NCBI RefSeq assembly: GCF_002252635.1
Contig: NZ_NQKX01000004.1
Coordinates: 124,001-188,000, forward strand
Reading direction: 5' to 3'
Length of the DNA stretch: 64,000 nt
Source of the DNA: Synechococcus sp. MW101C3
GTDB taxonomy: Bacteria; Cyanobacteriota; Cyanobacteriia; PCC-6307; Cyanobiaceae
Shown: positions 1-64,000 of the stretch, piece after piece
How positions within the stretch are numbered: position 1 is the stretch's first letter
Layout of the letters: every line of letters starts with the position of its first letter
Program-made: the position numbers and the translations under genes
The notes under the pieces: model-generated
Told to the model about the DNA's origin: nothing
The model's database searches: none
What the model saw: the letters and a program-made list of their open reading frames with translations, nothing else

Positions 1-283
1 CATGCAGTTGCTCGCGCCAGAGGCGGCCATCGGCGTGAAACACCACCAACAGGCTGCCCTCCGCCTCCACCAGCCGGGAGCAGACCAGGGGCACCAGCTC
101 CAGAAAGCGGTTGAAATTGGTGAAACTGCGCAGGGCAAAAGCCAGCGACGCCAGCAGCTCCTGGTTGCGCCGCTGCTCCCGGCTGAGGCTGTCGAGCAGC
201 TGCCTCAGCGAAGCGGATGCCGACAGGGTGCCATGGGCCCGCGGAGGGGGCGGAGGCACACGGGAGGGCGGCGTACTGCTCAC
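1..283 (-). CDS. PP2C/RsbU-type phosphatase, N-terminal part (partial)
   Basis: This gene runs off the left edge, so only about 94 N-terminal residues are visible. They start at a GTG and contain a proline-rich leader, then a helical stretch (SLSREQRRNQELLASLAF) leading into what looks like the start of a GAF domain (FLELVPLVCSRLVEAEGSLL). The identity rests largely on position: in picocyanobacteria the gene downstream of ftsY on the same strand is a GAF/PP2C serine phosphatase of the RsbU/SpoIIE type. The catalytic PP2C domain is outside the window. No clear Shine-Dalgarno precedes the GTG, so the start is uncertain. The 145 bp up to the ftsY stop show nothing recognisable. Confidence 0.55.
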   Translation of the reverse strand, partial: MSSTPPSRVPPPPPRAHGTLSASASLRQLLDSLSREQRRNQELLASLAFALRSFTNFNRFLELVPLVCSRLVEAEGSLLVVFHADGRLWREQLH

Positions 284-428
284 GGGAGCGGCCGGGGGAA
301 CGAAGAGTAGCAGTGGTGCGCGTTAATCGCTGAGCGCTCGTGATGCGTCTAACCGGGTGGCTGGCATCACCGGTTGAAGCGCAGAGAAGCCGCCCCCGAG
401 CGGAGGGGCAGTCACCGCCACCTCCGGC

Positions 429-2162
429 TCAGACAGCCAGCAGCGCCTCGACGAACTCGAAGCTGTTGAACGGCCTGAGGTCGCGGATGCCCTCGCCCGC
501 ACCCACGAAGCGGATCGGCAAGCCGGCCTCGGAGGCCACCGCCAGGGCCACGCCCCCGCGGGAACTGCCGTCGAGCTTGGTGAGCACCACGCCGGTGAGG
601 CCGGCGGCACTGGCGAAGGCCATGGCCTGCCGCAGGCCGTTCTGGCCCTGGCTGGCATCGAGCACCAGCAGCGATTCCACGCTGGCCTGGGGCGCCAGGC
701 GATCGACGATGCGGCGCACCTTGCTGAGTTCCTCCATGAGGTTGTGCTTGGTCTGCAGGCGACCGGCGGTGTCGACCAGCACCAGTTCGGTGCCCTTGGC
801 ACTGGCGGCACCGATGGCATCGAACACCACGGCTGCCGGATCGGCGTTGGCGCTCGGGTTGGCGATCACTGGAACCCCGCTGCGTTCCCCCCACACCGTG
901 ACCTGCTGCACGGCAGCGGCCCGGAAGGTGTCGGCCGCGGCGATCAGGCAGCTGTAGCCACTGCGCACCGCCAGGTTGGCCAGCTTGCCGAGGGTGGTGG
1001 TCTTGCCGACGCCGTTGACTCCCACCAGCAACCACACGTTCAGGCGATCGCGCTGCGGGGCCAGCAACGCCGTGCCGCTGGCCTGGATCGGTGCCTCCAG
1101 CACCCCCCGCAGCTGTTCCTTGAGAAAGCGCAGCCCCTCGCCCGGATCCATCACCTCCTGGTTGAGACGCTGCCGCAGGGCCTCGAGCACCTGATCGGTG
1201 GCCTTCACCCCCACATCGGCACGCAGCAGCAGGGTTTCGAGCTGCTCAAGCACCTCCGGGGTGAGCGGATCATCCCCGAGGGTTTCCAGCATCTGGCTGA
1301 CAAAGCCCTGGCGGGTCTTCTCCAGACCGCGCCGCAGCCGGCCCAGCCAGTCGATCTCCTCGAGCGACACCTGATCGGCGCGCACGCCCTGGGCCGCCAG
1401 CACCTCCACCGACCAGGTGAAGGCTTCATCGAACGCTCCCAGCTGGGGAGCGGCGGTGTCGGCAGCCGGGGCAGCAGCGGCGCTGGCAACCGTGGCGCCG
1501 GTGGAGGCGGCGGTGGCACTCTCCGGCTCCGGCCGTTCCAGCAACTCCTGCTGGCGCTCGCGGCGCTGGGCCGCAGCCTGCTCAAGCAGCGACAGTGCGG
1601 GCGCCGGCTGTGGAGCGGCAGGGGCTGCGGGCGGGGCCGGGGCCTGGAGCCTGGCCTCAGGTTGAGGCTGAGGGGGCACCGCTTCAGGAGCGGGCGCGGG
1701 TTCCTCCTGCGCAGGCGGGGCAGCGGAGGGTAGAGCCCCAGACCCTTGCTCGGCCGCAACCGCCTGCAACTCGGCGGGGGGCTCCTTTTGCCTGGCCGCA
1801 TCCTGCTGGGCCTTCAGCCGGGCATAGGCCTCGCGCGCCCAGGCAAGAGCGTCCTGATCGACGGCGGGTGCTGCAGGGGCGCCGGTTTGGGCCGGGGCAG
1901 AAGGGGCAGGGGCTGGAGCAGCAGAAGCGGAGCCAGCCTCAGCAACTTCAGATGCTGAGCCGGCGCTCTCCTGGCTGGCGGATGACCCGCCCTCAGAAGG
2001 CTCAGGGGTGGAGGAATCTGAGGTGGAGGGATCACCGGCGGGTCGTTCGTCCTGAGCGGGAGCGGCCGTCGTCGGTGCAGCGGATTCAGCTTCAGCCGTA
2101 GACGGGGCAGGAGCCGCCACGGGCTGGGGGGCGGATTGGCGCCGGAACCAGTCGAAAACCAT
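429..2162 (-). CDS. ftsY: Signal recognition particle receptor FtsY
   Basis: FtsY is the SRP receptor GTPase that docks ribosome-SRP complexes at the membrane for co-translational insertion, including thylakoid proteins in cyanobacteria. The 577-residue product has a long low-complexity Ala/Pro/Glu-rich A domain (about 1-240), a helical N domain (about 245-360) and the GTPase G domain. The G domain carries the P-loop GVNGVGKTTT at 381-390, the ADTFRAAAVQQ box, DTAGRLQTK and the guanine-specificity motif TKLDGSSRGG. The A domain is unusually long and proline-rich, as often seen in cyanobacterial FtsY. The ATG start lies 7 bp after the nusB stop, so nusB and ftsY probably form an operon. Confidence 0.96.
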   Translation of the reverse strand: MVFDWFRRQSAPQPVAAPAPSTAEAESAAPTTAAPAQDERPAGDPSTSDSSTPEPSEGGSSASQESAGSASEVAEAGSASAAPAPAPSAPAQTGAPAAPAVDQDALAWAREAYARLKAQQDAARQKEPPAELQAVAAEQGSGALPSAAPPAQEEPAPAPEAVPPQPQPEARLQAPAPPAAPAAPQPAPALSLLEQAAAQRRERQQELLERPEPESATAASTGATVASAAAAPAADTAAPQLGAFDEAFTWSVEVLAAQGVRADQVSLEEIDWLGRLRRGLEKTRQGFVSQMLETLGDDPLTPEVLEQLETLLLRADVGVKATDQVLEALRQRLNQEVMDPGEGLRFLKEQLRGVLEAPIQASGTALLAPQRDRLNVWLLVGVNGVGKTTTLGKLANLAVRSGYSCLIAAADTFRAAAVQQVTVWGERSGVPVIANPSANADPAAVVFDAIGAASAKGTELVLVDTAGRLQTKHNLMEELSKVRRIVDRLAPQASVESLLVLDASQGQNGLRQAMAFASAAGLTGVVLTKLDGSSRGGVALAVASEAGLPIRFVGAGEGIRDLRPFNSFEFVEALLAV

Positions 2163-2169
2163 GCCTGCC

Positions 2170-2784
2170 TCAGGGGGCCGCGGTGGTGAACCGCCGCAGA
2201 ACGCCGTTGATCATCCGCCGTCCCTGCTCGTCGCTGTAGCGGTTGGCCAGATCGACGGCCTCGTTGCAGGCCACGGCCGCCGGCGTGCCGAAGGTGTCGA
2301 GGTCGACGGCGGCCAGTCGCAGGATGTCGCGGTCGATGCGCGGCAGGCGCTTCAGCCGCCAGCCCTCCATCACCTCATCGAGGCGGCGATCGAGGTCTTC
2401 GCGGTGATCGAGCACAGCCCGCGCCCGCTCCACCGCGCCGCGGCGCACATCTTCCTGGTCGGCCAGCATCAGCAGGCGCGGCAGTTCAAGGCCCGCTGAC
2501 AGGCGGTTGATCGCCTGCTCGGCGTGAGCCAGACCGCGCTGCAGGTGACCGCGCACGCGCACCACCTGATCGGCGGCATCGACCAGTTCGCTGTCGAGCA
2601 GTTGCTGCTGCGCCTGCTCCAGGTCGAGCGCGGCATTGTCGAGGGCTTCCCGCACGCACTGGCTGAGGCTGGCGAGGGCCTGGTGCAACAGGCCTTCAAG
2701 CGAAAGGTCGGCGGCGGGAACGCGATCGCTCACCTGGCCCAGCATCAACAAAGCCAGTTCTCTGGAAACGGAGCGACTCTGCAT
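2170..2784 (-). CDS. nusB: Transcription antitermination factor NusB
   Basis: NusB binds boxA RNA together with S10 (NusE) and supports antitermination of rRNA transcription. The product has 204 residues, longer than the roughly 140 of E. coli NusB, with the extra residues in the middle as is common in cyanobacteria. The start MQSRSVSRELALLMLGQV and the C-terminal IDRDILRLAAVDL and AVACNEAVDLANRYSDEQGRR segments are typical NusB signatures. It lies between the DUF502 gene and ftsY on the same strand. Confidence 0.93.
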   Translation of the reverse strand: MQSRSVSRELALLMLGQVSDRVPAADLSLEGLLHQALASLSQCVREALDNAALDLEQAQQQLLDSELVDAADQVVRVRGHLQRGLAHAEQAINRLSAGLELPRLLMLADQEDVRRGAVERARAVLDHREDLDRRLDEVMEGWRLKRLPRIDRDILRLAAVDLDTFGTPAAVACNEAVDLANRYSDEQGRRMINGVLRRFTTAAP

Positions 2785-2810
2785 CGGATCGTCAGAAGGG
2801 GTGAACCCCC

Positions 2811-3587
2811 TCAGGCCTTGGTGGAGGAGGGGGCGGTGAACACAGGGGCCCGCAGTTGGGCCAGCAGGCTGGAGAAGCTGCGGTTGCCCTGACCACCGCG
2901 CTCATCATCGGGGCTGACGATCCCCGCCGAAATGATCGTGCGGAAGGCATCTTCCACCGAGAGGTCGAGGTCGCGGACGGATTGCTCGGGCACCACGGCA
3001 TACCAACCGGTGGTGGGGTTGGGCGCCGTGGGGATGAACACGCTCAGCATCGGCTGATCGGACGTGCTCTGCATGGCGGCTCCGAGTACACCGGTGACGA
3101 AACCGACGGCGAAAAGGCCCTTGCTGGGGTACTCGACCAGCACCACCCGGCGAAAGCGGGTGGAGTTGCTGCGGAACACGGTTTCCAGCAGCTGCTTGAG
3201 CGTTTTGTAGACCGAACCCGCCAAGGGGATGCGCTGCAGGGTGCCTTCGCCGAAATCGAGCAACCAGCGGCCCACGATGTTGCGGGCCATCAGGCCGATC
3301 AGCAGGATGCCGAGCAACGGCACCAACAGACCCACGCCGAGATTGATCAACTCCTGCAGGAGCGGACTCAGCGTATTGAAGGGATTGAATTGCTTCGGGA
3401 TCGTGGTGAGAAAGGCGAGCACGAAGCGGCTCACCGTGGTGGCCAGCCAGATCGTGGTGGCGAGTGGAATCACCACCAGCAGACCGGCGATCAGGTCGTT
3501 CTTGAGGTCCTGGCGAAGACGGTTCCCCAGGGGTTCATCAGTGCGGGGATTCGATTGCACCAAGAGCGGGCCGGAACGACCGGACAT
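2811..3587 (-). CDS. DUF502 family membrane protein
   Basis: Integral membrane protein of the DUF502 family; function unknown. The 258-residue product has two hydrophobic spans near the N-terminus (LIAGLLVVIPLATTIWLAT and LINLGVGLLVPLLGILLIGL). A conserved soluble core follows, with the family pattern of a small-residue motif plus YKTLKQLLETVF, and a C-terminal FIPTAPNPTTGW block. I chose the ATG at 3587 rather than a TTG directly upstream. It sits 26 bp before nusB on the same strand, an arrangement conserved in marine picocyanobacteria. Confidence 0.88.
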   Translation of the reverse strand: MSGRSGPLLVQSNPRTDEPLGNRLRQDLKNDLIAGLLVVIPLATTIWLATTVSRFVLAFLTTIPKQFNPFNTLSPLLQELINLGVGLLVPLLGILLIGLMARNIVGRWLLDFGEGTLQRIPLAGSVYKTLKQLLETVFRSNSTRFRRVVLVEYPSKGLFAVGFVTGVLGAAMQSTSDQPMLSVFIPTAPNPTTGWYAVVPEQSVRDLDLSVEDAFRTIISAGIVSPDDERGGQGNRSFSSLLAQLRAPVFTAPSSTKA

Positions 3588-3666
3588 CAAAAATCAGACT
3601 TCAACCTAGCCAGCCACCAGGGACGCCGTTAAGCGGCGGCCCATCTCGCCACAGAACTTCCGAGGC

Positions 3667-4317
3667 TCAGAGCACCGCGGCGAGTGCCACCAACGTGAAC
3701 GCCACGGCCAGCACCACCGCTGAAGCGGTGCCGTTGAAACGGCGCTGGTTGAGGGCCAGCACACTGGAGCGTTCCTCCTGCTTCAGCTGGTCCTGCATCT
3801 GCTGCAACTGGCGGTCGATGAAGCCGCGCGCCGCCTGCTGCTTCTGCTCACGCGTGGCCTGGGGCGGCACCTGGCCCGCCTGCTCGGCCTGACGCACCAG
3901 TTGCTCAATCACCTGGGGATTGGTGCTCTGCTGCTTGGCCATCTCCAGCTGGCCACGCTTGGTGGCCAGGCTCTGCTCAGTCTGGGCGGTGATCGAGCCA
4001 TCGGCGCTCACCGTGACCGGCACTGCCACAGCCAGGCCGATCGCCAGCACCGCTGCCACGACGGTGACCACCCAGCGCAGGGGGGTGCGGCCCTCGTGGG
4101 ACACATCAAGGCGGCAGCCCAGCAGGATCAGCAGCAGACCCACCAGCGCCATCGGTGCCTGGCTGATCAGCCGTTCCACCAGCAGCTGCTGGAAGGTGGG
4201 ATCCTCCCAGCTGCCGATCAGGATCACGGAGGTGAGCTGCAGGGCCAGCAGCACCACCAGGGTGAGACCGAGCCAGCGCAGCAGCACGCCGAAACGTCCG
4301 GAAGAGGCGGAGATCAC
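3667..4317 (-). CDS. HpsJ family protein
   Basis: Small membrane-anchored protein of the HpsJ family, named after a filamentous cyanobacterial hormogonium polysaccharide locus; its role in unicellular strains is unknown. The 216-residue product has three N-terminal hydrophobic segments (about 8-30, 50-65, 75-100). A coiled-coil region follows (QLEMAKQQ to DRQLQQMQDQLKQEERS), then a final C-terminal membrane segment. The chosen start is a GTG at 4317, directly before the first membrane segment, leaving 31 bp to the divergent queG. An open reading frame extends further upstream but would overlap queG. Confidence 0.78.
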   Translation of the reverse strand: MISASSGRFGVLLRWLGLTLVVLLALQLTSVILIGSWEDPTFQQLLVERLISQAPMALVGLLLILLGCRLDVSHEGRTPLRWVVTVVAAVLAIGLAVAVPVTVSADGSITAQTEQSLATKRGQLEMAKQQSTNPQVIEQLVRQAEQAGQVPPQATREQKQQAARGFIDRQLQQMQDQLKQEERSSVLALNQRRFNGTASAVVLAVAFTLVALAAVL

Positions 4318-4348
4318 AGCAGAATGACGGTGATGCGCAACTGTACGG

Positions 4349-5329
4349 GTGGGATCTAAGCCCGACCAGGAACGCCTGTCTCCCGCAGCCCTGGCGGCAG
4401 CCCTCAAACAGCAGGCCCTGCTGCTGGGATTCGCCCCCGTGGGGCTGGGCGTCGCCGAGCCGGATGAAAGGATGCAGCTGCGCACGGCGGCCCTGCAGCG
4501 CTGGCTGGCCGCAGGCCACCACGCCTCGATGGACTGGATGGCCGATCCGCGCCGGGCGGAAATCCAGCGGCTGCTGCCTGGGGTTCGCAGCCTGCTGGCG
4601 GTGGGGCTCAACTACAACGTGGCCGCGATCCGCACCCCCGGCCGGCCGGCGATCGCCCGCTACGGCTGGGGTCGCGACTACCACCGGGTGATCGACAGCC
4701 GCCTGCGCCAGCTGGGCCGCTGGCTGGAGCAACAGGCTCCGGAGGTGCGCTGGCGGGCCTGTGTCGACAGCGCTCCCCTGCTGGACAAGGCCTGGGCCGA
4801 GCAGGCCGGCCTGGGTTGGATCGGCAAACACGCCAACCTGATCCACCCCCGCCGGGGCTCCTGGTTCCTGATCGGCCATCTGCTCACCACGCTGGAGCTG
4901 CCTGCGGATGCTCCGGCCGAGCCACTATGCGGGCGCTGCAGCCGTTGCATCGACGCCTGCCCCACCGGCGCCATCACCGAGCCGTTCGTGGTGGACGCGC
5001 GGCGCTGCATCGCCTTCCACACGATCGAAAGCCGCGAGCCGCAGCTGCCGCCGGCGATCAGCGCCGCCATGGCTCCCTGGGTGGCCGGCTGCGACATCTG
5101 CCAGGACGTCTGCCCCTGGAACGACCAGAACCTGCCCGTGTCCAGCGATCCCGACCTGCAGCCGCGCGCCTGGATGCTCGACCTGCAGCCGGAGGAGGCG
5201 CTGCAGTGGAGTGACGACGACTGGGATGAGCGGCTGCGGGCCTCGGCCCTGCGCCGCATCAAGCCGTGGATGTGGCGGCGCAACCTGCGGGCGATGCTGA
5301 GGCTGGGCACGCCCGGCCCTGCCAGCTGA
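4349..5329 (+). CDS. queG: Epoxyqueuosine reductase QueG
   Basis: QueG reduces epoxyqueuosine to queuosine in the wobble base of GUN tRNAs, using cobalamin and two [4Fe-4S] clusters. The 326-residue protein shows both ferredoxin-like cluster motifs: C194-x2-C-x2-C-x3-CP, and C248-x2-C-x3-CP in the GCDICQDVCPWN block. The family segments YARYGWGRDYH-like (here IARYGWGRDYH) and GWIGKHANLI are present. The start is a GTG 31 bp from the divergent HpsJ gene, so the two genes share a short promoter region. Confidence 0.94.
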   Translation: MGSKPDQERLSPAALAAALKQQALLLGFAPVGLGVAEPDERMQLRTAALQRWLAAGHHASMDWMADPRRAEIQRLLPGVRSLLAVGLNYNVAAIRTPGRPAIARYGWGRDYHRVIDSRLRQLGRWLEQQAPEVRWRACVDSAPLLDKAWAEQAGLGWIGKHANLIHPRRGSWFLIGHLLTTLELPADAPAEPLCGRCSRCIDACPTGAITEPFVVDARRCIAFHTIESREPQLPPAISAAMAPWVAGCDICQDVCPWNDQNLPVSSDPDLQPRAWMLDLQPEEALQWSDDDWDERLRASALRRIKPWMWRRNLRAMLRLGTPGPAS

Positions 5330-5416
5330 CAGTGCCCGCCTGAAAAAGAGAGGCCATTCGCCTGCAGAAGTCAAGAACCGCCGCTCTAGAGTGAGTTCTG
5401 GAATGGAACGCCCGGC

Positions 5417-6319
5417 ATGGCCCCGCGCTGGTTGGCGAGTCTTACGGCAGCACCGTTCACGTTTTCCGTTCTGGCAGGGTCGGTGCCGCCGGCCTTCGCG
5501 CTGGTCCCTTACGCCTATGTGCCGCAGACCGCGGAGCTGGAAGCGGCAGGGCTGGGCATCGCCCAGGCGGCCAGCCGCCTGCTGCGCCTGGGCCAAGCGG
5601 AGGATGCGGCCCGTCTGGCGGCCCTCACCGTGCAGCTGCTGCCTGGCGACCCGCGCGGTTGGGTGCTGCTGGCGGAAGCCCAGCTGCGCAGCAACCAGAG
5701 CAAGCAGGCATCGGCTTCGTTGGCGCGGGCCAAGCAGCTCGATCCACGCAACCCCGGCATCTGGTTCGCCGAAGGCTCCCTGGCCCTGCGCGATGGTCAG
5801 CCGCAGCAGGCGGTGGGGCTGCTGGAGCAGGGCCTGCGGCTGGATGGGCGCAACGCTGGCGCCCACTTCGATCTCGGCAACGCCCAGCTGCTGCTCAACA
5901 ACCCCCAGGGGGCCCTGCTGGCCTTTGAGCGTGCCTCCGGGCTGCGCAAGGGCTTCTGGGAGGCGATCAACAACCAGGGGCTGGTGCTCTATGAGCTGGG
6001 CCGCCGCGGCGAGGCGATCGAACGCTGGCGCCAGGCCCTGCAGATCAACGCCAAGGCGGCGGAACCGATGCTGGCGCTGGCAGCCGGCCTCTCCGCCGCC
6101 CCGGACGGACAGAGCGAAGCGCGGAGGCTCGCCAGCGAGGCCCTGGCGATCGAACCCAACTACGTGCTTGACGCCTATCAGAAAGAACAACTCTGGGGGC
6201 CCCGCCTGCGTGCCAGCACCAAGACCCTGCTCAGCCATCCCGACCTGAAGGCCGCTGTGGACAGGGCCAATGCCAATGCCTCAGGGACCATGGAGACGGA
6301 AGAAGAACCCTCCACCTGA
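5417..6319 (+). CDS. Tetratricopeptide repeat protein, probably exported
   Basis: A 300-residue protein with a hydrophobic signal-like N-terminus (about 1-29, ending AFA). At least four TPR units follow (about 50-230) with the W-LG-Y-A-F-A-P spacing, for example GWVLLAEAQLRSNQ, GIWFAEGSLALRDGQ and WEAINNQGLVLYELG. TPR arrays are protein-interaction scaffolds; the partner cannot be inferred. The gene lies between queG and the topoisomerase A gene, a placement conserved in Synechococcus/Prochlorococcus. The C-terminus ends in an acidic tail. Confidence 0.85.
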   Translation: MAPRWLASLTAAPFTFSVLAGSVPPAFALVPYAYVPQTAELEAAGLGIAQAASRLLRLGQAEDAARLAALTVQLLPGDPRGWVLLAEAQLRSNQSKQASASLARAKQLDPRNPGIWFAEGSLALRDGQPQQAVGLLEQGLRLDGRNAGAHFDLGNAQLLLNNPQGALLAFERASGLRKGFWEAINNQGLVLYELGRRGEAIERWRQALQINAKAAEPMLALAAGLSAAPDGQSEARRLASEALAIEPNYVLDAYQKEQLWGPRLRASTKTLLSHPDLKAAVDRANANASGTMETEEEPST

Positions 6320-6394
6320 GCAGCCACCAGCAGCTGGGCCCGCCAGGCAGCATCTGTAGGCTGAGCCCCTTCCGCCCCCAGACCCCCGAACCGG

Positions 6395-8854
6395 ATGGCA
6401 GAGGAGCGCGTCCAACCGATCTCCCTGCATCAGGAGATGCAGCGGTCGTACCTCGAATACGCGATGAGCGTGATCGTGGGCCGGGCCCTGCCGGATGTGC
6501 GCGATGGCCTCAAGCCCGTGCAGCGGCGCATCCTGTTCGCCATGCACGAGCTGGGTCTCACCCCGGACCGGCCCTACCGAAAATGCGCCCGGGTGGTGGG
6601 TGATGTGCTCGGCAAGTACCACCCGCATGGCGACCAGGCCGTCTACGACGCGCTGGTACGCCTCGTGCAGACCTTCGCCAGCCGCCATCCGCTGCTCGAT
6701 GGCCACGGCAACTTCGGCTCGGTCGACGACGACCCGCCAGCGGCGATGCGCTACACGGAAACGCGCCTGGCACCGATCGCCAATCAGGGGTTGCTCGATG
6801 AAATCGGCAACGACACGGTTGATTTCGCCCCCAACTTCGATTCCTCCCAGCAGGAACCGACCGTGCTGCCCGCGCAGCTGCCCTTCCTGCTGCTGAACGG
6901 CTGCTCCGGCATCGCCGTGGGCATGGCCACCAGCATTCCGCCCCACAACCTGGGCGAAGTGGTGGACGCCCTGATCGCGCTGATCCGCAAGCCCGATCTC
7001 AGCGACGACAAACTGCTCGAACTGGTCCCCGGCCCCGACTTTCCGACCGGCGGCGAAGTGCTCACCGGCAGCGGCGTGCGCGACACCTACCTGAACGGCC
7101 GCGGCAGCATCCCGATGCGGGGGGTGGCCCACATCGAGGAGGTGCAGCCCGGCAAGGGGCGCCACCGCCGCGGCGCCGTGGTGATCACCGAACTCCCCTA
7201 CCAGCTGAGCAAGGCGGGCTGGATCGAGAAGCTGGCGGAGCAGGTCAACGACGGCAAGATCGGTGGCATCGCCGACATCCGCGACGAGAGCGACCGCGAT
7301 GGCATGCGGGTGGTGGTGGAGGTGCGCCGCGACGGGGAGCCCGCCAAGGTGCTGGCCGAACTGCAACGCCGCACGGCCCTGCAGAGCAATTTCGGGGCGA
7401 TCATGCTGGCGCTCGTCCACGGCCAGCCGCTGCAGCTGAGCCTGCGGCAGATCCTTAACCATTTCCTGGAGTACCGGGAACACACCCTGATCCGGCGCAC
7501 CAACCACGCCCTGCGCCGCACCGAAGACCGGCTGGAGGTGGTGGAGGGTCTGATCCGGGCGCTCGATGCCCTGCAGGAGGTGATTGCCCGGATCCAGGCG
7601 GCCAAGGATGCCGCCACGGCCAAGGCGAGCCTGCAGGTCCACTTCGATCTGAGCGAACGGCAGGCCGAGGCGGTGCTGGCCATGCCGCTGCGGCGCCTCA
7701 CCAGCCTGGAGCAGGACGGCCTGCGGCAGGAGGCCGCTGAGCTGGCACAGGAACGGGAGCGGCTGCGGCACCTGCTCGACGACCGCCAGGCCCTGCTCGA
7801 CGCCATGGTGGCGGAGCTGAAAAGCCTGAAGAAGCGCTATGCCACACCCCGGCGCACGCGTCTGGTGGCCGGCGGCGATGCCCTGGTGGCACAGCGTGCC
7901 GCTGCCACCCGACCCACCACCGAGCTGCAGCGGCAGCAGGCCCTCGACGCCCTGCCCGGCGATGGTCGCCTGCTGATCCAGGCCGATGGCCAGGTGCGGA
8001 TCGTGGGCCCCCAGCTGCTCGGCCGCCTGCATCTGGAGGAGGGCGCCCCGCTGGGTGAGCACCCGTCCCCGGCGCGGCTGATCCTGGCGGTGAGCGATAA
8101 ACCGGCCGTGCTGGCCTTCAGCGCCGGTGGGCGGGTGGCCCTGCTGCGCTGGGAGTATGCCGGACAGCAGCAGGGCGGCCTGGAGAAGTTCCTGCCCGAG
8201 AGCCTGCTCGATGACCCGATCATTCAGGTGTTGCCACTCCCGGCACAACCCGAGGGCAGCCTGGGCCTGCTGAGCAGCGACGGCCGTTTCAAGCGGCTGC
8301 CGATCGACGCGTTTCTCGAGCTGTCCGGCCGTGCCGCCACCGTGCTCAAGCTGAAGGACGGCGTGGTGCTGCGCCGTGTGGTGCCCTGCAGCGACGACCA
8401 GGACCTGGTGGTGGGCAGCAGCTCCGGGCGCCTGCTGCGCCTGCAGCTGACGGACGCCGACGTGCCGCTGATGGGGCGGGCGGCCCAGGGCCCCCTGCTG
8501 CTGCGGCTGCTGCCCGGCGAGACGATTGCCGGTGCCTGCGCCCCCCGCTCGGATCAGGACGTGGTGCTGGCCAGCCGCCTGGGACGGATCAAGCGCCTGC
8601 GGCTGGAGAGTCTGCGGCGGTGCCAGCGGGGCGAGCTGGGCCAGATCGGCCTGCGCTTCCTCGATCGCAGCGACGCCCTGGTGGACCTGCAGGTGTGCGG
8701 AACGTCCACCCTGGGGGTGGTGCTGAGCCCGACCCGCAGCTTCCGCCTCGATCCAGCCACCCTTTCGGCCCAGAACCCCGACGAACCCGGCGAACTGCCG
8801 CAGCCATTGGCGGCCGGCGACAGCGTGCAGGCCCTGGTGCCACTGATCAACTGA
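6395..8854 (+). CDS. Type IIA DNA topoisomerase subunit A (GyrA/ParC)
   Basis: DNA breakage-reunion subunit of a type IIA topoisomerase. The 819-residue protein has the N-terminal catalytic core with [18 protein letters not shown], the HPHGD motif and the active-site tyrosine Y120 in [10 protein letters not shown] coiled-coil tower and a C-terminal beta-pinwheel from about residue 520 follow. I could not see the GyrA box (QRRGGKG or close variants) in the C-terminal domain. That argues for a ParC-like decatenase or a divergent paralogue rather than the supercoiling gyrase subunit. It is in the conserved dnaN-proximal cluster and converges on purF. Confidence 0.93.
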
Positions 8855-8905
8855 TTTCCGAGGGCTGAGCTGACCTGCTGATCCTCAGGGCCCCGGCAGC
8901 AAGGC

Positions 8906-10402
<1,497 letters not shown>

Positions 10403-10544
10403 CATGGCTTGTGCGTGTTTGGACCCGTCACCCAGCGCAGGCGAGCTGGCGCCATGGGGGCCGGACGGTGACGGGGAGGGGTGCTGCCTGGGGTGCGCGC
10501 GAACCACAGGCCTGACCACTGACCGACTGCGTTGACAGTCTGCC

Positions 10545-12914
<2,370 letters not shown>

Positions 12915-12984
12915 CAGGCGGCCGCAGGCAGGAAAGCGCAGTCTGGCCGAGCGAGCGCCCACGGCCGCCGGGGGATCGGCGGGT

Positions 12985-13884
12985 TCAGACCCAGGGGTCC
13001 GTGTCGCTGTCGTAGCGGCTGCCCCGCCGGGACGGTCCCTCGCTGACAGGCTGGGTCCGACGGTAGCGGTCCGTGTCCGGTTCGAGCTCCGGATCGTCCT
13101 CAGGCGAGTCCCAGGCCCTGGGCCCGTCGTCGCGATCCTCTAGACGATCGTCGTCGTCCCAGTCGTCCAGCGGGTCGCCGTCCGGTTGACGGCGGCCGGA
13201 ATCGGCGTCCTGCCAGGGCGGACCGTCCCGCTGGGGCTCCTGCCAGGGGGGTTCCTCCAGCCAGCCTTCCAGCCGTTCCTCGAAGCGTCCGCCCACCTCC
13301 TGGAACTGATCCCTGATCCGGGTGGTCTCCTGACCCACCTGATCCCGCCAGCGGCGTGAGCGGCGCAGAAACTCCTGCCGCACACTGGCCTTGGCCAGCG
13401 GCAGGTCGTCGAGGCCGCCGAGGCCGGTGAGCACCTGGCCGGGCTGCTGATCGACGATCCGATCGGGAGTGAGGCGCCAGCGGCTGGTGCCCGGCAGGCG
13501 CGGATCGCTGCGCGACACCAGGTAGTGCAGGATGCGCCCACTGCGCAGCTCCACGGCCGCATCCGCCACTGTGCCCAGCACGGAACCCCCAGCGCCGGTC
13601 AGGGCGGCATCGAACAGCGTGGGCAGGCGTTCGAGCGTGGCCGGATCGGTGACGGCCGGTTCGCCCAGCACCAATGCCTCCAGTTCACCGAGGCCGCGCA
13701 GCTGGTCGAGGCGCCAGACAAGCCGGCGGGTGCCGAAGGCGGAGGGTTTGCTGGCCCAGCCGAGCAGGCGGTGCACCGGCGGGTGCATCCAGCCCATCAG
13801 TCCGGGGCCGTGGTCGAGGCCCTGATCGCAGCGCACCCGCAGGCGCAGCAGGTCGGAGAGCAGCAGCTGAGCGGGAAGGCTCAC
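12985..13884 (-). CDS. PRC-barrel domain protein
   Basis: A 299-residue cyanobacterial protein with one or two PRC-barrel-like beta domains in the N-terminal half ([30 protein letters not shown], given here only as positions 13-42, and about 90-150). The C-terminal half is very acidic and Asp/Arg/Pro-rich and is probably disordered. PRC barrels occur in photosynthetic reaction-centre subunit H and in RNA-processing proteins; the role here is unknown. The GTG start lies 4 bp after the dnaN stop, so it is probably co-transcribed with dnaN. Confidence 0.8.
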
Positions 13885-13888
13885 GGCA

Positions 13889-15064
13889 TCAGCTGCGGAT
13901 CTGCACGGGCATCACCAGGTAGGTGAAGCTCGGATCCTCCAGCGGCGCCAGCACGGCGGGCGTGGTGGGGGCATTGCAGCGCAGCTCGACCCGGTCGGCG
14001 GTCATCGCTTTGAGGCCATCGAGCACGTAGCGCACATTGAAGGCGATCTCGATCGCGTCCCCTTTCACAAGCGCCGGCAAGGATTCCGAGCCGCTGCCCA
14101 CATCCTGGGCGTCGGCACTGATGCGCAGGATGTCGGCGGATGGGTCGCTGCTCAGCTTCACCACGTTGTTGTGCTGATCGGCCACCACGGCCACCCGCTC
14201 CAGGGCGTTGACGAAGGCGCGGCGGTCGAGCTCGAGCGTGCGGCTGAAGGAGGCGGGAATCAGCTGGCCGTAGTTGGGATAGGTGCCGTCGAGGCTGCGG
14301 CTGGTGAGCACCTGATCCGCCCAGACGAACACCACCTGCCCGCGTTCGCTGAACAGGCTCACCGGCTCCTGCGACTGGCGGGAGGACAGCAGGCGCTCCA
14401 GTTCGCGCAGGGAGCGGGCCGGCACCGTGACCGCAAAGCTCGGCGCCTCTTCCGCATCCGTTGCGCCGTTACCGGGGCCCGCACCGGCAGCAGCGGCCGC
14501 CGCATTGTCGAGACGCAGCACCGAGAGGCGGTGGCCGTCGGTGGCGGCGCATTCGAGACCGTCGTGCTCCAGGCCGAGATGCACGCCGGTGAGCAACTGC
14601 TTCGCCTCATCCGGGCTGCTGGCGAACAGGGTGGCGCGCAGGCCCTTGATCAGCGCGTCCGCTTCCAGCCGGATCGGAGCGCCGGTCTGCACCAATGGGA
14701 GGTCGGGAAAATCCTCCGCCGACAGCCCGCGCATCTGGTAGCTGCCGGAGAAGCTGGTGAGCTCCACCTGCTCCTGGCCTTCGGGGCACTCCAGGGTGAT
14801 CGGACTGTCGGCGGAGAGCCGGGAAACGATCTCGCCGAACAGGCGGGACGGCAGCGTGATCGCGCCGCTGGTTTCCACCGCCGCAGGCAGGCTCGTCTGG
14901 ATGCCGAGATTGAGATCGAAGCCGGTAAGGCTCAACCGGCCGGTGCCGGCATCGGCGGTGAGCAGCACGTTGGCCAGCACCGGATGGGTCGGCCGGGCCG
15001 CCACTGCGCGGCTGACCAACTGAAGGCTGGCGCTCAGTTCCGCCTGGGAGCAGACCAGCTTCAT
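13889..15064 (-). CDS. dnaN: DNA polymerase III beta sliding clamp DnaN
   Basis: The 391-residue ring-forming sliding clamp tethers the replicative polymerase to DNA. The start MKLVCSQAELSASLQLVSRA, the three repeated clamp folds, and the C-terminal APLEDPSFTYLVMPVQI tail are diagnostic. An upstream in-frame extension is ignored because the ATG at 15064 matches the family start. An Ala-rich loop in the second domain (NAAAAAAGAGPGNG) is a lineage-specific insertion. It heads the left-going cluster dnaN - PRC - purL - purF and abuts the probable replication origin. Confidence 0.97.
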   Translation of the reverse strand: MKLVCSQAELSASLQLVSRAVAARPTHPVLANVLLTADAGTGRLSLTGFDLNLGIQTSLPAAVETSGAITLPSRLFGEIVSRLSADSPITLECPEGQEQVELTSFSGSYQMRGLSAEDFPDLPLVQTGAPIRLEADALIKGLRATLFASSPDEAKQLLTGVHLGLEHDGLECAATDGHRLSVLRLDNAAAAAAGAGPGNGATDAEEAPSFAVTVPARSLRELERLLSSRQSQEPVSLFSERGQVVFVWADQVLTSRSLDGTYPNYGQLIPASFSRTLELDRRAFVNALERVAVVADQHNNVVKLSSDPSADILRISADAQDVGSGSESLPALVKGDAIEIAFNVRYVLDGLKAMTADRVELRCNAPTTPAVLAPLEDPSFTYLVMPVQIRS

Positions 15065-15520
15065 CGTTTCGAGACTCCGGGTGGGATGCCCTTTTCGGGC
15101 CCCACCACGCTTCCACAAGCCGGGGCGATCCGCAACGGCGGACGACCGTCAGCGCCCTTTTCCACGCCCGTTTTCCGCGATCCTTCTACGGAAGTTCTCT
15201 CTTTCAGAAAAAAGAGAAAAACAGCCGTAGTCGTAGGGGGTGTGGAAATCGGGGAGAAACTCAGAAAGCTAGTTGCAGCAAGGGATCTGGCTCAACAGGC
15301 ATGGGGAGAACCGCTGACGGAAACCGCCCGTTTTCCCCTTTTCCACGTTTTCCCTGCCTGAGGAAAACCAACGCTCTGTTCGGGGCCCAGATTCAGCCGC
15401 ACTTTTCCACCGCTGGCCCCCTGTTTTTCCCTGGGACGGTCTATTCACCGGCCGACATCAAAACGCCACGCTTCTGGCCGCTTCAGGGCTCTCCAGCGGC
15501 GCTGTCCGTGCCCGAACGCC
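15065..15520. other. Probable chromosomal replication origin (oriC) with DnaA boxes
   Basis: This intergenic stretch contains no gene but several DnaA-box-like 9-mers related to TTTTCCACA. They are TTTTCCACG at 15158 and 15339, TTTTCCACC at 15403, ATTTCCACA on the minus strand at 15241-15249, and weaker copies at 15109 (GCTTCCACA) and 15171 (TTTTCCGCG). An A/purine-rich patch at about 15198-15222 could be an unwinding element. In Synechococcus elongatus the origin lies next to dnaN, and completed picocyanobacterial genomes are numbered from dnaN. The assignment is inferred from box density and position; GC skew was not computed. Confidence 0.7.
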
Positions 15521-15556
15521 AAAAACCCCCGTCCACGAAAGGCCGTGGGCGGGGGC
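15521..15556 (-). terminator. Rho-independent terminator of thrC
   Basis: A 12-bp stem (526-537 of the 15,000 block pairing with 544-555, one G.U wobble) with a 6-nt loop is followed, on the minus strand, by five T residues. It lies 34 bp beyond the thrC stop and probably insulates the origin region from leftward transcription. Confidence 0.8.
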
Positions 15557-15589
15557 TCCTGGTTGATCAGATGGGCTTCAGCCCTGGTC

Positions 15590-16693
15590 TCAGAAGCCCA
15601 TTACCTTGGCGACCACGTCCACCTCCGGCGCCAGGCCGGCATGGAAGGCGCCGTCGCTGTGATCGATCGCGGTGCCGGGATCCTTCAAGCCGTTGCCGGT
15701 GAGCACACAGACCACCGTGGCTCCTGCCGGCACCTCCGCTGCCCGCTGCAGCAGGCCGGCCACCGAAGCGGCGCTGGCGGGTTCGCAGAACACCCCTTCC
15801 TCCCGGCCCAGCAGCTTGTAGGACTCCAGGATCTCCTGATCGGTGACCGCATGGAAGGCCCCGTTGCTCTGCTCACGCACCGCCAGTGCCTTCTCGCGGT
15901 TGGCCGGGTTGCCGATGCGGATCGCCGTGGCGATGGTGTCCGGTTGCTCCACCGTGTGGCCCAGTACCAGGGGGGCGGAGCCGCTGGCCTGGAAGCCCAT
16001 CATCCGGGGCAGCCGCTGGCTGTGCCCGGCCTGCCGGTACTCCTGGAAGCCCATCCAGTAGGCGCTGATGTTGCCGGCATTGCCCATCGGGATGCACAGC
16101 CAGTCGGGGGCATCGCCAAGCGCATCGACCACCTCGAAGGCGGCCGTCTTCTGGCCCTGCAGCCGGAAGGGGTTGAGGGAATTGACCAGGGTGACGGGGT
16201 AGCTGTCGGCCACCTCGCGCACGATCGCCAGCGCCCGGTCGAAGTTTCCCTTCACCGCCAGCACCTCGGCGCCGTACATCAGCGCCTGGGCCAGCTTTCC
16301 CTGGGCCACGTAGCCATCGGGGATGAGCACGAAGGCGCGCATGCCACCGCGCTTGGCATAGGCCGCGGCCGCGGCGGAGGTGTTGCCGGTGCTCGCGCAG
16401 ATCACCGCTTCAGCGCCGGCTTCGCGCGCCTTGCTCACGGCCATCGTCATCCCCCGGTCCTTGAAGCTGCCGGTGGGGTTGAGGCCGTCGTACTTGAGGA
16501 ACACCTTCACGCCACGTCCCACGCGCGCCGCAATCGCCGGGGCGGGGATCAGCGGGGTGGCGCCTTCGCGCAGCGTGATCACCGGCGTGCGGTCGCTCAC
16601 CGGCAGCCAGGGGCGGTAGGCCTCGATCAGCCCCGGCCAGTCCTGCAGCGTGGGCTTCGCGCCCAGGCGCCTGAGGGCAGAGAGCAGCGGCAC
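15590..16693 (-). CDS. thrC: Threonine synthase ThrC
   Basis: PLP enzyme converting O-phosphohomoserine to threonine. The 367-residue protein is of the shorter class, with the PLP lysine K78 in [10 protein letters not shown], the phosphate-binding [14 protein letters not shown] loop and the [11 protein letters not shown] motif. The start is a GTG at 16693; an upstream ATG was not found. In related genomes thrC is the gene on the other side of the origin from dnaN, as here. Confidence 0.94.
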
Positions 16694-16790
16694 GGGCGCG
16701 ACGGAGCAGGCTGTGGCGAATCTACGCGGCGGTTAAGAAGCGCCGAGAGGGCTTCACGCCCTGAGAGCTGGCCTTGGGGCCTGGAGCGAT

Positions 16791-17441
16791 TCAGGAGCCC
16801 TTGGCATCGGGTGCGCTGGCGGGCGGTTGGCCGGGTGCGCTGGCTGGAGGGCTGGTGGACGGCGCCGGGGGGCCGGAGGGCCGTTCATTGCCCTCCCGCA
16901 GGCCGTCAAGCGGGGATTCGGAGAAGAACCGCACCAGATCGGTGATCGAATTGGTTTTGCCCACCAGGCTGAGCAGGGCCGGGATGTTGATCGCCAGCTC
17001 GTTGGCGGGGTAGGCCCTCAGAAAGCCGGTGGGGGTGAGGGTGCCGTTGCCGTTGCTGATGCCGATGATCAGGGCGGAGCGGAGCGCCGGAACGCCGGTG
17101 CCCGGTGCCCGCAACGGCGCGAAGATGCCCGCCAGGCGCTGCAGGATCGCCTCGCCGATGCGGGTGGACAGCAGGCGGCTGGTGAGCACCAGCGGCAGAG
17201 TGATCTTCTGGTTCAGCAGCCGTGCCACATCTTCCGGCTTCTGGCGGCCGATCTTGAGCACGTCGGCCAGCAGGCCGCGTGCCTGGCCGGTGGCGGCCAG
17301 ATGGTCGAGATCAGCGACCGGGATCGAGCGCCGGAAGGCGCCGCTGACGAAAACCAGTTGCTCGGCCGCCTGAAGACTCGGAGCGGCCGTGCTCAGCGAG
17401 AGCCCGAGCAGGACCCCCAGGACGTTGGGGCGGATGCGCAA
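16791..17441 (-). CDS. DUF1400 domain protein, exported
   Basis: A 216-residue protein with a signal peptide (about 1-25, ending LQA). One DUF1400 domain follows, an N-terminal accessory domain usually fused to an alpha/beta hydrolase in cyanobacteria. Visible family features are the start AEQLVFVSGAFRRSIPVADL, the FLRAYPANELAINI block, and repeated leucine-rich helices. No hydrolase domain follows; a Pro/Ser-rich tail ends the protein, so this is a stand-alone DUF1400. Compare the full-length relative at 24394-25947. Confidence 0.75.
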   Translation of the reverse strand: MRIRPNVLGVLLGLSLSTAAPSLQAAEQLVFVSGAFRRSIPVADLDHLAATGQARGLLADVLKIGRQKPEDVARLLNQKITLPLVLTSRLLSTRIGEAILQRLAGIFAPLRAPGTGVPALRSALIIGISNGNGTLTPTGFLRAYPANELAINIPALLSLVGKTNSITDLVRFFSESPLDGLREGNERPSGPPAPSTSPPASAPGQPPASAPDAKGS

Positions 17442-17468
17442 CTGAAACTCCCTGGCTGGACGCTGATC

Positions 17469-19397
17469 CTAGAAGCTGCCGACCGGTGCCATTCCAGCGG
17501 CTCGACGGGTTTCCGGCGCCACCAGCACGTCGCGCAGCAGGCGCACCACCCCCCGCTCCGCCAACCCCTGGGCCAGCTGCAGCCCCATGCGGCGCAGGTC
17601 GGGTTCCGCCAGCAACCGTGGCAGCCGGCGCAGCAGCAGACGGGGTTCGAAGCCCGGCACATCGCGCAGCACCACCAGGAGTTGCTGCACGGGTTCAAGA
17701 TCCAGCAACTGGGCGTCGATCACACTCATCCGCTCCATGCCCCGCAGGCCCGGTGGCTGGAGCCGTTTCGGCAGCCGCCGCCCCATCGCCTGCACGGCCC
17801 GCCAGCCAAGCGCATCGAGCCGGTCGACCATCGCATCGACCAGCTGCTGGCGCAGCATGCCTCCCTTGGGCGAGAAGAGGAAATCGAGCACCTGATCCAG
17901 CAGACCCTCCACATCCAGCTGATCCTGGAGGGAGGCGCTGCTGATCAGATTTTCCAGCCGCTGCCAACGGAACTCCTCACCATCGAAGAGCATCTCGCGC
18001 AGGCTGCGGCGCAGATCCGGATCCGGATCCTCCATCAGCCGGCGAGCGAAGTAAGGGTAGGCCGCACCAAGAATCTTGAACTCCGGATCCACACTCAGGG
18101 CAATGCCTTCCAGCGTGACCAGCGAGCGGATGATCAGGGCGTAGTAAGGCGGAACCTGAAAGGGGAAGCGGTACATCACCCCGGAGAGATCGTCGGTGAC
18201 CGCCTTGAAATCCATCCGGCTCACTCCCATCTCCAGGGCCTGGCCAAACACCGATTCGAACGCCGGCACAATCGGCTCCAGATTCACCTCTTCGCCCAGA
18301 AAACCGAGCTGCACGAAATCGGTGGAGAGGGCTGAGAAGTTGCGGTTCACCAGGTGCACCACCGCCTGGATCAGCCCGGTGCGCGATTCGCGGCTCACCT
18401 CGCTCATCATGCCGAAATCCAGGTAAGCCAGGCGGCCATCCGGTAGGGCCAGCAGATTGCCGGGGTGGGGATCGGCGTGGAAAAAGCCGTGCTCCAGCAG
18501 TTGCTGCAGGCTGCAGTTCACGCCGATCTGCACCATGTGGTCGGGGTCGATGCCGAGCGAGCGCACCGCCTCCAGATTGGTGAGTTTCACCCCATCGATC
18601 CACTCCATCGTGAGCACGCGGCGGCTGGTGGCCTCGTGATAGATGGCCGGTACGGCGATGTTCGGGTTGTGCTGGTGGAGCCTGGCAAAGGTTTCGGCGT
18701 TTCTGGCTTCGTTGAGATAATCCATCTCCTCGAATACCCGCTTGCCCAGTTCATCGATCAGGGCCACCAGATCGCTGCGCACCAGGCCTACATTCCGGTT
18801 GATCCAGGCGGCGATGTTGCGCACGATGTAGAGATCGAGCGTGATCTGCTCGCGCAGACCAGGGCGCTGCACCTTCACCGCCACCGCCTGGCCGTCCTTG
18901 AGCGTGCCCCTATGCACCTGGCCGAGTGAAGCGGCGGAGATCGGCTCGCGATCGAGCTGGGCGTAGATCTCGGAGACGGACGCACCCAGATCTTCTTCGA
19001 TGCAGGCCATGGCCAGTGCACCGTCGAAACCGGGCAATTGATCCTGCAGCTGGGCCAGCTCCTCCAGCAGCACCGGCGGCACGATGTCGGGCCGGGTGGA
19101 GAGGGCCTGGCCGGCCTTGATGAAGGCGGGACCGAGCGCCACCAGCAGCTGGGCGCATTCGCGCGCCCGCTCCCGGGCCCGGTCGGGGTTGCTGAGCAGA
19201 CCGGTGAAGCGATCGACGGCCACACCCACCAGGAACAGACTGATGGGCATCAGGGTCTGCCAGAGCCGCAGCAGCAGACGCCGGGGGTGACCGGCGTAGA
19301 GGCGGGTGATCGCCGCCGGGTCGTAGCTGAGCAGGCCGGCGGCTTCGATGAAGTCGCTGAGCTCCGCAGGGGTGCTCACATGGTCGGAGCGAACCAT
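17469..19397 (-). CDS. ABC1/UbiB family atypical protein kinase
   Basis: Atypical kinase-like protein of the ABC1/AarF/UbiB family, linked to prenylquinone metabolism in bacteria and plastids. Among 642 residues the motifs are FIKAGQALSTRPD (KxGQ), AASLGQVHRG (Ala-rich loop), the ion-pair and metal motif HADPHPGNLL, and DFGMMSE. The C-terminal 200 residues are helical, with a possible amphipathic or membrane segment. The ATG at 19397 is preferred to the GTG immediately before it. It is divergent from recN with about 75 bp between them. Confidence 0.92.
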   Translation of the reverse strand: MVRSDHVSTPAELSDFIEAAGLLSYDPAAITRLYAGHPRRLLLRLWQTLMPISLFLVGVAVDRFTGLLSNPDRARERARECAQLLVALGPAFIKAGQALSTRPDIVPPVLLEELAQLQDQLPGFDGALAMACIEEDLGASVSEIYAQLDREPISAASLGQVHRGTLKDGQAVAVKVQRPGLREQITLDLYIVRNIAAWINRNVGLVRSDLVALIDELGKRVFEEMDYLNEARNAETFARLHQHNPNIAVPAIYHEATSRRVLTMEWIDGVKLTNLEAVRSLGIDPDHMVQIGVNCSLQQLLEHGFFHADPHPGNLLALPDGRLAYLDFGMMSEVSRESRTGLIQAVVHLVNRNFSALSTDFVQLGFLGEEVNLEPIVPAFESVFGQALEMGVSRMDFKAVTDDLSGVMYRFPFQVPPYYALIIRSLVTLEGIALSVDPEFKILGAAYPYFARRLMEDPDPDLRRSLREMLFDGEEFRWQRLENLISSASLQDQLDVEGLLDQVLDFLFSPKGGMLRQQLVDAMVDRLDALGWRAVQAMGRRLPKRLQPPGLRGMERMSVIDAQLLDLEPVQQLLVVLRDVPGFEPRLLLRRLPRLLAEPDLRRMGLQLAQGLAERGVVRLLRDVLVAPETRRAAGMAPVGSF

Positions 19398-19472
19398 CAC
19401 GGGGCAGATCGATCAACCCCTTCTAAACGAATCTCAGCGTCGCTACGGTCGGGCAGACGGCTGAGGCACCGG

Positions 19473-21200
19473 GTGCTCACGGGACTGCGCCTCGAGAACA
19501 TCGCGCTGGTGGAGAGCCTGGAGCTGGAGTTCTCCACGGGCTTCACCGTGCTCACCGGTGAAACCGGTGCCGGCAAGTCATTGCTGCTCGATGCCCTCGA
19601 TGCCCTGCTGGGCGGCGGCTCCGGCGTGCGCCTGCTGCGCAAGGGCACCGAGCGGAGCCTGATCGAAGCCCAGTTCACCACCACCGCGCCGGTGCAGGCC
19701 TGGCTGCAGCAGCAGCAGCTGGATCAGCAGCTTGCCGGTCCCGGATCCGATGGCCTCGATCAGAACGGAGACGAACCTGCTAACCCACCGGTGGACCTGG
19801 TGCTCAGCCGCGAATGGCGCAGCAACGTTGAGCGCATCCAGAGCCGCAGTCGCATCAACGGCGTGGTGGTGAACCGCCAGCAGCTGCTGGAGCTGCGGCC
19901 CCTGCTGCTGGACCTCACCGTGCAGGGTCAGACCCAGGAACTGGCCCGTCCCGGCCAGCAGCGTCAATGGCTGGACCGCTGCGGTGGTGACGCGCTGGCC
20001 ACCTGCCTGGGGCCGGTGCGGCAGGCGGTGCGCAGCTGGCGCCAGGCGGCCGCTCGCCTGGAGCAGGCGCGGGCGGACCGCGACCGGCTGGAGCGGGAAC
20101 GGCAGGAGGCCTGCCAGCTGCTCGAGGCCCTGGAGGCTGCCGCCCTCGACGACCCCAACGAACGCCTGCGGCTGCAGCAGGACCAGGACCGCCTCGCCCA
20201 TGCGGTGCGGCTGCAGGAAGGGGTGATGCTGCTGCTGGGCCGGCTGGTGGAAGGGGCCGAAGAGGCCCCGGCAGCGCTCGATCATCTGGCCGCCTGCGAA
20301 CAGGTGCTGCAACAGCTGGCCGGCTTCGACGCCAGCCTCGGGCCCCTGTTGGAGCGCTTTGGCGAAGCACTGCAGCATGTGCAGGACCTGGCCCGCGACC
20401 TGGAGCGCTATGGCGGTGCCCTCGACAGCGATCCCTCCAGCCTGGAAGCGGTGCAGGAGCGGCTGGCCCTGCTCAAGGGATTGGAGCGCCGCCACGGCCG
20501 CGATCTGGCGGGGCTGATCGAGCAACGCGACCAGCTACGCATGCGCCTCAGCGGTGGGGCTGCCGCCGCCCTCGAAGCTCTTGAGGCCGAGGAGCAGCAG
20601 GCCCGCCTGCTGCGGGATCAGGCCTGCAGCCAGCTCAGCGCCCAGCGGCAGCGGGCGGCGCGGCAGCTGGAGGAGCAGCTGACGGCCTCGCTGCGGCCGA
20701 TGGGCCTGGCCGATGTGCGCTTTTCGGTGGCGATCGAGCCGACGCCCCCGGCGGAGGAGGGGGCCGATGCGGTCACCTTTCTGTTCTCCGCCAACCCTGG
20801 CCAGCCGCTGGCTCCCCTGCGGGAAGTGGCCTCCGGTGGCGAGATGAGCCGCTTCCTGCTGGCGCTGAAAACCTGCCTGGCGGCGGCGGATCCGGGTGTC
20901 ACCCTGCTGTTCGATGAAATCGACAGCGGCGTGAGCGGCCGCGTGAGTGGCGCCATCGCCGCGCTGCTGCGCCAGCTGGCTGCCGAGCGCCAGGTGTTCT
21001 GTGTGACCCATCAGCCGCTGGTGGCCGCCGCTGCCGATCACCATTTCCAGGTGAGCAAGGCGGTGGAGGCGGGCCGCACCCTCACCCGGGTGCGCCCGCT
21101 GCGGGACACCCAGGCACGTCAGCAGGAGCTGGCGGAACTGGCAGGGGGCGACTTCGGTGAGGCCCATCGCTACGCGGCCGGGCTGCTGGAGCGAAGCTGA
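19473..21200 (+). CDS. recN: DNA repair protein RecN
   Basis: SMC-like ATPase acting in double-strand break repair. The 575-residue product begins at a GTG with GAGG 6 bases upstream and reads LTGLRLENIALVESLELEF. Walker A GETGAGKS is at 29-36. A long coiled coil follows, then the ABC signature ASGGEMSRFLLALK, Walker B LLFDEIDSGVSG and the H-loop VTHQPLVAA. It is a full-length RecN, followed 87 bp downstream by uvrA, so two DNA-repair genes are adjacent on the same strand. Confidence 0.95.
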   Translation: MLTGLRLENIALVESLELEFSTGFTVLTGETGAGKSLLLDALDALLGGGSGVRLLRKGTERSLIEAQFTTTAPVQAWLQQQQLDQQLAGPGSDGLDQNGDEPANPPVDLVLSREWRSNVERIQSRSRINGVVVNRQQLLELRPLLLDLTVQGQTQELARPGQQRQWLDRCGGDALATCLGPVRQAVRSWRQAAARLEQARADRDRLERERQEACQLLEALEAAALDDPNERLRLQQDQDRLAHAVRLQEGVMLLLGRLVEGAEEAPAALDHLAACEQVLQQLAGFDASLGPLLERFGEALQHVQDLARDLERYGGALDSDPSSLEAVQERLALLKGLERRHGRDLAGLIEQRDQLRMRLSGGAAAALEALEAEEQQARLLRDQACSQLSAQRQRAARQLEEQLTASLRPMGLADVRFSVAIEPTPPAEEGADAVTFLFSANPGQPLAPLREVASGGEMSRFLLALKTCLAAADPGVTLLFDEIDSGVSGRVSGAIAALLRQLAAERQVFCVTHQPLVAAAADHHFQVSKAVEAGRTLTRVRPLRDTQARQQELAELAGGDFGEAHRYAAGLLERS

Positions 21201-21287
21201 GCGGAGCGCCGTTTCCGTTGCCGTCGAGGGGCGGCACCCTGCCCATCAGGAGACACCCGTAGACTCAGACGCTCTAGACGAGGCCGG

Positions 21288-24200
21288 ATGCCCCGCGCGA
21301 GCATCGTTTCTGGGCCCAAGGGCACATCGTCTGAGCCTGACGCCACGTCGACCACAGCCAGCACCACGGTCCCGGCCCTTGACAAGGAAGAGGCGGCGAA
21401 GCTGCGCTCCCTCAACGGCGGCGCCCTCGAGGACGTGATCCGTGTGCGTGGCGCCCGCCAGCACAACCTCAAGGACGTGGATCTCACCATCCCGCGCAAC
21501 CGGCTGGTGGTGTTCACCGGTGTGAGCGGCAGCGGCAAGAGCTCGCTGGCCTTCGACACGATCTTCGCCGAAGGGCAGCGCCGCTACGTCGAGAGCCTTT
21601 CCGCCTACGCGCGCCAGTTCCTCGGTCAGGTGGACAAGCCCGATGTGGATGCGATCGAGGGGCTTTCCCCGGCGATCTCGATCGACCAGAAGTCCACCAG
21701 CCACAACCCTCGCTCCACCGTCGGCACGGTCACGGAGATTCAGGACTATCTCCGCCTGCTGTTCGGGCGCGCCGGCGAACCCCACTGCCCTCAGTGCGAC
21801 CGCTCGATCCGGCCCGAGAGCATCGATGAGATGGTCGACCGGATCTCCTCCCTGCCGGAGGGCACCCGCTACCAGCTGCTGGCGCCGGTGGTGCGGGGCA
21901 AGAAGGGCACCCACACCAAGCTGCTCAGCGGCCTGGTGGCCGAAGGATTCGCCCGTGTGCGCATCAACGGCGAGGTGCGCGAACTCTCCGACAACATCGA
22001 GCTCGACAAGAACCACGCACACAACATCGAGGTGGTCGTCGACCGGCTGGTGGCGCGTGAGGGCATCAACGAACGGCTCACCGACTCCCTGCGCACCTGC
22101 CTCAAGCGCGGCGACGGCCTGGCCCTGGTGGAGGTGGTCCCCAAGACCGGCGAGCAGCTGCCGGAAGGGGTGGAGCGTGAGCGGCTCTATTCCGAGAACT
22201 TCGCCTGCCCCGTGCACGGCGCCGTGATCGAAGAGCTGTCCCCCCGGCTGTTCTCGTTCAACAGCCCCTACGGCGCCTGCCCCGATTGCCATGGCCTCGG
22301 CCATCTGCGCAAGTTCACCGAGGAACGGGTGGTGCCCGATCCCGCCCTGCCGGTGTATGCGGCGGTGGCGCCTTGGAGTGAAAAGGACAACAGCTACTAC
22401 TTTTCCTTGCTGTTCAGCGTGGGGGAAGCCTTCGGTTTCGAGATCAAGCAGCCCTGGAACCAGCTCACCAAAGACCAGCAGCAACTGCTGCTGCACGGCA
22501 GCCCTGAGCCGATCGCCATCAAGACCGACAGCCGCTACACCAAGAGCCAGGGCTACCTGCGCCCGTTCGAAGGCATCCTGCCGATCCTGGAGCGGCAGCT
22601 GCGCGACGCCAGCGGCGAGGCGATCCGCCAGAAGCTGGAGAAGTATCTGGATCTGGTTCCCTGCGGCACCTGCCATGGCCTGCGGCTGCGTCCTGAGGCG
22701 CTGGCGGTGAAGGTGGGGCCGTATGCGATCACCGATCTCACCAATGTGAGCGTCGCCGACACGCTGCAGCGGATCGAGTCATTGATGGGGGTCGGGGAGG
22801 CGGAAGGGGCGGACCCCCTGCTCAATCCCCGTCAGATCCAGATCGGCGATCTGGTGCTGCGTGAGATCCGCATGCGCCTGCGCTTCCTGCTGGATGTGGG
22901 CCTCGATTACCTCAGCCTCGACCGCCCGGCCATGACCCTCTCCGGCGGAGAGGCCCAGCGCATCCGCCTCGCCACCCAGATCGGCGCCGGGCTCACCGGC
23001 GTGCTCTACGTGCTGGATGAACCCAGCATTGGCCTGCACCAGCGCGACAACGACCGCCTGCTCAACACCCTCTTCCGGCTCCGCGACCTGGGCAACACCT
23101 TGATCGTGGTGGAACACGACGAGGACACGATCCGCGCTGCCGACCACCTGGTGGACATCGGCCCTGGCGCGGGCGTGCACGGCGGCCGCATCGTGGCCGA
23201 GGGCACGCTCGAGAACCTGCTGGCGGAGGAGGACTCACTCACGGGGGCCTACCTGAGTGGGCGGCGCTCGATTCCGACCCCGCCCGAGCGTCGCACCAGC
23301 AGCAGCCGCAAGCTCTCGCTGCTCAATTGCTCTCGCAACAACCTGCAGGGGCTCGATGTCGACATCCCGCTCGGCCGCCTGGTGGCGATCACCGGGGTGA
23401 GCGGCAGCGGCAAGAGCACCTTGATCAACGAACTGCTCCACCCGGCGCTCGAGCACAAGCTGGGCCTGAAGGTGCCGTTCCCGTCCGGTCTCGATGAATT
23501 GCGAGGCATTCAGTCGATCGACAAGGTGATCGTGATCGACCAGAGCCCGATCGGCCGCACGCCCCGTTCCAACCCCGCCACCTACACGGGTGCGTTCGAT
23601 CCGATCCGCCAGGTGTTCGCCGCCACGGTGGAGGCCAAGGCCCGCGGCTATCAGGTGGGCCAGTTCAGCTTCAACGTGAAAGGCGGGCGCTGCGAGGCCT
23701 GCAGTGGCCAGGGCGTGAATGTGATCGAGATGAATTTCCTGCCCGATGTGTATGTGCAGTGCGATGTCTGCAAGGGGGCGCGCTACAACCGTGAAACGCT
23801 TCAGGTGACCTACAAAGGCCACACGATCGCCGACGTTCTGCAGATGACGGTGGAACAGGCGGCCGACGTGTTCAGCGCCATTCCCCAGGCGGCCGACCGG
23901 CTGCGCACCCTGGTGGATGTGGGGCTGGGCTACATCAAGCTGGGCCAACCCGCTCCCACCCTCTCCGGCGGTGAAGCCCAACGGGTGAAGCTGGCCACCG
24001 AACTCTCCAAGCGGGCCACCGGCAAAACCCTCTACCTGATCGATGAACCCACCACCGGCCTGAGCTTCTACGACGTCCACAAGCTGATGGATGTGATGCA
24101 GCGGCTGGTGGACAAGGGCAACTCGATCGTGGTGATCGAACACAACCTCGATGTGATCCGTTGTGCCGACTGGCTGGTGGATCTGGGTCCCGAAGGCGGC

Positions 24201-24326
24201 AACAAGGGCGGGCAGATCGTGGTGGCCGGCACGCCGGAGCAGGTGGCGGAGCATCCCACCAGCCACACGGGTCGCTACCTCCAGCAGGTGCTGGCTCAGC
24301 ATCCACCGGAAGCCCTTTCGGCCTGA
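21288..24326 (+). CDS. uvrA: Excinuclease ABC subunit A (UvrA)
   Basis: Damage-recognition ATPase of nucleotide excision repair. The 1012-residue protein has both ABC ATPase modules, with P-loops TGVSGSGKSS and TGVSGSGKST and signatures LSGGEAQRI and LSGGEAQRV. Zinc modules are at PHCPQCD with CPDCHGLGH, and at GGRCEACSGQG with CDVCKGARYN. The N-terminal 45 residues before IRVRGARQHNLK are a lineage extension. The C-terminus NLDVIRCADWLVDLGPEGG is canonical. Confidence 0.97.
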   Translation: MPRASIVSGPKGTSSEPDATSTTASTTVPALDKEEAAKLRSLNGGALEDVIRVRGARQHNLKDVDLTIPRNRLVVFTGVSGSGKSSLAFDTIFAEGQRRYVESLSAYARQFLGQVDKPDVDAIEGLSPAISIDQKSTSHNPRSTVGTVTEIQDYLRLLFGRAGEPHCPQCDRSIRPESIDEMVDRISSLPEGTRYQLLAPVVRGKKGTHTKLLSGLVAEGFARVRINGEVRELSDNIELDKNHAHNIEVVVDRLVAREGINERLTDSLRTCLKRGDGLALVEVVPKTGEQLPEGVERERLYSENFACPVHGAVIEELSPRLFSFNSPYGACPDCHGLGHLRKFTEERVVPDPALPVYAAVAPWSEKDNSYYFSLLFSVGEAFGFEIKQPWNQLTKDQQQLLLHGSPEPIAIKTDSRYTKSQGYLRPFEGILPILERQLRDASGEAIRQKLEKYLDLVPCGTCHGLRLRPEALAVKVGPYAITDLTNVSVADTLQRIESLMGVGEAEGADPLLNPRQIQIGDLVLREIRMRLRFLLDVGLDYLSLDRPAMTLSGGEAQRIRLATQIGAGLTGVLYVLDEPSIGLHQRDNDRLLNTLFRLRDLGNTLIVVEHDEDTIRAADHLVDIGPGAGVHGGRIVAEGTLENLLAEEDSLTGAYLSGRRSIPTPPERRTSSSRKLSLLNCSRNNLQGLDVDIPLGRLVAITGVSGSGKSTLINELLHPALEHKLGLKVPFPSGLDELRGIQSIDKVIVIDQSPIGRTPRSNPATYTGAFDPIRQVFAATVEAKARGYQVGQFSFNVKGGRCEACSGQGVNVIEMNFLPDVYVQCDVCKGARYNRETLQVTYKGHTIADVLQMTVEQAADVFSAIPQAADRLRTLVDVGLGYIKLGQPAPTLSGGEAQRVKLATELSKRATGKTLYLIDEPTTGLSFYDVHKLMDVMQRLVDKGNSIVVIEHNLDVIRCADWLVDLGPEGGNKGGQIVVAGTPEQVAEHPTSHTGRYLQQVLAQHPPEALSA

Positions 24327-24393
24327 AGCCATCACCACCAACCGAGCAACGGCCAGCGGGAGGGGATCATGGAGGCTTCACCGCTCCAACGTC

Positions 24394-25947
24394 GTGGCCC
24401 AGCGTCGATTCAAGCCGGCGGCAACCGCCCTGCTGACCGTTGCCGGGCTGGTGGGGGGCCTCGCCCTGGCGCCTTCCCGCGCCCAGGCGCTGGAGCGGGT
24501 AAAGATGCGGCTGCCGCTGCTGGAAACCGACTTCACGGTGGAGCTCAGCGAGCTCAGCAGCCCTGCCAGCCTGTTGGCCGGCAACAGCGACCTGGCCGAG
24601 CTGGACCGGGCCACCGATGGAGCGGTGGGCCGCAAGTTCGTTGACCTGTTCAATGCCCCGCTGCCGCTTCAGGTGACGGCCGTGGTCGATACCTCCGCGA
24701 CCTCGCCCCTGCTGAACCAGGCCCTGCTGCTGGTGTCAGCGCTCGGCGGCATCGACGGGCTGCCGGAGCCGTTCACCGGCGAAGACCTCTCCAGGGTGCT
24801 CGACCAGGCGGCGGCCAAGGGTCCGCTCACCATGCTCACCGTGCTGCGGGCCCTGCCCGGGAAAACGGCCACGCTCGATCTGAGCCGCGCCCTGTTCGCC
24901 GTGCAGCGGCTGGCGCGGCAGCAGCAGCCGGCCGATACCCTGCTGGCCGCGCAGCCGGCGGCGGCGGAAGATCCGGCCCTGCGCTCAGCGGGTCCACTGG
25001 CCACGCAACGCGCTGAGCTGACGATCCCCGTGGCCTACCGGCCCCAGCCGTTGTCCGTGGTGGTGGTCCGCCCGACCACAGGCTCCAACAACCGCCTGGT
25101 GGTGATCTCCCACGGTTTGTGGGACAGCCCGGAAAGCTTTGAGGGCTGGGGGCGCCATCTCGCCAGCCATGGCTACACCGTGCTCCTGCCCCGCCACCCC
25201 GGCAGCGACCGGCAGCAGCAGAGCGCCATGCTCTCCGGCAAGGTGCCGCCTCCGGGCCCGGAGGAGCTGCGGATGCGGCCCCTGGATGTGAGCGCCGTGA
25301 TCGATGCCGTCGCCGCCGGTGGCCTGGGCCTGCCGCCCGGCATCCGCACCGACTCCGTGGTGGCCATGGGCCAGTCGTGGGGCGCCACAACCGTGCTGCA
25401 GCTGGCCGGTGCCAGGCCCAGCGACACCCGCCTGACCGAGTTCTGCAACGACCCCTTCGATCCCTCCAGAAATCTCAGCTGGATCCTGCAGTGCAGCTTC
25501 CTCACCTCCGCCAACACCGCCGCGCTGGCGGATCCCCGCATCAAGGCGGTGGTCGCGGTCAGTCCGCCCATGTCGCTGCTGTTCGCCTCCGGTGCGGCCC
25601 AGTCCATCTCCAGCCGCGTGCTGCTGGTGAGCGGCAGCCGTGACTGGGTCGTGCCCGCCGGGCCTGAGGCGATCACGCCCATGTCCCTGGAGGCGCGCAA
25701 TGCCGGCGGTGGGCACAGCCTCGTGCTGGCCAAAGGCGGCGATCACTTCAATCTCGGTTCCACCTACGAGGTGGGTGGTGGGGTGCTGCGCGGCTTGCTC
25801 CTGGCCTGGACCAACGCTGCCTATGCGGCCGGGCCTGCGGTCGCCCCGCGCTCGGGTGCCCCGCAACTGCTGCCAGCCAATGGTTGGGGCGACACCACCA
25901 TTCCCCTGGTGGACGTGACCGGCGCCCTGCGTGAGCGCACCCCCTGA
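24394..25947 (+). CDS. Exported alpha/beta hydrolase with DUF1400-like N-terminus
   Basis: A 517-residue secreted hydrolase. After a signal peptide (about 1-33, ending AQA) comes a DUF1400-type region (ERVKMRLPLLETDFTVELSE to about 190). An alpha/beta hydrolase domain follows with the oxyanion segment ISHGLWDSPES, the nucleophile elbow GQSWGA and a late His in GGDHFNLGS. The family resembles cyanobacterial lipase/PAF-acetylhydrolase-like enzymes; the substrate is unknown. The start is a GTG at 24394, placing the signal peptide at the N-terminus. No strong Shine-Dalgarno is visible. Confidence 0.82.
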   Translation: MAQRRFKPAATALLTVAGLVGGLALAPSRAQALERVKMRLPLLETDFTVELSELSSPASLLAGNSDLAELDRATDGAVGRKFVDLFNAPLPLQVTAVVDTSATSPLLNQALLLVSALGGIDGLPEPFTGEDLSRVLDQAAAKGPLTMLTVLRALPGKTATLDLSRALFAVQRLARQQQPADTLLAAQPAAAEDPALRSAGPLATQRAELTIPVAYRPQPLSVVVVRPTTGSNNRLVVISHGLWDSPESFEGWGRHLASHGYTVLLPRHPGSDRQQQSAMLSGKVPPPGPEELRMRPLDVSAVIDAVAAGGLGLPPGIRTDSVVAMGQSWGATTVLQLAGARPSDTRLTEFCNDPFDPSRNLSWILQCSFLTSANTAALADPRIKAVVAVSPPMSLLFASGAAQSISSRVLLVSGSRDWVVPAGPEAITPMSLEARNAGGGHSLVLAKGGDHFNLGSTYEVGGGVLRGLLLAWTNAAYAAGPAVAPRSGAPQLLPANGWGDTTIPLVDVTGALRERTP

Positions 25948-25980
25948 GGCTGAACTGGAGCGGGCCGGCAGCCGGTGCGC

Positions 25981-27033
25981 TCAGAAAGCCGGCGGTTCTT
26001 CGCTGTCGCTGCTGGCCGGATGGTCGGTGTTGGCGTCCGGCATCCAGTAACTCAGGTCGTCCTGCCAGAAGAGCCGCCCCGGCAGGCGGTTGGTGCTGAG
26101 CTTGGTGGAGCCCATGGTGGAGAGCAGGGCGCCCAGCTCCATCGGCGTGAGATCGGTTTTTACGTTCTCGCCGGCCAGCTTGATCAGCGCCGGATACTGG
26201 GCAACCGTGCCGGGCTGGGCCAGCTTGCGGAACACTTCCCGCAGCACCATCTGCTGACGCTCCATGCGGCCGAGATCGCCCAGTTCATCGTTGCGGTAGC
26301 GCAGGAAGCCTTCAAGGGCTTCACCCTTGAGCAGCTGCACGCCCGGGTAGATGTCGATGTAAAGGTCCTGGCGGCTGTCGGTGTAGTACATCCGCTTGGG
26401 CACATCCACCTCCACACCGCCCAGGGCATCGGCCAGCTTCTGCACGGCATCGAGGTTGACCAGCACGTAGCGGTCCACCGGAGTGCCCAGCAAGCTGGTG
26501 AGCTGTGCCTTCACTTCCTCCACACCACCCATGGCATAGAGGGCATTGGCCTTCAGCACGCCGTGCTGGTCGGATTCGATGAAGGTGTCCCGCGGCACCT
26601 GGGTCAGCCGGGTGATGCCGTCCTGCACCTCCACGGTGAACATCACATCGGTATTGGCGGCCACGTGATCGGTGCCCAGCACCACGATGCGGTGCTGGTC
26701 GAGGCCGAGGGGCGCCACCAGGCTGCTGACCGAGGGGGCCGCTCGCATCAGCCCGGCCATCAAGGAGCCCAGCAGCTGGGGAAGGGGCCCGGTGACGAGC
26801 AGGCTCAGGCCCACTCCACAGGCCAGACCCAGCAGCGCAGAGGGGCGATGCAGACGGCGACGGGGGCTCTTGCCACCATTGCCCCGGCGCTGTGCACCTT
26901 CCGCCGGCGCGCCATCCTGAAGGCCAGCGCCAGGGTCAGCCGTCGACCCAAGGTCTTGCACCCGGGCCGTGACGGAGAGAGGGCTACGACGCGACTGGGC
27001 CTTGGGCATTGAGGTTTCCGATGGCCGCACCAT
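25981..27033 (-). CDS. LytR-CpsA-Psr (LCP) family protein
   Basis: LCP proteins transfer lipid-linked glycopolymers to peptidoglycan or other cell-wall acceptors. The 350-residue product has a basic cytoplasmic N-terminus and one membrane span (LLGLACGVGLSLLVTG). The LCP domain follows, with VVLGTDHVAANTDVMFTV, the catalytic-arginine segment TQVPRDTFIE, and a late RYRNDELGDLGRMERQQ block. The ATG at 27033 has AGGGGA about 8 bases upstream. ATGs at 27042 and 27009 are alternatives. It ends convergently with the secreted hydrolase and lies downstream of purT. Confidence 0.88.
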   Translation of the reverse strand: MVRPSETSMPKAQSRRSPLSVTARVQDLGSTADPGAGLQDGAPAEGAQRRGNGGKSPRRRLHRPSALLGLACGVGLSLLVTGPLPQLLGSLMAGLMRAAPSVSSLVAPLGLDQHRIVVLGTDHVAANTDVMFTVEVQDGITRLTQVPRDTFIESDQHGVLKANALYAMGGVEEVKAQLTSLLGTPVDRYVLVNLDAVQKLADALGGVEVDVPKRMYYTDSRQDLYIDIYPGVQLLKGEALEGFLRYRNDELGDLGRMERQQMVLREVFRKLAQPGTVAQYPALIKLAGENVKTDLTPMELGALLSTMGSTKLSTNRLPGRLFWQDDLSYWMPDANTDHPASSDSEEPPAF

Positions 27034-27059
27034 AAAACCCATTCCCCTGGCTGGCCAGG

Positions 27060-28256
27060 TCAGGGACCTGCCACCACCTCCACCCGGGCGGCGGCGCGAT
27101 CGGCCCGCTCCCTTGCCTCAGCCAGATCGGTGCCGCGCGCCAGGGCCACACCCATGCGCCGGTGGGGCCGTGCCTCCGGCTTGCCGAACAGCAGCACGGT
27201 GGTGTCGGGTTCGGCCAGGGCTGCCGCCACGCCGGTGTAGGCCACGCTGCTGAGCTGCTCGCCGGCCAGGATCACCCGGCTGGCGGCGGGACCGGTGGAT
27301 TGGATGGCGGGGATCGGCAGCCCCAGCACGGCGCGCAGGTGCAGCTCGAACTCGCTGAGGTTCTGGCCGGCCAGCGTCACCAGGCCCGTGTCGTGCGGCC
27401 GGGGCGAGAGTTCCGAGAACACCACCGCACCGGGGTCCGTGGAGCCGGCAGCACCGGTGAGGAAGAACTCCACGCCGAACAGTCCAGCCCCGCCCAGGTG
27501 ATCGGTGACCTTCAAGGCCATGGCCTGGGCTGCCTCCAGCTGAGTCGGTGCGAGGCAGGCGGGCTGCCAGCTGCATTGGTAGTCGCCCCGTTCCTGCACG
27601 TGGCCGATCGGCGGGCAGAACAGCGTGGGGCCGTTCCACTGCCGCACTGTGAGCAGGGTGATCTCCTGCTCGAACTGCAGGAACTCCTCCACGATCACCC
27701 GCGCGCCGGCCCCGCGCGCGCCCGCCAGCGCCGCATCCCAGGCCGCTGCGATGCCTTCGGGGCCCTGTACCACGCTCTGCCCCTTGCCCGAGGAGCTCAT
27801 CACCGGCTTCACCACCACGGGCCAACCGAGCGGCGCGGCGGCGGCGGCCAGTTCCTCGGCGCTGCTGGCATAGGCGAAGCGGGCGGTGCGCAGGCCCAGG
27901 GTGCCGGCGGCCAGATCCCGGATGCGATCACGGTTCATGGTCACGGCTGTGGCCTGTGCCGTGGGAATCACAGTGACGCCTTCCGCCTCCAGTTCAGCCA
28001 GGGCATCCACGGCCAGGGCCTCGATCTCCGGGATCACCAGATCCGGCCGGTGGCGCCGCACCACGGCCAGCAGCGCCGCCGCATCGGTCATCGGGATCAC
28101 CTCCGCCGCATCGGCCACCTGCATGGCGGGCGCACCGGCATAGCGGTCGACGGCGATCACGCGGCAACCGAGGCGCTGGGCGGCGATGGCCACTTCTTTG
28201 CCCAGCTCGCCGCTGCCCAGCAGCATCAGGGTGCGAGGGAAGGTGGGCGCCGTCAT
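27060..28256 (-). CDS. purT: Formate-dependent GAR transformylase PurT
   Basis: PurT makes formyl-GAR from GAR, formate and ATP in purine synthesis, bypassing folate. The 398-residue ATP-grasp protein shows [19 protein letters not shown] at the N-terminus, the ATP-grasp core [19 protein letters not shown], and the C-terminal [14 protein letters not shown] block. Together with PurU (40115-40993), which supplies formate by hydrolysing formyl-THF, it could form a formate-based purine branch. The ATG follows a GTG codon directly. Confidence 0.95.
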
Positions 28257-28315
28257 CACGGGGGGGCAGGTGCCCTTGATCCTGCTCCCCCGCTTGGCCC
28301 TGCTAGAAGAGCAGC

Positions 28316-28504
28316 GTGTCGGCCCCGCCTGCCTTGATCGTTTCGCCCGCCGTTCTGGCCTTCGCGTCCACCGGTGACGGCGTCGATGGGCTGCCGTTCG
28401 GATGGACCATCGACGGCCTGCAGAATGGTGTGCTGATCTATCTCGGCCTCTCTTCGCTGGCGTTCGTGATCGTGTGGCTGGTGGGCTTCCTGCGGCGCTC
28501 CTGA
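28316..28504 (+). CDS. Small single-span membrane protein, unknown
   Basis: A 62-residue protein starting at GTG with AGAAGAGC about 5 bases upstream. One hydrophobic segment near the C-terminus ([21 protein letters not shown]) is followed by a short positive tail. The size and layout recall small photosynthetic-membrane subunits, but I do not recognise the family. It is divergent from purT. Confidence 0.6.
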
Positions 28505-28596
28505 GCGCCGCGACCTACCCGCCGCGACCCACTGCTTCAGCCAGCAGGCCCGCAACAGAACGCCCCGATCAAAACGCCGCCATCAGCCCGGCCCGG

Positions 28597-28884
28597 TCAG
28601 GAATCGGCGATCAGGTCGAGCTGGCGCACCGGCGGCTCCTCGCTCACGAAGCCATAGGCCTCGAACACCTGTGCATCCGCGTGGGTGATGTGCTGGCCGT
28701 CGCTGTGCCGCTCCAGTTGGAAGCCCTCCTGCGCCATGCGCCGCATCAGGCCGGCGGCTTCCTCAAAGCGAGCTGCCATCGCCTCGAGGCTGGCGCAATC
28801 GGCCGTCAGGCCCGTTTCCTTCCAGGTGAAGTAAGCCAAGGCGACGCTCGCAGTGCGGGAAATGGACGCGGGGGTGGGAGCCAC
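28597..28884 (-). CDS. Conserved small cyanobacterial protein, unknown
   Basis: About 95 residues with the central pattern YFTWKETGLTAD and EAMAARFEEAAGLMRRMAQEGF, ending FEAYGFVSEEPPVRQLDLI. It resembles small conserved proteins found next to mraY in picocyanobacteria; no function is known. The start is uncertain. The GTG at 28884 was chosen because upstream lies a 21-bp-period direct repeat and the mraY stop. Confidence 0.6.
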   Translation of the reverse strand: MAPTPASISRTASVALAYFTWKETGLTADCASLEAMAARFEEAAGLMRRMAQEGFQLERHSDGQHITHADAQVFEAYGFVSEEPPVRQLDLIADS

Positions 28885-28891
28885 CCTCTCG

Positions 28892-28930
28892 ATTCTGCTC
28901 AGCTCCGCCTCAATTCTGCTCAGCTCTGCC
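28892..28930. repeat. Tandem direct repeat of 18 bp with 21-bp period
   Basis: Two copies of an 18-mer beginning ATTCTGCTCAGCTC (28892-28909 and 28913-28930) differ at one base. They sit between the mraY stop and the small downstream gene and contain no start codon in the usable frame. Confidence 0.7.
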
Positions 28931-28951
28931 CTGCGCCGCAGCGCTCGAGGC

Positions 28952-30037
28952 TCAGGGCAGCAGCAGCAGGCCGAGCAGCACCAAGGCCACGCTCGCGAGC
29001 CAGAACCCCACCACGACCCGCTGTTCCGGGTTGCCCGCCAGCTCGAAATGGTGGTGCAGCGGCGCCATGCGGAACAGCCGCCTGCCCTGCCCATCGGGCC
29101 CCTTGGTGGCTTTGAACACCCACACCTGCAGGATCACCGACAGGGACTCGGCCACGAACACCCCGCCCATCACCAGCAGGGGCCAGAGGCTGTCGGTGAG
29201 CAGGGCCACCGCCGTGAGCGCCGCCCCCATTGCCAGTGAGCCGGTGTCGCCCATGAACACCCGGGCGGGGTGGCGGTTGTGGCCCAGGAAGCCCAGCCAG
29301 GCGCCCGCCATCGCCGCGCAGAAGCCGGCCATGGCGGGGTCGCCGCTGTGGCCACGCAGCATCAGCTCCAGGGCGAAGCCGGTGAACACCACGGCGCCGC
29401 AGCCTGCCGCCAGGCCGTCGAGGCCATCGGTGAGGTTGGTGGCGTTGCTTTCGGCCAGGAACACGAACAGACCCAGCGGCAGCAGCAGCAGGCCCAGCGG
29501 CAGCACCCAGCCGAACGGCAGGCCCACATCGCCGCCGAACCAGCCACGCCAGCTGCCCCAGGCCAGGAACAGCAGCGCCGCCAGCGCCTGCAGCACCAGC
29601 TTCCCCTTCGGGGTCAGGCCGGTGTTGGTGCGGCGGGTGAGGCTGCGCCAGTCGTCGAAGCCGCCGATCGCCAGGAAGGCGAGGGTGATGGCGGCCACCG
29701 CCAGCAGGCGCTCATCGGTCGGAGCAATCAGCCCGCCCACGATCACCCCCACCGGCACCACCAGCAGACCGCCCATCGTGGGGGTGCCGGCCTTGCTGAG
29801 GTGGCCCTGGGGGCCGTCTTCCCGGATCACCTGGCCCACTTTCAGGGCCCGCAGCCGCGGCACCCCCCACACACACAGCGTCCAGCTCACCAGCGCCGCC
29901 AGCAGCAGCGGCAGCGTGAGCTGGGACACCCGGAACCAGAGATCGCAGCCCAAGGCCGCCGCCACGAGCAGCAGGGTGAGGGCGCTGGCGGGAGAACGCA
30001 GCCGGCCGGGAGCGGTGAGCGGGGAGGTGGAGGCCAA
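28952..30037 (-). CDS. mraY: Phospho-N-acetylmuramoyl-pentapeptide transferase MraY
   Basis: Transfers phospho-MurNAc-pentapeptide to undecaprenyl phosphate, forming lipid I of peptidoglycan synthesis. The 361-residue membrane protein has about ten hydrophobic spans. Its motifs are [11 protein letters not shown], the catalytic DDWRSL and [17 protein letters not shown] segments, [12 protein letters not shown] and the [10 protein letters not shown] block. The start is a TTG, which is unusual; no ATG or GTG suits the N-terminus. Confidence 0.95.
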
Positions 30038-30102
30038 GGATCAGGGGCGATGGCGGCCGTTCAGGCCCGTTCCTCGTAACCGGACGGATGGGAGGCGAAG
30101 GG

Positions 30103-30354
30103 TCAGTCTTCCCAGCTTTCGTCGCTTGCTTCGTCGGCGGGGCTGTAATCCTCTTTCTCGCCCATCAGGGCGGAGAGCTCCTCCTCTTCCACCGTGCTCA
30201 CATCAGGAGCGGCGGTTTCCTCATCCACCACCAGCCGGCCGCTGGTTTCCAGCCAGCTCAGCAGGTCCGGTTCGTCCCGCAGGGGGAGCACCGGTGCCGG
30301 CTCTTCCCGCCCGTAGCGGGTGAGGGAGGGATTGACGCTGTCGAGGGTGCTCAT
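30103..30354 (-). CDS. DUF3134 family protein
   Basis: An 83-residue soluble protein with the cyanobacterial DUF3134 pattern NPSLTRYGREEPAPVLPLRDEPDLLSWLETSGRL at 8-41 (given by its ends NPSL and GRL in the family). A very acidic tail follows. Function unknown. It lies upstream of mraY on the same strand, and starts divergently from the small membrane gene and argG. Confidence 0.8.
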   Translation of the reverse strand: MSTLDSVNPSLTRYGREEPAPVLPLRDEPDLLSWLETSGRLVVDEETAAPDVSTVEEEELSALMGEKEDYSPADEASDESWED

Positions 30355-30449
30355 GAATGCAGATCAGCGGGGATGTTCAGGCTGGGAAAGCCAACGCTGC
30401 GCCCGGTTCGCCGATCCACCACCATAGATCAGGCCTCTGCCCCGTTTTC

Positions 30450-30674
30450 TTGTCGGCATCCAAGGCGGTCGGGATTCTGCGGGTATGGGCCGTTGCCCTG
30501 CTGCTCAGTGGTCTGCTGGTGGCCGCCGGCCGCCGCTGGCCGGTGGCGCTGACGCCCACGCCGGCGATCGTCTGGGCTCTGCTGCTGTTGCCCCCGCTGC
30601 TGATGGGGTTCTGGATCGCCCGTCGCTGGGGGAGAATCCAGCAACCGGATCCGAGCGAGGCACTGAGCGAATGA
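30450..30674 (+). CDS. Small two-span membrane protein upstream of argG
   Basis: A 74-residue protein from a TTG start, with two hydrophobic segments ([17 protein letters not shown] and [19 protein letters not shown]) and a short charged tail. Its stop overlaps the argG start by four bases (ATGA), so the two are translationally coupled. A conserved small gene occupies this place in related genomes; function unknown. Confidence 0.6.
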
Positions 30675-31891
30675 CACAGGAGGAACGGACGTCCCGGGCG
30701 AAACGGGTGGTGCTCGCCTACTCCGGCGGGGTGGATACGAGCGTCTGCATTCCTTATCTGCTGAACGAATTCGGCGTGGAGGAGGTGATCACCTTCGCGG
30801 CCGATCTCGGCCAGGGCGATGAGCTCGAGCCGATCCGCCGCAAGGCGCTCGACTCCGGCGCCAGCCAGTCGATCGTGGGTGATCTGATCGAGCCGTTCAT
30901 CACCGACTTCGCCTTTCCCGCCATCCGCGCCAACGCCCTTTACGAAGGCCGCTATCCCCTCTCCACTGCCCTGGCCCGCCCGCTGATCGCCCGTCGCCTG
31001 GTGGAGGTGGCCCGTGAGGTGGGCGCCGATGCCGTGGCCCATGGCTGCACTGGCAAGGGCAACGACCAGGTGCGTTTCGACGTGGCGATCGGGGCCCTGG
31101 CGCCCGAGCTCAAGGTGCTCGCTCCGGCGCGCGAGTGGGGCATGAGCCGCGAAGAAACGATCGCCTATGGGGAGCGTTGCGGCATCCCGGTGCCGGTGAG
31201 CAAGGCCTCACCTTTTTCGATCGACTTGAACCTGCTGGGCCGCAGCATCGAGGCCGGCCCGCTGGAGGATCCCTGGGTCGAGCCCCCCGAAGAGATTTAC
31301 GCCATGACCTGCTCCGTGAGCGCAGCGCCGGAGCAGCCCGAGGTGGTGGAGATCAGCTTCGAGCAGGGCAATCCGGTGGCGATCAACGGCGAACGGCTTG
31401 ATCCGGTGGCGCTGGTGCGCCGCGCCAACGCCCTTGCCGGCAGCCATGGCTTCGGCCGTCTCGACATGATCGAGAACCGGGTGGTGGGGATCAAGTCGCG
31501 GGAGATCTATGAAACCCCCGGCCTGCTGCTGCTGATCAAGGCCCACCAGGAACTCGAAAGCCTCACCCTGGCCGCCGATGTGCTGCGCTACAAGCGCCAG
31601 ATCGAAACCAGCTGGTCTGATCTTGTGTACCAGGGCCTCTGGTTCGGCCCGCTCAAGGAGGCGCTCGACGGCTTCCTCGACCGCACCCAGCTGACCGTCA
31701 GCGGCACGGTGCGGATCCGGCTCCACAAGGGGAATGCCACCGTGATCGGCCGCTCCTCCAGCGAAAGCCTCTACATGCCGGACATGGCCACCTACGGTGC
31801 CGACGATCGCTTCGATCACCGGGCGGCTGAGGGGTTCATCTACATGTGGGGCCTGCCCACGCGCCTGTGGGCCGCCGCGAGGCGGCGTTAG
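30671..31891 (+). CDS. argG: Argininosuccinate synthase ArgG
   Basis: Joins citrulline and aspartate with ATP in arginine synthesis. The 406-residue protein has the PP-loop [11 protein letters not shown], the [15 protein letters not shown] segment, the [14 protein letters not shown] motif and [12 protein letters not shown], and is full length. It overlaps the preceding small gene and converges on the RodZ-like gene with only one base between the stops. Confidence 0.97.
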
Positions 31892-31892
31892 T

Positions 31893-32918
31893 TCAGGGGC
31901 TGGGAGTCGCGATGGCCGGAGACGTGGTGGGGGTTGCTTCGGCTTCAGGCCCGGAGCCACGGCCACTGGCTCCGGGCTGGATGGTGACCCAGGCGACGTC
32001 ACTGATGCGCCCCAGCAGGCGGGCTGGGCCATCAGCGCGTCGAATCGTGAGCAGGTCGGGACGGCCGGCGAACACCTGCAGCCCCTCACTGAGCGGAAAT
32101 CGCTTCTCCCCTTTCAGCAAGCCCGCGAATAGGTAGGTACCGGCGCCGTTGCGCACCTCCACCCAGTTGTCCTCGTTGCTGCGCAGGGCCACTTCGTTGG
32201 GCCCGACAGCGTCGGGATTGGGGGTGGCGGCACTGGTGCCATTGCCGCTCTTGGCCTGCCCTTGCGCTTCCGCCACTGACGCTGTGGTGTTCACCGAGGG
32301 GGCGGAAGCGGGGGATTGCCGCAGTTGATGCCATCCGAGGGTGCCTCCGAGCGAGAGCAGGCCCACCGCTCCGGCGATCAGCAGCAGTTGGTGCCGGGTT
32401 TGCGGCAGACGGGGTGCGGCGCTCAGGGAGCTCTTCAACCAGTGCAGCGGCTGCAGCGGCGTGCGCGGCTGGGTGGGCCGCTCCCTGGACGGTGGTGTGG
32501 GTGGTGGTGGCGGACCCGGTGCGGCGGCAGGCGCGGGAGCGGGCATCAAGATGCGTTGCTGGGGGTTGAGGCCAGGCAGCGCGTGCTGGAGCGTTTGCCG
32601 CAACGACTGGTTCTCCTCCGTCAGCAACCTCTGGCGCTCCAGGATCGGCTCGCAGCGTTCCTTGAACTTGCGCTCGAAGATCTCAGGCAACTCGGAAACC
32701 AGAGATTCCAGTTCCGCTTGGTGACGGCGCGCCTGCTCCAGCTCCTGCTGGGTACGGCTCAGACGCAGGTGGGCCGACTGGAGCTGCATCTGGCTGGACT
32801 GCAACTCAAGCCGCGCGGCTTGAAGATCAACCTCAAGGGTTTCCGGATCGCTGCCGTTGGCCTGAGGGGCAGTCGGGTCGTCAGACCCGAACCGGTCGGA
32901 GGGGACGTGTTCGGGCAA
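31893..32918 (-). CDS. Coiled-coil membrane protein with RodZ-like C-terminal domain
   Basis: A 341-residue protein with an N-terminal coiled coil (about 28-110), a Pro-rich linker, one membrane span (LLLIAGAVGLLSLGGTLGW, about 180-198) and a periplasmic C-terminal beta domain. That domain resembles DUF4115 of RodZ (EDNWVEVRNGAGTYLFAGLL and FPLSEGLQVFAGRPDLLTI). The usual RodZ N-terminal helix-turn-helix is absent and replaced by the coiled coil. A role in cell-shape machinery is an inference. The start is a TTG at 32918. Confidence 0.72.
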   Translation of the reverse strand: MPEHVPSDRFGSDDPTAPQANGSDPETLEVDLQAARLELQSSQMQLQSAHLRLSRTQQELEQARRHQAELESLVSELPEIFERKFKERCEPILERQRLLTEENQSLRQTLQHALPGLNPQQRILMPAPAPAAAPGPPPPPTPPSRERPTQPRTPLQPLHWLKSSLSAAPRLPQTRHQLLLIAGAVGLLSLGGTLGWHQLRQSPASAPSVNTTASVAEAQGQAKSGNGTSAATPNPDAVGPNEVALRSNEDNWVEVRNGAGTYLFAGLLKGEKRFPLSEGLQVFAGRPDLLTIRRADGPARLLGRISDVAWVTIQPGASGRGSGPEAEATPTTSPAIATPSP

Positions 32919-33035
32919 CGTCCAGAACGGGGGACAAGATGGGACTCAGGCTATCCGGGACCGCCGCGACTGCAGCAGTCGTTGCGACCCCGGTATTGTG
33001 TCCCCGGATCTGGAGCAGCCGGTGAAGGCCCAGGG

Positions 33036-33404
33036 TCAGGAGGCGACAGCGATGGCAGCCTCGGCTTCGGCGGGCGCCGCTGCGCCACCGGCGCGGGGGG
33101 CTGGCATCGGGCCGTCCTGCTTGACGGTGAGGTAACGGATCACGTCTTCGCTGAGACGCATCGCCCGCTCCAGCAGGGCCACCTGCTGGCCATCGCCGTT
33201 GTGGTTGAGCTGCACGTAGATGCCTTCGCGATGCTTGGCGATCGTGTAAGCCAGACGCCGCTTGCCGCGCATCTGAGTGTCGAGCACTTCGGCGCCGGCT
33301 TCGGTGACGATGTCACGGTATTTGTTGACATGCGTCTCCACCTCTTCCTCCGGGATGTCCGGACGAAGGATGTACATCGTTTCGTAGTAAGGCTTCTGCG
33401 ACAT
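33036..33404 (-). CDS. rpsF: 30S ribosomal protein S6
   Basis: Ribosomal protein S6 with 122 residues. The start [17 protein letters not shown], the [21 protein letters not shown] core and an Ala-rich C-terminal tail are typical of cyanobacterial S6. The N-terminal MSQKP matches the family start. Confidence 0.97.
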
Positions 33405-33514
33405 GGCGGGAGTGAAAGCTCCGTGACGGGCTCGGATGAGGCCGGCAGCCTGTTGGCGACCAGCGACGGACTCACCACCCTACCCGCCGGGCTGTCCGGT
33501 CCTTCAGCAGCGCC

Positions 33515-33979
33515 TCAGTAGAGCTGGATGCGCACCGCCTCGGACACGGTGGGGATGTCGGGTTCCTTGCCGCGGACGCACTGGATCACGGAGAACAGCA
33601 CCAGCAGCAGCGTGCCGAGGAAGACCGTGTTGCTGAGGGTGCGCACGGCGAAGCTGCCCGCCAGGGGGCTTAGCAGGATCTGGAAGGTGAGCGAGACCAG
33701 GATCAGCACGATGTCGATCAGGATCGCCTGCAGCACGTTGAAGCGGATGAAGTACGGAACCCGCGGGTTGCGCACCACCGCCAGAAACAGCACCAGGAAG
33801 ATCACGAACCCGCCGAAGGGAACGAGTTGCTGGAGGGTGGCCAGCGGCAGCGCCGGAACGGCCAGCCACTGCAGCAGTGGAAAGAGGCCGAACAGGTCCC
33901 TGCCGAAGGGAAGGGCGTCGCTCCAGGGCAGCAGGTAGGCCAGAACGGCCAGAAAACGTTGCCAGATGGGGATGTCCAT
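33515..33979 (-). CDS. Tic20 family membrane protein
   Basis: A 154-residue protein with four predicted membrane spans, starting MDIPIWQRFLAVLAYLLPW. The family segments YFIRFNVLQAILIDI and LLVLFSVIQCVRGKEPDIP mark the Tic20/Ycf60-like group. Plastid Tic20 is part of the inner-envelope translocon; the cyanobacterial role is not established. The ATG at 33979 was chosen over a longer reading frame that would almost reach aroE. Confidence 0.85.
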   Translation of the reverse strand: MDIPIWQRFLAVLAYLLPWSDALPFGRDLFGLFPLLQWLAVPALPLATLQQLVPFGGFVIFLVLFLAVVRNPRVPYFIRFNVLQAILIDIVLILVSLTFQILLSPLAGSFAVRTLSNTVFLGTLLLVLFSVIQCVRGKEPDIPTVSEAVRIQLY

Positions 33980-33993
33980 CAGCCGGGGCCGGG

Positions 33994-34971
33994 TCAGCCC
34001 ACGGTAGGTGCCGCCAGCCACGCTGTGGCCGCTTCGCGCATGGCGTCGACAGGCACCGGCAGCGCCTGGCCGGCCGCCTGGAGCCAGAGCTGCAGGGCGG
34101 CTGCCCCCTGCTGCACGAGCATCTCCAGGCCGTCCTGGGTGTGGCAGCCCCGGGCGGCGGCGTCCTGCAGCAGCGGGGTGGGGCGAGGCGTGTAGATGAG
34201 GTCGTAGACGAGTGTGCCGGGGCGCAGTGCCTCCAGCTCGGCTGCCGTCAGGGGGGAACGGGTGGCGGCCATGGCTGCCGAAGCACTGGCGGGCGCGCCC
34301 ATGCCCACCGGCGTGCTGTTCACCACCAGATCCGCCTCGTTGAGGCGTTGCGCCAGGCTGGGGCCAGCAGCGGCGGCGTTGCCGTCCCCACGGCCAGCGG
34401 GTGCGCTCCAGAGCCAGCTGTCCAGGGCCGGCGCCCAGTCACCGCAGCTCGCCTGGAAGGCCGCCAGGCGCCCGTGGTCGCGGGCGGCCACGGTGATGCG
34501 CCCCAGGCCCAGCTCGGTGAGGCCGGCCACCACGGCGCGGGCACTGCCGCCGCAGCCCAGCAATACGGCGCGCCGCCCGCTCCAGCCGCCGGCCCCGCCG
34601 CCCGCCGCCGCCTGTCGCAGGGGTGCCAGAAAGCCGTCCACATCGGTGTTCGTGCCCAGCCAGCCGCCCGCCTCGCGGCGCACCAGGGTGTTGACGGCAC
34701 CGACCCGGCGGGCCAGGGGGCTGAGTTCCGCCGCCAGGGCGGCCACGGCCTGCTTGTGGGGCAGGGTGACGTTGAGGCCGCGGCAGTCGACGGCTTCAAG
34801 GCCGCGCACCACCGTGGCCAGGTCGGCGGCAGCCACCGGCAGGGCCAGATAGAGCCAGTCGAGGCCGAGTGCCCGCAGGGCGGCGTTGTGCATCACCGGC
34901 GAGAGCGAATGGCGCACCGGATCGCCGAGCACGCCCAGCAGGGCGGTCTGGCCGGTGATGGTGTGGGTCAT
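33994..34971 (-). CDS. aroE: Shikimate dehydrogenase AroE
   Basis: NADP-dependent reduction of 3-dehydroshikimate in aromatic amino-acid synthesis. The 325-residue protein has [17 protein letters not shown], the catalytic Lys/Asp segments NVTLPHK and NTDVDGF, and the nucleotide-binding [12 protein letters not shown]. The length exceeds the usual 270-290 because of Ala/Gly-rich insertions around residue 205. It is divergent from dnaK (244 bp between starts) and lies upstream of the Tic20 gene. Confidence 0.94.
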
Positions 34972-35215
34972 GGGGGGGCTTGCGGCGGTGCCACCAGCGG
35001 CAGCGGAGGCCTCCGGGGCCTCTGCGGCATCATCGGTGGCCCAGCGTCGGCGCCATGGGAAGCACCATCAGCTGCGCCCTCCCCACGGGCCCGGCTGCAC
35101 CACAGAAGAGCCAGTGGTACGGCTGCAGTTCGGAAACCACCCCTCGCCTCGCCAGGCCCCTGTTGCTGAGGATGCAGCGGTAAGAACACGATCCGATCAG
35201 AGGAGGTGGGACACC

Positions 35216-37123
<1,908 letters not shown>

Positions 37124-37171
37124 GCGGCGGGCAGGCCTGCGGGCCTGCCACCGGCCCTCACGTCTCAGCAG

Positions 37172-37200
37172 AAAAGCCCTCCATGTGGAGGGCTTTTTTT
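37172..37200 (+). terminator. Rho-independent terminator of dnaK
   Basis: An 8-bp GC-rich stem (AGCCCTCC with GGAGGGCT, 37175-37194) with a 4-nt loop is followed by a T-run. An A-run precedes it, so it could also act on the convergent pstS transcript. Confidence 0.9.
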
Positions 37201-37301
37201 TGCTCTTCAGGGGCAGGAATCCGGGTATGGCAGGAAGCCGGGCTGGGAAGCCGTTGGCGCAGGCCGGAGCCTGAAGCCGGCTGTGGACGGTGCGCCGGGG
37301 A

Positions 37302-38327
37302 TTACTTGCCGATGCTGTCGACGGCGGCCTTGGCCTTGGTGATCACCTCAGGCGGCAGGCTCACGTAGCCCAGCGTGGGGGCCTTGCTCTGGAACTCTTC
37401 CGACAAGGTGGTGTTGAAGACCTTCTTGAGCATCTCGGCCTTCTCGCCGTTGCCGGTTTTGTAGAGCAGGATCCAGGTGAAGGTGACGATCGGGTAGCCG
37501 GCCGAGGGGTTGGGATCGCTGCCGATCAGGTCGGGCCCGAGATCGATGGCGGCCAGCGCCTTGCTGGCGTTTTCGCTGTCGGGCTTGGCGAAGTCGCCGC
37601 TCTTGTTCTGAACGGCGGCCGCCTGCAGATCGCCCTTCACAAAGGAGGTTTCCACGTAGCCGATGCTGCCGCGGTTCTGGCCCAGGTTGGCGGCCACGCC
37701 CTCGTTGCCCTTGGCGCCGACGCCCACCGGCCAGGCCACCGCTTTGCCGGCTCCGGGGCCGGTCTTCCAGGCCTCGCTGAAGGCCGCCAGGCTGTTGGTG
37801 AAGTTGTAGGTGGTGCCGGAGCCGTCCGAGCGATACACCACGTTGATCTGCTGATCAGCGCAGCCCAGCTCCTTGAAGTTCTTGATCTTGCCGAGGAACA
37901 CTTCCGCCACCTGGGCCTGGGTGAGCTTGAGCTCGCAGCCGGGCAGGTTGTAGGCCACGGCGATGGCGCCGGCCGTCATCGGCACCTGCACGGTGCCGCG
38001 GCTCACCTTGGCGAGGTCCTCAGCGTCCATCGGCGCATCGCTGGCGCCGAAATCCACGGTGCCGGCGATGAACTGGCGCACTCCGGCGCCGGAGCCCACC
38101 GACTGGTAGTTGACCTTCAAGCCGGTGGAGGCCAGCTGCTGGAACCAGCTCTGATAGATGGAGGAGGGAAAGGAGGCGCCGGCCCCGTTGAGGGTGCCGG
38201 TGAGCTGGTCGCCCCCGCCGCCCCCGCCCCCGCCGCCGCAGGCCGTGAGCGCCATCGCCGCGCCCAGGCCGAGCGGCAGCGCCAGACGGGCGAACGTACG
38301 GCGGTGCAATCGGGTGGGGGAGGCCAT
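37302..38327 (-). CDS. pstS: Phosphate ABC transporter substrate-binding protein PstS
   Basis: Periplasmic phosphate-binding lipoprotein of the Pst importer. The 341-residue protein has a lipobox-type signal (ALTAC, Cys at about 30), directly followed by nine glycines as a flexible tether. The PstS fold follows with GAGASFPSSIYQSWF, SVGSGAGVRQFIAGTVDFGASDAPM and VYRSDGSGTTYNFT, which contain phosphate ligands. No transporter permease genes are adjacent, so it is an orphan pstS. A TTAAC-containing stretch lies upstream at about 38,390, but no clear Pho box was established. Confidence 0.94.
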   Translation of the reverse strand: MASPTRLHRRTFARLALPLGLGAAMALTACGGGGGGGGGDQLTGTLNGAGASFPSSIYQSWFQQLASTGLKVNYQSVGSGAGVRQFIAGTVDFGASDAPMDAEDLAKVSRGTVQVPMTAGAIAVAYNLPGCELKLTQAQVAEVFLGKIKNFKELGCADQQINVVYRSDGSGTTYNFTNSLAAFSEAWKTGPGAGKAVAWPVGVGAKGNEGVAANLGQNRGSIGYVETSFVKGDLQAAAVQNKSGDFAKPDSENASKALAAIDLGPDLIGSDPNPSAGYPIVTFTWILLYKTGNGEKAEMLKKVFNTTLSEEFQSKAPTLGYVSLPPEVITKAKAAVDSIGK

Positions 38328-38387
38328 GGGACGACGGGCGAGCGGAATGCTTCCCCCGGAAGCTATCCAAGGGCACGGTTGCCAACG

Positions 38388-39458
38388 TTAACGACAGGTA
38401 AGGCTCCCGTTCCCGGTAGCGATCACGTCAGCAGCCCAGGCGGCGCTGGCTGGCGCCAGCAGCACGCCATTGCGGTAGTGACCGGACAGCAGCAGCAGCC
38501 CCGGCTCCAGCTGCTCGAGCAACGGTGCCGGCCGCCCGGCCGGCCGCGCCCGCAGACCCTGCCAGTGGCGCTGCACGCGCGCTTGCGCCAGCCACTCCGG
38601 TGCTGCGCCTTCCAGCTGGCGCAGGGCGCTCCAGCGGGCTGGATCGGCGCTGAGGCCGGGCTCCAGGGTGGCGCCCAGCCATAGCCGCCGCTGCGGGCGG
38701 GGCACCAGGTTGATGCCCCGCCACACCACGCTCGCCGGCCAGGCAGCGGCGAGCTCAGGGCCGATCTCCAGCTCGGCGGCCTGGCCCAGCACCGGCTCCA
38801 GCGGCCGCTCATGGCCGAGCGGCGCCAGCAGCGCCGGGCTGGCCAGGCCGGCGGCGACCAGCACCCAGGGGGCCTCCAGCCCGCCGCCACCCCGCAGCGA
38901 AACCTGCCAGCGGTCGTTGCGGCGCTCCAGAGCCTCCACCCGATCCGCCCGCAGCTCCAGGCCGCGCGTCTGTCCGTCGTGACGGAAGGCGGCCATGGCG
39001 GCAAGGGGATCGAGCTGCCCGTCGCGGGGGGAGAACAGCCCCGCCAGGGCACCGTGCGGCAGGGCGGGGCGAAGGGCTTCCAGCGCCGGCCGCTGCCACA
39101 GCTCCATGGCCAGGCCCAGGGCCTGGCGGCTCAGGGCGAGGGCTTCGAGGCGCGCCAGCTCCTGAGCGTCGGCGGCCAGCAGCAGCAGGCCCGGCCGGTG
39201 GGGCACCGTCTGACCGGCCAGGGCCAGCTCGGCGCGCCACTGCTCCCACAGCCGCAACGATTGCTGCCGCAGCCGCCAGGCCCGGCCGCTGCTGCGGTGG
39301 AACACCTCCCCCATCAGCACTCCGAGCGCGGCGTTGCTGCCGCTGCCTTCGGGCTGGGGGCCGTGGGGGGCTGGATCCACCAACACCACCGCATGGCCGA
39401 GGCGTTGGAGCCACCAGGCAGCAGCCAGGCCGATGATGCCGGCGCCGATCACCACCAC
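38388..39458 (-). CDS. FAD-dependent amine/glycine oxidase-like protein
   Basis: A 356-residue DAO-family flavoprotein with the N-terminal Rossmann motif VVVIGAGIIGLAAAWWLQRLG and the C-terminal FAD-contacting GHYRNGVLLAPASA. It resembles ThiO (glycine oxidase of thiazole synthesis) and D-amino-acid oxidases. The substrate cannot be told from sequence, and no thi genes are adjacent. The start is one of three consecutive GTG codons; 39458 is the first. No in-frame ATG exists between it and the psbQ stop. Confidence 0.82.
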   Translation of the reverse strand: MVVIGAGIIGLAAAWWLQRLGHAVVLVDPAPHGPQPEGSGSNAALGVLMGEVFHRSSGRAWRLRQQSLRLWEQWRAELALAGQTVPHRPGLLLLAADAQELARLEALALSRQALGLAMELWQRPALEALRPALPHGALAGLFSPRDGQLDPLAAMAAFRHDGQTRGLELRADRVEALERRNDRWQVSLRGGGGLEAPWVLVAAGLASPALLAPLGHERPLEPVLGQAAELEIGPELAAAWPASVVWRGINLVPRPQRRLWLGATLEPGLSADPARWSALRQLEGAAPEWLAQARVQRHWQGLRARPAGRPAPLLEQLEPGLLLLSGHYRNGVLLAPASAAWAADVIATGNGSLTCR

Positions 39459-39522
39459 CCGGGACGCGGGCGTGGAGGGTGGCGGGAGATGGGGCGGAGG
39501 AGCCGTCAGAGGGGCTGTTGGC

Positions 39523-40005
39523 TCAGCCGAGCGGATCGGCGGGGATCACGTCGCTGTAGGCGCCGAAACCGCTGGCCACCTTGATGTAGCCCTTGCGCAG
39601 CCGCTCGCCGTCCTGGAGTTTGGCGGCTTCATCGAGTTCGGCCAGGGCGGCCTTCAGCTGGTTGGCGAGCTTGGTGGCGGCTGGACGATCGGCGGGAAGA
39701 AGCCGCTGGTTGATGTAGAGCATCTCGCGGCCCACTTCCTGCATCGGACCGTGGATCAGGTTGCGGGTGAACACCCAGTTGCGTTCGTTGATCAGCTCCG
39801 CCAGTTCCGGCAGCCGGTCTTTGGCGGCCTGGAAGCCTGCGGCCTGGCGCTGGATCACGGCCATGTCCGCCGGGCTGATCGAGGGAGGCTTGCGGGCCTG
39901 ATTGCCGTCGCAGGCGGCCAGCCCCAGGCACAACACCACGGAAAGGCTGAGCACGGCGAAGCGCTTCAGGGCGGAACGAAGCGCGAAAACCAGCTGAGCG
40001 ACCAT
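39523..40005 (-). CDS. psbQ: Photosystem II protein PsbQ (CyanoQ)
   Basis: Lumenal lipoprotein that stabilises the photosystem II oxygen-evolving complex. The 160-residue precursor has a lipoprotein signal peptide with lipobox LAAC (Cys at about 33) and a four-helix bundle body. That body contains RNWVFTRNLIHGPMQEVGREMLYI, spanning about 75-98, a PsbQ hallmark. The ATG at 40005 places the signal peptide at the N-terminus. It is transcribed towards the oxidase gene and is divergent from purU. Confidence 0.92.
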   Translation of the reverse strand: MVAQLVFALRSALKRFAVLSLSVVLCLGLAACDGNQARKPPSISPADMAVIQRQAAGFQAAKDRLPELAELINERNWVFTRNLIHGPMQEVGREMLYINQRLLPADRPAATKLANQLKAALAELDEAAKLQDGERLRKGYIKVASGFGAYSDVIPADPLG

Positions 40006-40114
40006 GACGACGGGAACAGGCGAGCGGACTTTACGTCCGTTCATGCAGCGCTGTGGCTCTGATCAACACCACCCGCCCAGGTTGTGGGACCGGCCCTCCA
40101 GGGCGGGCGGCACA

Positions 40115-40993
40115 ATGACCCTGGCAATCCTGGCGGTGATGACCCTTCCAACGGCGATCCTTCAGGTGATCTGCCCCGACCGTCCTGGGCTGGTGAGCAC
40201 CCTTTCGGGCTGGGTGGCTGCCAATGGCGGCAATATCCGCCATGCCGATCACCACACCGATGCCGGTGCCGGCCTGTTCCTCAGCCGTCTGGAGTGGGAG
40301 GTGGAGGGCTTCGGCCTGCCGCGGGAGGCGATCGGCCCGGCCGCGCTTGCTCTTGCCGAGCGGCTGGGGGGGGAAGGCACGCTGCGCTTCTCCGACGGCC
40401 ACCCGCGCGTGGCGATCTTCGTGGGGCGGCAGGACCATTGCCTGGTGGATCTGCTCTGGCGCACGCGGGCCGGAGAGCTGCCGATGCAGGTGCCGCTGGT
40501 GGTGTCCAACCATCCGGATCTTGAGCTGCTTGCCGCCGATTTCGGTGCCCGCTTCGTGCATCTGCCGATCAGCGCCGGCAGCCGCGAGCAGGTGGAGCAG
40601 GCCCAGCGGCAACTGCTGAGCGAGCTGGACATCGACCTGGTGGTGCTGGCCAAGTACATGCAGGTGCTGAGCCCAGCCTTCCTGCTGGGGGCGCCGCCGG
40701 TGATCAACATCCACCATTCGTTTCTGCCCGCTTTTCAGGGGGCCCAGCCCTACCACCGCGCCTGGGAGCGGGGGGTCAAGTTGATCGGAGCCACCGCCCA
40801 CTACGTGACCGAAGAGCTCGATGGCGGCCCGATCATTGAGCAGGCCACGATCACCGTCAGTCACCGCGACGACGTGGACGATCTGATCCGTAAAGGCCGC
40901 GACACTGAACGGCTGGCGCTGGCCCGGGCGCTGCGCCTGCACCTGCGTGGCCAGGTGATGGTCTACCGCGGCCGCACAGCGGTGTTCTCCTGA
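40115..40993 (+). CDS. purU: Formyltetrahydrofolate deformylase PurU
   Basis: Hydrolyses 10-formyl-THF to THF and formate, which can feed PurT. The 292-residue protein has an N-terminal ACT domain (AILQVICPDRPGLVSTLSGWVA) and a formyltransferase-like domain. The latter carries VVLAKYMQVLSPAFL, the catalytic His in INIHHSFLPAF, and AHYVTEELDGGPII. An ATG at 40139 is an equally plausible start. It is followed 2 bp later by the O-antigen ligase-like gene. Confidence 0.94.
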   Translation: MTLAILAVMTLPTAILQVICPDRPGLVSTLSGWVAANGGNIRHADHHTDAGAGLFLSRLEWEVEGFGLPREAIGPAALALAERLGGEGTLRFSDGHPRVAIFVGRQDHCLVDLLWRTRAGELPMQVPLVVSNHPDLELLAADFGARFVHLPISAGSREQVEQAQRQLLSELDIDLVVLAKYMQVLSPAFLLGAPPVINIHHSFLPAFQGAQPYHRAWERGVKLIGATAHYVTEELDGGPIIEQATITVSHRDDVDDLIRKGRDTERLALARALRLHLRGQVMVYRGRTAVFS

Positions 40994-40995
40994 TC

Positions 40996-42276
40996 ATGCG
41001 GGAGCCGATCCGCCGCCTCGACAGCTGCCGTCCCGAGACGGCGCCACCTCTGGGTTGGCGTTGCTTCCAGCTTGGGGTCTTCGTGCTGCCCAGTAGCGCC
41101 CTGATCGCTGGCCTGCTGCTGCTGGTCGCGCTTGTGGCCGCCAGCCGCCGCGGACGGTTCCTCCAGGACAAGGTCAACCGGGTGCTGCTGGTGGTGGCTG
41201 CCTTGATGGTGATCGGTTGCTTCCGCGCCACCAGCGGCTGGCTTGCCTGGGTGGGGATGGGAAACTGGCTGCCCTTCTTCTGGGCGTTCTGGGGCTTTCA
41301 GCCGTATGTGGCCAGCGCCGCTGCCCGCCGCCGCGTGGGGCTCTGGCTGCTGGCCGGCACGGTGCCGGTGATCGTTACGGGCCTGGGCCAGCTGTGGTGG
41401 GGCTGGTCCGGGCCGTTCCAGATCCTGGGTGGAGCGATCATCTGGCACATCGGCGAGGGGGGCACGCCTGACGGGCGTTTTTCCGGCCTGTTCGACTACG
41501 CCAACATCGCCGGTGCCTGGCTGGCACTGGCCTGGCCCTTCGCGCTGGCGGCACTGCTGCAGGCAGGCCAGAGCTGGCAGCGGCGCGCTGCGGCGCTCGG
41601 TCTGGCTGCCCTTCTGGCTACGTCCCTCTATCTCACCGATTCACGCAATGCCTGGGGGGCCCTGGTGCTGGCGGCCCCAATCGTGGCCGGGCCGATCAGC
41701 TGGCCATGGCTGCTGCCGCTTTTGCTTTTGCTGCTGCTGCCCGTCATCCTGGCCAGCCTGCCTGGCGTGCCGGCGTTGCTGCAGGCCCCCGCCCGCGCGT
41801 TGGTGCCTGAGGCGATCTGGGCCCGCCTGAATGACGTCAAGTTCGCCGGTGAGCGAAATCTGGCCAGCACCCGGCTCAGCCAGTGGGGCGTGGCTCTGAT
41901 GCTGATCGCCGAGCGGCCTTGGCTGGGCTGGGGCGCGGCGGCCTTCAGCGTGATCTACCCGCTGCGTACGGGCCAGTGGCATGGCCACCCCCACAACGTG
42001 GTGATTGACCTGGCGGTCAGCCACGGCCTGCCGGCTGCCGTGGGCGTGGTGGCGATCGTGCTGTGGCTTCTGATCCGTGCGGCGCGGCTTGGGATTGCCA
42101 GGGAGCCAGTGTTCGAGCGGGCCTGGTGGGCGGCAACCCTGGTGCTGGTGGTCCTTCACGCCACCGACATTCCGATGTACGACAGCCGCATCAATATCGC
42201 CGGGTGGATACTCCTGGCGGGGTTGCGCACAGTGGAAAGGCATCATCCCGACCCTCAGACGTTGACCAAGGGCTGA
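40996..42276 (+). CDS. O-antigen ligase/polymerase-like membrane protein
   Basis: A 426-residue membrane protein with about ten hydrophobic spans. A large loop holds GRFSGLFDYANIAGAWLALAW and a second one has RPWLGWGAAAFSVIYPLRTGQWHGHPHNVVIDL. These are the Wzy_C/O-antigen ligase family features. It probably attaches or polymerises surface polysaccharide; the exact substrate is unknown. The ATG start is 2 bp after purU, so the two are probably co-transcribed. Confidence 0.85.
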   Translation: MREPIRRLDSCRPETAPPLGWRCFQLGVFVLPSSALIAGLLLLVALVAASRRGRFLQDKVNRVLLVVAALMVIGCFRATSGWLAWVGMGNWLPFFWAFWGFQPYVASAAARRRVGLWLLAGTVPVIVTGLGQLWWGWSGPFQILGGAIIWHIGEGGTPDGRFSGLFDYANIAGAWLALAWPFALAALLQAGQSWQRRAAALGLAALLATSLYLTDSRNAWGALVLAAPIVAGPISWPWLLPLLLLLLLPVILASLPGVPALLQAPARALVPEAIWARLNDVKFAGERNLASTRLSQWGVALMLIAERPWLGWGAAAFSVIYPLRTGQWHGHPHNVVIDLAVSHGLPAAVGVVAIVLWLLIRAARLGIAREPVFERAWWAATLVLVVLHATDIPMYDSRINIAGWILLAGLRTVERHHPDPQTLTKG

Positions 42277-42342
42277 TCACCTCAGCGCCATGCCCGATCC
42301 GGGCCCGATCAGGTTGAGGCCAATCGTCAGATGAAGGTCTCG

Positions 42343-44706
42343 TCAGATGAAGGTCGTCCAGCTGTTGCCGGTTCCAAGGATGTAGGCGCCCGTCCCTGGT
42401 ACGAGGTTGACCCCTTCCAATTTCCCGATCAGTTCATCGGCATTGGTGAAGCGGTTATCGCCGTTGCCCAGAAAGATCTCGGTGGATCCTCCCGAGAAGC
42501 GATAGAGATACTGGGAATCGCTGCGCAGCTGCAGCTTGTCGTCGGCGGCATTGAAGTCCTTGATCAGGGCATAGTCCTCAGTGCCTTGGGAGAGGCGGGC
42601 GCCATCGTTGTAGAAGGTGCCGCGGCTGTCGGCCAGGAGAAAGGTGTCACGGCCGCCGCCGCCGGTGAGGCTGTCAATCTGGTTGCGGCCCAAGGCTGCG
42701 GCCGAGGTGCCGCTGGAGGGAACTCCGGCGATTCGATCGTCGCCATTGCCGCCGGTGACTGTGTTGTTGCCAGTGGTGCCCCAGAGGATCTGGTTGGTTG
42801 GGGGCGGTGGCGCAGCGTCGTTGTCGGCAATGGTGACGGTGGCCGAGCCCGTGCCGACCGCGTAGGCGGAGCCGGGCGCAAGATTGAGGACCAGGGTTTC
42901 CGGCCCCTCCACCAGCGTGTCGTCCACCGGCGTGATGGTGAGCACGACGGACGTCTGGTTGCTGGCAAAGGTGATGGTGCTGCCCAGGCTGGGCGCGTAG
43001 TCGCCCGCGGTGGCCGTGCCGCCAAGGCTGAAGCTCACCGTCAGGGACTGGCCGAGGGTCCCGCCACTGCGGGTCAGGGTGAAGGAGCCGGGCGCTTGGC
43101 CTGCTTCCGCCGCTGCAGCACCGCTGGCTGCCACCGACACCATCGGCAGGGTTGGGTCCACCACCAGCGCGCCCAGCCGGTCGAGGGCGGCGGGGATGTT
43201 GAGCCGTCCGCCGGTCACGGTCTTGTTGGCCAGAGAGGCTGTGGGGGTCGCGGATTCGAGCAAGGCCCGCTTGATCTGGGCGGCGGTGGCGCTGGGAAAC
43301 GCCGACTTGAGCAGCGCCGCCGCTCCTGCGACGTGGGGCGAGGCCATCGAGGTGCCGCTCTTGTTGCCGTACCCCCCCCCGGGCACGGTGGAGAAGACGG
43401 AGGAACCAGCCGCCCCGAGATCCACCGACACCGACCCGAAGTTCGAGTATCTCGCCAGGGCGCCTGTGCTGGTGATCGCAGCCACGGCGATCACGTTGCT
43501 GCTGGAGTAATTGGAGGGGTAGCTGGGATTGAGGTCGTTGTCGTCGCCGATGCCGTCGAGGCCGCCGTTACCGGCTGCCGCGATGAACAGCAGATCCTGT
43601 TGGGTGGCCCGATCAATCGCGTTTTCGAGGGCCCGGGAATAGCCACCACCGCCCCATGAGTTATTGGTGCCCACGAACTGGCCTGTTTCCCCCCGTTGGC
43701 CCGCTTGGATCTTGGCGGTGGTGAAATAGTCGAGCGCCAATACGGCATCGCTGAGGCTGCCGCTGCCTGAGCGGGCGAGGAACTTCAGGGGCACCATCTG
43801 CACCTGCCAGTTCACGCCTGCCACTCCCAGGCCATTGCCGCCCATGGCCCCGACGGTTCCAGCCACATGGGTGCCGTGGCTGTTGTCGTCGTAGGGGTCG
43901 TTGTCGTTGTTGGCGAAGTCCCAACCGATCAGGTCATCCCTGTAGCCATTGCTGTCGTTGTCGACCCCGTTTTCCCAGCCTGAGCGGCTGTCAAGCATGT
44001 CCCCGGCATCGATGTAGCCGTTGCCGTTCCAGTCGGTGAGCCCGGCGGCTGGATTGGAACGGTTGGTGGCGTTGTTGAGGTCGCGGAAACTGATCAGTTG
44101 GTCGCCATCGGTGTCGACCAGTGAGCTGAAAAAGCTCAGGCCCTGGAGCTCGCCCTGGTTCAGCCAGATGTTGAGGTAGAGGTCGGGGTGGGTGTAATCG
44201 ATGCCGGAGTCGACGATTCCCACAACCGTGGTGGTGGTCCCGGTGATGTCCCGCCCCCAGGCACCGACTGCGCCAGAGCCGAAGCCACTGCTCTGCATGC
44301 CCCAGAGCGTGCTGAGGGAGGGATCGTTGCTGACCTGCTGGATGCCAACGCGCCCATCCTGTTCAGCGAACAAAACTTCGTATCGCTGGCCGTAGCTCCG
44401 CAGCAGTCGCTCCCTGGCCTGGGCATCCGCGGGTGCCCGCACCACATCCAGCACCCCCTCCCCGGCCTGTTGCATGGGCAGGGTGTGGATGGAGCGCAGG
44501 ACTGTTCCCCCCAGCTCCCGGTGGATGGACGTGCGTCTGGCGGCGTCGATGTTGAGGCGCCACTGGACGAGCAGTTGTTGCACCGGGCCGTCCGGACCTT
44601 CGGCCTGTCCGCTCGGGGCCGTCGTGCCTGCCTCAAGATCCCAGGCCGCCCTTGGGATGGATGGGCTCAGATTGCTTTGGCCAGAGGGCGTTTGAGAGTG
44701 GCCCAT
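42343..44706 (-). CDS. Secreted subtilisin-like S8 protease with Ca-binding insert, Calx-beta and RTX-like C-terminus
   Basis: The 787-residue protease has the catalytic triad in VGIVDSGID (Asp), NSHGTHVAG (His) and GTSMASPHVAG (Ser). Between Asp and His lies an insert of calcium-type DxDxDG motifs (DTDGDQLISFRDL, DWNGNGYIDAGD, DNDSNGYRDDL). After the protease domain comes a Calx-beta-like module (SFTLTRSGGTLGQSLTVSF to VTIADNDA). A Gly/Asp-rich RTX-like region follows (VTGGNGDDRI, LTGGGGRDTFLL) with a C-terminal domain seen in type I secreted proteins. There is no N-terminal signal peptide. Export by a type I system through the C-terminus is an inference. No transporter genes are adjacent. 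Confidence 0.92.
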   Translation of the reverse strand: MGHSQTPSGQSNLSPSIPRAAWDLEAGTTAPSGQAEGPDGPVQQLLVQWRLNIDAARRTSIHRELGGTVLRSIHTLPMQQAGEGVLDVVRAPADAQARERLLRSYGQRYEVLFAEQDGRVGIQQVSNDPSLSTLWGMQSSGFGSGAVGAWGRDITGTTTTVVGIVDSGIDYTHPDLYLNIWLNQGELQGLSFFSSLVDTDGDQLISFRDLNNATNRSNPAAGLTDWNGNGYIDAGDMLDSRSGWENGVDNDSNGYRDDLIGWDFANNDNDPYDDNSHGTHVAGTVGAMGGNGLGVAGVNWQVQMVPLKFLARSGSGSLSDAVLALDYFTTAKIQAGQRGETGQFVGTNNSWGGGGYSRALENAIDRATQQDLLFIAAAGNGGLDGIGDDNDLNPSYPSNYSSSNVIAVAAITSTGALARYSNFGSVSVDLGAAGSSVFSTVPGGGYGNKSGTSMASPHVAGAAALLKSAFPSATAAQIKRALLESATPTASLANKTVTGGRLNIPAALDRLGALVVDPTLPMVSVAASGAAAAEAGQAPGSFTLTRSGGTLGQSLTVSFSLGGTATAGDYAPSLGSTITFASNQTSVVLTITPVDDTLVEGPETLVLNLAPGSAYAVGTGSATVTIADNDAAPPPPTNQILWGTTGNNTVTGGNGDDRIAGVPSSGTSAAALGRNQIDSLTGGGGRDTFLLADSRGTFYNDGARLSQGTEDYALIKDFNAADDKLQLRSDSQYLYRFSGGSTEIFLGNGDNRFTNADELIGKLEGVNLVPGTGAYILGTGNSWTTFI

Positions 44707-44724
44707 CGCTCGAAATCCGGGGGA

Positions 44725-46311
44725 TCAGCCCTTGGCTGGTTCAAGAGCTTCATCATGGTGCCGCTGCAGGAGGCTCTTTGGGAGCGGTCCCTCCAAATGT
44801 TCCCAAGGCAACAACTTTTCATGGGGCCAGCGCTGGTGGATCACCTCCTGCCAAGGCGGTGGTGACGGCAGCGCAGCGGGTGCGGCGGCCAGCGCGTCGC
44901 GATAGGCCGCCTTCCAGCCGCCCAGCTGCCCGTGACGGCCGCGCACGGCGGCGATCACCGGCGCCAGGCGCCGGTCACTGCGGGAGAGCAACGCCTGGAT
45001 CACGCTCCAGCCGTAGCTCTCAGGCCGCAGCTCGATGCCCTTGGGTTGAAGGCGGCGGGCCAGCCGCTTGAGCCGCTTCTCCGCTTCCGGCCGCACCCCT
45101 TCCCACTGGAAGGGGGTGTGGGCCTTGGGCACAAAGGTGCTGACGCCGAGGCTGAGCCGCAGCCCCGGCGTGGCCGCCTTGATGGCGAGCAGCAGATCGG
45201 CGGTGGCTTCGATGTCGGCGTCGTCTTCCGTGGGCAGGCCGGCCATGCCGTAGAGCTTCAGGCCGCTGAGCCCGCCTTCCTTGGCGTAGCGGGCGGCGGC
45301 GAAGATCTCCTCGGTGGCGAGCTTCTTGTTCACCACCCGGCGCATGCGTTCGCTGCCGCTTTCGATCGCGATCGTGAGCGACTTGCTGCCGCGCTTGGCC
45401 AGGATCCGCCCCAGCTGGGGGGTCACGGTGGCAGCCCGCACGGAGCTGACGCTCACGCGCGTGCCCTCGAAGCGATCACCATCGAGCCAGGTGAGCAGAT
45501 CGGCGAACTGCGGGTGCTGGGTGACGGAGGCCCCCAGCAGGCCCAGCCGCTGGGTGGCGGTGAGGCCCTTCTCCACGGCGGGGATGAGGCCGTCGTCGAG
45601 GGAGGGGGTGCGGAAGGGCAGGGTGAGGTAGCTGGCCAGGCAGAAGCGGCAGAGCTCCGGGCAGCTGCGCACCACTTCCACCATGTGGATGGAGGGCCAG
45701 GCCGCCTCCGGGGTGATCACGGTGGAGTGGCTGAGGGTGTTGCCGCGCCAGGTCTGCTTGGCGATGGTGGCCGGTAGGCCCGGCTCGATCGGCTCCACCG
45801 CCAGCAGCTCACCCGCTGCGCCGTAGCGAGGGGCGTAGAGCGATGGCACGTAGATCCCCGGGATCTGGGCCAGTGCCCGCAGTCGCTCAGCCCGCGGCTC
45901 CTGGCGCCGGGCCTGGACGGCATCGATGAAGGCGGGCAGCAGCAGCTCGCCATCGCCCAGCAGCACCGCATCAAAGAAGGGCGCCAGCGGTTCGGGGTTG
46001 GCGGTGAGCACCGGACCGCCGCCGAACACGATCGGATCGCGCTCGCCCCGCTCCTGGCTCCAGAGCGGAATGCCCAGCTGCTCCAGCAGATCGAGCAGCA
46101 CGGGGCCATCGAGCTCCCAGCTGAGCGACAGGCCGAACAGATCAAGCTGGCGGTGGGGCGGATCGCCCTGGTCGGTGAACAGGCGCCGCACATCCACATC
46201 GCTGCGGCTGGCCAGGCTGGCCCACACCACCTGGTATCCCAGGCTGGTGATCCCCACTGAATAGGTGCTCGGAAAGGCCAGCACCGCCTTCAGCGCCCCC
46301 AGCTCCGGCAC
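44725..46311 (-). CDS. Cobalamin-type radical SAM protein
   Basis: A 528-residue radical SAM protein with an N-terminal B12-binding-like domain ([18 protein letters not shown], then [20 protein letters not shown]). The radical SAM cluster motif CPELCRFC lies in [17 protein letters not shown], about residue 225. The later [16 protein letters not shown] and [13 protein letters not shown] blocks match a cyanobacterial family of unknown substrate (TIGR03960-like). The start is a GTG at 46311; the frame continues upstream without a better start. This is the last core gene before the integron. Confidence 0.85.
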
Positions 46312-46468
46312 GGCGGGCTCAAACAGCAGGGTTTCCTGATTCAGGGGTGGAGGTGCCGGCCGGGAGTGGTCAGTCTGGAGCTTGAGCGACCGGGTGGGCT
46401 GCCATGGCCCATGGGGGAGGAAATGGACGGCCGCGGGAATCCTTGGGGTGTGCTCCTCTGGCCAGCGA

Positions 46469-46902
46469 ATGACCGCCCCTCGCCCTGCTGGCTTGATCCA
46501 GCGCTACCGGGAGGAGCTGCAGGTGCGGCACTACGCCCGCCGGACCGTGAAGACCTACGAGCAGTGGCTGCGCCGCTTTCTGCGCTTTCACGGCCTGCGA
46601 CACCCACGGGAGATGGGCTGTTCCGAGGTGAATGCCTTCCTCAATCACCTAGCGGTGGACCTGCAGGTGAGTGCCTCAACCCAGAACCAGGCCTTGAGTG
46701 CGCTGCTGTTGCTGGAGTGAGCAAAGTTGCCAGCTGCCATACGTTTCGCCATTCCTTTGCCACGCACCTTCTGGAACGGGGCCAGGACATCCGTACGATC
46801 CAGGAATTGTTGGGTCATCAGGATGTGAGCACCACGATGATCTACACCCATGTGCTCAACCGTGGACCCCTAGGCGTGAGCAGCCCCGCAGACTTTATGT
46901 AA
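46469..46902 (+). pseudogene. intI: Integron integrase IntI, internally deleted
   Basis: Two fragments in different frames match the ends of integron integrases. 46469-46720 encodes 83 residues of the N-terminal DNA-binding domain ([22 protein letters not shown] and [14 protein letters not shown]), ending at a TGA. 46717-46902 encodes the C-terminal 61 residues with the tyrosine recombinase HxxR box ([13 protein letters not shown]), [14 protein letters not shown] with the nucleophilic Tyr, and the IntI-like end [14 protein letters not shown]. Compared with IntI1, about 180-190 central residues are missing, including the first catalytic Arg and the IntI-specific extra domain. The gene is therefore inactive as it stands. 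It reads towards the cassettes, opposite to class 1 integrons. Confidence 0.88.
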
Positions 46903-47273
46903 CTGCACGAACATGTGGTTCACTGACCAGAGAACCACATGAGTGTTCTCCTTAAGGTTAGGAAGGATCTAGGCTGCTTGGGATTTTTCGACGAGACGCA
47001 TCCACACGATGGACTTGGTTCACAGAAGCAACGGAGTTAGTCGGGCTGGTTCTCAGAACCGTCCAATGACAAGTTGGACTGCCAATTGTAAATAGCTACT
47101 ACAGTATTGCACACGCTGGATCACTAATACGCCGAATTCGGTTGATGTCATTTCTAGAATTCGCTTATCCCAATCTGCCTTGCAACATCTTTGCTTAACA
47201 TGTCCAGCATATGCGCATCCCGTGGTTCCGCCTTGGTCTATGATGATGCCGTTCTTGACTTTCCCTAATTATC
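46903..47273. promoter_or_regulatory. attI region between broken intI and first cassette gene
   Basis: This 371-bp gap has no gene. It holds a perfect 10-bp inverted repeat at 46912-46921 and 46932-46941 with a 10-nt loop. Two GTTAG-type sites lie at 46957 (GTTAGGA) and 47036 (GTTAGTC). The attI core is at 47061-47079. The two upstream GTTAG sites could be accessory IntI-binding repeats, which is inference. After 47080 the first cassette begins with 194 bp of leader; no convincing promoter hexamers were seen. Confidence 0.5.
47061..47079 (+). other. attI recombination core
   Basis: The 19-bp sequence reads GTCCAA, a 7-base spacer ending ACAAG, then TTGGAC: an inverted pair of IntI boxes. The class 1 attI core has the same layout (CTAA, a 7-base spacer containing ACAAAG, TTAG). 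The simple site GTTGGAC is at 47073-47079. Cutting after its G gives a cassette beginning TTGGAC, and the first attC downstream has the perfectly complementary R'' box GTCCAAC at 47929. That match supports this as the insertion point. Confidence 0.8.
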
Positions 47274-47558
47274 ATGAAGTTCTTGCAATCAGTAGGTCTA
47301 GTACTGGCTACGTTGACCTGTTCACATGCAGCTAGCGCTGCCAGCGTTTTCACTTTCAGCAATGGCTGCGAGATGACCTGCAGTGGAAGTTGGAGTTTTG
47401 GGCCCAATGGTGGTGTTTCGTGCAATGGCACAATTACAAACAAGACATCGAGTTGCCCCAAGCGTGTGCAGGCTGCGCCGATAGAATCGGAGAAGTCGCG
47501 TACTGCTGCTCCCTCGACGCAGCAGAACAACCAGACTTTTTGCAACGACGGCAGGTAG
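47274..47558 (+). CDS. Small secreted Cys-containing protein (cassette 1)
   Basis: A 94-residue protein with a clear signal peptide (MKFLQSVGLVLATLTCSHAASA) and a short mature domain. The mature part has four or five cysteines (for example NGCEMTCSG, VSCNG, SSCPK, FCND) and a Ser/Gln-rich tail. It is probably exported and disulphide-bonded; I do not recognise the family. It is the first cassette gene, nearest to attI, the position usually best expressed in integrons. Confidence 0.6.
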   Translation: MKFLQSVGLVLATLTCSHAASAASVFTFSNGCEMTCSGSWSFGPNGGVSCNGTITNKTSSCPKRVQAAPIESEKSRTAAPSTQQNNQTFCNDGR

Positions 47559-47928
47559 GCAACCTTAGCGCCTAGCCAGAGCTTTGATGGCTCGCCCTGA
47601 TTGATGCACAATTAGATCTTTTCGGCGTGGATGTATCGTGCGCAGTCAATACCTTATTTGGCAAATGATCGGCTCTTATTGTTGCTCTCCATGACTTTTC
47701 TTCATTGATATGTCATGTTGCTCTTGCTATGGGCGTAATGACTTAGGGTCCTCAGTGCGTGTCGACGAAGCTTAGCCTCCACGTCGTACATGCTTACAGC
47801 TTGCTGCCCTATGGAATACTCGCTTAGGGCGTCAACTCTTCTGCAGCTTGCCTTATCTCACATATTATTGAAACTCGCGCCCTGTAAACGCCATTATGCA
47901 TTTTCTTGATATGACACTCAGCGTCATC
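47559..47928. other. Non-coding 3' part of cassette 1
   Basis: This 370-bp stretch between the small secreted gene and the first attC has frequent stops in all frames and no feature I can support. A faint GCCTAGC followed 42 bp later by ATTAGAT near 47570-47620 might be an eroded attC, which would make this two fused cassettes. The stem arms do not pair, so I do not call it. Confidence 0.4.
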
Positions 47929-48017
47929 GTCCAACAATGCCATTCACCAGTGCCGCCACCAGAGGGTAACCGCGATATATAAAGCCCTCTGCGGCCTGGT
48001 GATGGCAAGAGTTAGAC
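47929..48017 (+). other. attC site 1 (89 bp)
   Basis: R'' GTCCAAC (47929-47935) and R' GTTAGAC (48011-48017) flank imperfect arms TGCCATTCACCAGTGCC and GGCCTGGTGATGGCA that pair with extrahelical bases. This is stem family A of the array. Confidence 0.92.
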
Positions 48018-48073
48018 CGTCAGCAGCTGCTGTCAGCAGACCCCATCCTCCAACTGATTTTCCCCAAACTCTC

Positions 48074-48613
48074 ATGGCAAACTTGCTCTACGTCGATAAC
48101 TCCAACGTATGGATCGAAGGCATGCATGTCTCCGCCGTTGAGAAAGGGCTTGCGCCTGATGTTTGGGCAGCAGCTCAAAACAAGATCTGCGACTACGATT
48201 GGCAACTTGATTTCGGAAAGCTTTTTGGATTTGCTGGCGGCGACGCGTCTGAGGTTAAAAAAGCCATGCTATTTGGCTCACGCCCTCCAAAGAATGACTC
48301 ACTTTGGGTAGCGGCTGAGCGAAAGGGTTTTGAAGTTGTCGTCTATGACAGAAACAAGGCTGGCAAAGAAAAGAAGATCGATACAGATATCGTTGCATGC
48401 ATGATGGAGGACTCATACGAGATCCTGGTGATTGGCGAGGATGAGATTACCCTGGTCTCCGGAGATGCCGATTACGTTCCAGCCATAGAAAAACTTAAGC
48501 GCAGAGGAATTGCGGTTAATGTCGTCTTTTGGGATCATGCCGCTCGCGAACTTAAAGAAGTTGCTAGCAAGTTTGTCAGCCTCAATGAATACCTCTGGCT
48601 AGTTACAAGGTGA
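48074..48613 (+). CDS. NYN domain (PIN-like) ribonuclease candidate (cassette 2)
   Basis: A 179-residue protein of the NYN family, PIN-like nucleases often acting on RNA. The acidic active-site pattern is complete: D8 and N11 in LLYVDNSNVWIEG, D103 and D105 in KKIDTDIVACM, and D131/D133 in TLVSGDADYVP. The ATG at 48074 follows the cassette boundary by 62 bp. The protein fills the whole domain without extra modules. In an integron cassette a stand-alone nuclease could be a toxin, defence or RNA-processing gene; no antitoxin is next to it. Function inferred from family only. Confidence 0.85.
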   Translation: MANLLYVDNSNVWIEGMHVSAVEKGLAPDVWAAAQNKICDYDWQLDFGKLFGFAGGDASEVKKAMLFGSRPPKNDSLWVAAERKGFEVVVYDRNKAGKEKKIDTDIVACMMEDSYEILVIGEDEITLVSGDADYVPAIEKLKRRGIAVNVVFWDHAARELKEVASKFVSLNEYLWLVTR

Positions 48614-48663
48614 GAGTCTATTGAGGTCTACCGTCAAGCGCATGTCTGTATAGCCATTAAGCG

Positions 48664-48748
48664 GTCTAACATCCAGATACAGAAGACGGGAGCGAAGGTT
48701 TGCTTCTGTGCTCAGATCCTTTCCCGCTTCTGATCTGGAGCGTTAGAC
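48664..48748 (+). other. attC site 2 (85 bp)
   Basis: R'' GTCTAAC (48664-48670) and R' GTTAGAC (48742-48748). Arms ATCCAGATACAGAAGACGGG and CCCGCTTCTGATCTGG pair with bulges (stem family B). It ends cassette 2. Confidence 0.93.
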
Positions 48749-48783
48749 CCACTCCCCAGACCTGACTAGACTGGCCTAAAGCT

Positions 48784-50133
48784 ATGAGCATGATGGACGA
48801 CTCAGAAACAATCCAGCCAGATGGAGTCACCACGGATGAGGTCATTGACTCTTCTGACGAAGGAGATCTCACGCTAGAGGGGACAAAGCCAACCATCAAG
48901 CTTGACAAGAATGATCGGAGCCTATCCGAGTTCCATCGTTGGTATACCAAAGACAGGATCATCGTAGACCCTGAGTGGCAACGGAAATATGTATGGGATC
49001 GCAAGAGAGCCTCAAGGCTTGTCGAATCATTTTTAATTGATCTGCCTGTACCAGTCATTTATTTGGCTGTCAACGACGACGGCAAGTACGAAGTCATTGA
49101 CGGACTCCAGCGCCTTACTTCCATATTTGACTACTTCGAGAATGGATATGCATTAACTGGCTTGGAGATCAGGAAGGAACTTGTAGGGAAGCAATTTTCA
49201 GAGCTTGATACCGAGCTTCAGTCAAAACTTGAGGATGCGACCCTCAGAACTTTTGAGCTTAGCCAGACAGCTCCAAAAGATTTGATGTTTATCATCTTTG
49301 AGCGCCTCAACACGGGAGGCATGGCGCTTAACGATATGGAGATTCGTAATTGTCTCTATCGAGGTGGGCTTAATGACTTGATTAAGGAGCTTTGCCAGCT
49401 CGAAGAGTTTAAGAACTCAGCGGGGCAGAGCGGCCTTGACAAGAGGATGGCAGACCGCACTCTAATCCTTCGCTATTTAGCGTTCTATCAGATGACCTAC
49501 ACAAAGGCGAAGAAGGGCTTAAAAGCATTTTTCAACGAGTTTTTTACTACCTATCGAAATCCCACCGCAGAAAAGACGAAGGAGTTTAGAGGGGCGTTTA
49601 AACATGCGATGCGTGCTTGCCAAACGGTGTTTGGGAATAAGGCCTTTCGCCTTCGGCGCGTCTACGAAAAAGGCGGCGGAGAATGGGCTTCTCGCATTAA
49701 CGCCTCTATCTTCCAAGTTATATCAGTGTCGTTTAACGACTACGATATTGGCATAATCACTAGATCGGCGGACAGCATTTATGAGGCCTACATCGACTTG
49801 ATCGAAGCCGATGAAAGATGGGTCGCGTCGGTCACGGCGGCCACAGGTGACTATTCTCGTATAGAGTATGCGTTTGAAACTTGGCAAGCCCGACTCAAAG
49901 ATGCGGTGTCTGGCGAAAGGGCAAATGATGCAGTTCGTCTCTTTAGCCGAAGGTTGAAAGAAGAGATGTTTGAAGCCGATAATTCGTGTTCGATATGCGG
50001 CCAAAAGATTGTTATGCTAAATGATGCCGCGCTTGACCACAATCTTCAATACTGGAAGGGCGGTGAGACGGTTCCTGTGAATGCTCGCTTGGCTCACCGT
50101 ACGTGTAACTGGAAGCGTGGCAAAGGGGTCTAA
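48784..50133 (+). CDS. DUF262-HNH nuclease, GmrSD/type IV restriction-like (cassette 3)
   Basis: A 449-residue protein. The N-terminal DUF262 domain has the conserved QRKYVWD, DGLQR (106-110) and FERLNTGG (172-179) motifs that bind and hydrolyse nucleotide in GmrS-like proteins. The C-terminus is an HNH nuclease: C402-x2-C405, D418-H419, then H438-x2-C441-N442. Single-chain DUF262-HNH proteins are related to GmrSD, BrxU and SspE defence nucleases that act on modified phage DNA, so antiphage defence is the likely role (inference). The stop codon TAA lies inside the R'' box of its attC, a tight cassette fit. ATGs at 48790 and 48793 are alternative starts. Confidence 0.87.
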   Translation: MSMMDDSETIQPDGVTTDEVIDSSDEGDLTLEGTKPTIKLDKNDRSLSEFHRWYTKDRIIVDPEWQRKYVWDRKRASRLVESFLIDLPVPVIYLAVNDDGKYEVIDGLQRLTSIFDYFENGYALTGLEIRKELVGKQFSELDTELQSKLEDATLRTFELSQTAPKDLMFIIFERLNTGGMALNDMEIRNCLYRGGLNDLIKELCQLEEFKNSAGQSGLDKRMADRTLILRYLAFYQMTYTKAKKGLKAFFNEFFTTYRNPTAEKTKEFRGAFKHAMRACQTVFGNKAFRLRRVYEKGGGEWASRINASIFQVISVSFNDYDIGIITRSADSIYEAYIDLIEADERWVASVTAATGDYSRIEYAFETWQARLKDAVSGERANDAVRLFSRRLKEEMFEADNSCSICGQKIVMLNDAALDHNLQYWKGGETVPVNARLAHRTCNWKRGKGV

Positions 50134-50219
50134 CCAGCCCCTTGAGTGGACAGGCCCTCGCAGACTATCTGCAGTGCCACCCCAGTCTTCTTGCCTGCCA
50201 CTCAGGGGCAGCGTTATAC
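50128..50219 (+). other. attC site 3 (92 bp)
   Basis: R'' GTCTAAC (50128-50134) and R' GTTATAC (50213-50219). Arms CCCCTTGAGTGGACAGG and CCTGCCACTCAGGGG pair almost fully. This stem is unlike the others in the array. Confidence 0.92.
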
Positions 50220-50269
50220 AGGCGCACCTATCCTATACTCCCGATCAATCCCAACGGTTCTCTATTTCC

Positions 50270-51355
50270 ATGAACGAGATCCAGGCCTCAAAGCTCTTCG
50301 GCCAACTGCCTGAGGTCCTTCAGGCTTATCTGGCTCAGCGATCTGGAGAATACGGCATCCCTCCGCACGACCTCCTGAGAAAGATACCCGAGGGACTTCA
50401 TGACAATCCGCTGGAGATCTTTAACTTCCTCAAGGAAAAGCATATATCTCATATCACAGCAATTTCCAATGGAGGCAGTCCTGATTCATTCATGAATTGG
50501 GTCTTTGAAGATGGGGCCGCCAATAGTGCACGCAACAATGATCCAATGAATATCTTGGAGTTTCTAAATGCACAAGCGGATGCAAGATTGGATTCAATGG
50601 TAGTTGAATTTGGCATCCCTGATCCAGGTACATCCGGTTTCAATCAGCAGTTTGCTGAATTCTTTGGCGTTGAGCAACTGGAATCTGCCCCAGACTTCTC
50701 TGATGTGGGAAATGCTATCCAGGACATTGCTGGGGGTGATCAGATTGTTCGCGAAGCCGCACATCAAGCCTTGCAAGATAGCTTATTTGATGTTGGAGTG
50801 CCTGTCGGTTATGTAACGGTTCGGGGATTGCGCACAGTATGGCCCTTTCTTAGATCTGTAGATTGGAAGCGATTCAGAGCTGATTCGCAATACAGGAACG
50901 CGATGGTATCTAGAGCATTGATGACATTTCGAAATGGAGGATGGAAAGAGGCTGCTAAAGCAGTAGTTGTGGGCTTCCTGATTGCAGCTTTCCCTCCCCT
51001 CTCATACATGATGGCTGCTCTTGGCTTAACAGGAGTTGCCTCAATTGGTATTCGCTGGCTTGCCACTCACCATGGTCTGCTCCCAACAGGAGTGGCGGCC
51101 GCCCTCAATATGATTGCTGGCTTCCTCGAAAGAGTGGCAGGTTTCCTCAGGAATGTCCTCGTGCTTGTTGAAAAGATCGTTGACGTTGTTATTGAAGCTG
51201 GTTCTACAGCTGTGAAGAAGATTGTTCAGGGCGGACAGCAGTTTATTAGCTCTGTTTCTAAGACAGCCAAAGCACTTGCTAATGGAGTAGCGACAATTGC
51301 AAAGTCTATCTCCTCTTGGGTCTTTGGCTGGTTCTGCAGGCCGGCCTTTGCGTAA
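50270..51355 (+). CDS. Unknown 361-residue protein with hydrophobic/amphipathic C-terminus (cassette 4)
   Basis: I do not recognise this family. The first 200 residues are soluble and mixed helical (FGQLPEVLQAYLAQRSGEYG, DVGNAIQDIAGGDQ). Residues about 224-262 are strongly hydrophobic (VVVGFLIAAFPPLSYMMAALGL). The last 90 residues form long amphipathic helices rich in Val/Ala/Lys (FLRNVLVLVEKIVDVVIEAG, ending SSWVFGWF). Such tails occur in membrane-acting proteins, but no function is claimed. The ATG at 50270 lies 56 bp after the cassette boundary and the stop lies 18 bp before R''. Confidence 0.7.
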   Translation: MNEIQASKLFGQLPEVLQAYLAQRSGEYGIPPHDLLRKIPEGLHDNPLEIFNFLKEKHISHITAISNGGSPDSFMNWVFEDGAANSARNNDPMNILEFLNAQADARLDSMVVEFGIPDPGTSGFNQQFAEFFGVEQLESAPDFSDVGNAIQDIAGGDQIVREAAHQALQDSLFDVGVPVGYVTVRGLRTVWPFLRSVDWKRFRADSQYRNAMVSRALMTFRNGGWKEAAKAVVVGFLIAAFPPLSYMMAALGLTGVASIGIRWLATHHGLLPTGVAAALNMIAGFLERVAGFLRNVLVLVEKIVDVVIEAGSTAVKKIVQGGQQFISSVSKTAKALANGVATIAKSISSWVFGWFCRPAFA

Positions 51356-51373
51356 TTCCTTTAAATCATTGCT

Positions 51374-51460
51374 GTATAACATCCAAATTCAGAAGACGGG
51401 TGCAAATGTTGTTGGCATTGCATGGGGATTGCTGCCCGCTTCTGATTTGGAGCGTTAGAC
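51374..51460 (+). other. attC site 4 (87 bp)
   Basis: R'' GTATAAC (51374-51380), perfectly complementary to the cassette 4 start TTATAC, and R' GTTAGAC (51454-51460). The arms are family B, close to attC site 2. Confidence 0.93.
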
Positions 51461-51538
51461 TTATCAGCAACAGATACTGCCATAAACCGTCTAGACCCAT
51501 GCCAAGCGGGGACAGGCTTCTTTTGACGCGAAAAAGCC

Positions 51539-52636
51539 CTATTGCCGAGGATCCTTTTCGACGCAGATTAAAGAATCTACTTCTACGATCAACCGATCAT
51601 ATTTAACGGCTTTGGGTCGAAGAAGAGTGCTGCAGAGATAGTTTGCTATATCTTCTAACTGCGATTTAGTTATCTCCTTCTTTGTTATCTTCTTCATTTT
51701 TTCGTGGATGCTAGTGGCTTCAGAGAGACTTCGGAATGTTGCTGCTCGCTCCTTTCTGAAGTCTTTGGGCCAGTCTTTCTCTTCTGATTGCAAATAATAA
51801 TACTGCGCCTCGGCAACAATCGAAGCCGCCCCAAAGATAATCGCCGTTCTCCCCTTGCCCTCATGCTGGAGTAGCCGACACATCGCCTTGTAGATCTTTG
51901 ATCGTGCGAGAAGAATAAGTGCCTCATTCTGAATTTGGTTGGGGTAGCCCCTCGCGAGTAGGTTATTGAGGAATCCCCAGGCTTCATCATATCTGCCAAG
52001 TTTCTGTAGATAGGAGGGCAGCCTTAGATAAGTGTCAATGCCATAGCTCACAGAAGAGTTCTCGATTTTCTTGTATGCCTCTTTTAAGACTAGAACGGCT
52101 GCTGGCACGTTCCCATCTCGGTAGAGTTCTGTCGCTACCTTGAGGGTTTCGCTGGCCTGCAGTGATTGTACATAATCGATGATGTTGCCAGAATCTGTCC
52201 GAGTGTGTATGATTGCACTTTGTGCAACCCCTTTCCCCTTATCGGAGCAGATCCAGGTAGCTCTATCGGTGTCATGGGGCTTGATTAATCCTTCACTCAT
52301 AAGTTGGCTAACGAATGTCCTGGCATTCCCGCCAACTAAATGTCGATAATACTCAAGACCACTATAGTATTCGATCATCTCTCTGGATAGAGGGGTATCG
52401 AGAAACTTTTTTAGAAACTGTACCTGTCCTGCGCTCAGCCTTGGCTGCGGTTCGTTGGATTGTGTAGGGCTGGTGGCATTGCCTCCGTCGAGTAATCGAC
52501 GATCAAGGGGAGGTGGGGGCGGAGGTGGTGGCGGAATGCCCAGCACCGTTCGGGAAAGACTTCCGCTATGTCGCCTGCATCGTGGGCATTCTGTTGCATG
52601 GCTGGGGAGTTCTTCCCCGCATTCGATGCAGATCAT
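51539..52636 (-). CDS. Zinc-ribbon, poly-proline protein, reverse-oriented (cassette 5)
   Basis: A 365-residue protein transcribed against the array, so it must carry its own promoter. The N-terminus is a zinc ribbon (C3, C6, C17, C20), followed by nine consecutive prolines (35-43). A small winged-helix-like segment comes next (LSAGQVQFLKKFLDTPLSREM, FVSQLMSEGLIKPHD). The C-terminal half is helical and TPR-like (YLQKLGRYDEAWGFLNNLLARG). I do not recognise the family. A regulatory or sensor role would be speculation. Confidence 0.72.
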   Translation of the reverse strand: MICIECGEELPSHATECPRCRRHSGSLSRTVLGIPPPPPPPPPLDRRLLDGGNATSPTQSNEPQPRLSAGQVQFLKKFLDTPLSREMIEYYSGLEYYRHLVGGNARTFVSQLMSEGLIKPHDTDRATWICSDKGKGVAQSAIIHTRTDSGNIIDYVQSLQASETLKVATELYRDGNVPAAVLVLKEAYKKIENSSVSYGIDTYLRLPSYLQKLGRYDEAWGFLNNLLARGYPNQIQNEALILLARSKIYKAMCRLLQHEGKGRTAIIFGAASIVAEAQYYYLQSEEKDWPKDFRKERAATFRSLSEATSIHEKMKKITKKEITKSQLEDIANYLCSTLLRPKAVKYDRLIVEVDSLICVEKDPRQ

Positions 52637-52991
52637 TGTTACCTCCCACCTGTTCGAGGATTACCTTAAGTCTACTGATGCGATGCTTGCCTGTTGGCTT
52701 TCGGCTGGCTCTGGCGGTTTCTGACTCTTGGGTGTTTGTCATTGGAAAGTTTGAAGGAGCCAGTTTTGCTTAGCGACCACGGTCGTGTGAACTTTGTTCA
52801 ACCTGCTAGAGAAGCACAAACAGGGTGAGAGACTTTTCGATATGATCAAGTTTTTTCGAATCAGGCGGGATCGCCATGAAGCAAGTCACGATCCTCGGCA
52901 CCACCTTGAATGCTGTTGTCATATCCACCAAGCTCAACCATAGTCAGCACTATCCCAGATTGCACGAGTCCTGCAGATATAAACCAAGAAA
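52637..52991. other. Leader region of the reverse gene in cassette 5
   Basis: 355 bp with no supported gene. It must contain the promoter of the minus-strand zinc-ribbon gene, but I could not pick convincing -35/-10 boxes. A plus-strand open frame from 52876 runs into the attC and is probably chance. Confidence 0.4.
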
Positions 52992-53081
52992 GTCTAACAA
53001 TGCCATCCACCTGTGCCGCCTCCGAATGAACCTTTTACACCCCTCGGTCTATCCGCGGCCAGGTGATGGCAAGCGTTAGCT
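52992..53081 (+). other. attC site 5 (90 bp)
   Basis: R'' GTCTAAC (52992-52998) complements the cassette 5 start. R' is GTTAGCT (53075-53081). The arms TGCCATCCACCTGTGCCGC and GCGGCCAGGTGATGGCA are family A. Confidence 0.92.
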
Positions 53082-53131
53082 GCACAGGAAGGCCGAGGTC
53101 GGTATCGTTGATGTGATGGTGGCGCTTTCGG

Positions 53132-53365
53132 ATGCCGACAATCCTCAGAAGCGGTCCATATAGGGTCTACTTCTACAGTCACGAGCCAAACGAGCCTCCC
53201 CATGTTCATGTCGACAGAGATAAGGCGTCTTGCAAGGTCTGGCTTGTTCCTGTTGCACTGTCCTCGAGCCTTGGTTTCAGCGCCAGAGAGCTGCGTGAAA
53301 TTGAACGGCTGGTCAGCTTGAACAGAGCTATCCTGCTGAAAGCATGGGAGGAGTTTCATGGCTAA
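53132..53365 (+). CDS. DUF4160 protein (cassette 6, first of pair)
   Basis: A 77-residue protein with the DUF4160 signature YRVYFYSHEPNEPPHVHVDRD and the conserved GFSARELREIERLV helix. DUF4160 genes nearly always precede a DUF2442 gene, and the pair has been proposed to be toxin-antitoxin-like. The 3' end overlaps the next gene by 8 bp, indicating translational coupling. Pairs of this kind are frequent cargo in integron cassettes and other mobile DNA. Confidence 0.87.
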   Translation: MPTILRSGPYRVYFYSHEPNEPPHVHVDRDKASCKVWLVPVALSSSLGFSARELREIERLVSLNRAILLKAWEEFHG

Positions 53366-53618
53366 CCCTGGTGAGCAGGTCACTGACGTTGCGTTGACAG
53401 AAGACAGGCTGATCGTCGACCTGGCTGACGGTCGTTCTATCTCGGTACCGCTGGCTTGGTTCCCAAGGCTTCTACATGCAACCTCCCAGGAGCGTGACAA
53501 CTGGGAGATTGCAGGGGCTGGCTACGGAATCCACTGGCCAGATGTCGATGAGGATTTAAGTGTGGAAGGCCTGCTTCGAGGTGCGCCAGCGCCCCAGGCA
53601 AAGGCTCTGGTCAGCTAA
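53358..53618 (+). CDS. DUF2442 protein (cassette 6, second of pair)
   Basis: An 86-residue DUF2442 protein with VALTEDRLIVDLADGRSISVPLAWFPRL (positions 11-38, given by ends) and the family end GYGIHWPDVDEDLSVEGLLRG. DUF2442 folds resemble a small DNA-binding or antitoxin-like domain. The stop TAA is inside the R'' box of the following attC, so the gene fills the cassette completely. It overlaps the DUF4160 gene by 8 bp. Confidence 0.9.
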   Translation: MANPGEQVTDVALTEDRLIVDLADGRSISVPLAWFPRLLHATSQERDNWEIAGAGYGIHWPDVDEDLSVEGLLRGAPAPQAKALVS

Positions 53619-53702
53619 CACCGCTATGCACCTGAGCCGCCGCCATAACGCTATATTCTTCGCCGCGCAAACCTTGCGGCCAGGTGATGGCGAGCGTTGG
53701 GC
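53613..53702 (+). other. attC site 6 (90 bp)
   Basis: R'' AGCTAAC (53613-53619) is the perfect complement of the unusual cassette 6 start TTAGCT. R' is GTTGGGC (53696-53702). The arms are family A. Confidence 0.94.
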
Positions 53703-53720
53703 GACGATGGAGGTGATTTC

Positions 53721-54353
53721 GTGAAGTGGTTAACGGATCTTTTAGGTTCTGTAGCAACCACCGGTCTATGGGTGTTCGCCGTTTACAAGATCAGCAGATA
53801 TGCCATAGATAAGTTTGAGGCCTCAATCGGCCGATCAGTCGACAGACTGCGACGCCTAGGCAGTGTAGAGTTCGATCCAACACCAAACAGGGAGTTGCCA
53901 CAAGACGAGGCTTCACCAGTCGTCGAGACACGTGCTCTCCCGTCACCTGCAACGTCACTTCAGGAGCGGAAACTCGAAGAAATAAGGGCATGGGTGCAGC
54001 AGCTCCCAGCGGCTGAACGTGAGGAGCGGCTTCAATCAGCGCTTGCCGCGTGGCAGATCTCTTGGCACTTCGAGTTTGTGCACTCGAATATACTGGGAAG
54101 TCAGCTATCACTGCTGAAGTCCTTGAACTCTCAGTCCATCACGGTAGATCAAGTGCGCGCAGGGTACGATCGTTTTGCAGTCGCCAATCCTCAGCTTTAT
54201 AGTAACTACCCGTACGAAAGGTGGCTGACCTGGCTACGGGACGCTGCTCGGTGCGTTGACGAGAGCGAAGGAATCATGTCAATCACTGAAGAAGGACGAT
54301 CCTTTCTTAATTACTTGGTTACGCGGGGGTATTCCCTTGAGAGGCCTGGATAA
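53721..54353 (+). CDS. Membrane-anchored protein, unknown (cassette 7)
   Basis: A 210-residue protein. The GTG at 53721 has GGAGGT 7 bases upstream, a strong start only 25 bp inside the cassette. One N-terminal hydrophobic segment (WLTDLLGSVATTGLWVFAVYKI) is followed by a charged linker. A helical C-terminal domain then has paired tryptophans (WQISWHFEFVHSNILGSQLSLL, YPYERWLTWLRDAARCVD, ITEEGRSFLNYLVTRG). The last block resembles a winged-helix end. I do not recognise the family. Confidence 0.72.
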   Translation: MKWLTDLLGSVATTGLWVFAVYKISRYAIDKFEASIGRSVDRLRRLGSVEFDPTPNRELPQDEASPVVETRALPSPATSLQERKLEEIRAWVQQLPAAEREERLQSALAAWQISWHFEFVHSNILGSQLSLLKSLNSQSITVDQVRAGYDRFAVANPQLYSNYPYERWLTWLRDAARCVDESEGIMSITEEGRSFLNYLVTRGYSLERPG

Positions 54354-54366
54354 ATGTGGCACCAAT

Positions 54367-54456
54367 GCTCAACACCACCATGCACCAGAGCCGCCGCCGC
54401 TCATGTCGTATCTACAGCTCGATCTCCTTGCGGCCTGGTGATGGCGAACGTTATAC
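54367..54456 (+). other. attC site 7 (90 bp)
   Basis: R'' GCTCAAC (54367-54373), one transition from the complement of TTGGGC, and R' GTTATAC (54450-54456). The arms CCATGCACCAGAGCCGCC and GCGGCCTGGTGATGG are family A. Confidence 0.92.
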
Positions 54457-54545
54457 GGACGAAAAGACGTAGTCACAGACCCACCAAGGACGGGGGGTCT
54501 CACAGCTTAGGTGAGTTATCGAGTCATTCATCCCAAGGCATTAGC

Positions 54546-54848
54546 CTAAAATTGTCTTTTTGCCTCTCGGCACCACTTTACATACTCCAATAGCTGCCCC
54601 TCGCTGGCAGGCTCTACTCGAATTGCATGAGGGTCTCCGCCGACTGGCAAGTAAAAAGTAACTACTGCAGGGATTCGCGATGCGACATATGTTGAGCGAA
54701 TATGATCAACCATTTTTCGTGAGCACTTGAAGTGAACGTCAGTGTTTAGCGCGAAATACGGATCTGACTCCATGAATCCATAGTCAGCATTCACAATGAA
54801 CCCGATAGTCTGGCTCACATTGTTGAAGCTCTCAAGAAGATAGGGCAT
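54546..54848 (-). CDS. Unknown 100-residue protein, reverse-oriented (cassette 8)
   Basis: A 100-residue soluble protein (IGFIVNADYGFMESDPYFAL, VVTFYLPVGGDPHAIRVEPA, YVKWCREAKRQF), unrecognised. It is transcribed against the array and lies 41 bp downstream of a 57-residue gene on the same strand, probably a two-gene operon with its own promoter. The Shine-Dalgarno is weak. Confidence 0.55.
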   Translation of the reverse strand: MPYLLESFNNVSQTIGFIVNADYGFMESDPYFALNTDVHFKCSRKMVDHIRSTYVASRIPAVVTFYLPVGGDPHAIRVEPASEGQLLEYVKWCREAKRQF

Positions 54849-54889
54849 TGCCTAGGAGTCATCTCAGCGGAGACTGTACTATAGATTGC

Positions 54890-55063
54890 TTAAGTCTCAG
54901 CATCTGCTTGCCAAGCTAGCCATGCTTTTGGAAATGTATCCGAAGATGCAGGTCCAAGATGATAGTTAAACAAAGTCTTTTGCGGATAGTCCGATTTCTC
55001 TGCTATCGAATATCCTTTGGCATTTAGTGCTTCAGGCAGCTTTGCGGGAGCGCTTCTCTTCAT
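54890..55063 (-). CDS. Very small protein, 57 residues, reverse-oriented (cassette 8)
   Basis: An ATG preceded by AAGGAAGGA and a 6-base spacer opens a 57-codon frame, starting MKRSAPAKLPEALNAKGYSI and ending AWLAWQADAET. The good ribosome site, the charged soluble composition and the placement upstream of the 100-residue gene support it as real. The N-terminal MKRSAPAKLPEALNAKGY looks like a small regulator or antitoxin-like peptide, which is speculation. Confidence 0.55.
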   Translation of the reverse strand: MKRSAPAKLPEALNAKGYSIAEKSDYPQKTLFNYHLGPASSDTFPKAWLAWQADAET

Positions 55064-55191
55064 TGCTATTCCTTCCTTGCTCTTAGCCTTTGCTTCTTGA
55101 GCTCACTAAGCAGGATTATGGAATAGTGGCCATGCGCCCTCAACGCGTAGGAGAGCCTATGGTCGGTGATATAGGCATCCTGCTGTGAACC

Positions 55192-55274
55192 GCATAACAT
55201 CAAGATCCAGCGGGCTGCCCGAGAATCCTTGGCGAGTGTTTCCAATCCTTCCGCCGCTGATCTTGGCGTTAGGC
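55192..55274 (+). other. attC site 8 (83 bp)
   Basis: R'' GCATAAC (55192-55198), one transition from the complement of TTATAC, and R' GTTAGGC (55268-55274). The arms TCAAGATCCAGCGGGC and CCGCCGCTGATCTTG define stem family C. Confidence 0.93.
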
Positions 55275-55870
55275 AACCCAATGAGATCAGCTCAACGGAA
55301 GTGATGAGGTAACCCGCAGTTGTCTTTATCCACAGACCCAAGAGTCGAACCGAAAGCCAAGCACTGAGCGGGAGAGGGGAGGCAAGGAGCAAGGGCTTCA
55401 TCCTGGGGCTGATGGACCGCCGGTGCCTCAGCTGCGACCTCTATGAGGGCCAGGTCGAGGATGTGATCGGTGCCTGTCTGCTGCTCCATCAGACATGTCT
55501 GGCCCAGGCGGATGGTGGTATCCCGACGTCGTTGACCAAGTGGCCCGTTCCAGCGCGCAGGTGGCCCCATTCCTGGCGCACCTTGGCCTCCGCCCACCGC
55601 TGCGCCTGTCTGCAGGGTCCGTGCGCCAGCCACCTACGTGCGGCAGGTGTTCGACGGTCGTCGCTACCTGGAGCAGGGAACCGAGGGAACCGACGCTGCG
55701 GGATGGGGCCCCACTGGATCCGCGACGGTGATGGCCTGGATGCCTGCTGCGGATGCTGTCCGGCGGATCTCAGCGTTCAGTCACAAGGCTCAATCGAGGC
55801 AGCAGACAGCCCATACGCTCAGGAGGTTCCAGTGGAACCGCACTGGGACATCCCTACATCTACCAGCTCG
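55275..55870. other. 5' part of cassette 9: GC-rich, degraded or non-coding
   Basis: About 600 bp with GC-rich, host-like composition after about 55,380. Open frames exist on both strands, but none looks like a conserved protein. One plus-strand frame (around 55,640-55,780; VFDGRRYLEQGTEGTDAAGWG) could be a remnant of a coding sequence. It may be chromosomal DNA captured upstream of the secreted-protein gene. Confidence 0.4.
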
Positions 55871-56614
55871 ATGAAGACTCGCCTCCAACGCGCCGGTGCC
55901 CTGCTGGGTCCTGGCCTCCTGCTGTTCACGGCGTCCGCTCCGTTCCACCAGCTCGCGTCCGCCGAAACGCTGGTGCGAGCCGCGGGCCGCTGCAAGCTGG
56001 AGAGAGCGGGCAATGAGCTCTTCAACGGTCACTGCAGCTTCAAGCACAAGGCGGCCGGTGGCACCGATGCCTTTGTGGTGAAGCTCGATGACGGCACCGA
56101 CTTCAACTTCTCTGGCCCCAACCCTCAGGCCCTGCAACTGCAGACCTACGCCGGGATCGTGAACGTGCGCCACAACGCCAAGCCCGACCACGATGTGTTC
56201 CTGTGGAACGCAGACGGGGGAGATCATCGCCTCTCGGTGAAGCTCGACAACGTGCAGAACCCTGACGTGGATTTCGAGGACAGGCCCCAGAAGGCCACCA
56301 GCGCAACTCTGGTCGGTGTCGCGCTGGGAGGGTTGATCGGCGCTCTGATTGCCGGATCGGACAAGGGCGGCAGCAGCGAACCCGCCCGCGTGGGAGCCCC
56401 GGTGAGCGCACTGCAGTCGCTGGTGGGGGTGAAGGGCGCCAGTGCCGAGAGCGAGATGACCAGCAAGGGGTACACCTACCGCGGGGGTGACCAGATCGGC
56501 GACAGTGCCTTCACCTACTGGGAGCAGCCCCGCACCAACAGCTGCGTGGCTGTGCGTACCACCAACGGACGGTATCAGTCGATCACCTATACCGAACCCA
56601 GCAAGTGCAGGTGA
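55871..56614 (+). CDS. Exported protein with internal hydrophobic segment, unknown (cassette 9)
   Basis: A 247-residue protein with a signal peptide (about 1-31, ending ASA). A beta-rich domain follows (FVVKLDDGTDFNFSGPNPQAL, AGIVNVRHNAKPDHDVFLW), then a glycine-rich hydrophobic segment (LVGVALGGLIGALIAGS, about 147-163). The C-terminal motif GYTYRGGDQIGDSAFTYWEQ, ending NGRYQSITYTEPSKC, recurs in many uncharacterised bacterial exported proteins. Codon use is host-like and GC-rich, unlike the neighbouring cassettes. It is followed by a hairpin terminator. Confidence 0.7.
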   Translation: MKTRLQRAGALLGPGLLLFTASAPFHQLASAETLVRAAGRCKLERAGNELFNGHCSFKHKAAGGTDAFVVKLDDGTDFNFSGPNPQALQLQTYAGIVNVRHNAKPDHDVFLWNADGGDHRLSVKLDNVQNPDVDFEDRPQKATSATLVGVALGGLIGALIAGSDKGGSSEPARVGAPVSALQSLVGVKGASAESEMTSKGYTYRGGDQIGDSAFTYWEQPRTNSCVAVRTTNGRYQSITYTEPSKCR

Positions 56615-56645
56615 TCGCCTGAACGCTCAGGCCATTGATTGCTCT

Positions 56646-56673
56646 GGCCGCCGGCCCTCCGGACGGCGGCCTT
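56646..56673 (+). terminator. Hairpin terminator after the exported protein gene
   Basis: A perfect 8-bp stem GGCCGCCG/CGGCGGCC (56646-56653 with 56664-56671), 10-nt loop, followed by TTGGGCTTG. The T-tract is weak, but the position 31 bp after the stop fits a terminator. Confidence 0.65.
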
Positions 56674-56727
56674 GGGCTTGACTTGTGACACCCAGAATGT
56701 CATAGAACACCTTAAATCCAGCCACGG

Positions 56728-56855
56728 AATCAATGGGAGACTCTGGAAAGGCCAATACGATCGCGAGGTGATTTCCCTGCCAGTGCAGTGCTAGGCGCGC
56801 TTATCCGATTCGCTGTCTACAGGCTGCTGAGCGTGGCACGTCGAGCCGCAAGCCA
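56728..56855 (+). pseudogene. Possible IS6-family transposase remnant
   Basis: Two frames joined by a frameshift read WKGQYDREVISLPVQC, then a stop, then ARRAYPIRCLQAAERGTSS. The pattern W-K-G-x-(Y/F)-x-x-E-V-I, then Y-P-L-S-Y-R-x-L-E-x-x-x-x-E-R-G, is the start of IS6-type transposases. Only about 40 codons remain and no terminal repeats were found. Similarity was judged by eye, so the call is tentative. Confidence 0.35.
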
Positions 56856-56858
56856 AGC

Positions 56859-57587
56859 GTATGGATCGGAGTCCAATTATACCTGGGCTATCTGGCAATC
56901 TTCTTTGCCACATGGATCGTCAATAGGGTCGACTACAATCGGATTGGTGAGAATGCGCTAACCACGAAGCTGTGGTATGCGTTTCCAACTCTTTTCGGAT
57001 CTGCATTCCTTGTGGTTGCCATCACTGCCCTGGGATGGTGGCGCATGGTTCTGTTCGATAAAACGAAATCCGGCCCTCAGTGGGTTTGGATCCTTCCTAT
57101 CGCGATGGCGGGGGTCATTGTGATGAACTTCCTGGGTGTGGTACCGAAACAGCCCACCTCTGAGCTTCTTGGTTGGTCACTACTCGGAGCCGTGGGGGTT
57201 GGATTCGGCGAGGAATTAATCACTCGGGGAAGTCTGATCGTGGGTCTTCGAAGTCGTGTTAGCGAAGGCAAGGTATGGCTGATCAGTTCCCTCTTATTTT
57301 CTGCGCTTCATCTTCCTAACGTCCTCTTCGGATTTCCGCTATGGGCCATGCCTGTACAGGTGCTGTTGACATTCATCATGGGCAGTGGCTTCTACGCCAT
57401 TCGCCGCATGTCCGGCACTCTGATTCTATCGATGATTCTGCATGGGCTTTGGGACAGTGCCTTGTTCCTTAACGTCGCTGTCGGCGGAGCACCCTCCTCT
57501 ATTCAATACTCCGTGTACCCCATCGCGATCATCTGCGTCATCGCAGTCCTTTGTTGGGGGCGGAATGCGCAAGCCCAGCAAGGCTGA
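56859..57587 (+). CDS. CPBP family intramembrane protease, 5' end damaged (cassette 9)
   Basis: CPBP (Abi/CAAX-protease-like) membrane protein with the glutamate-type metal-free motifs GEELITRG, FSALHLPN and HGLWDSAL, in about six hydrophobic spans. The conserved frame extends upstream of the first usable start (GTG at 57012) through another membrane segment (WIGVQLYLGYLAIFFATW, from 56859) with no ATG, GTG or TTG. The original start therefore appears lost, perhaps through the transposase fragment just upstream. From GTG 57012 a 191-residue product could still be made. CPBP proteins mature peptides or provide self-immunity to bacteriocins. Confidence 0.75.
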   Translation, partial: VWIGVQLYLGYLAIFFATWIVNRVDYNRIGENALTTKLWYAFPTLFGSAFLVVAITALGWWRMVLFDKTKSGPQWVWILPIAMAGVIVMNFLGVVPKQPTSELLGWSLLGAVGVGFGEELITRGSLIVGLRSRVSEGKVWLISSLLFSALHLPNVLFGFPLWAMPVQVLLTFIMGSGFYAIRRMSGTLILSMILHGLWDSALFLNVAVGGAPSSIQYSVYPIAIICVIAVLCWGRNAQAQQG

Positions 57588-57689
57588 CGCTTCATAGGTG
57601 CCGACAGCATAGATGCTTCCCTATACTGTAAAAAGGCCTTATGGGTTTCTTCAGATTTGATGCAGCCCCTAGCATCTGTTTCTGAGGTC

Positions 57690-57776
57690 GCCTAACATCA
57701 AGATTCAGCGGGCGCGGCCAGAAATGCCTGATAGATGCATTGCGGTCTTCTCCGCAGCTGATCTTGAGCGTTAGGC
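57690..57776 (+). other. attC site 9 (87 bp)
   Basis: R'' GCCTAAC (57690-57696) is the perfect complement of the cassette 9 start TTAGGC at 55269, across 2.4 kb. R' is GTTAGGC (57770-57776). The arms TCAAGATTCAGCGGGC and CCGCAGCTGATCTTGA are family C. Confidence 0.94.
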
Positions 57777-57824
57777 CGTTCATCGCGATTCGGGCCTTCC
57801 AGGGACAAGTCAATCGAAGGATGA

Positions 57825-58577
57825 TTGAGCGGAGTCCTCTCGTTGAATAAGCCTGACCTAGTTTCATGGTCGGAGTATTCTGATGCCAATGCTGCGGCTT
57901 CCGACCTCATTCCTTAGGGTGACCCGCATGATGTGCTTAGCGTAGGCGAGCAAGCGTGTATCGAAAGTATAATCGCCAAACTTCAGCTTGGTGAGTATTC
58001 GGAAGCTCATAGCCTTCTCGCGTTTGCGGTTGATTCTTCGGACGAGTTCGGAGAGCATCGTCTCGTAGCTATCACCCGGTGTTTCATCAAGGATGAGTAG
58101 AAGTACGCCTTGATGCTCAAGAGGTTCATGCAAGTCCATGCCATACGCACGTTGAAACAGAGCTGGACGGACACCGTGTTTCGAACACTCAGAAAGGACG
58201 CGGGATACGAAGCGTCTATCACGGTACTGATCACCGCAGAGTTGATCGCCTTGTTCTACTACCGAGCGCTGCAAGTGTGTACGCAGTCCCCGGTCCTTGT
58301 TGTGATTGGCAAGCGTATCTTGGAAGAAGAGGCGGCCCACACTCGATACTAATCTGAGCTGCTTCGGTTTATCCGTGAACGCCGCACTTAACTTCTTCGT
58401 CCTATTTCAGGGGCTCTGCATCGAATGCTATACGCGGGAACAATCGTCGTGGTGTTCGCTGATTATTGCCGAGTTCTGCGTAAGGGCGGATATGGATTGG
58501 TCGGTTTCTGGGCGGCATGCTGGGGTGTGTTTGGCGCTGCCTTTGCTAAGATAGATCCAATTCTGCAAAGTCCGTAG
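57825..58577 (+). pseudogene. Ferritin-like protein gene with four in-frame stops (cassette 10)
   Basis: A single frame of 251 codons, without frameshift, runs from a TTG at 57825 to TAG at 58575, directly against the attC. It is interrupted by TAG 57915, TAG 58098, TAA 58350 and TAA 58389. The product reads like a ferritin-like di-iron protein: DE(stop)KYALMLKRFM, SITVLITAELIALFYYRAL, RILEEEAAHTRY (EExxH), and a C-terminal membrane segment YGLVGFWAACWGVFGAAF. Each stop fits a glutamine codon changed by C to T (CAG or CAA). The last 50 codons from ATG 58425 could be a residual small membrane protein. Fold assignment by eye. Confidence 0.6.
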
Positions 58578-58639
58578 GCGAACTCGCTGATGCAGACATG
58601 CGTCCACATCGGGCGCGACTTATTGGCATAGCGTTAGAG
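58578..58639 (+). other. attC site 10, short and divergent (62 bp)
   Basis: R'' GGCGAAC (58578-58584) is degenerate; R' GTTAGAG (58633-58639). Arms CGCTGATGC and GCATAGCG pair with one extrahelical G. The site is weak alone, but the next cassette starting TTAGAG has R'' CTCTAAC, the perfect complement, at 59368. That supports a real junction here. Confidence 0.7.
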
Positions 58640-58664
58640 CGCAGCACACAAATGAGAACAAGAA

Positions 58665-59363
58665 ATGAAAGCAATGGCTACAGCTAAGTATGTCATCACC
58701 TTGGTCGGTGTTGGAATGCTTGTTGGAGCGTTCCTTTTTTTCAGGAGTACGAGCTCATTTATCGCTGAGGCGACCAAAGCAGAAGGCACTGTGGTTGAAC
58801 TCGAAGAGTCTCGGACTAGTGATTCAACTTTCTATAGTCCTGTTGTTCAATTTACCAGTCTGAATGGTCGGGTCATTGAATTCGTCTCTTCCGCTAGTAG
58901 TAACCCGCCAACATACTCAAAAGGTCAAAAGGTTGAGGTCTTGTACCTCCCGGCAGATCCAAAGCATGCAAAGATTAATGGTTTCTTTCCCCTTTGGGGA
59001 GGTTCAGCCGTTCTCGGTGGAATGGGTAGCGTATTCTTCTCGATCGGAGCTGGCATCATCCTTGCTGGAGCACTGAAGTGCCGCAAAGACGACTATCTAA
59101 AAAATCATGGAACACCAATAGAAACTGACTACCATAGCGTTGAGCTCAACACCGCTATATCAGTCAATGGGTCTTATCCATTCCGAGTTGTGACGCAGTG
59201 GCAGAATCCATGGACTTCTGAGCTGCATGTCTTTAAAAGTAACAGCATCTGGTTTGATCCCTCGAGTTATATTCAGAGTAACAAAATTACGGTATTCATA
59301 GAGAAGGGAAATCCAAGGCATTACTACGTAGATCTCTCTTTTCTCCCGAAGCTTGCAGAATAA
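58665..59363 (+). CDS. DUF3592 membrane protein (cassette 11)
   Basis: A 232-residue protein with an N-terminal membrane segment (YVITLVGVGMLVGAFLFFRS). A DUF3592 beta domain follows (AEGTVVELEESRTSDSTFYSPVVQFTS, KGQKVEVLYLPADPKHAKING; ends of region about 40-110), then a second membrane segment (GGMGSVFFSIGAGIILAGAL). A second beta-rich domain follows (TAISVNGSYPFRVVTQWQNP, ITVFIEKGNPRHYYVDLSFL), a common DUF3592 layout. Function unknown. AT-richer codon use than the host. The stop lies 5 bp before the R'' box. Confidence 0.85.
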   Translation: MKAMATAKYVITLVGVGMLVGAFLFFRSTSSFIAEATKAEGTVVELEESRTSDSTFYSPVVQFTSLNGRVIEFVSSASSNPPTYSKGQKVEVLYLPADPKHAKINGFFPLWGGSAVLGGMGSVFFSIGAGIILAGALKCRKDDYLKNHGTPIETDYHSVELNTAISVNGSYPFRVVTQWQNPWTSELHVFKSNSIWFDPSSYIQSNKITVFIEKGNPRHYYVDLSFLPKLAE

Positions 59364-59367
59364 TGCT

Positions 59368-59374
59368 CTCTAAC
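59368..59374 (+). other. attC R'' box without R' partner (end of cassette 11)
   Basis: CTCTAAC directly follows the DUF3592 stop codon and is the perfect complement of the cassette 11 start TTAGAG at 58634. No matching stem arm or GTTRRRY box is found within 150 bp downstream, so the attC appears truncated here. Confidence 0.75.
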
Positions 59375-60151
59375 AACTCCATCCGCCTCATGACGCTAAC
59401 TTCCGCTACCTGATCCCCCCCCTGAAGCTTCCGGTCGGATACTTTCGCGATCTCCCGTACGGGACACAGCTGCTGAGGGGCCAGGTTGGCGGGCAGCAAT
59501 CAAACCGATTGAGGCCTAGCGCGTGGCTCAAGAGGGTGCGGGCTCACCACTTGAGCAGCCCATCGAGCAAGCCATCGGCCGGCGGTTTTTTCATGCAGCC
59601 CCTAGAAATTAGTGTCGTTGAGCGTCTGCTCCACTCAACACACCTTCAAGCTGCATTTCATACCGGACACGGTCTTGAATGGGCTGCTTGGTGGCGCTGC
59701 TCTCAAGCCCGCAGACCTGCAGCGCCACGCTCGATACCCTGATCAGCTTTGCCAGCGATGACCCGCAGATGGAGGCGGGTTGCCTGTTCGTGAAGATGCG
59801 CGCCACGCGCTCGCCCTGCGGCGCGCCGTGGTGGATCTGCGGCTGCTATCGAACCTGCAGCTGGAGCTTCGCACCACTTCGGCGCTTGCTTCCATGGCCG
59901 GTTTCTGCTGTTTGACGGCGCCGAACTTCATCTGAATGAATAACTGCCTACCCTTGCATGCTTCAACTGACCGATAGCGAGAATCCCATTCTCATTGCCG
60001 GCCTCGTGATCGCCGCTGACCCAGAGTGTTAAGCAGAGGTAATCCTCTCCCATGATATCCTTTTGCCCTAAACGAGTCAATACAGAGAGATGTCGCGCTC
60101 AGGATGTCCGCTTACATCTCGCGTTTGTCCAGTTGCACAACGTTGGCTAGA
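59375..60151. other. Decayed region: coding fragments, no intact gene
   Basis: About 780 bp. A plus-strand frame from about 59391 to 59742 (NFRYLIPPLKLPVGYFRDLPY, then RPSAWLKRV) looks like a fragment of a coding sequence with no start. A second, in another frame near 59785-59905 (ARHALALRRAVVDLRLLS), looks similar. A hairpin GAGATGT/ACATCTC lies at 60086-60120. GTTAAGC at 60028 matches an R' consensus, but no partner arm pairs with it. This is probably an eroded end of the array. Confidence 0.45.
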
Positions 60152-60376
60152 ATGATGAGCAGCCCAATCACGAAGCTCGTCGAGGAAATCGCAAAGGCTT
60201 TTACAGAAGCCGCTCGCGCTCACGTGACCGAACCCTTTTGGGTGACACACTACGGAGCTGTTGAGATCTATCCCAAGCATCTTGTTTATTGGATATGTGT
60301 GAAGTCTGACGCAGAGCGTGACCGACTCGTTCAAAGCACAGAATTGAAGAGCCGACACCGGTCGATCCTCGAATAA
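60152..60376 (+). CDS. Small unknown protein, 74 residues
   Basis: Starts at ATGATG, 10 bp after a CGTTGGCT that resembles an attC R' box, so it may open a cassette. The soluble product (KLVEEIAKAFTEAARAHV, VTHYGAVEIYPKHLVYWI, CVKSDAERDRL) has no family I recognise. The upstream arm and the 3' attC are not recognisable. Confidence 0.5.
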   Translation: MMSSPITKLVEEIAKAFTEAARAHVTEPFWVTHYGAVEIYPKHLVYWICVKSDAERDRLVQSTELKSRHRSILE

Positions 60377-60818
60377 GTCGACTATCCCGCGGACGGCAGG
60401 AGGCAAGTCGGCATTGGATTCGAATCGCAAGAAACAGTTAATCGGGAGTCAGGCGGGAATTGGTGGCATCACTGGAAATGAGTGTAACGCCACAATGAAC
60501 CTATCAATCGATAGAGGCATTTCCGGTCCATGGCTTGTCTTTGGTGTTATCCCTATGCAACAAGCTGTTGGCAGGAAGTCGCATCTGGTGCCGAGATTCA
60601 GTTCCGTGGGGAGACCCTTTGGTTTGTTGGAGAGGTGGACTTCCATCAATCCTGTCCGGCTGAGGTTTGCCCACAGTTACACAAGTCTTTGGATGTCTTT
60701 CTAGAAGTCTGTGCCGAGCGCGGGGAATTGAGCTCCGCATCGTGTCAAGCCATGGGCTTCAATAAAGCTCCGGAGAGAAAGCGAGCTAGTGTTTTCAACC
60801 CTCACTCCCAGTCGTCCG
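60377..60818. other. Region with an uncertain reading frame
   Basis: About 440 bp. An ATG at 60530 opens a frame (WQEVASGAEIQFRGETLWFV, DVFLEVCAERGELSSASCQA) that looks coding up to about 60,780 but then runs into the start of the next gene in another frame. A second frame from 60495 overlaps it. Neither has a family I recognise; one could be a small cassette protein or a fragment. Confidence 0.35.
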
Positions 60819-61562
60819 ATGCGTGCTCCACTCGCCCTTCTTGGCGCTGGCCTCCTGGCCATCAGCCTCCCGGCTGGGGGTGGCGTGGCCCAGCCTGCGG
60901 TTGAGAGTCAAAGGGTCACCTTTCCATCCGGAGCTGATTCCACCCAGCTCAAGGGTCAGCTCAAGGGCGACCAGACCATCGACTACAAACTGCGGGCCGG
61001 CGCCGGTCAGACCCTGACGGTGGAACTCAAGGGTTCCAACCCGCAGAACTACCTCAACGTGATGGCGGCCGGGACTGACAACGCCCTGTTTATCGGCAGC
61101 AGCTCCGGCAACCGCTTCCGGGGCCTCCTACCCAGTGATGGTGATGTGAGGGTGAGGGTGTATCTGATGCGGCCGGCGGCGCGCCGCAATGAAACCAGCA
61201 CCTATAGCCTCAAGGTGGGGATCAGCGGTGCTCCGCTCACCCCTGTGCCCGCGTCCCGCGATGCCCTGATCCCCGGCACTCCCTATCACGCCTCTGCGGA
61301 TGTGCCTTGTGTGTCCGGGAGCAGCGGCAAGGCCACCAGGTGTAAGGCCTTCGTGATGCGCAGGGCCAACAACAGTGCCACGGTGGTGGTGACGAACCCA
61401 GAGGGTCAGAAGCGTCAGTTCCTGTTCGTGAAGGGAAAGGCGGTTGCTTCGGATCAACCTGAGCAGCTCTCGGTGCAGCGGCGCGGTGATAGCTCGGTGC
61501 TCAGTCTTGGCGAGAACTTTGAACGCTATGAGATTGTCGATGCCCTGGTGGTGGGGGGCTGA
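60819..61562 (+). CDS. Exported protein, unknown
   Basis: A 247-residue protein starting MRAPLALLGAGLLAISLPAGGGVAQ, a clear signal peptide. A PPC-like beta-sandwich follows (LKGQLKGDQTIDYKLRAGAGQTL, ends about 32-54; FIGSSSGNRFRGLLPSDGDVRVRVYLM). The C-terminal domain has one cysteine pair (DVPCVSGSSGKATRCKAF). The composition is GC-rich and host-like. Homologous layouts occur as exported proteins in cyanobacteria; function unknown. A longer start at 60789 is possible. Confidence 0.68.
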   Translation: MRAPLALLGAGLLAISLPAGGGVAQPAVESQRVTFPSGADSTQLKGQLKGDQTIDYKLRAGAGQTLTVELKGSNPQNYLNVMAAGTDNALFIGSSSGNRFRGLLPSDGDVRVRVYLMRPAARRNETSTYSLKVGISGAPLTPVPASRDALIPGTPYHASADVPCVSGSSGKATRCKAFVMRRANNSATVVVTNPEGQKRQFLFVKGKAVASDQPEQLSVQRRGDSSVLSLGENFERYEIVDALVVGG

Positions 61563-61904
61563 GCCCTCTGCCGGCTCGATGCCATCGGTGACCGGGGCGA
61601 CGGGCCGTGCCATTCCCCGCATCTTCATCAGGGCGCAGCTTGTCTGGCTGCCTTGGTAGCCCTGAAGAGCCTGCTCCAACCCGGTAGCTGGGTGACGCTA
61701 TCGACTTGCCGCAACGGAGCCGATCACCCTCGGGGGAATGCTGCCGGCACCAACCAGATCCGGCGCTGAACTGTTGAATCTGGGCATAGGAATGAAGCAT
61801 GCCGCTCATGACGACGTGAGCAATCTTGAAGCCAGGTGATGGTGAGCGTTGGTTTTAGGTGTTAACTCCCACTAAACTGGAGAGGGTCAATAGAGGAAGA
61901 GACG
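61563..61904. other. Intergenic region with the last attC half-site
   Basis: No gene seen. A small hairpin GCTCA/TGAGC lies at 61804-61821. At 61832-61854 there is the 3' half of a family A attC (CAGGTGATGGTGAGC followed by R' GTTGGTT). No pairing 5' arm precedes it, so this is a truncated site marking the right limit of the array. Confidence 0.6.
61832..61854 (+). other. attC 3' half-site (family A remnant)
   Basis: The L' arm and R' box (GTTGGTT, 61848-61854) closely match those of attC sites 1, 5, 6 and 7. The complementary R''/L'' half is missing within 120 bp upstream. Confidence 0.7.
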
Positions 61905-62795
61905 TTGGCACGTGAAGGAGTTGCCCGAGTGGGGAGCCGAACGCTTGCTTATCTTGAAACGGGTGACGATGGCGGACCACTTGTTATCCATCATCACGGA
62001 GGGCCATCCAGCCGCTTGGAGGCCTTGCTCTTCGATTCCTGTGCAAGTGCCCATGGGCTGAGGTTTGTCTGTGTTGACCGGCCTGGTATCGGTGGGTCCG
62101 ATCTTCAGCCGGGCCGCACCTTCGCGTCATGGGCAAACGACCTCCAGACGTTGGCTGATTCCTTGGGTGCACAGCAGTTCGCGGTGACCGGCTGGTCTGA
62201 AGGGGGTCCGTGGGCTCTTGCCGCCGCAGCCTATCTAGACCCTGGTCGCCTTGCCCATGTCACATGCATTGCTGGTGCCAGCTACGGAACGTTTGGAGAT
62301 AATTGGGCCGTCAAGTACCAAAGTAGCGTGGATGCGCTTGGTGGGCGCCTCGCGTTGCACTTCCAGCCTGGCTTCAGGCTCATGTATGAACTGCTTGGAT
62401 TGAGTGCTACCCACTTTGAAGCCAACTATCTGCAGGCTCTGAGGAAGTCGATGGGTGTCTCTGATCAGGAGGTCCTGGCAGATGAGCAGGTCTGTCAATC
62501 CTTTCTGGAGGCATCACGGGAATGCTTTCGGCAGGGCGTTGAGGGGCTTGTCGCTGACGCCACGATGCTCTACGAGGCTTGGCCGTTTGACATGACCAAA
62601 GTGACGCGTCCGGTCCACTTCTGGCAGGGAACTGATGACAAACTGGTGCCTGAACCCATCAATCGGATGGTGGCGGACAAGACCCCTGGTGCCATCTGGC
62701 GTTCCATCAGCGGTGGAGGCCACTTCATTGCTATCAGCCATGCGAACGAGATTCTTGCTCAGGTGGCCAGCGATCTTGCCAAGGCGCCAACCTGA
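61905..62795 (+). CDS. Alpha/beta hydrolase
   Basis: A 296-residue alpha/beta hydrolase starting at TTG with AGAGGAAG 8 bases upstream. It has the oxyanion segment IHHHGGPSSRLEALL, the DRPGIGGSD strand, the nucleophile elbow GWSEGG (Ser about residue 97), and a late His in SGGGHFIAISH. An Asp in FWQGTDDKLVPEPIN completes the triad. The substrate is unknown. It starts 51 bp after the last attC half-site and could be the final cassette, but no attC follows it. Confidence 0.88.
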   Translation: MAREGVARVGSRTLAYLETGDDGGPLVIHHHGGPSSRLEALLFDSCASAHGLRFVCVDRPGIGGSDLQPGRTFASWANDLQTLADSLGAQQFAVTGWSEGGPWALAAAAYLDPGRLAHVTCIAGASYGTFGDNWAVKYQSSVDALGGRLALHFQPGFRLMYELLGLSATHFEANYLQALRKSMGVSDQEVLADEQVCQSFLEASRECFRQGVEGLVADATMLYEAWPFDMTKVTRPVHFWQGTDDKLVPEPINRMVADKTPGAIWRSISGGGHFIAISHANEILAQVASDLAKAPT

Positions 62796-62810
62796 CACCA
62801 CACAGCTGAT

Positions 62811-62828
62811 GGCCCATCTCGATGGGCC
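62811..62828 (+). terminator. Hairpin terminator after the hydrolase
   Basis: A 7-bp perfect stem GGCCCAT/ATGGGCC with a CTCG tetraloop, 15 bp after the hydrolase stop. The following T-tract is poor, so efficiency is uncertain. Confidence 0.5.
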
Positions 62829-62848
62829 TTGGCATTGATCGGGCCTTG

Positions 62849-63712
62849 ATGACGCCTCGCGTACCCACGATCCCTGCAGCGCCCCGATCCATTCAGAAGG
62901 GCACGCCTCTGAAGCATCTGCTGGGCCAGGAGGCCATTGAGTGTCTGGCGAACAACCTGCAGATTGTTGATGCAGGCTTTCCGGTTCGCCGATTCTGCCA
63001 ATCCGCACTGGCAGGCATTGAGCCGTTGGCCATCATGCAGCGTGGAGTGCATATCGCCAGGGCGCTTCGTGAAGTCCTGCCTGGGAACTACCAGGAGGCT
63101 GTTCAAGTCCTCATGGCGTCGTTGACGCCGGAGAAGTCAGAAGCAGAAGAGATGGGGCTGGCAGGCTTTTTCTATCTTCCACACAGCTTCTTCATTTCTG
63201 AGTATGGGCAGGATGTCCAACACAGCAGCGGCAACGACCCTTTTGACACGTCGATGCTGGCTTTGCATGCCCTCACCATGCGGTTCACCTCGGAATTCGC
63301 CATCCGCACGTTTCTGATCCAGCAGCAGGCGCGCACGTTGGAGAAGGTTGATCAGTGGATCACCGACCTGAATCCGCATGTCAGGCGCCTCTGCAGCGAG
63401 GGGACGCGGCCAAGGCTCCCTTGGGGGAAACGCATTCCTTCGTTTGTGGCCGATCCGAGGCCAACGCTGCCCATCCTTGAATCTCTGAAGAACGATTCAT
63501 CGCTGTACGTCCGCCGCAGCGTTGCCAACCACCTGGGGGACATCGCCAAAGACCATCCGGAACTCGTCTTTACCACCTGTGAGCGTTGGTTGCGGGATGG
63601 TGCCTCCGCTGACCTGCAGTGGCTGATCCGGCATGCAGTTCGTTATCCCGCCAAGCAGGGAGATGCACGTGCGCTGAAGATACGTGCAGCAGCCAAGGGC
63701 AGCGCGTTGTAA
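62849..63712 (+). CDS. HEAT-repeat protein resembling DNA alkylation repair enzymes (AlkD-like)
   Basis: A 287-residue helical protein. The C-terminal part has the AlkC/AlkD-type pattern SSLYVRRSVANHLGDIAKDH (about 215-234), followed by a W-L-R-D-G motif and LIRHAVRYPAKQGD. Such HEAT-repeat glycosylases excise alkylated purines; whether this one is active cannot be told. The ATG at 62849 is preferred. An upstream ATG at 62822 sits inside the terminator hairpin. Codon use is intermediate between array and host. Confidence 0.7.
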   Translation: MTPRVPTIPAAPRSIQKGTPLKHLLGQEAIECLANNLQIVDAGFPVRRFCQSALAGIEPLAIMQRGVHIARALREVLPGNYQEAVQVLMASLTPEKSEAEEMGLAGFFYLPHSFFISEYGQDVQHSSGNDPFDTSMLALHALTMRFTSEFAIRTFLIQQQARTLEKVDQWITDLNPHVRRLCSEGTRPRLPWGKRIPSFVADPRPTLPILESLKNDSSLYVRRSVANHLGDIAKDHPELVFTTCERWLRDGASADLQWLIRHAVRYPAKQGDARALKIRAAAKGSAL

Positions 63713-63761
63713 GGCGCTCCACCATGGCCTGAACCATCATCCCAGCCATGCCATCCGAGCG

Positions 63762-64000
63762 ATGACGTTCTTCTCCTTCCTTGTTCCTCTGGTGGTGCAC
63801 TACGCGTTGACCGTTCTGCCACTGGGCTTGGGGCTGCTGGCCTTGGCACGGACACGCCCCGGCCGCAGGCGCCAACATTGGATCGTGGTGGCTGGCCTGT
63901 TGGCGGTGTTGGGTGGCGCGCTGGTGCTGCTCCAGGGCAAGGCGGCTCTGATGGGTGCGCCAGACGACGGCACCTGGTTCGTGGTGGTGACGGGACTGCT
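63762..64000 (+). CDS. Membrane protein, N-terminal part (partial)
   Basis: An open frame starting at ATG 63762 runs off the right edge (about 79 residues visible). It begins MTFFSFLVPLVVHYALTVLP and has two hydrophobic segments (to LGLGLLALA, and WIVVAGLLAVLGGALVLL) separated by a basic loop. Family not recognised. The short gap after the AlkD-like gene contains no visible promoter. Confidence 0.5.
   Translation, partial: MTFFSFLVPLVVHYALTVLPLGLGLLALARTRPGRRRQHWIVVAGLLAVLGGALVLLQGKAALMGAPDDGTWFVVVTGL

Follow-up and report, generated by a model that had tools for sequence, protein, structure and literature searches.

A cyanobacterial attI site of a reverse-oriented chromosomal integron and its dispersed copies, probably served by one integrase

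A short sequence at the head of a cassette array raises the question of whether it is the site at which the cassettes entered, and similar sites elsewhere in the same genome, many of them without an adjoining integrase gene, raise the question of how those are filled. The sequence lies in the window, by which we mean the whole stretch of 64,000 nucleotides that was analysed. Positions 47061-47079 are almost certainly an attI core with its crossover at 47073^47074, and the site is best explained as the attI of a sedentary chromosomal integron in reverse orientation, in a Cyanobium/Synechococcus-type cyanobacterium. The whole statement, to which we give a probability of roughly 0.8, adds to this attI a set of dispersed modules that would be served by one integrase, IntI.

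Read directly, 47061-47079 is GTCCAATGACAAGTTGGAC. It comprises an L box, GTCCAAT (47061-47067, +), which is based on the sequence and the site alignment, and an R box, GTTGGAC (47073-47079, +), which is based on the sequence, relatives and matches between cassette starts and R'' boxes. The spacer between them is GACAA, 5 nt long and not 7 as the initial annotation had it. The crossover 47073^47074 (G^TT) was placed using homology breakpoints and start/R'' matches, and TTGGAC of the R box is part of cassette 1. The R'' box of the first attC, GTCCAAC, is found exactly 855 bp from 47074 and is the complement of GTTGGAC, as had been claimed. That this match proves the site was too strong a statement for one pair, because a perfect match to GTTGGAC is seen in ~6% of the R'' boxes of the window's genome and 10% of randomly paired starts and R'' boxes match. 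The matching is strong only as a set: every attI-headed array of this genome (5 of 5) matched perfectly in each of the four variable positions (chance ~10% per array), and 24 of 31 consecutive start/R'' pairs matched versus 3.2 expected from shuffling. The description of the site as two inverted IntI boxes holds in that both L and R are present; their 6/7 symmetry is partly luck because TTGGAC comes from the cassette, and in the relative G001 the same L box stands opposite GTTCGAA with a symmetry of 4/7.

The end of homology between relatives marks the same position. G001, a congeneric MAG (88% complete) with an intact intI, can be aligned with the window along 371 bp at 96% identity, starting inside intI and reaching ...CCAATGACAAGTT, and this identity stops exactly at GTT (window 47075), after which the sequences are unrelated; the end of homology thus equals the predicted crossover plus the common TT. 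The initial annotation had put the insertion point at 47073/47074 and proposed aligning relatives across it, and in this alignment the point proved correct to the base, with continuity up to GTT and then a different cassette in G001. An empty attI at the window locus was not found among the relatives compared. Cyanobium sp. CH-040 and two further genomes (G020 and G034) have the same core with some changes, followed by different first cassettes. Ten groups of homologous attI loci gave 505 pairs, which are not independent of one another; where the left flanks were homologous, the identity of core positions was ~1.0 through G-T-T, and beyond it came four bases with a weak RRRY consensus and then an identity of 0.25. 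The breakpoint in G001, the ten locus groups and the module copies described below bear out the identification of 47061-47079 as an attI core.

Next to this attI with its G^TT crossover lies an integrase-family gene, as expected for an integron; it is a pseudogene in the window and intact in G001 and G002. The pseudogene (46472-46902, +) was recognised from TIGR02249 matches and from comparison with these two intact genes. Its N-terminal piece (46472-46720) and C-terminal piece (~46714-46902) are in different frames and match positions 2-74 and 250-313 of TIGR02249, with profile positions 75-249 missing; both fit this model better than the integron integrase model PRK15417. Relative to the intact gene of G001, an internal deletion of ~496 bp and a frameshift have occurred, with the junction near 46705-46717. 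The deletion at 46705-46717 joins imperfect 10-bp repeats, which are GCTGTTTCTG and GCTGATGCTG in G001, and this fits the expectation for loss between short direct repeats. The gene is transcribed towards attI and the array, with its stop codon ~173 bp before the crossover, an orientation that differs from the divergent intI of class 1. Remnants of intI were detected at two further places in the window's genome, and no intact intI was found in that genome (3.03 Mb, 18 contigs; window on contig 4). Because intI is broken here, the system is probably frozen unless integrase comes from outside. On the other side of intI, a TIGR03960-like B12-binding/radical SAM gene (44725-46311, -) points away from it. 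A close counterpart of this gene stands beside intI in G001 and G020, suggesting that the integron probably occupies the same chromosomal place in several species.

Downstream of the crossover, the window array contains at least nine attCs, all on the same strand. Cassette 1 (47074-48011, +) carries a candidate 94-aa ORF of no family (47274-47558) and attC1 (47929-48017); cassette 2 (48012-48742, +) encodes an NYN-domain protein (48074-48613) before attC2 (48664-48748); and cassette 3 (48743-50213, +) encodes a GmrSD_N/DUF262 protein (48784-50133) before attC3 (50128-50219). Cassettes 4 to 9 (50214-57770, +) were delimited by covariance-model attCs at 51374-51460, 52992-53081, 53613-53702, 54367-54456, 55192-55274 and 57690-57776 (all +). 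The covariance model was used instead of heuristic scans for R''/R' and folding, which caught only some attCs. The first attC scores 79 bits (E 1e-16) with this model, which was built from the nine window attCs, attC1 included. Compensatory changes were seen at 13 of 21 predicted stem pairs among the nine, and the array thus has the single orientation, structured attCs and cassette starts matching their own R'' that characterise an integron. An Rfam search of the window gave no matches. After 57776 the attCs look degenerate, and half attCs are seen in 58351-61852 (GTTAGAG near 58637, GTTGGTT near 61846), which suggests that the array ends in cassettes that have decayed.

An alignment of 53-54 sites extended the attI upstream of its core. 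It shows a direct repeat 2, GTGGTTcnCGGAA, a direct repeat 1, GTGGTTCtCGGAACC, 31 bp further on, and then L and R, with the repeats beginning at about -58 and -27; near -160 there is an additional block, GTGGTTATCGGACCCGTGAACCAC, in which the repeat appears as an inverted pair. In the window these elements are block A (46915-46938, +; GTGGTTCACTGACCAGAGAACCAC), in which such an inverted pair comes shortly after the intI stop, repeat 2 (47015-47027, +; TTGGTTCACAGAA) and repeat 1 (47046-47060, +; CTGGTTCTCAGAACC), which starts 31 bp after repeat 2. Block A is at a constant distance in intI-linked and integrase-less sites alike. The attI is best explained, from these alignments, as a putative module of ~170 bp made up of block A, repeat 2, repeat 1, L and R. 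Among 26 independent integrase-less loci, repeat 2 was kept in 20 and block A in 23 (controls, 1 and 0), and neither element had been used in finding the sites. Conservation of the 28-bp core was not counted as evidence at these loci, because the sites had been selected by the core.

The core pattern of 28 bp, with at most three mismatches, was present in 70 of 400 family genomes, and a reversed control in 1. A related degenerate exact pattern matched 58 stretches in 84,980 genomes. The matches belonged to Synechococcus, Cyanobium, Vulcanococcus, Aphanothece and similar cyanobacteria with two exceptions, contigs in MAGs labelled Chitinophagaceae and Bifidobacterium, which are probably misbinned. 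In the genomes searched, this type of predicted site is restricted to one clade. The highest number of core-pattern matches in any genome was 13, in G290.

With a profile of the module (E < 0.001) and the attC covariance model, six attI sites and 36 attCs were detected in the window's genome. Five of the six sites head attC arrays in the correct orientation, and the sixth lies behind another intI remnant. No intI vestige was found upstream of four of these five array-heading sites. The four lie 195-313 bp past the ends of ordinary genes on the same strand, encoding a dCTP deaminase-like protein, an MBL/rhodanese protein, a DUF547 protein and a sulfate permease; the orientation of upstream genes is stated for these four Pfam-checked sites of this genome, as ORF calls elsewhere were too noisy. 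Each of the four arrays is an attC cluster with no neighbouring integrase, i.e., a CALIN, and the attI at its head exceeds that definition. The same genome also has three attC clusters with no recognised attI head (C8:210111-213099, C4:277655-282624 and C3:186852-196948).

The same arrangement was observed in relatives. The window's genome and 18 relatives together contained 70 attI sites, and at least 40 of these had an attC downstream within 6 kb on the same strand; among the attCs listed, one was upstream and none was on the opposite strand. An intI or a remnant was located within 400 bp of 19 of the 70 sites, and 28 of the 40 attI-headed arrays counted had no adjoining intI, a count from which small intI traces below the threshold could escape. 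In most of these genomes a single full-length IntI accompanies one to eight attI sites. Several genomes contain two or more intI matches, a point against a single shared integrase. The curated cut-off was exceeded by an IntI match in 30 of 32 rows of attI- or intI-bearing relatives, in which G125 is included twice. In G290, attI modules at 4301 and 5937 of one locus (L086) are 1.6 kb apart with an attC between them, which places an attI inside an array. In G113, a ~2.5-kb element with copies 99% identical is found at four attI sites (L172, L173, L174 and L175); it carries a tyrosine recombinase gene and an IS91-type transposase (Zn_Tnp_IS91, Y2_Tnp), begins exactly at the attI crossover (GTT-GAACTAAGCCGC), and may use attI as a target.

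Sites without integrase genes hold cassettes that differ between relatives and are shared with other sites. The left flank of the attI at C9:13254 in the window's genome is common to G001 and G002 (91-92% over >4 kb); no intI was found upstream of this site in any of the three congeners, and a different first cassette follows GTT in each. At one attI of Synechococcus sp. BO 8801, for which there was no IntI match in 17 kb, the first cassette shares 96.7% identity with cassette 3 of the window (48742-50219 in this comparison); the intact IntI of this strain lies on a different contig. Cassette 6 has its counterpart in Synechococcus sp. CCY 0621 (97.4% identity), again as the first cassette of an attI, here lacking any IntI match in 8 kb; CCY 0621, like the window's genome, has intI remnants only. 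For cassette 5, the counterpart (91.3% identity) stands first at the intI-linked attI of Vulcanococcus limneticus LL, and a cassette of the C9 array heads an integrase-less attI in G220 (97.1%). In all four shared-cassette cases the similarity starts at the crossover base. Sites with and without a linked intI thus hold cassettes in common.

In integrons generally, it is the bottom strand of attC that IntI recombines with attI (PMC8352920). At the window site, we infer that IntI would bind the repeats, block A and both boxes (L and R) and would exchange the folded bottom strand of an arriving attC at G47073^T47074, so that new cassettes enter at the crossover and older ones are pushed away. One module lies behind intI and others lie behind unrelated genes, with their own arrays, and one IntI per genome would serve all of them in trans, an arrangement that can be called a distributed integron. 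It is probable that a single IntI acts in trans on several attI modules. We hold, with slightly less confidence, that such an integron typically consists of one full-length integrase gene and one to eight complete attI modules, all loaded in trans, and equally that the modules have fixed positions in the chromosome, most of them following a gene other than intI and many with an array of their own. The identity of the site, its crossover, the module copies, the arrays behind them and the sharing of cassettes are all read from sequence, and binding, recombination and action in trans are what these features would imply.

The main alternative is that the integrase-less arrays are relics of several complete integrons that were filled in cis and later lost intI; there would then be no activity in trans, and the window site would be a normal attI belonging to an integron that is dying out. 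A vestige of the intI 3' end persists at some integrase-less sites, which may therefore be decayed integrons filled in cis, and the intI remnants at two further places in the window's genome point the same way, as does the fact that intI pseudogenes are common (about one third, PMC2426708). However, the C9:13254 site has no intI in three congeners and yet three different first cassettes, four of the five attI-headed arrays in the window's genome show no intI vestige, and repeat 2 and block A have been kept at integrase-less sites where the spacers have not. The changes of first cassette could instead have arisen by homologous replacement or excision. The C9 locus and the BO 8801 case thus argue against decay as the whole story while leaving capture in trans unproven, and we regard the relic explanation as unlikely, at rather more than one chance in four.

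The additional arrays might also have arisen by cassette insertion at non-classical genomic sites (attG) rather than at copies of attI. There is precedent for this (Loot et al. 2024, as cited in PMC11023631), and it would suit the three arrays of the window's genome that lack a recognised attI, but five array heads carry the whole ~170-bp module with fixed repeat spacing, far beyond a short degenerate site; the module itself refutes attG insertion for these five, and we consider this origin very improbable. That the window site is a functionless GTTRRRY-like sequence which happens to lie near an array has a negligible probability: the core motif is short and one start/R'' match arises by chance in 6-10% of cases, but in relatives the sites are conserved, the breakpoints are exact to the base and the attCs are directional, which refutes it. 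The reading that we prefer remains the attI of a reverse integron together with dispersed modules that one IntI would load in trans. If this is true, a cell would have several parallel cassette ports and not one, several first positions and with them perhaps several cassettes expressed simultaneously; in addition, some arrays classed as degraded CALINs would be working ports. A family of attI with an exact crossover and dozens of natural variants in named strains also allows attI recognition to be tested beyond class 1.

Integrons in cyanobacteria have been known since Boucher et al. (cited in PMC2426708), integrons and attCs of the phylum have been reported (PMC2426708, PMC8352920, PMC9668308), and an attC model for it exists (PMC8352920). 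The attI outside class 1 is poorly described (PMC9024848), and the initial remark that no attI of this type was known in cyanobacteria agrees with our finding that this attI family appears undescribed. Integrons are described as typically having a single attI, near the integrase (PMC9024848); we found no earlier description of extra or orphan attI sites, or of several full modules per genome, in the open-access literature, which is weak evidence of absence.

In class 1, attI is bound by IntI1 at four positions, -50, -30, -7 and 0 (PMC2117344), and contains two direct repeats (about 65 bp; PMC4792948). The cyanobacterial site resembles attI1 in its L and R boxes, G^TT crossover and two direct repeats upstream, so the class 1 architecture that had been assigned to it stands as a layout. 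It differs in sequence, in the position of the repeats (about -58 and -27), in the extra block near -160, in lying behind the 3' end of intI and not before its 5' end, and in having several copies per genome; the integron is not of class 1. Chromosomal integrons of Treponema share the reverse orientation, with intI transcribed towards attI in the same direction as the cassettes (PMC3607928), whereas the present integron belongs to a different clade, has a different attI and has several attI modules per genome. CALINs, clusters of attC sites lacking an integrase and proposed to be degraded integrons (PMC9024848), resemble our arrays in being away from intI, but many of the cyanobacterial arrays start with a complete attI module at a fixed chromosomal place. 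Action of IntI away from the main attI is documented for delta-attI cassettes and for insertion at attG (PMC12901181; Loot et al. 2024 as cited in PMC11023631), and such action would be shared by the modules described here; those are short non-classical sites or mobile attI fragments, whereas the cyanobacterial sites are complete modules in unmoved flanks.
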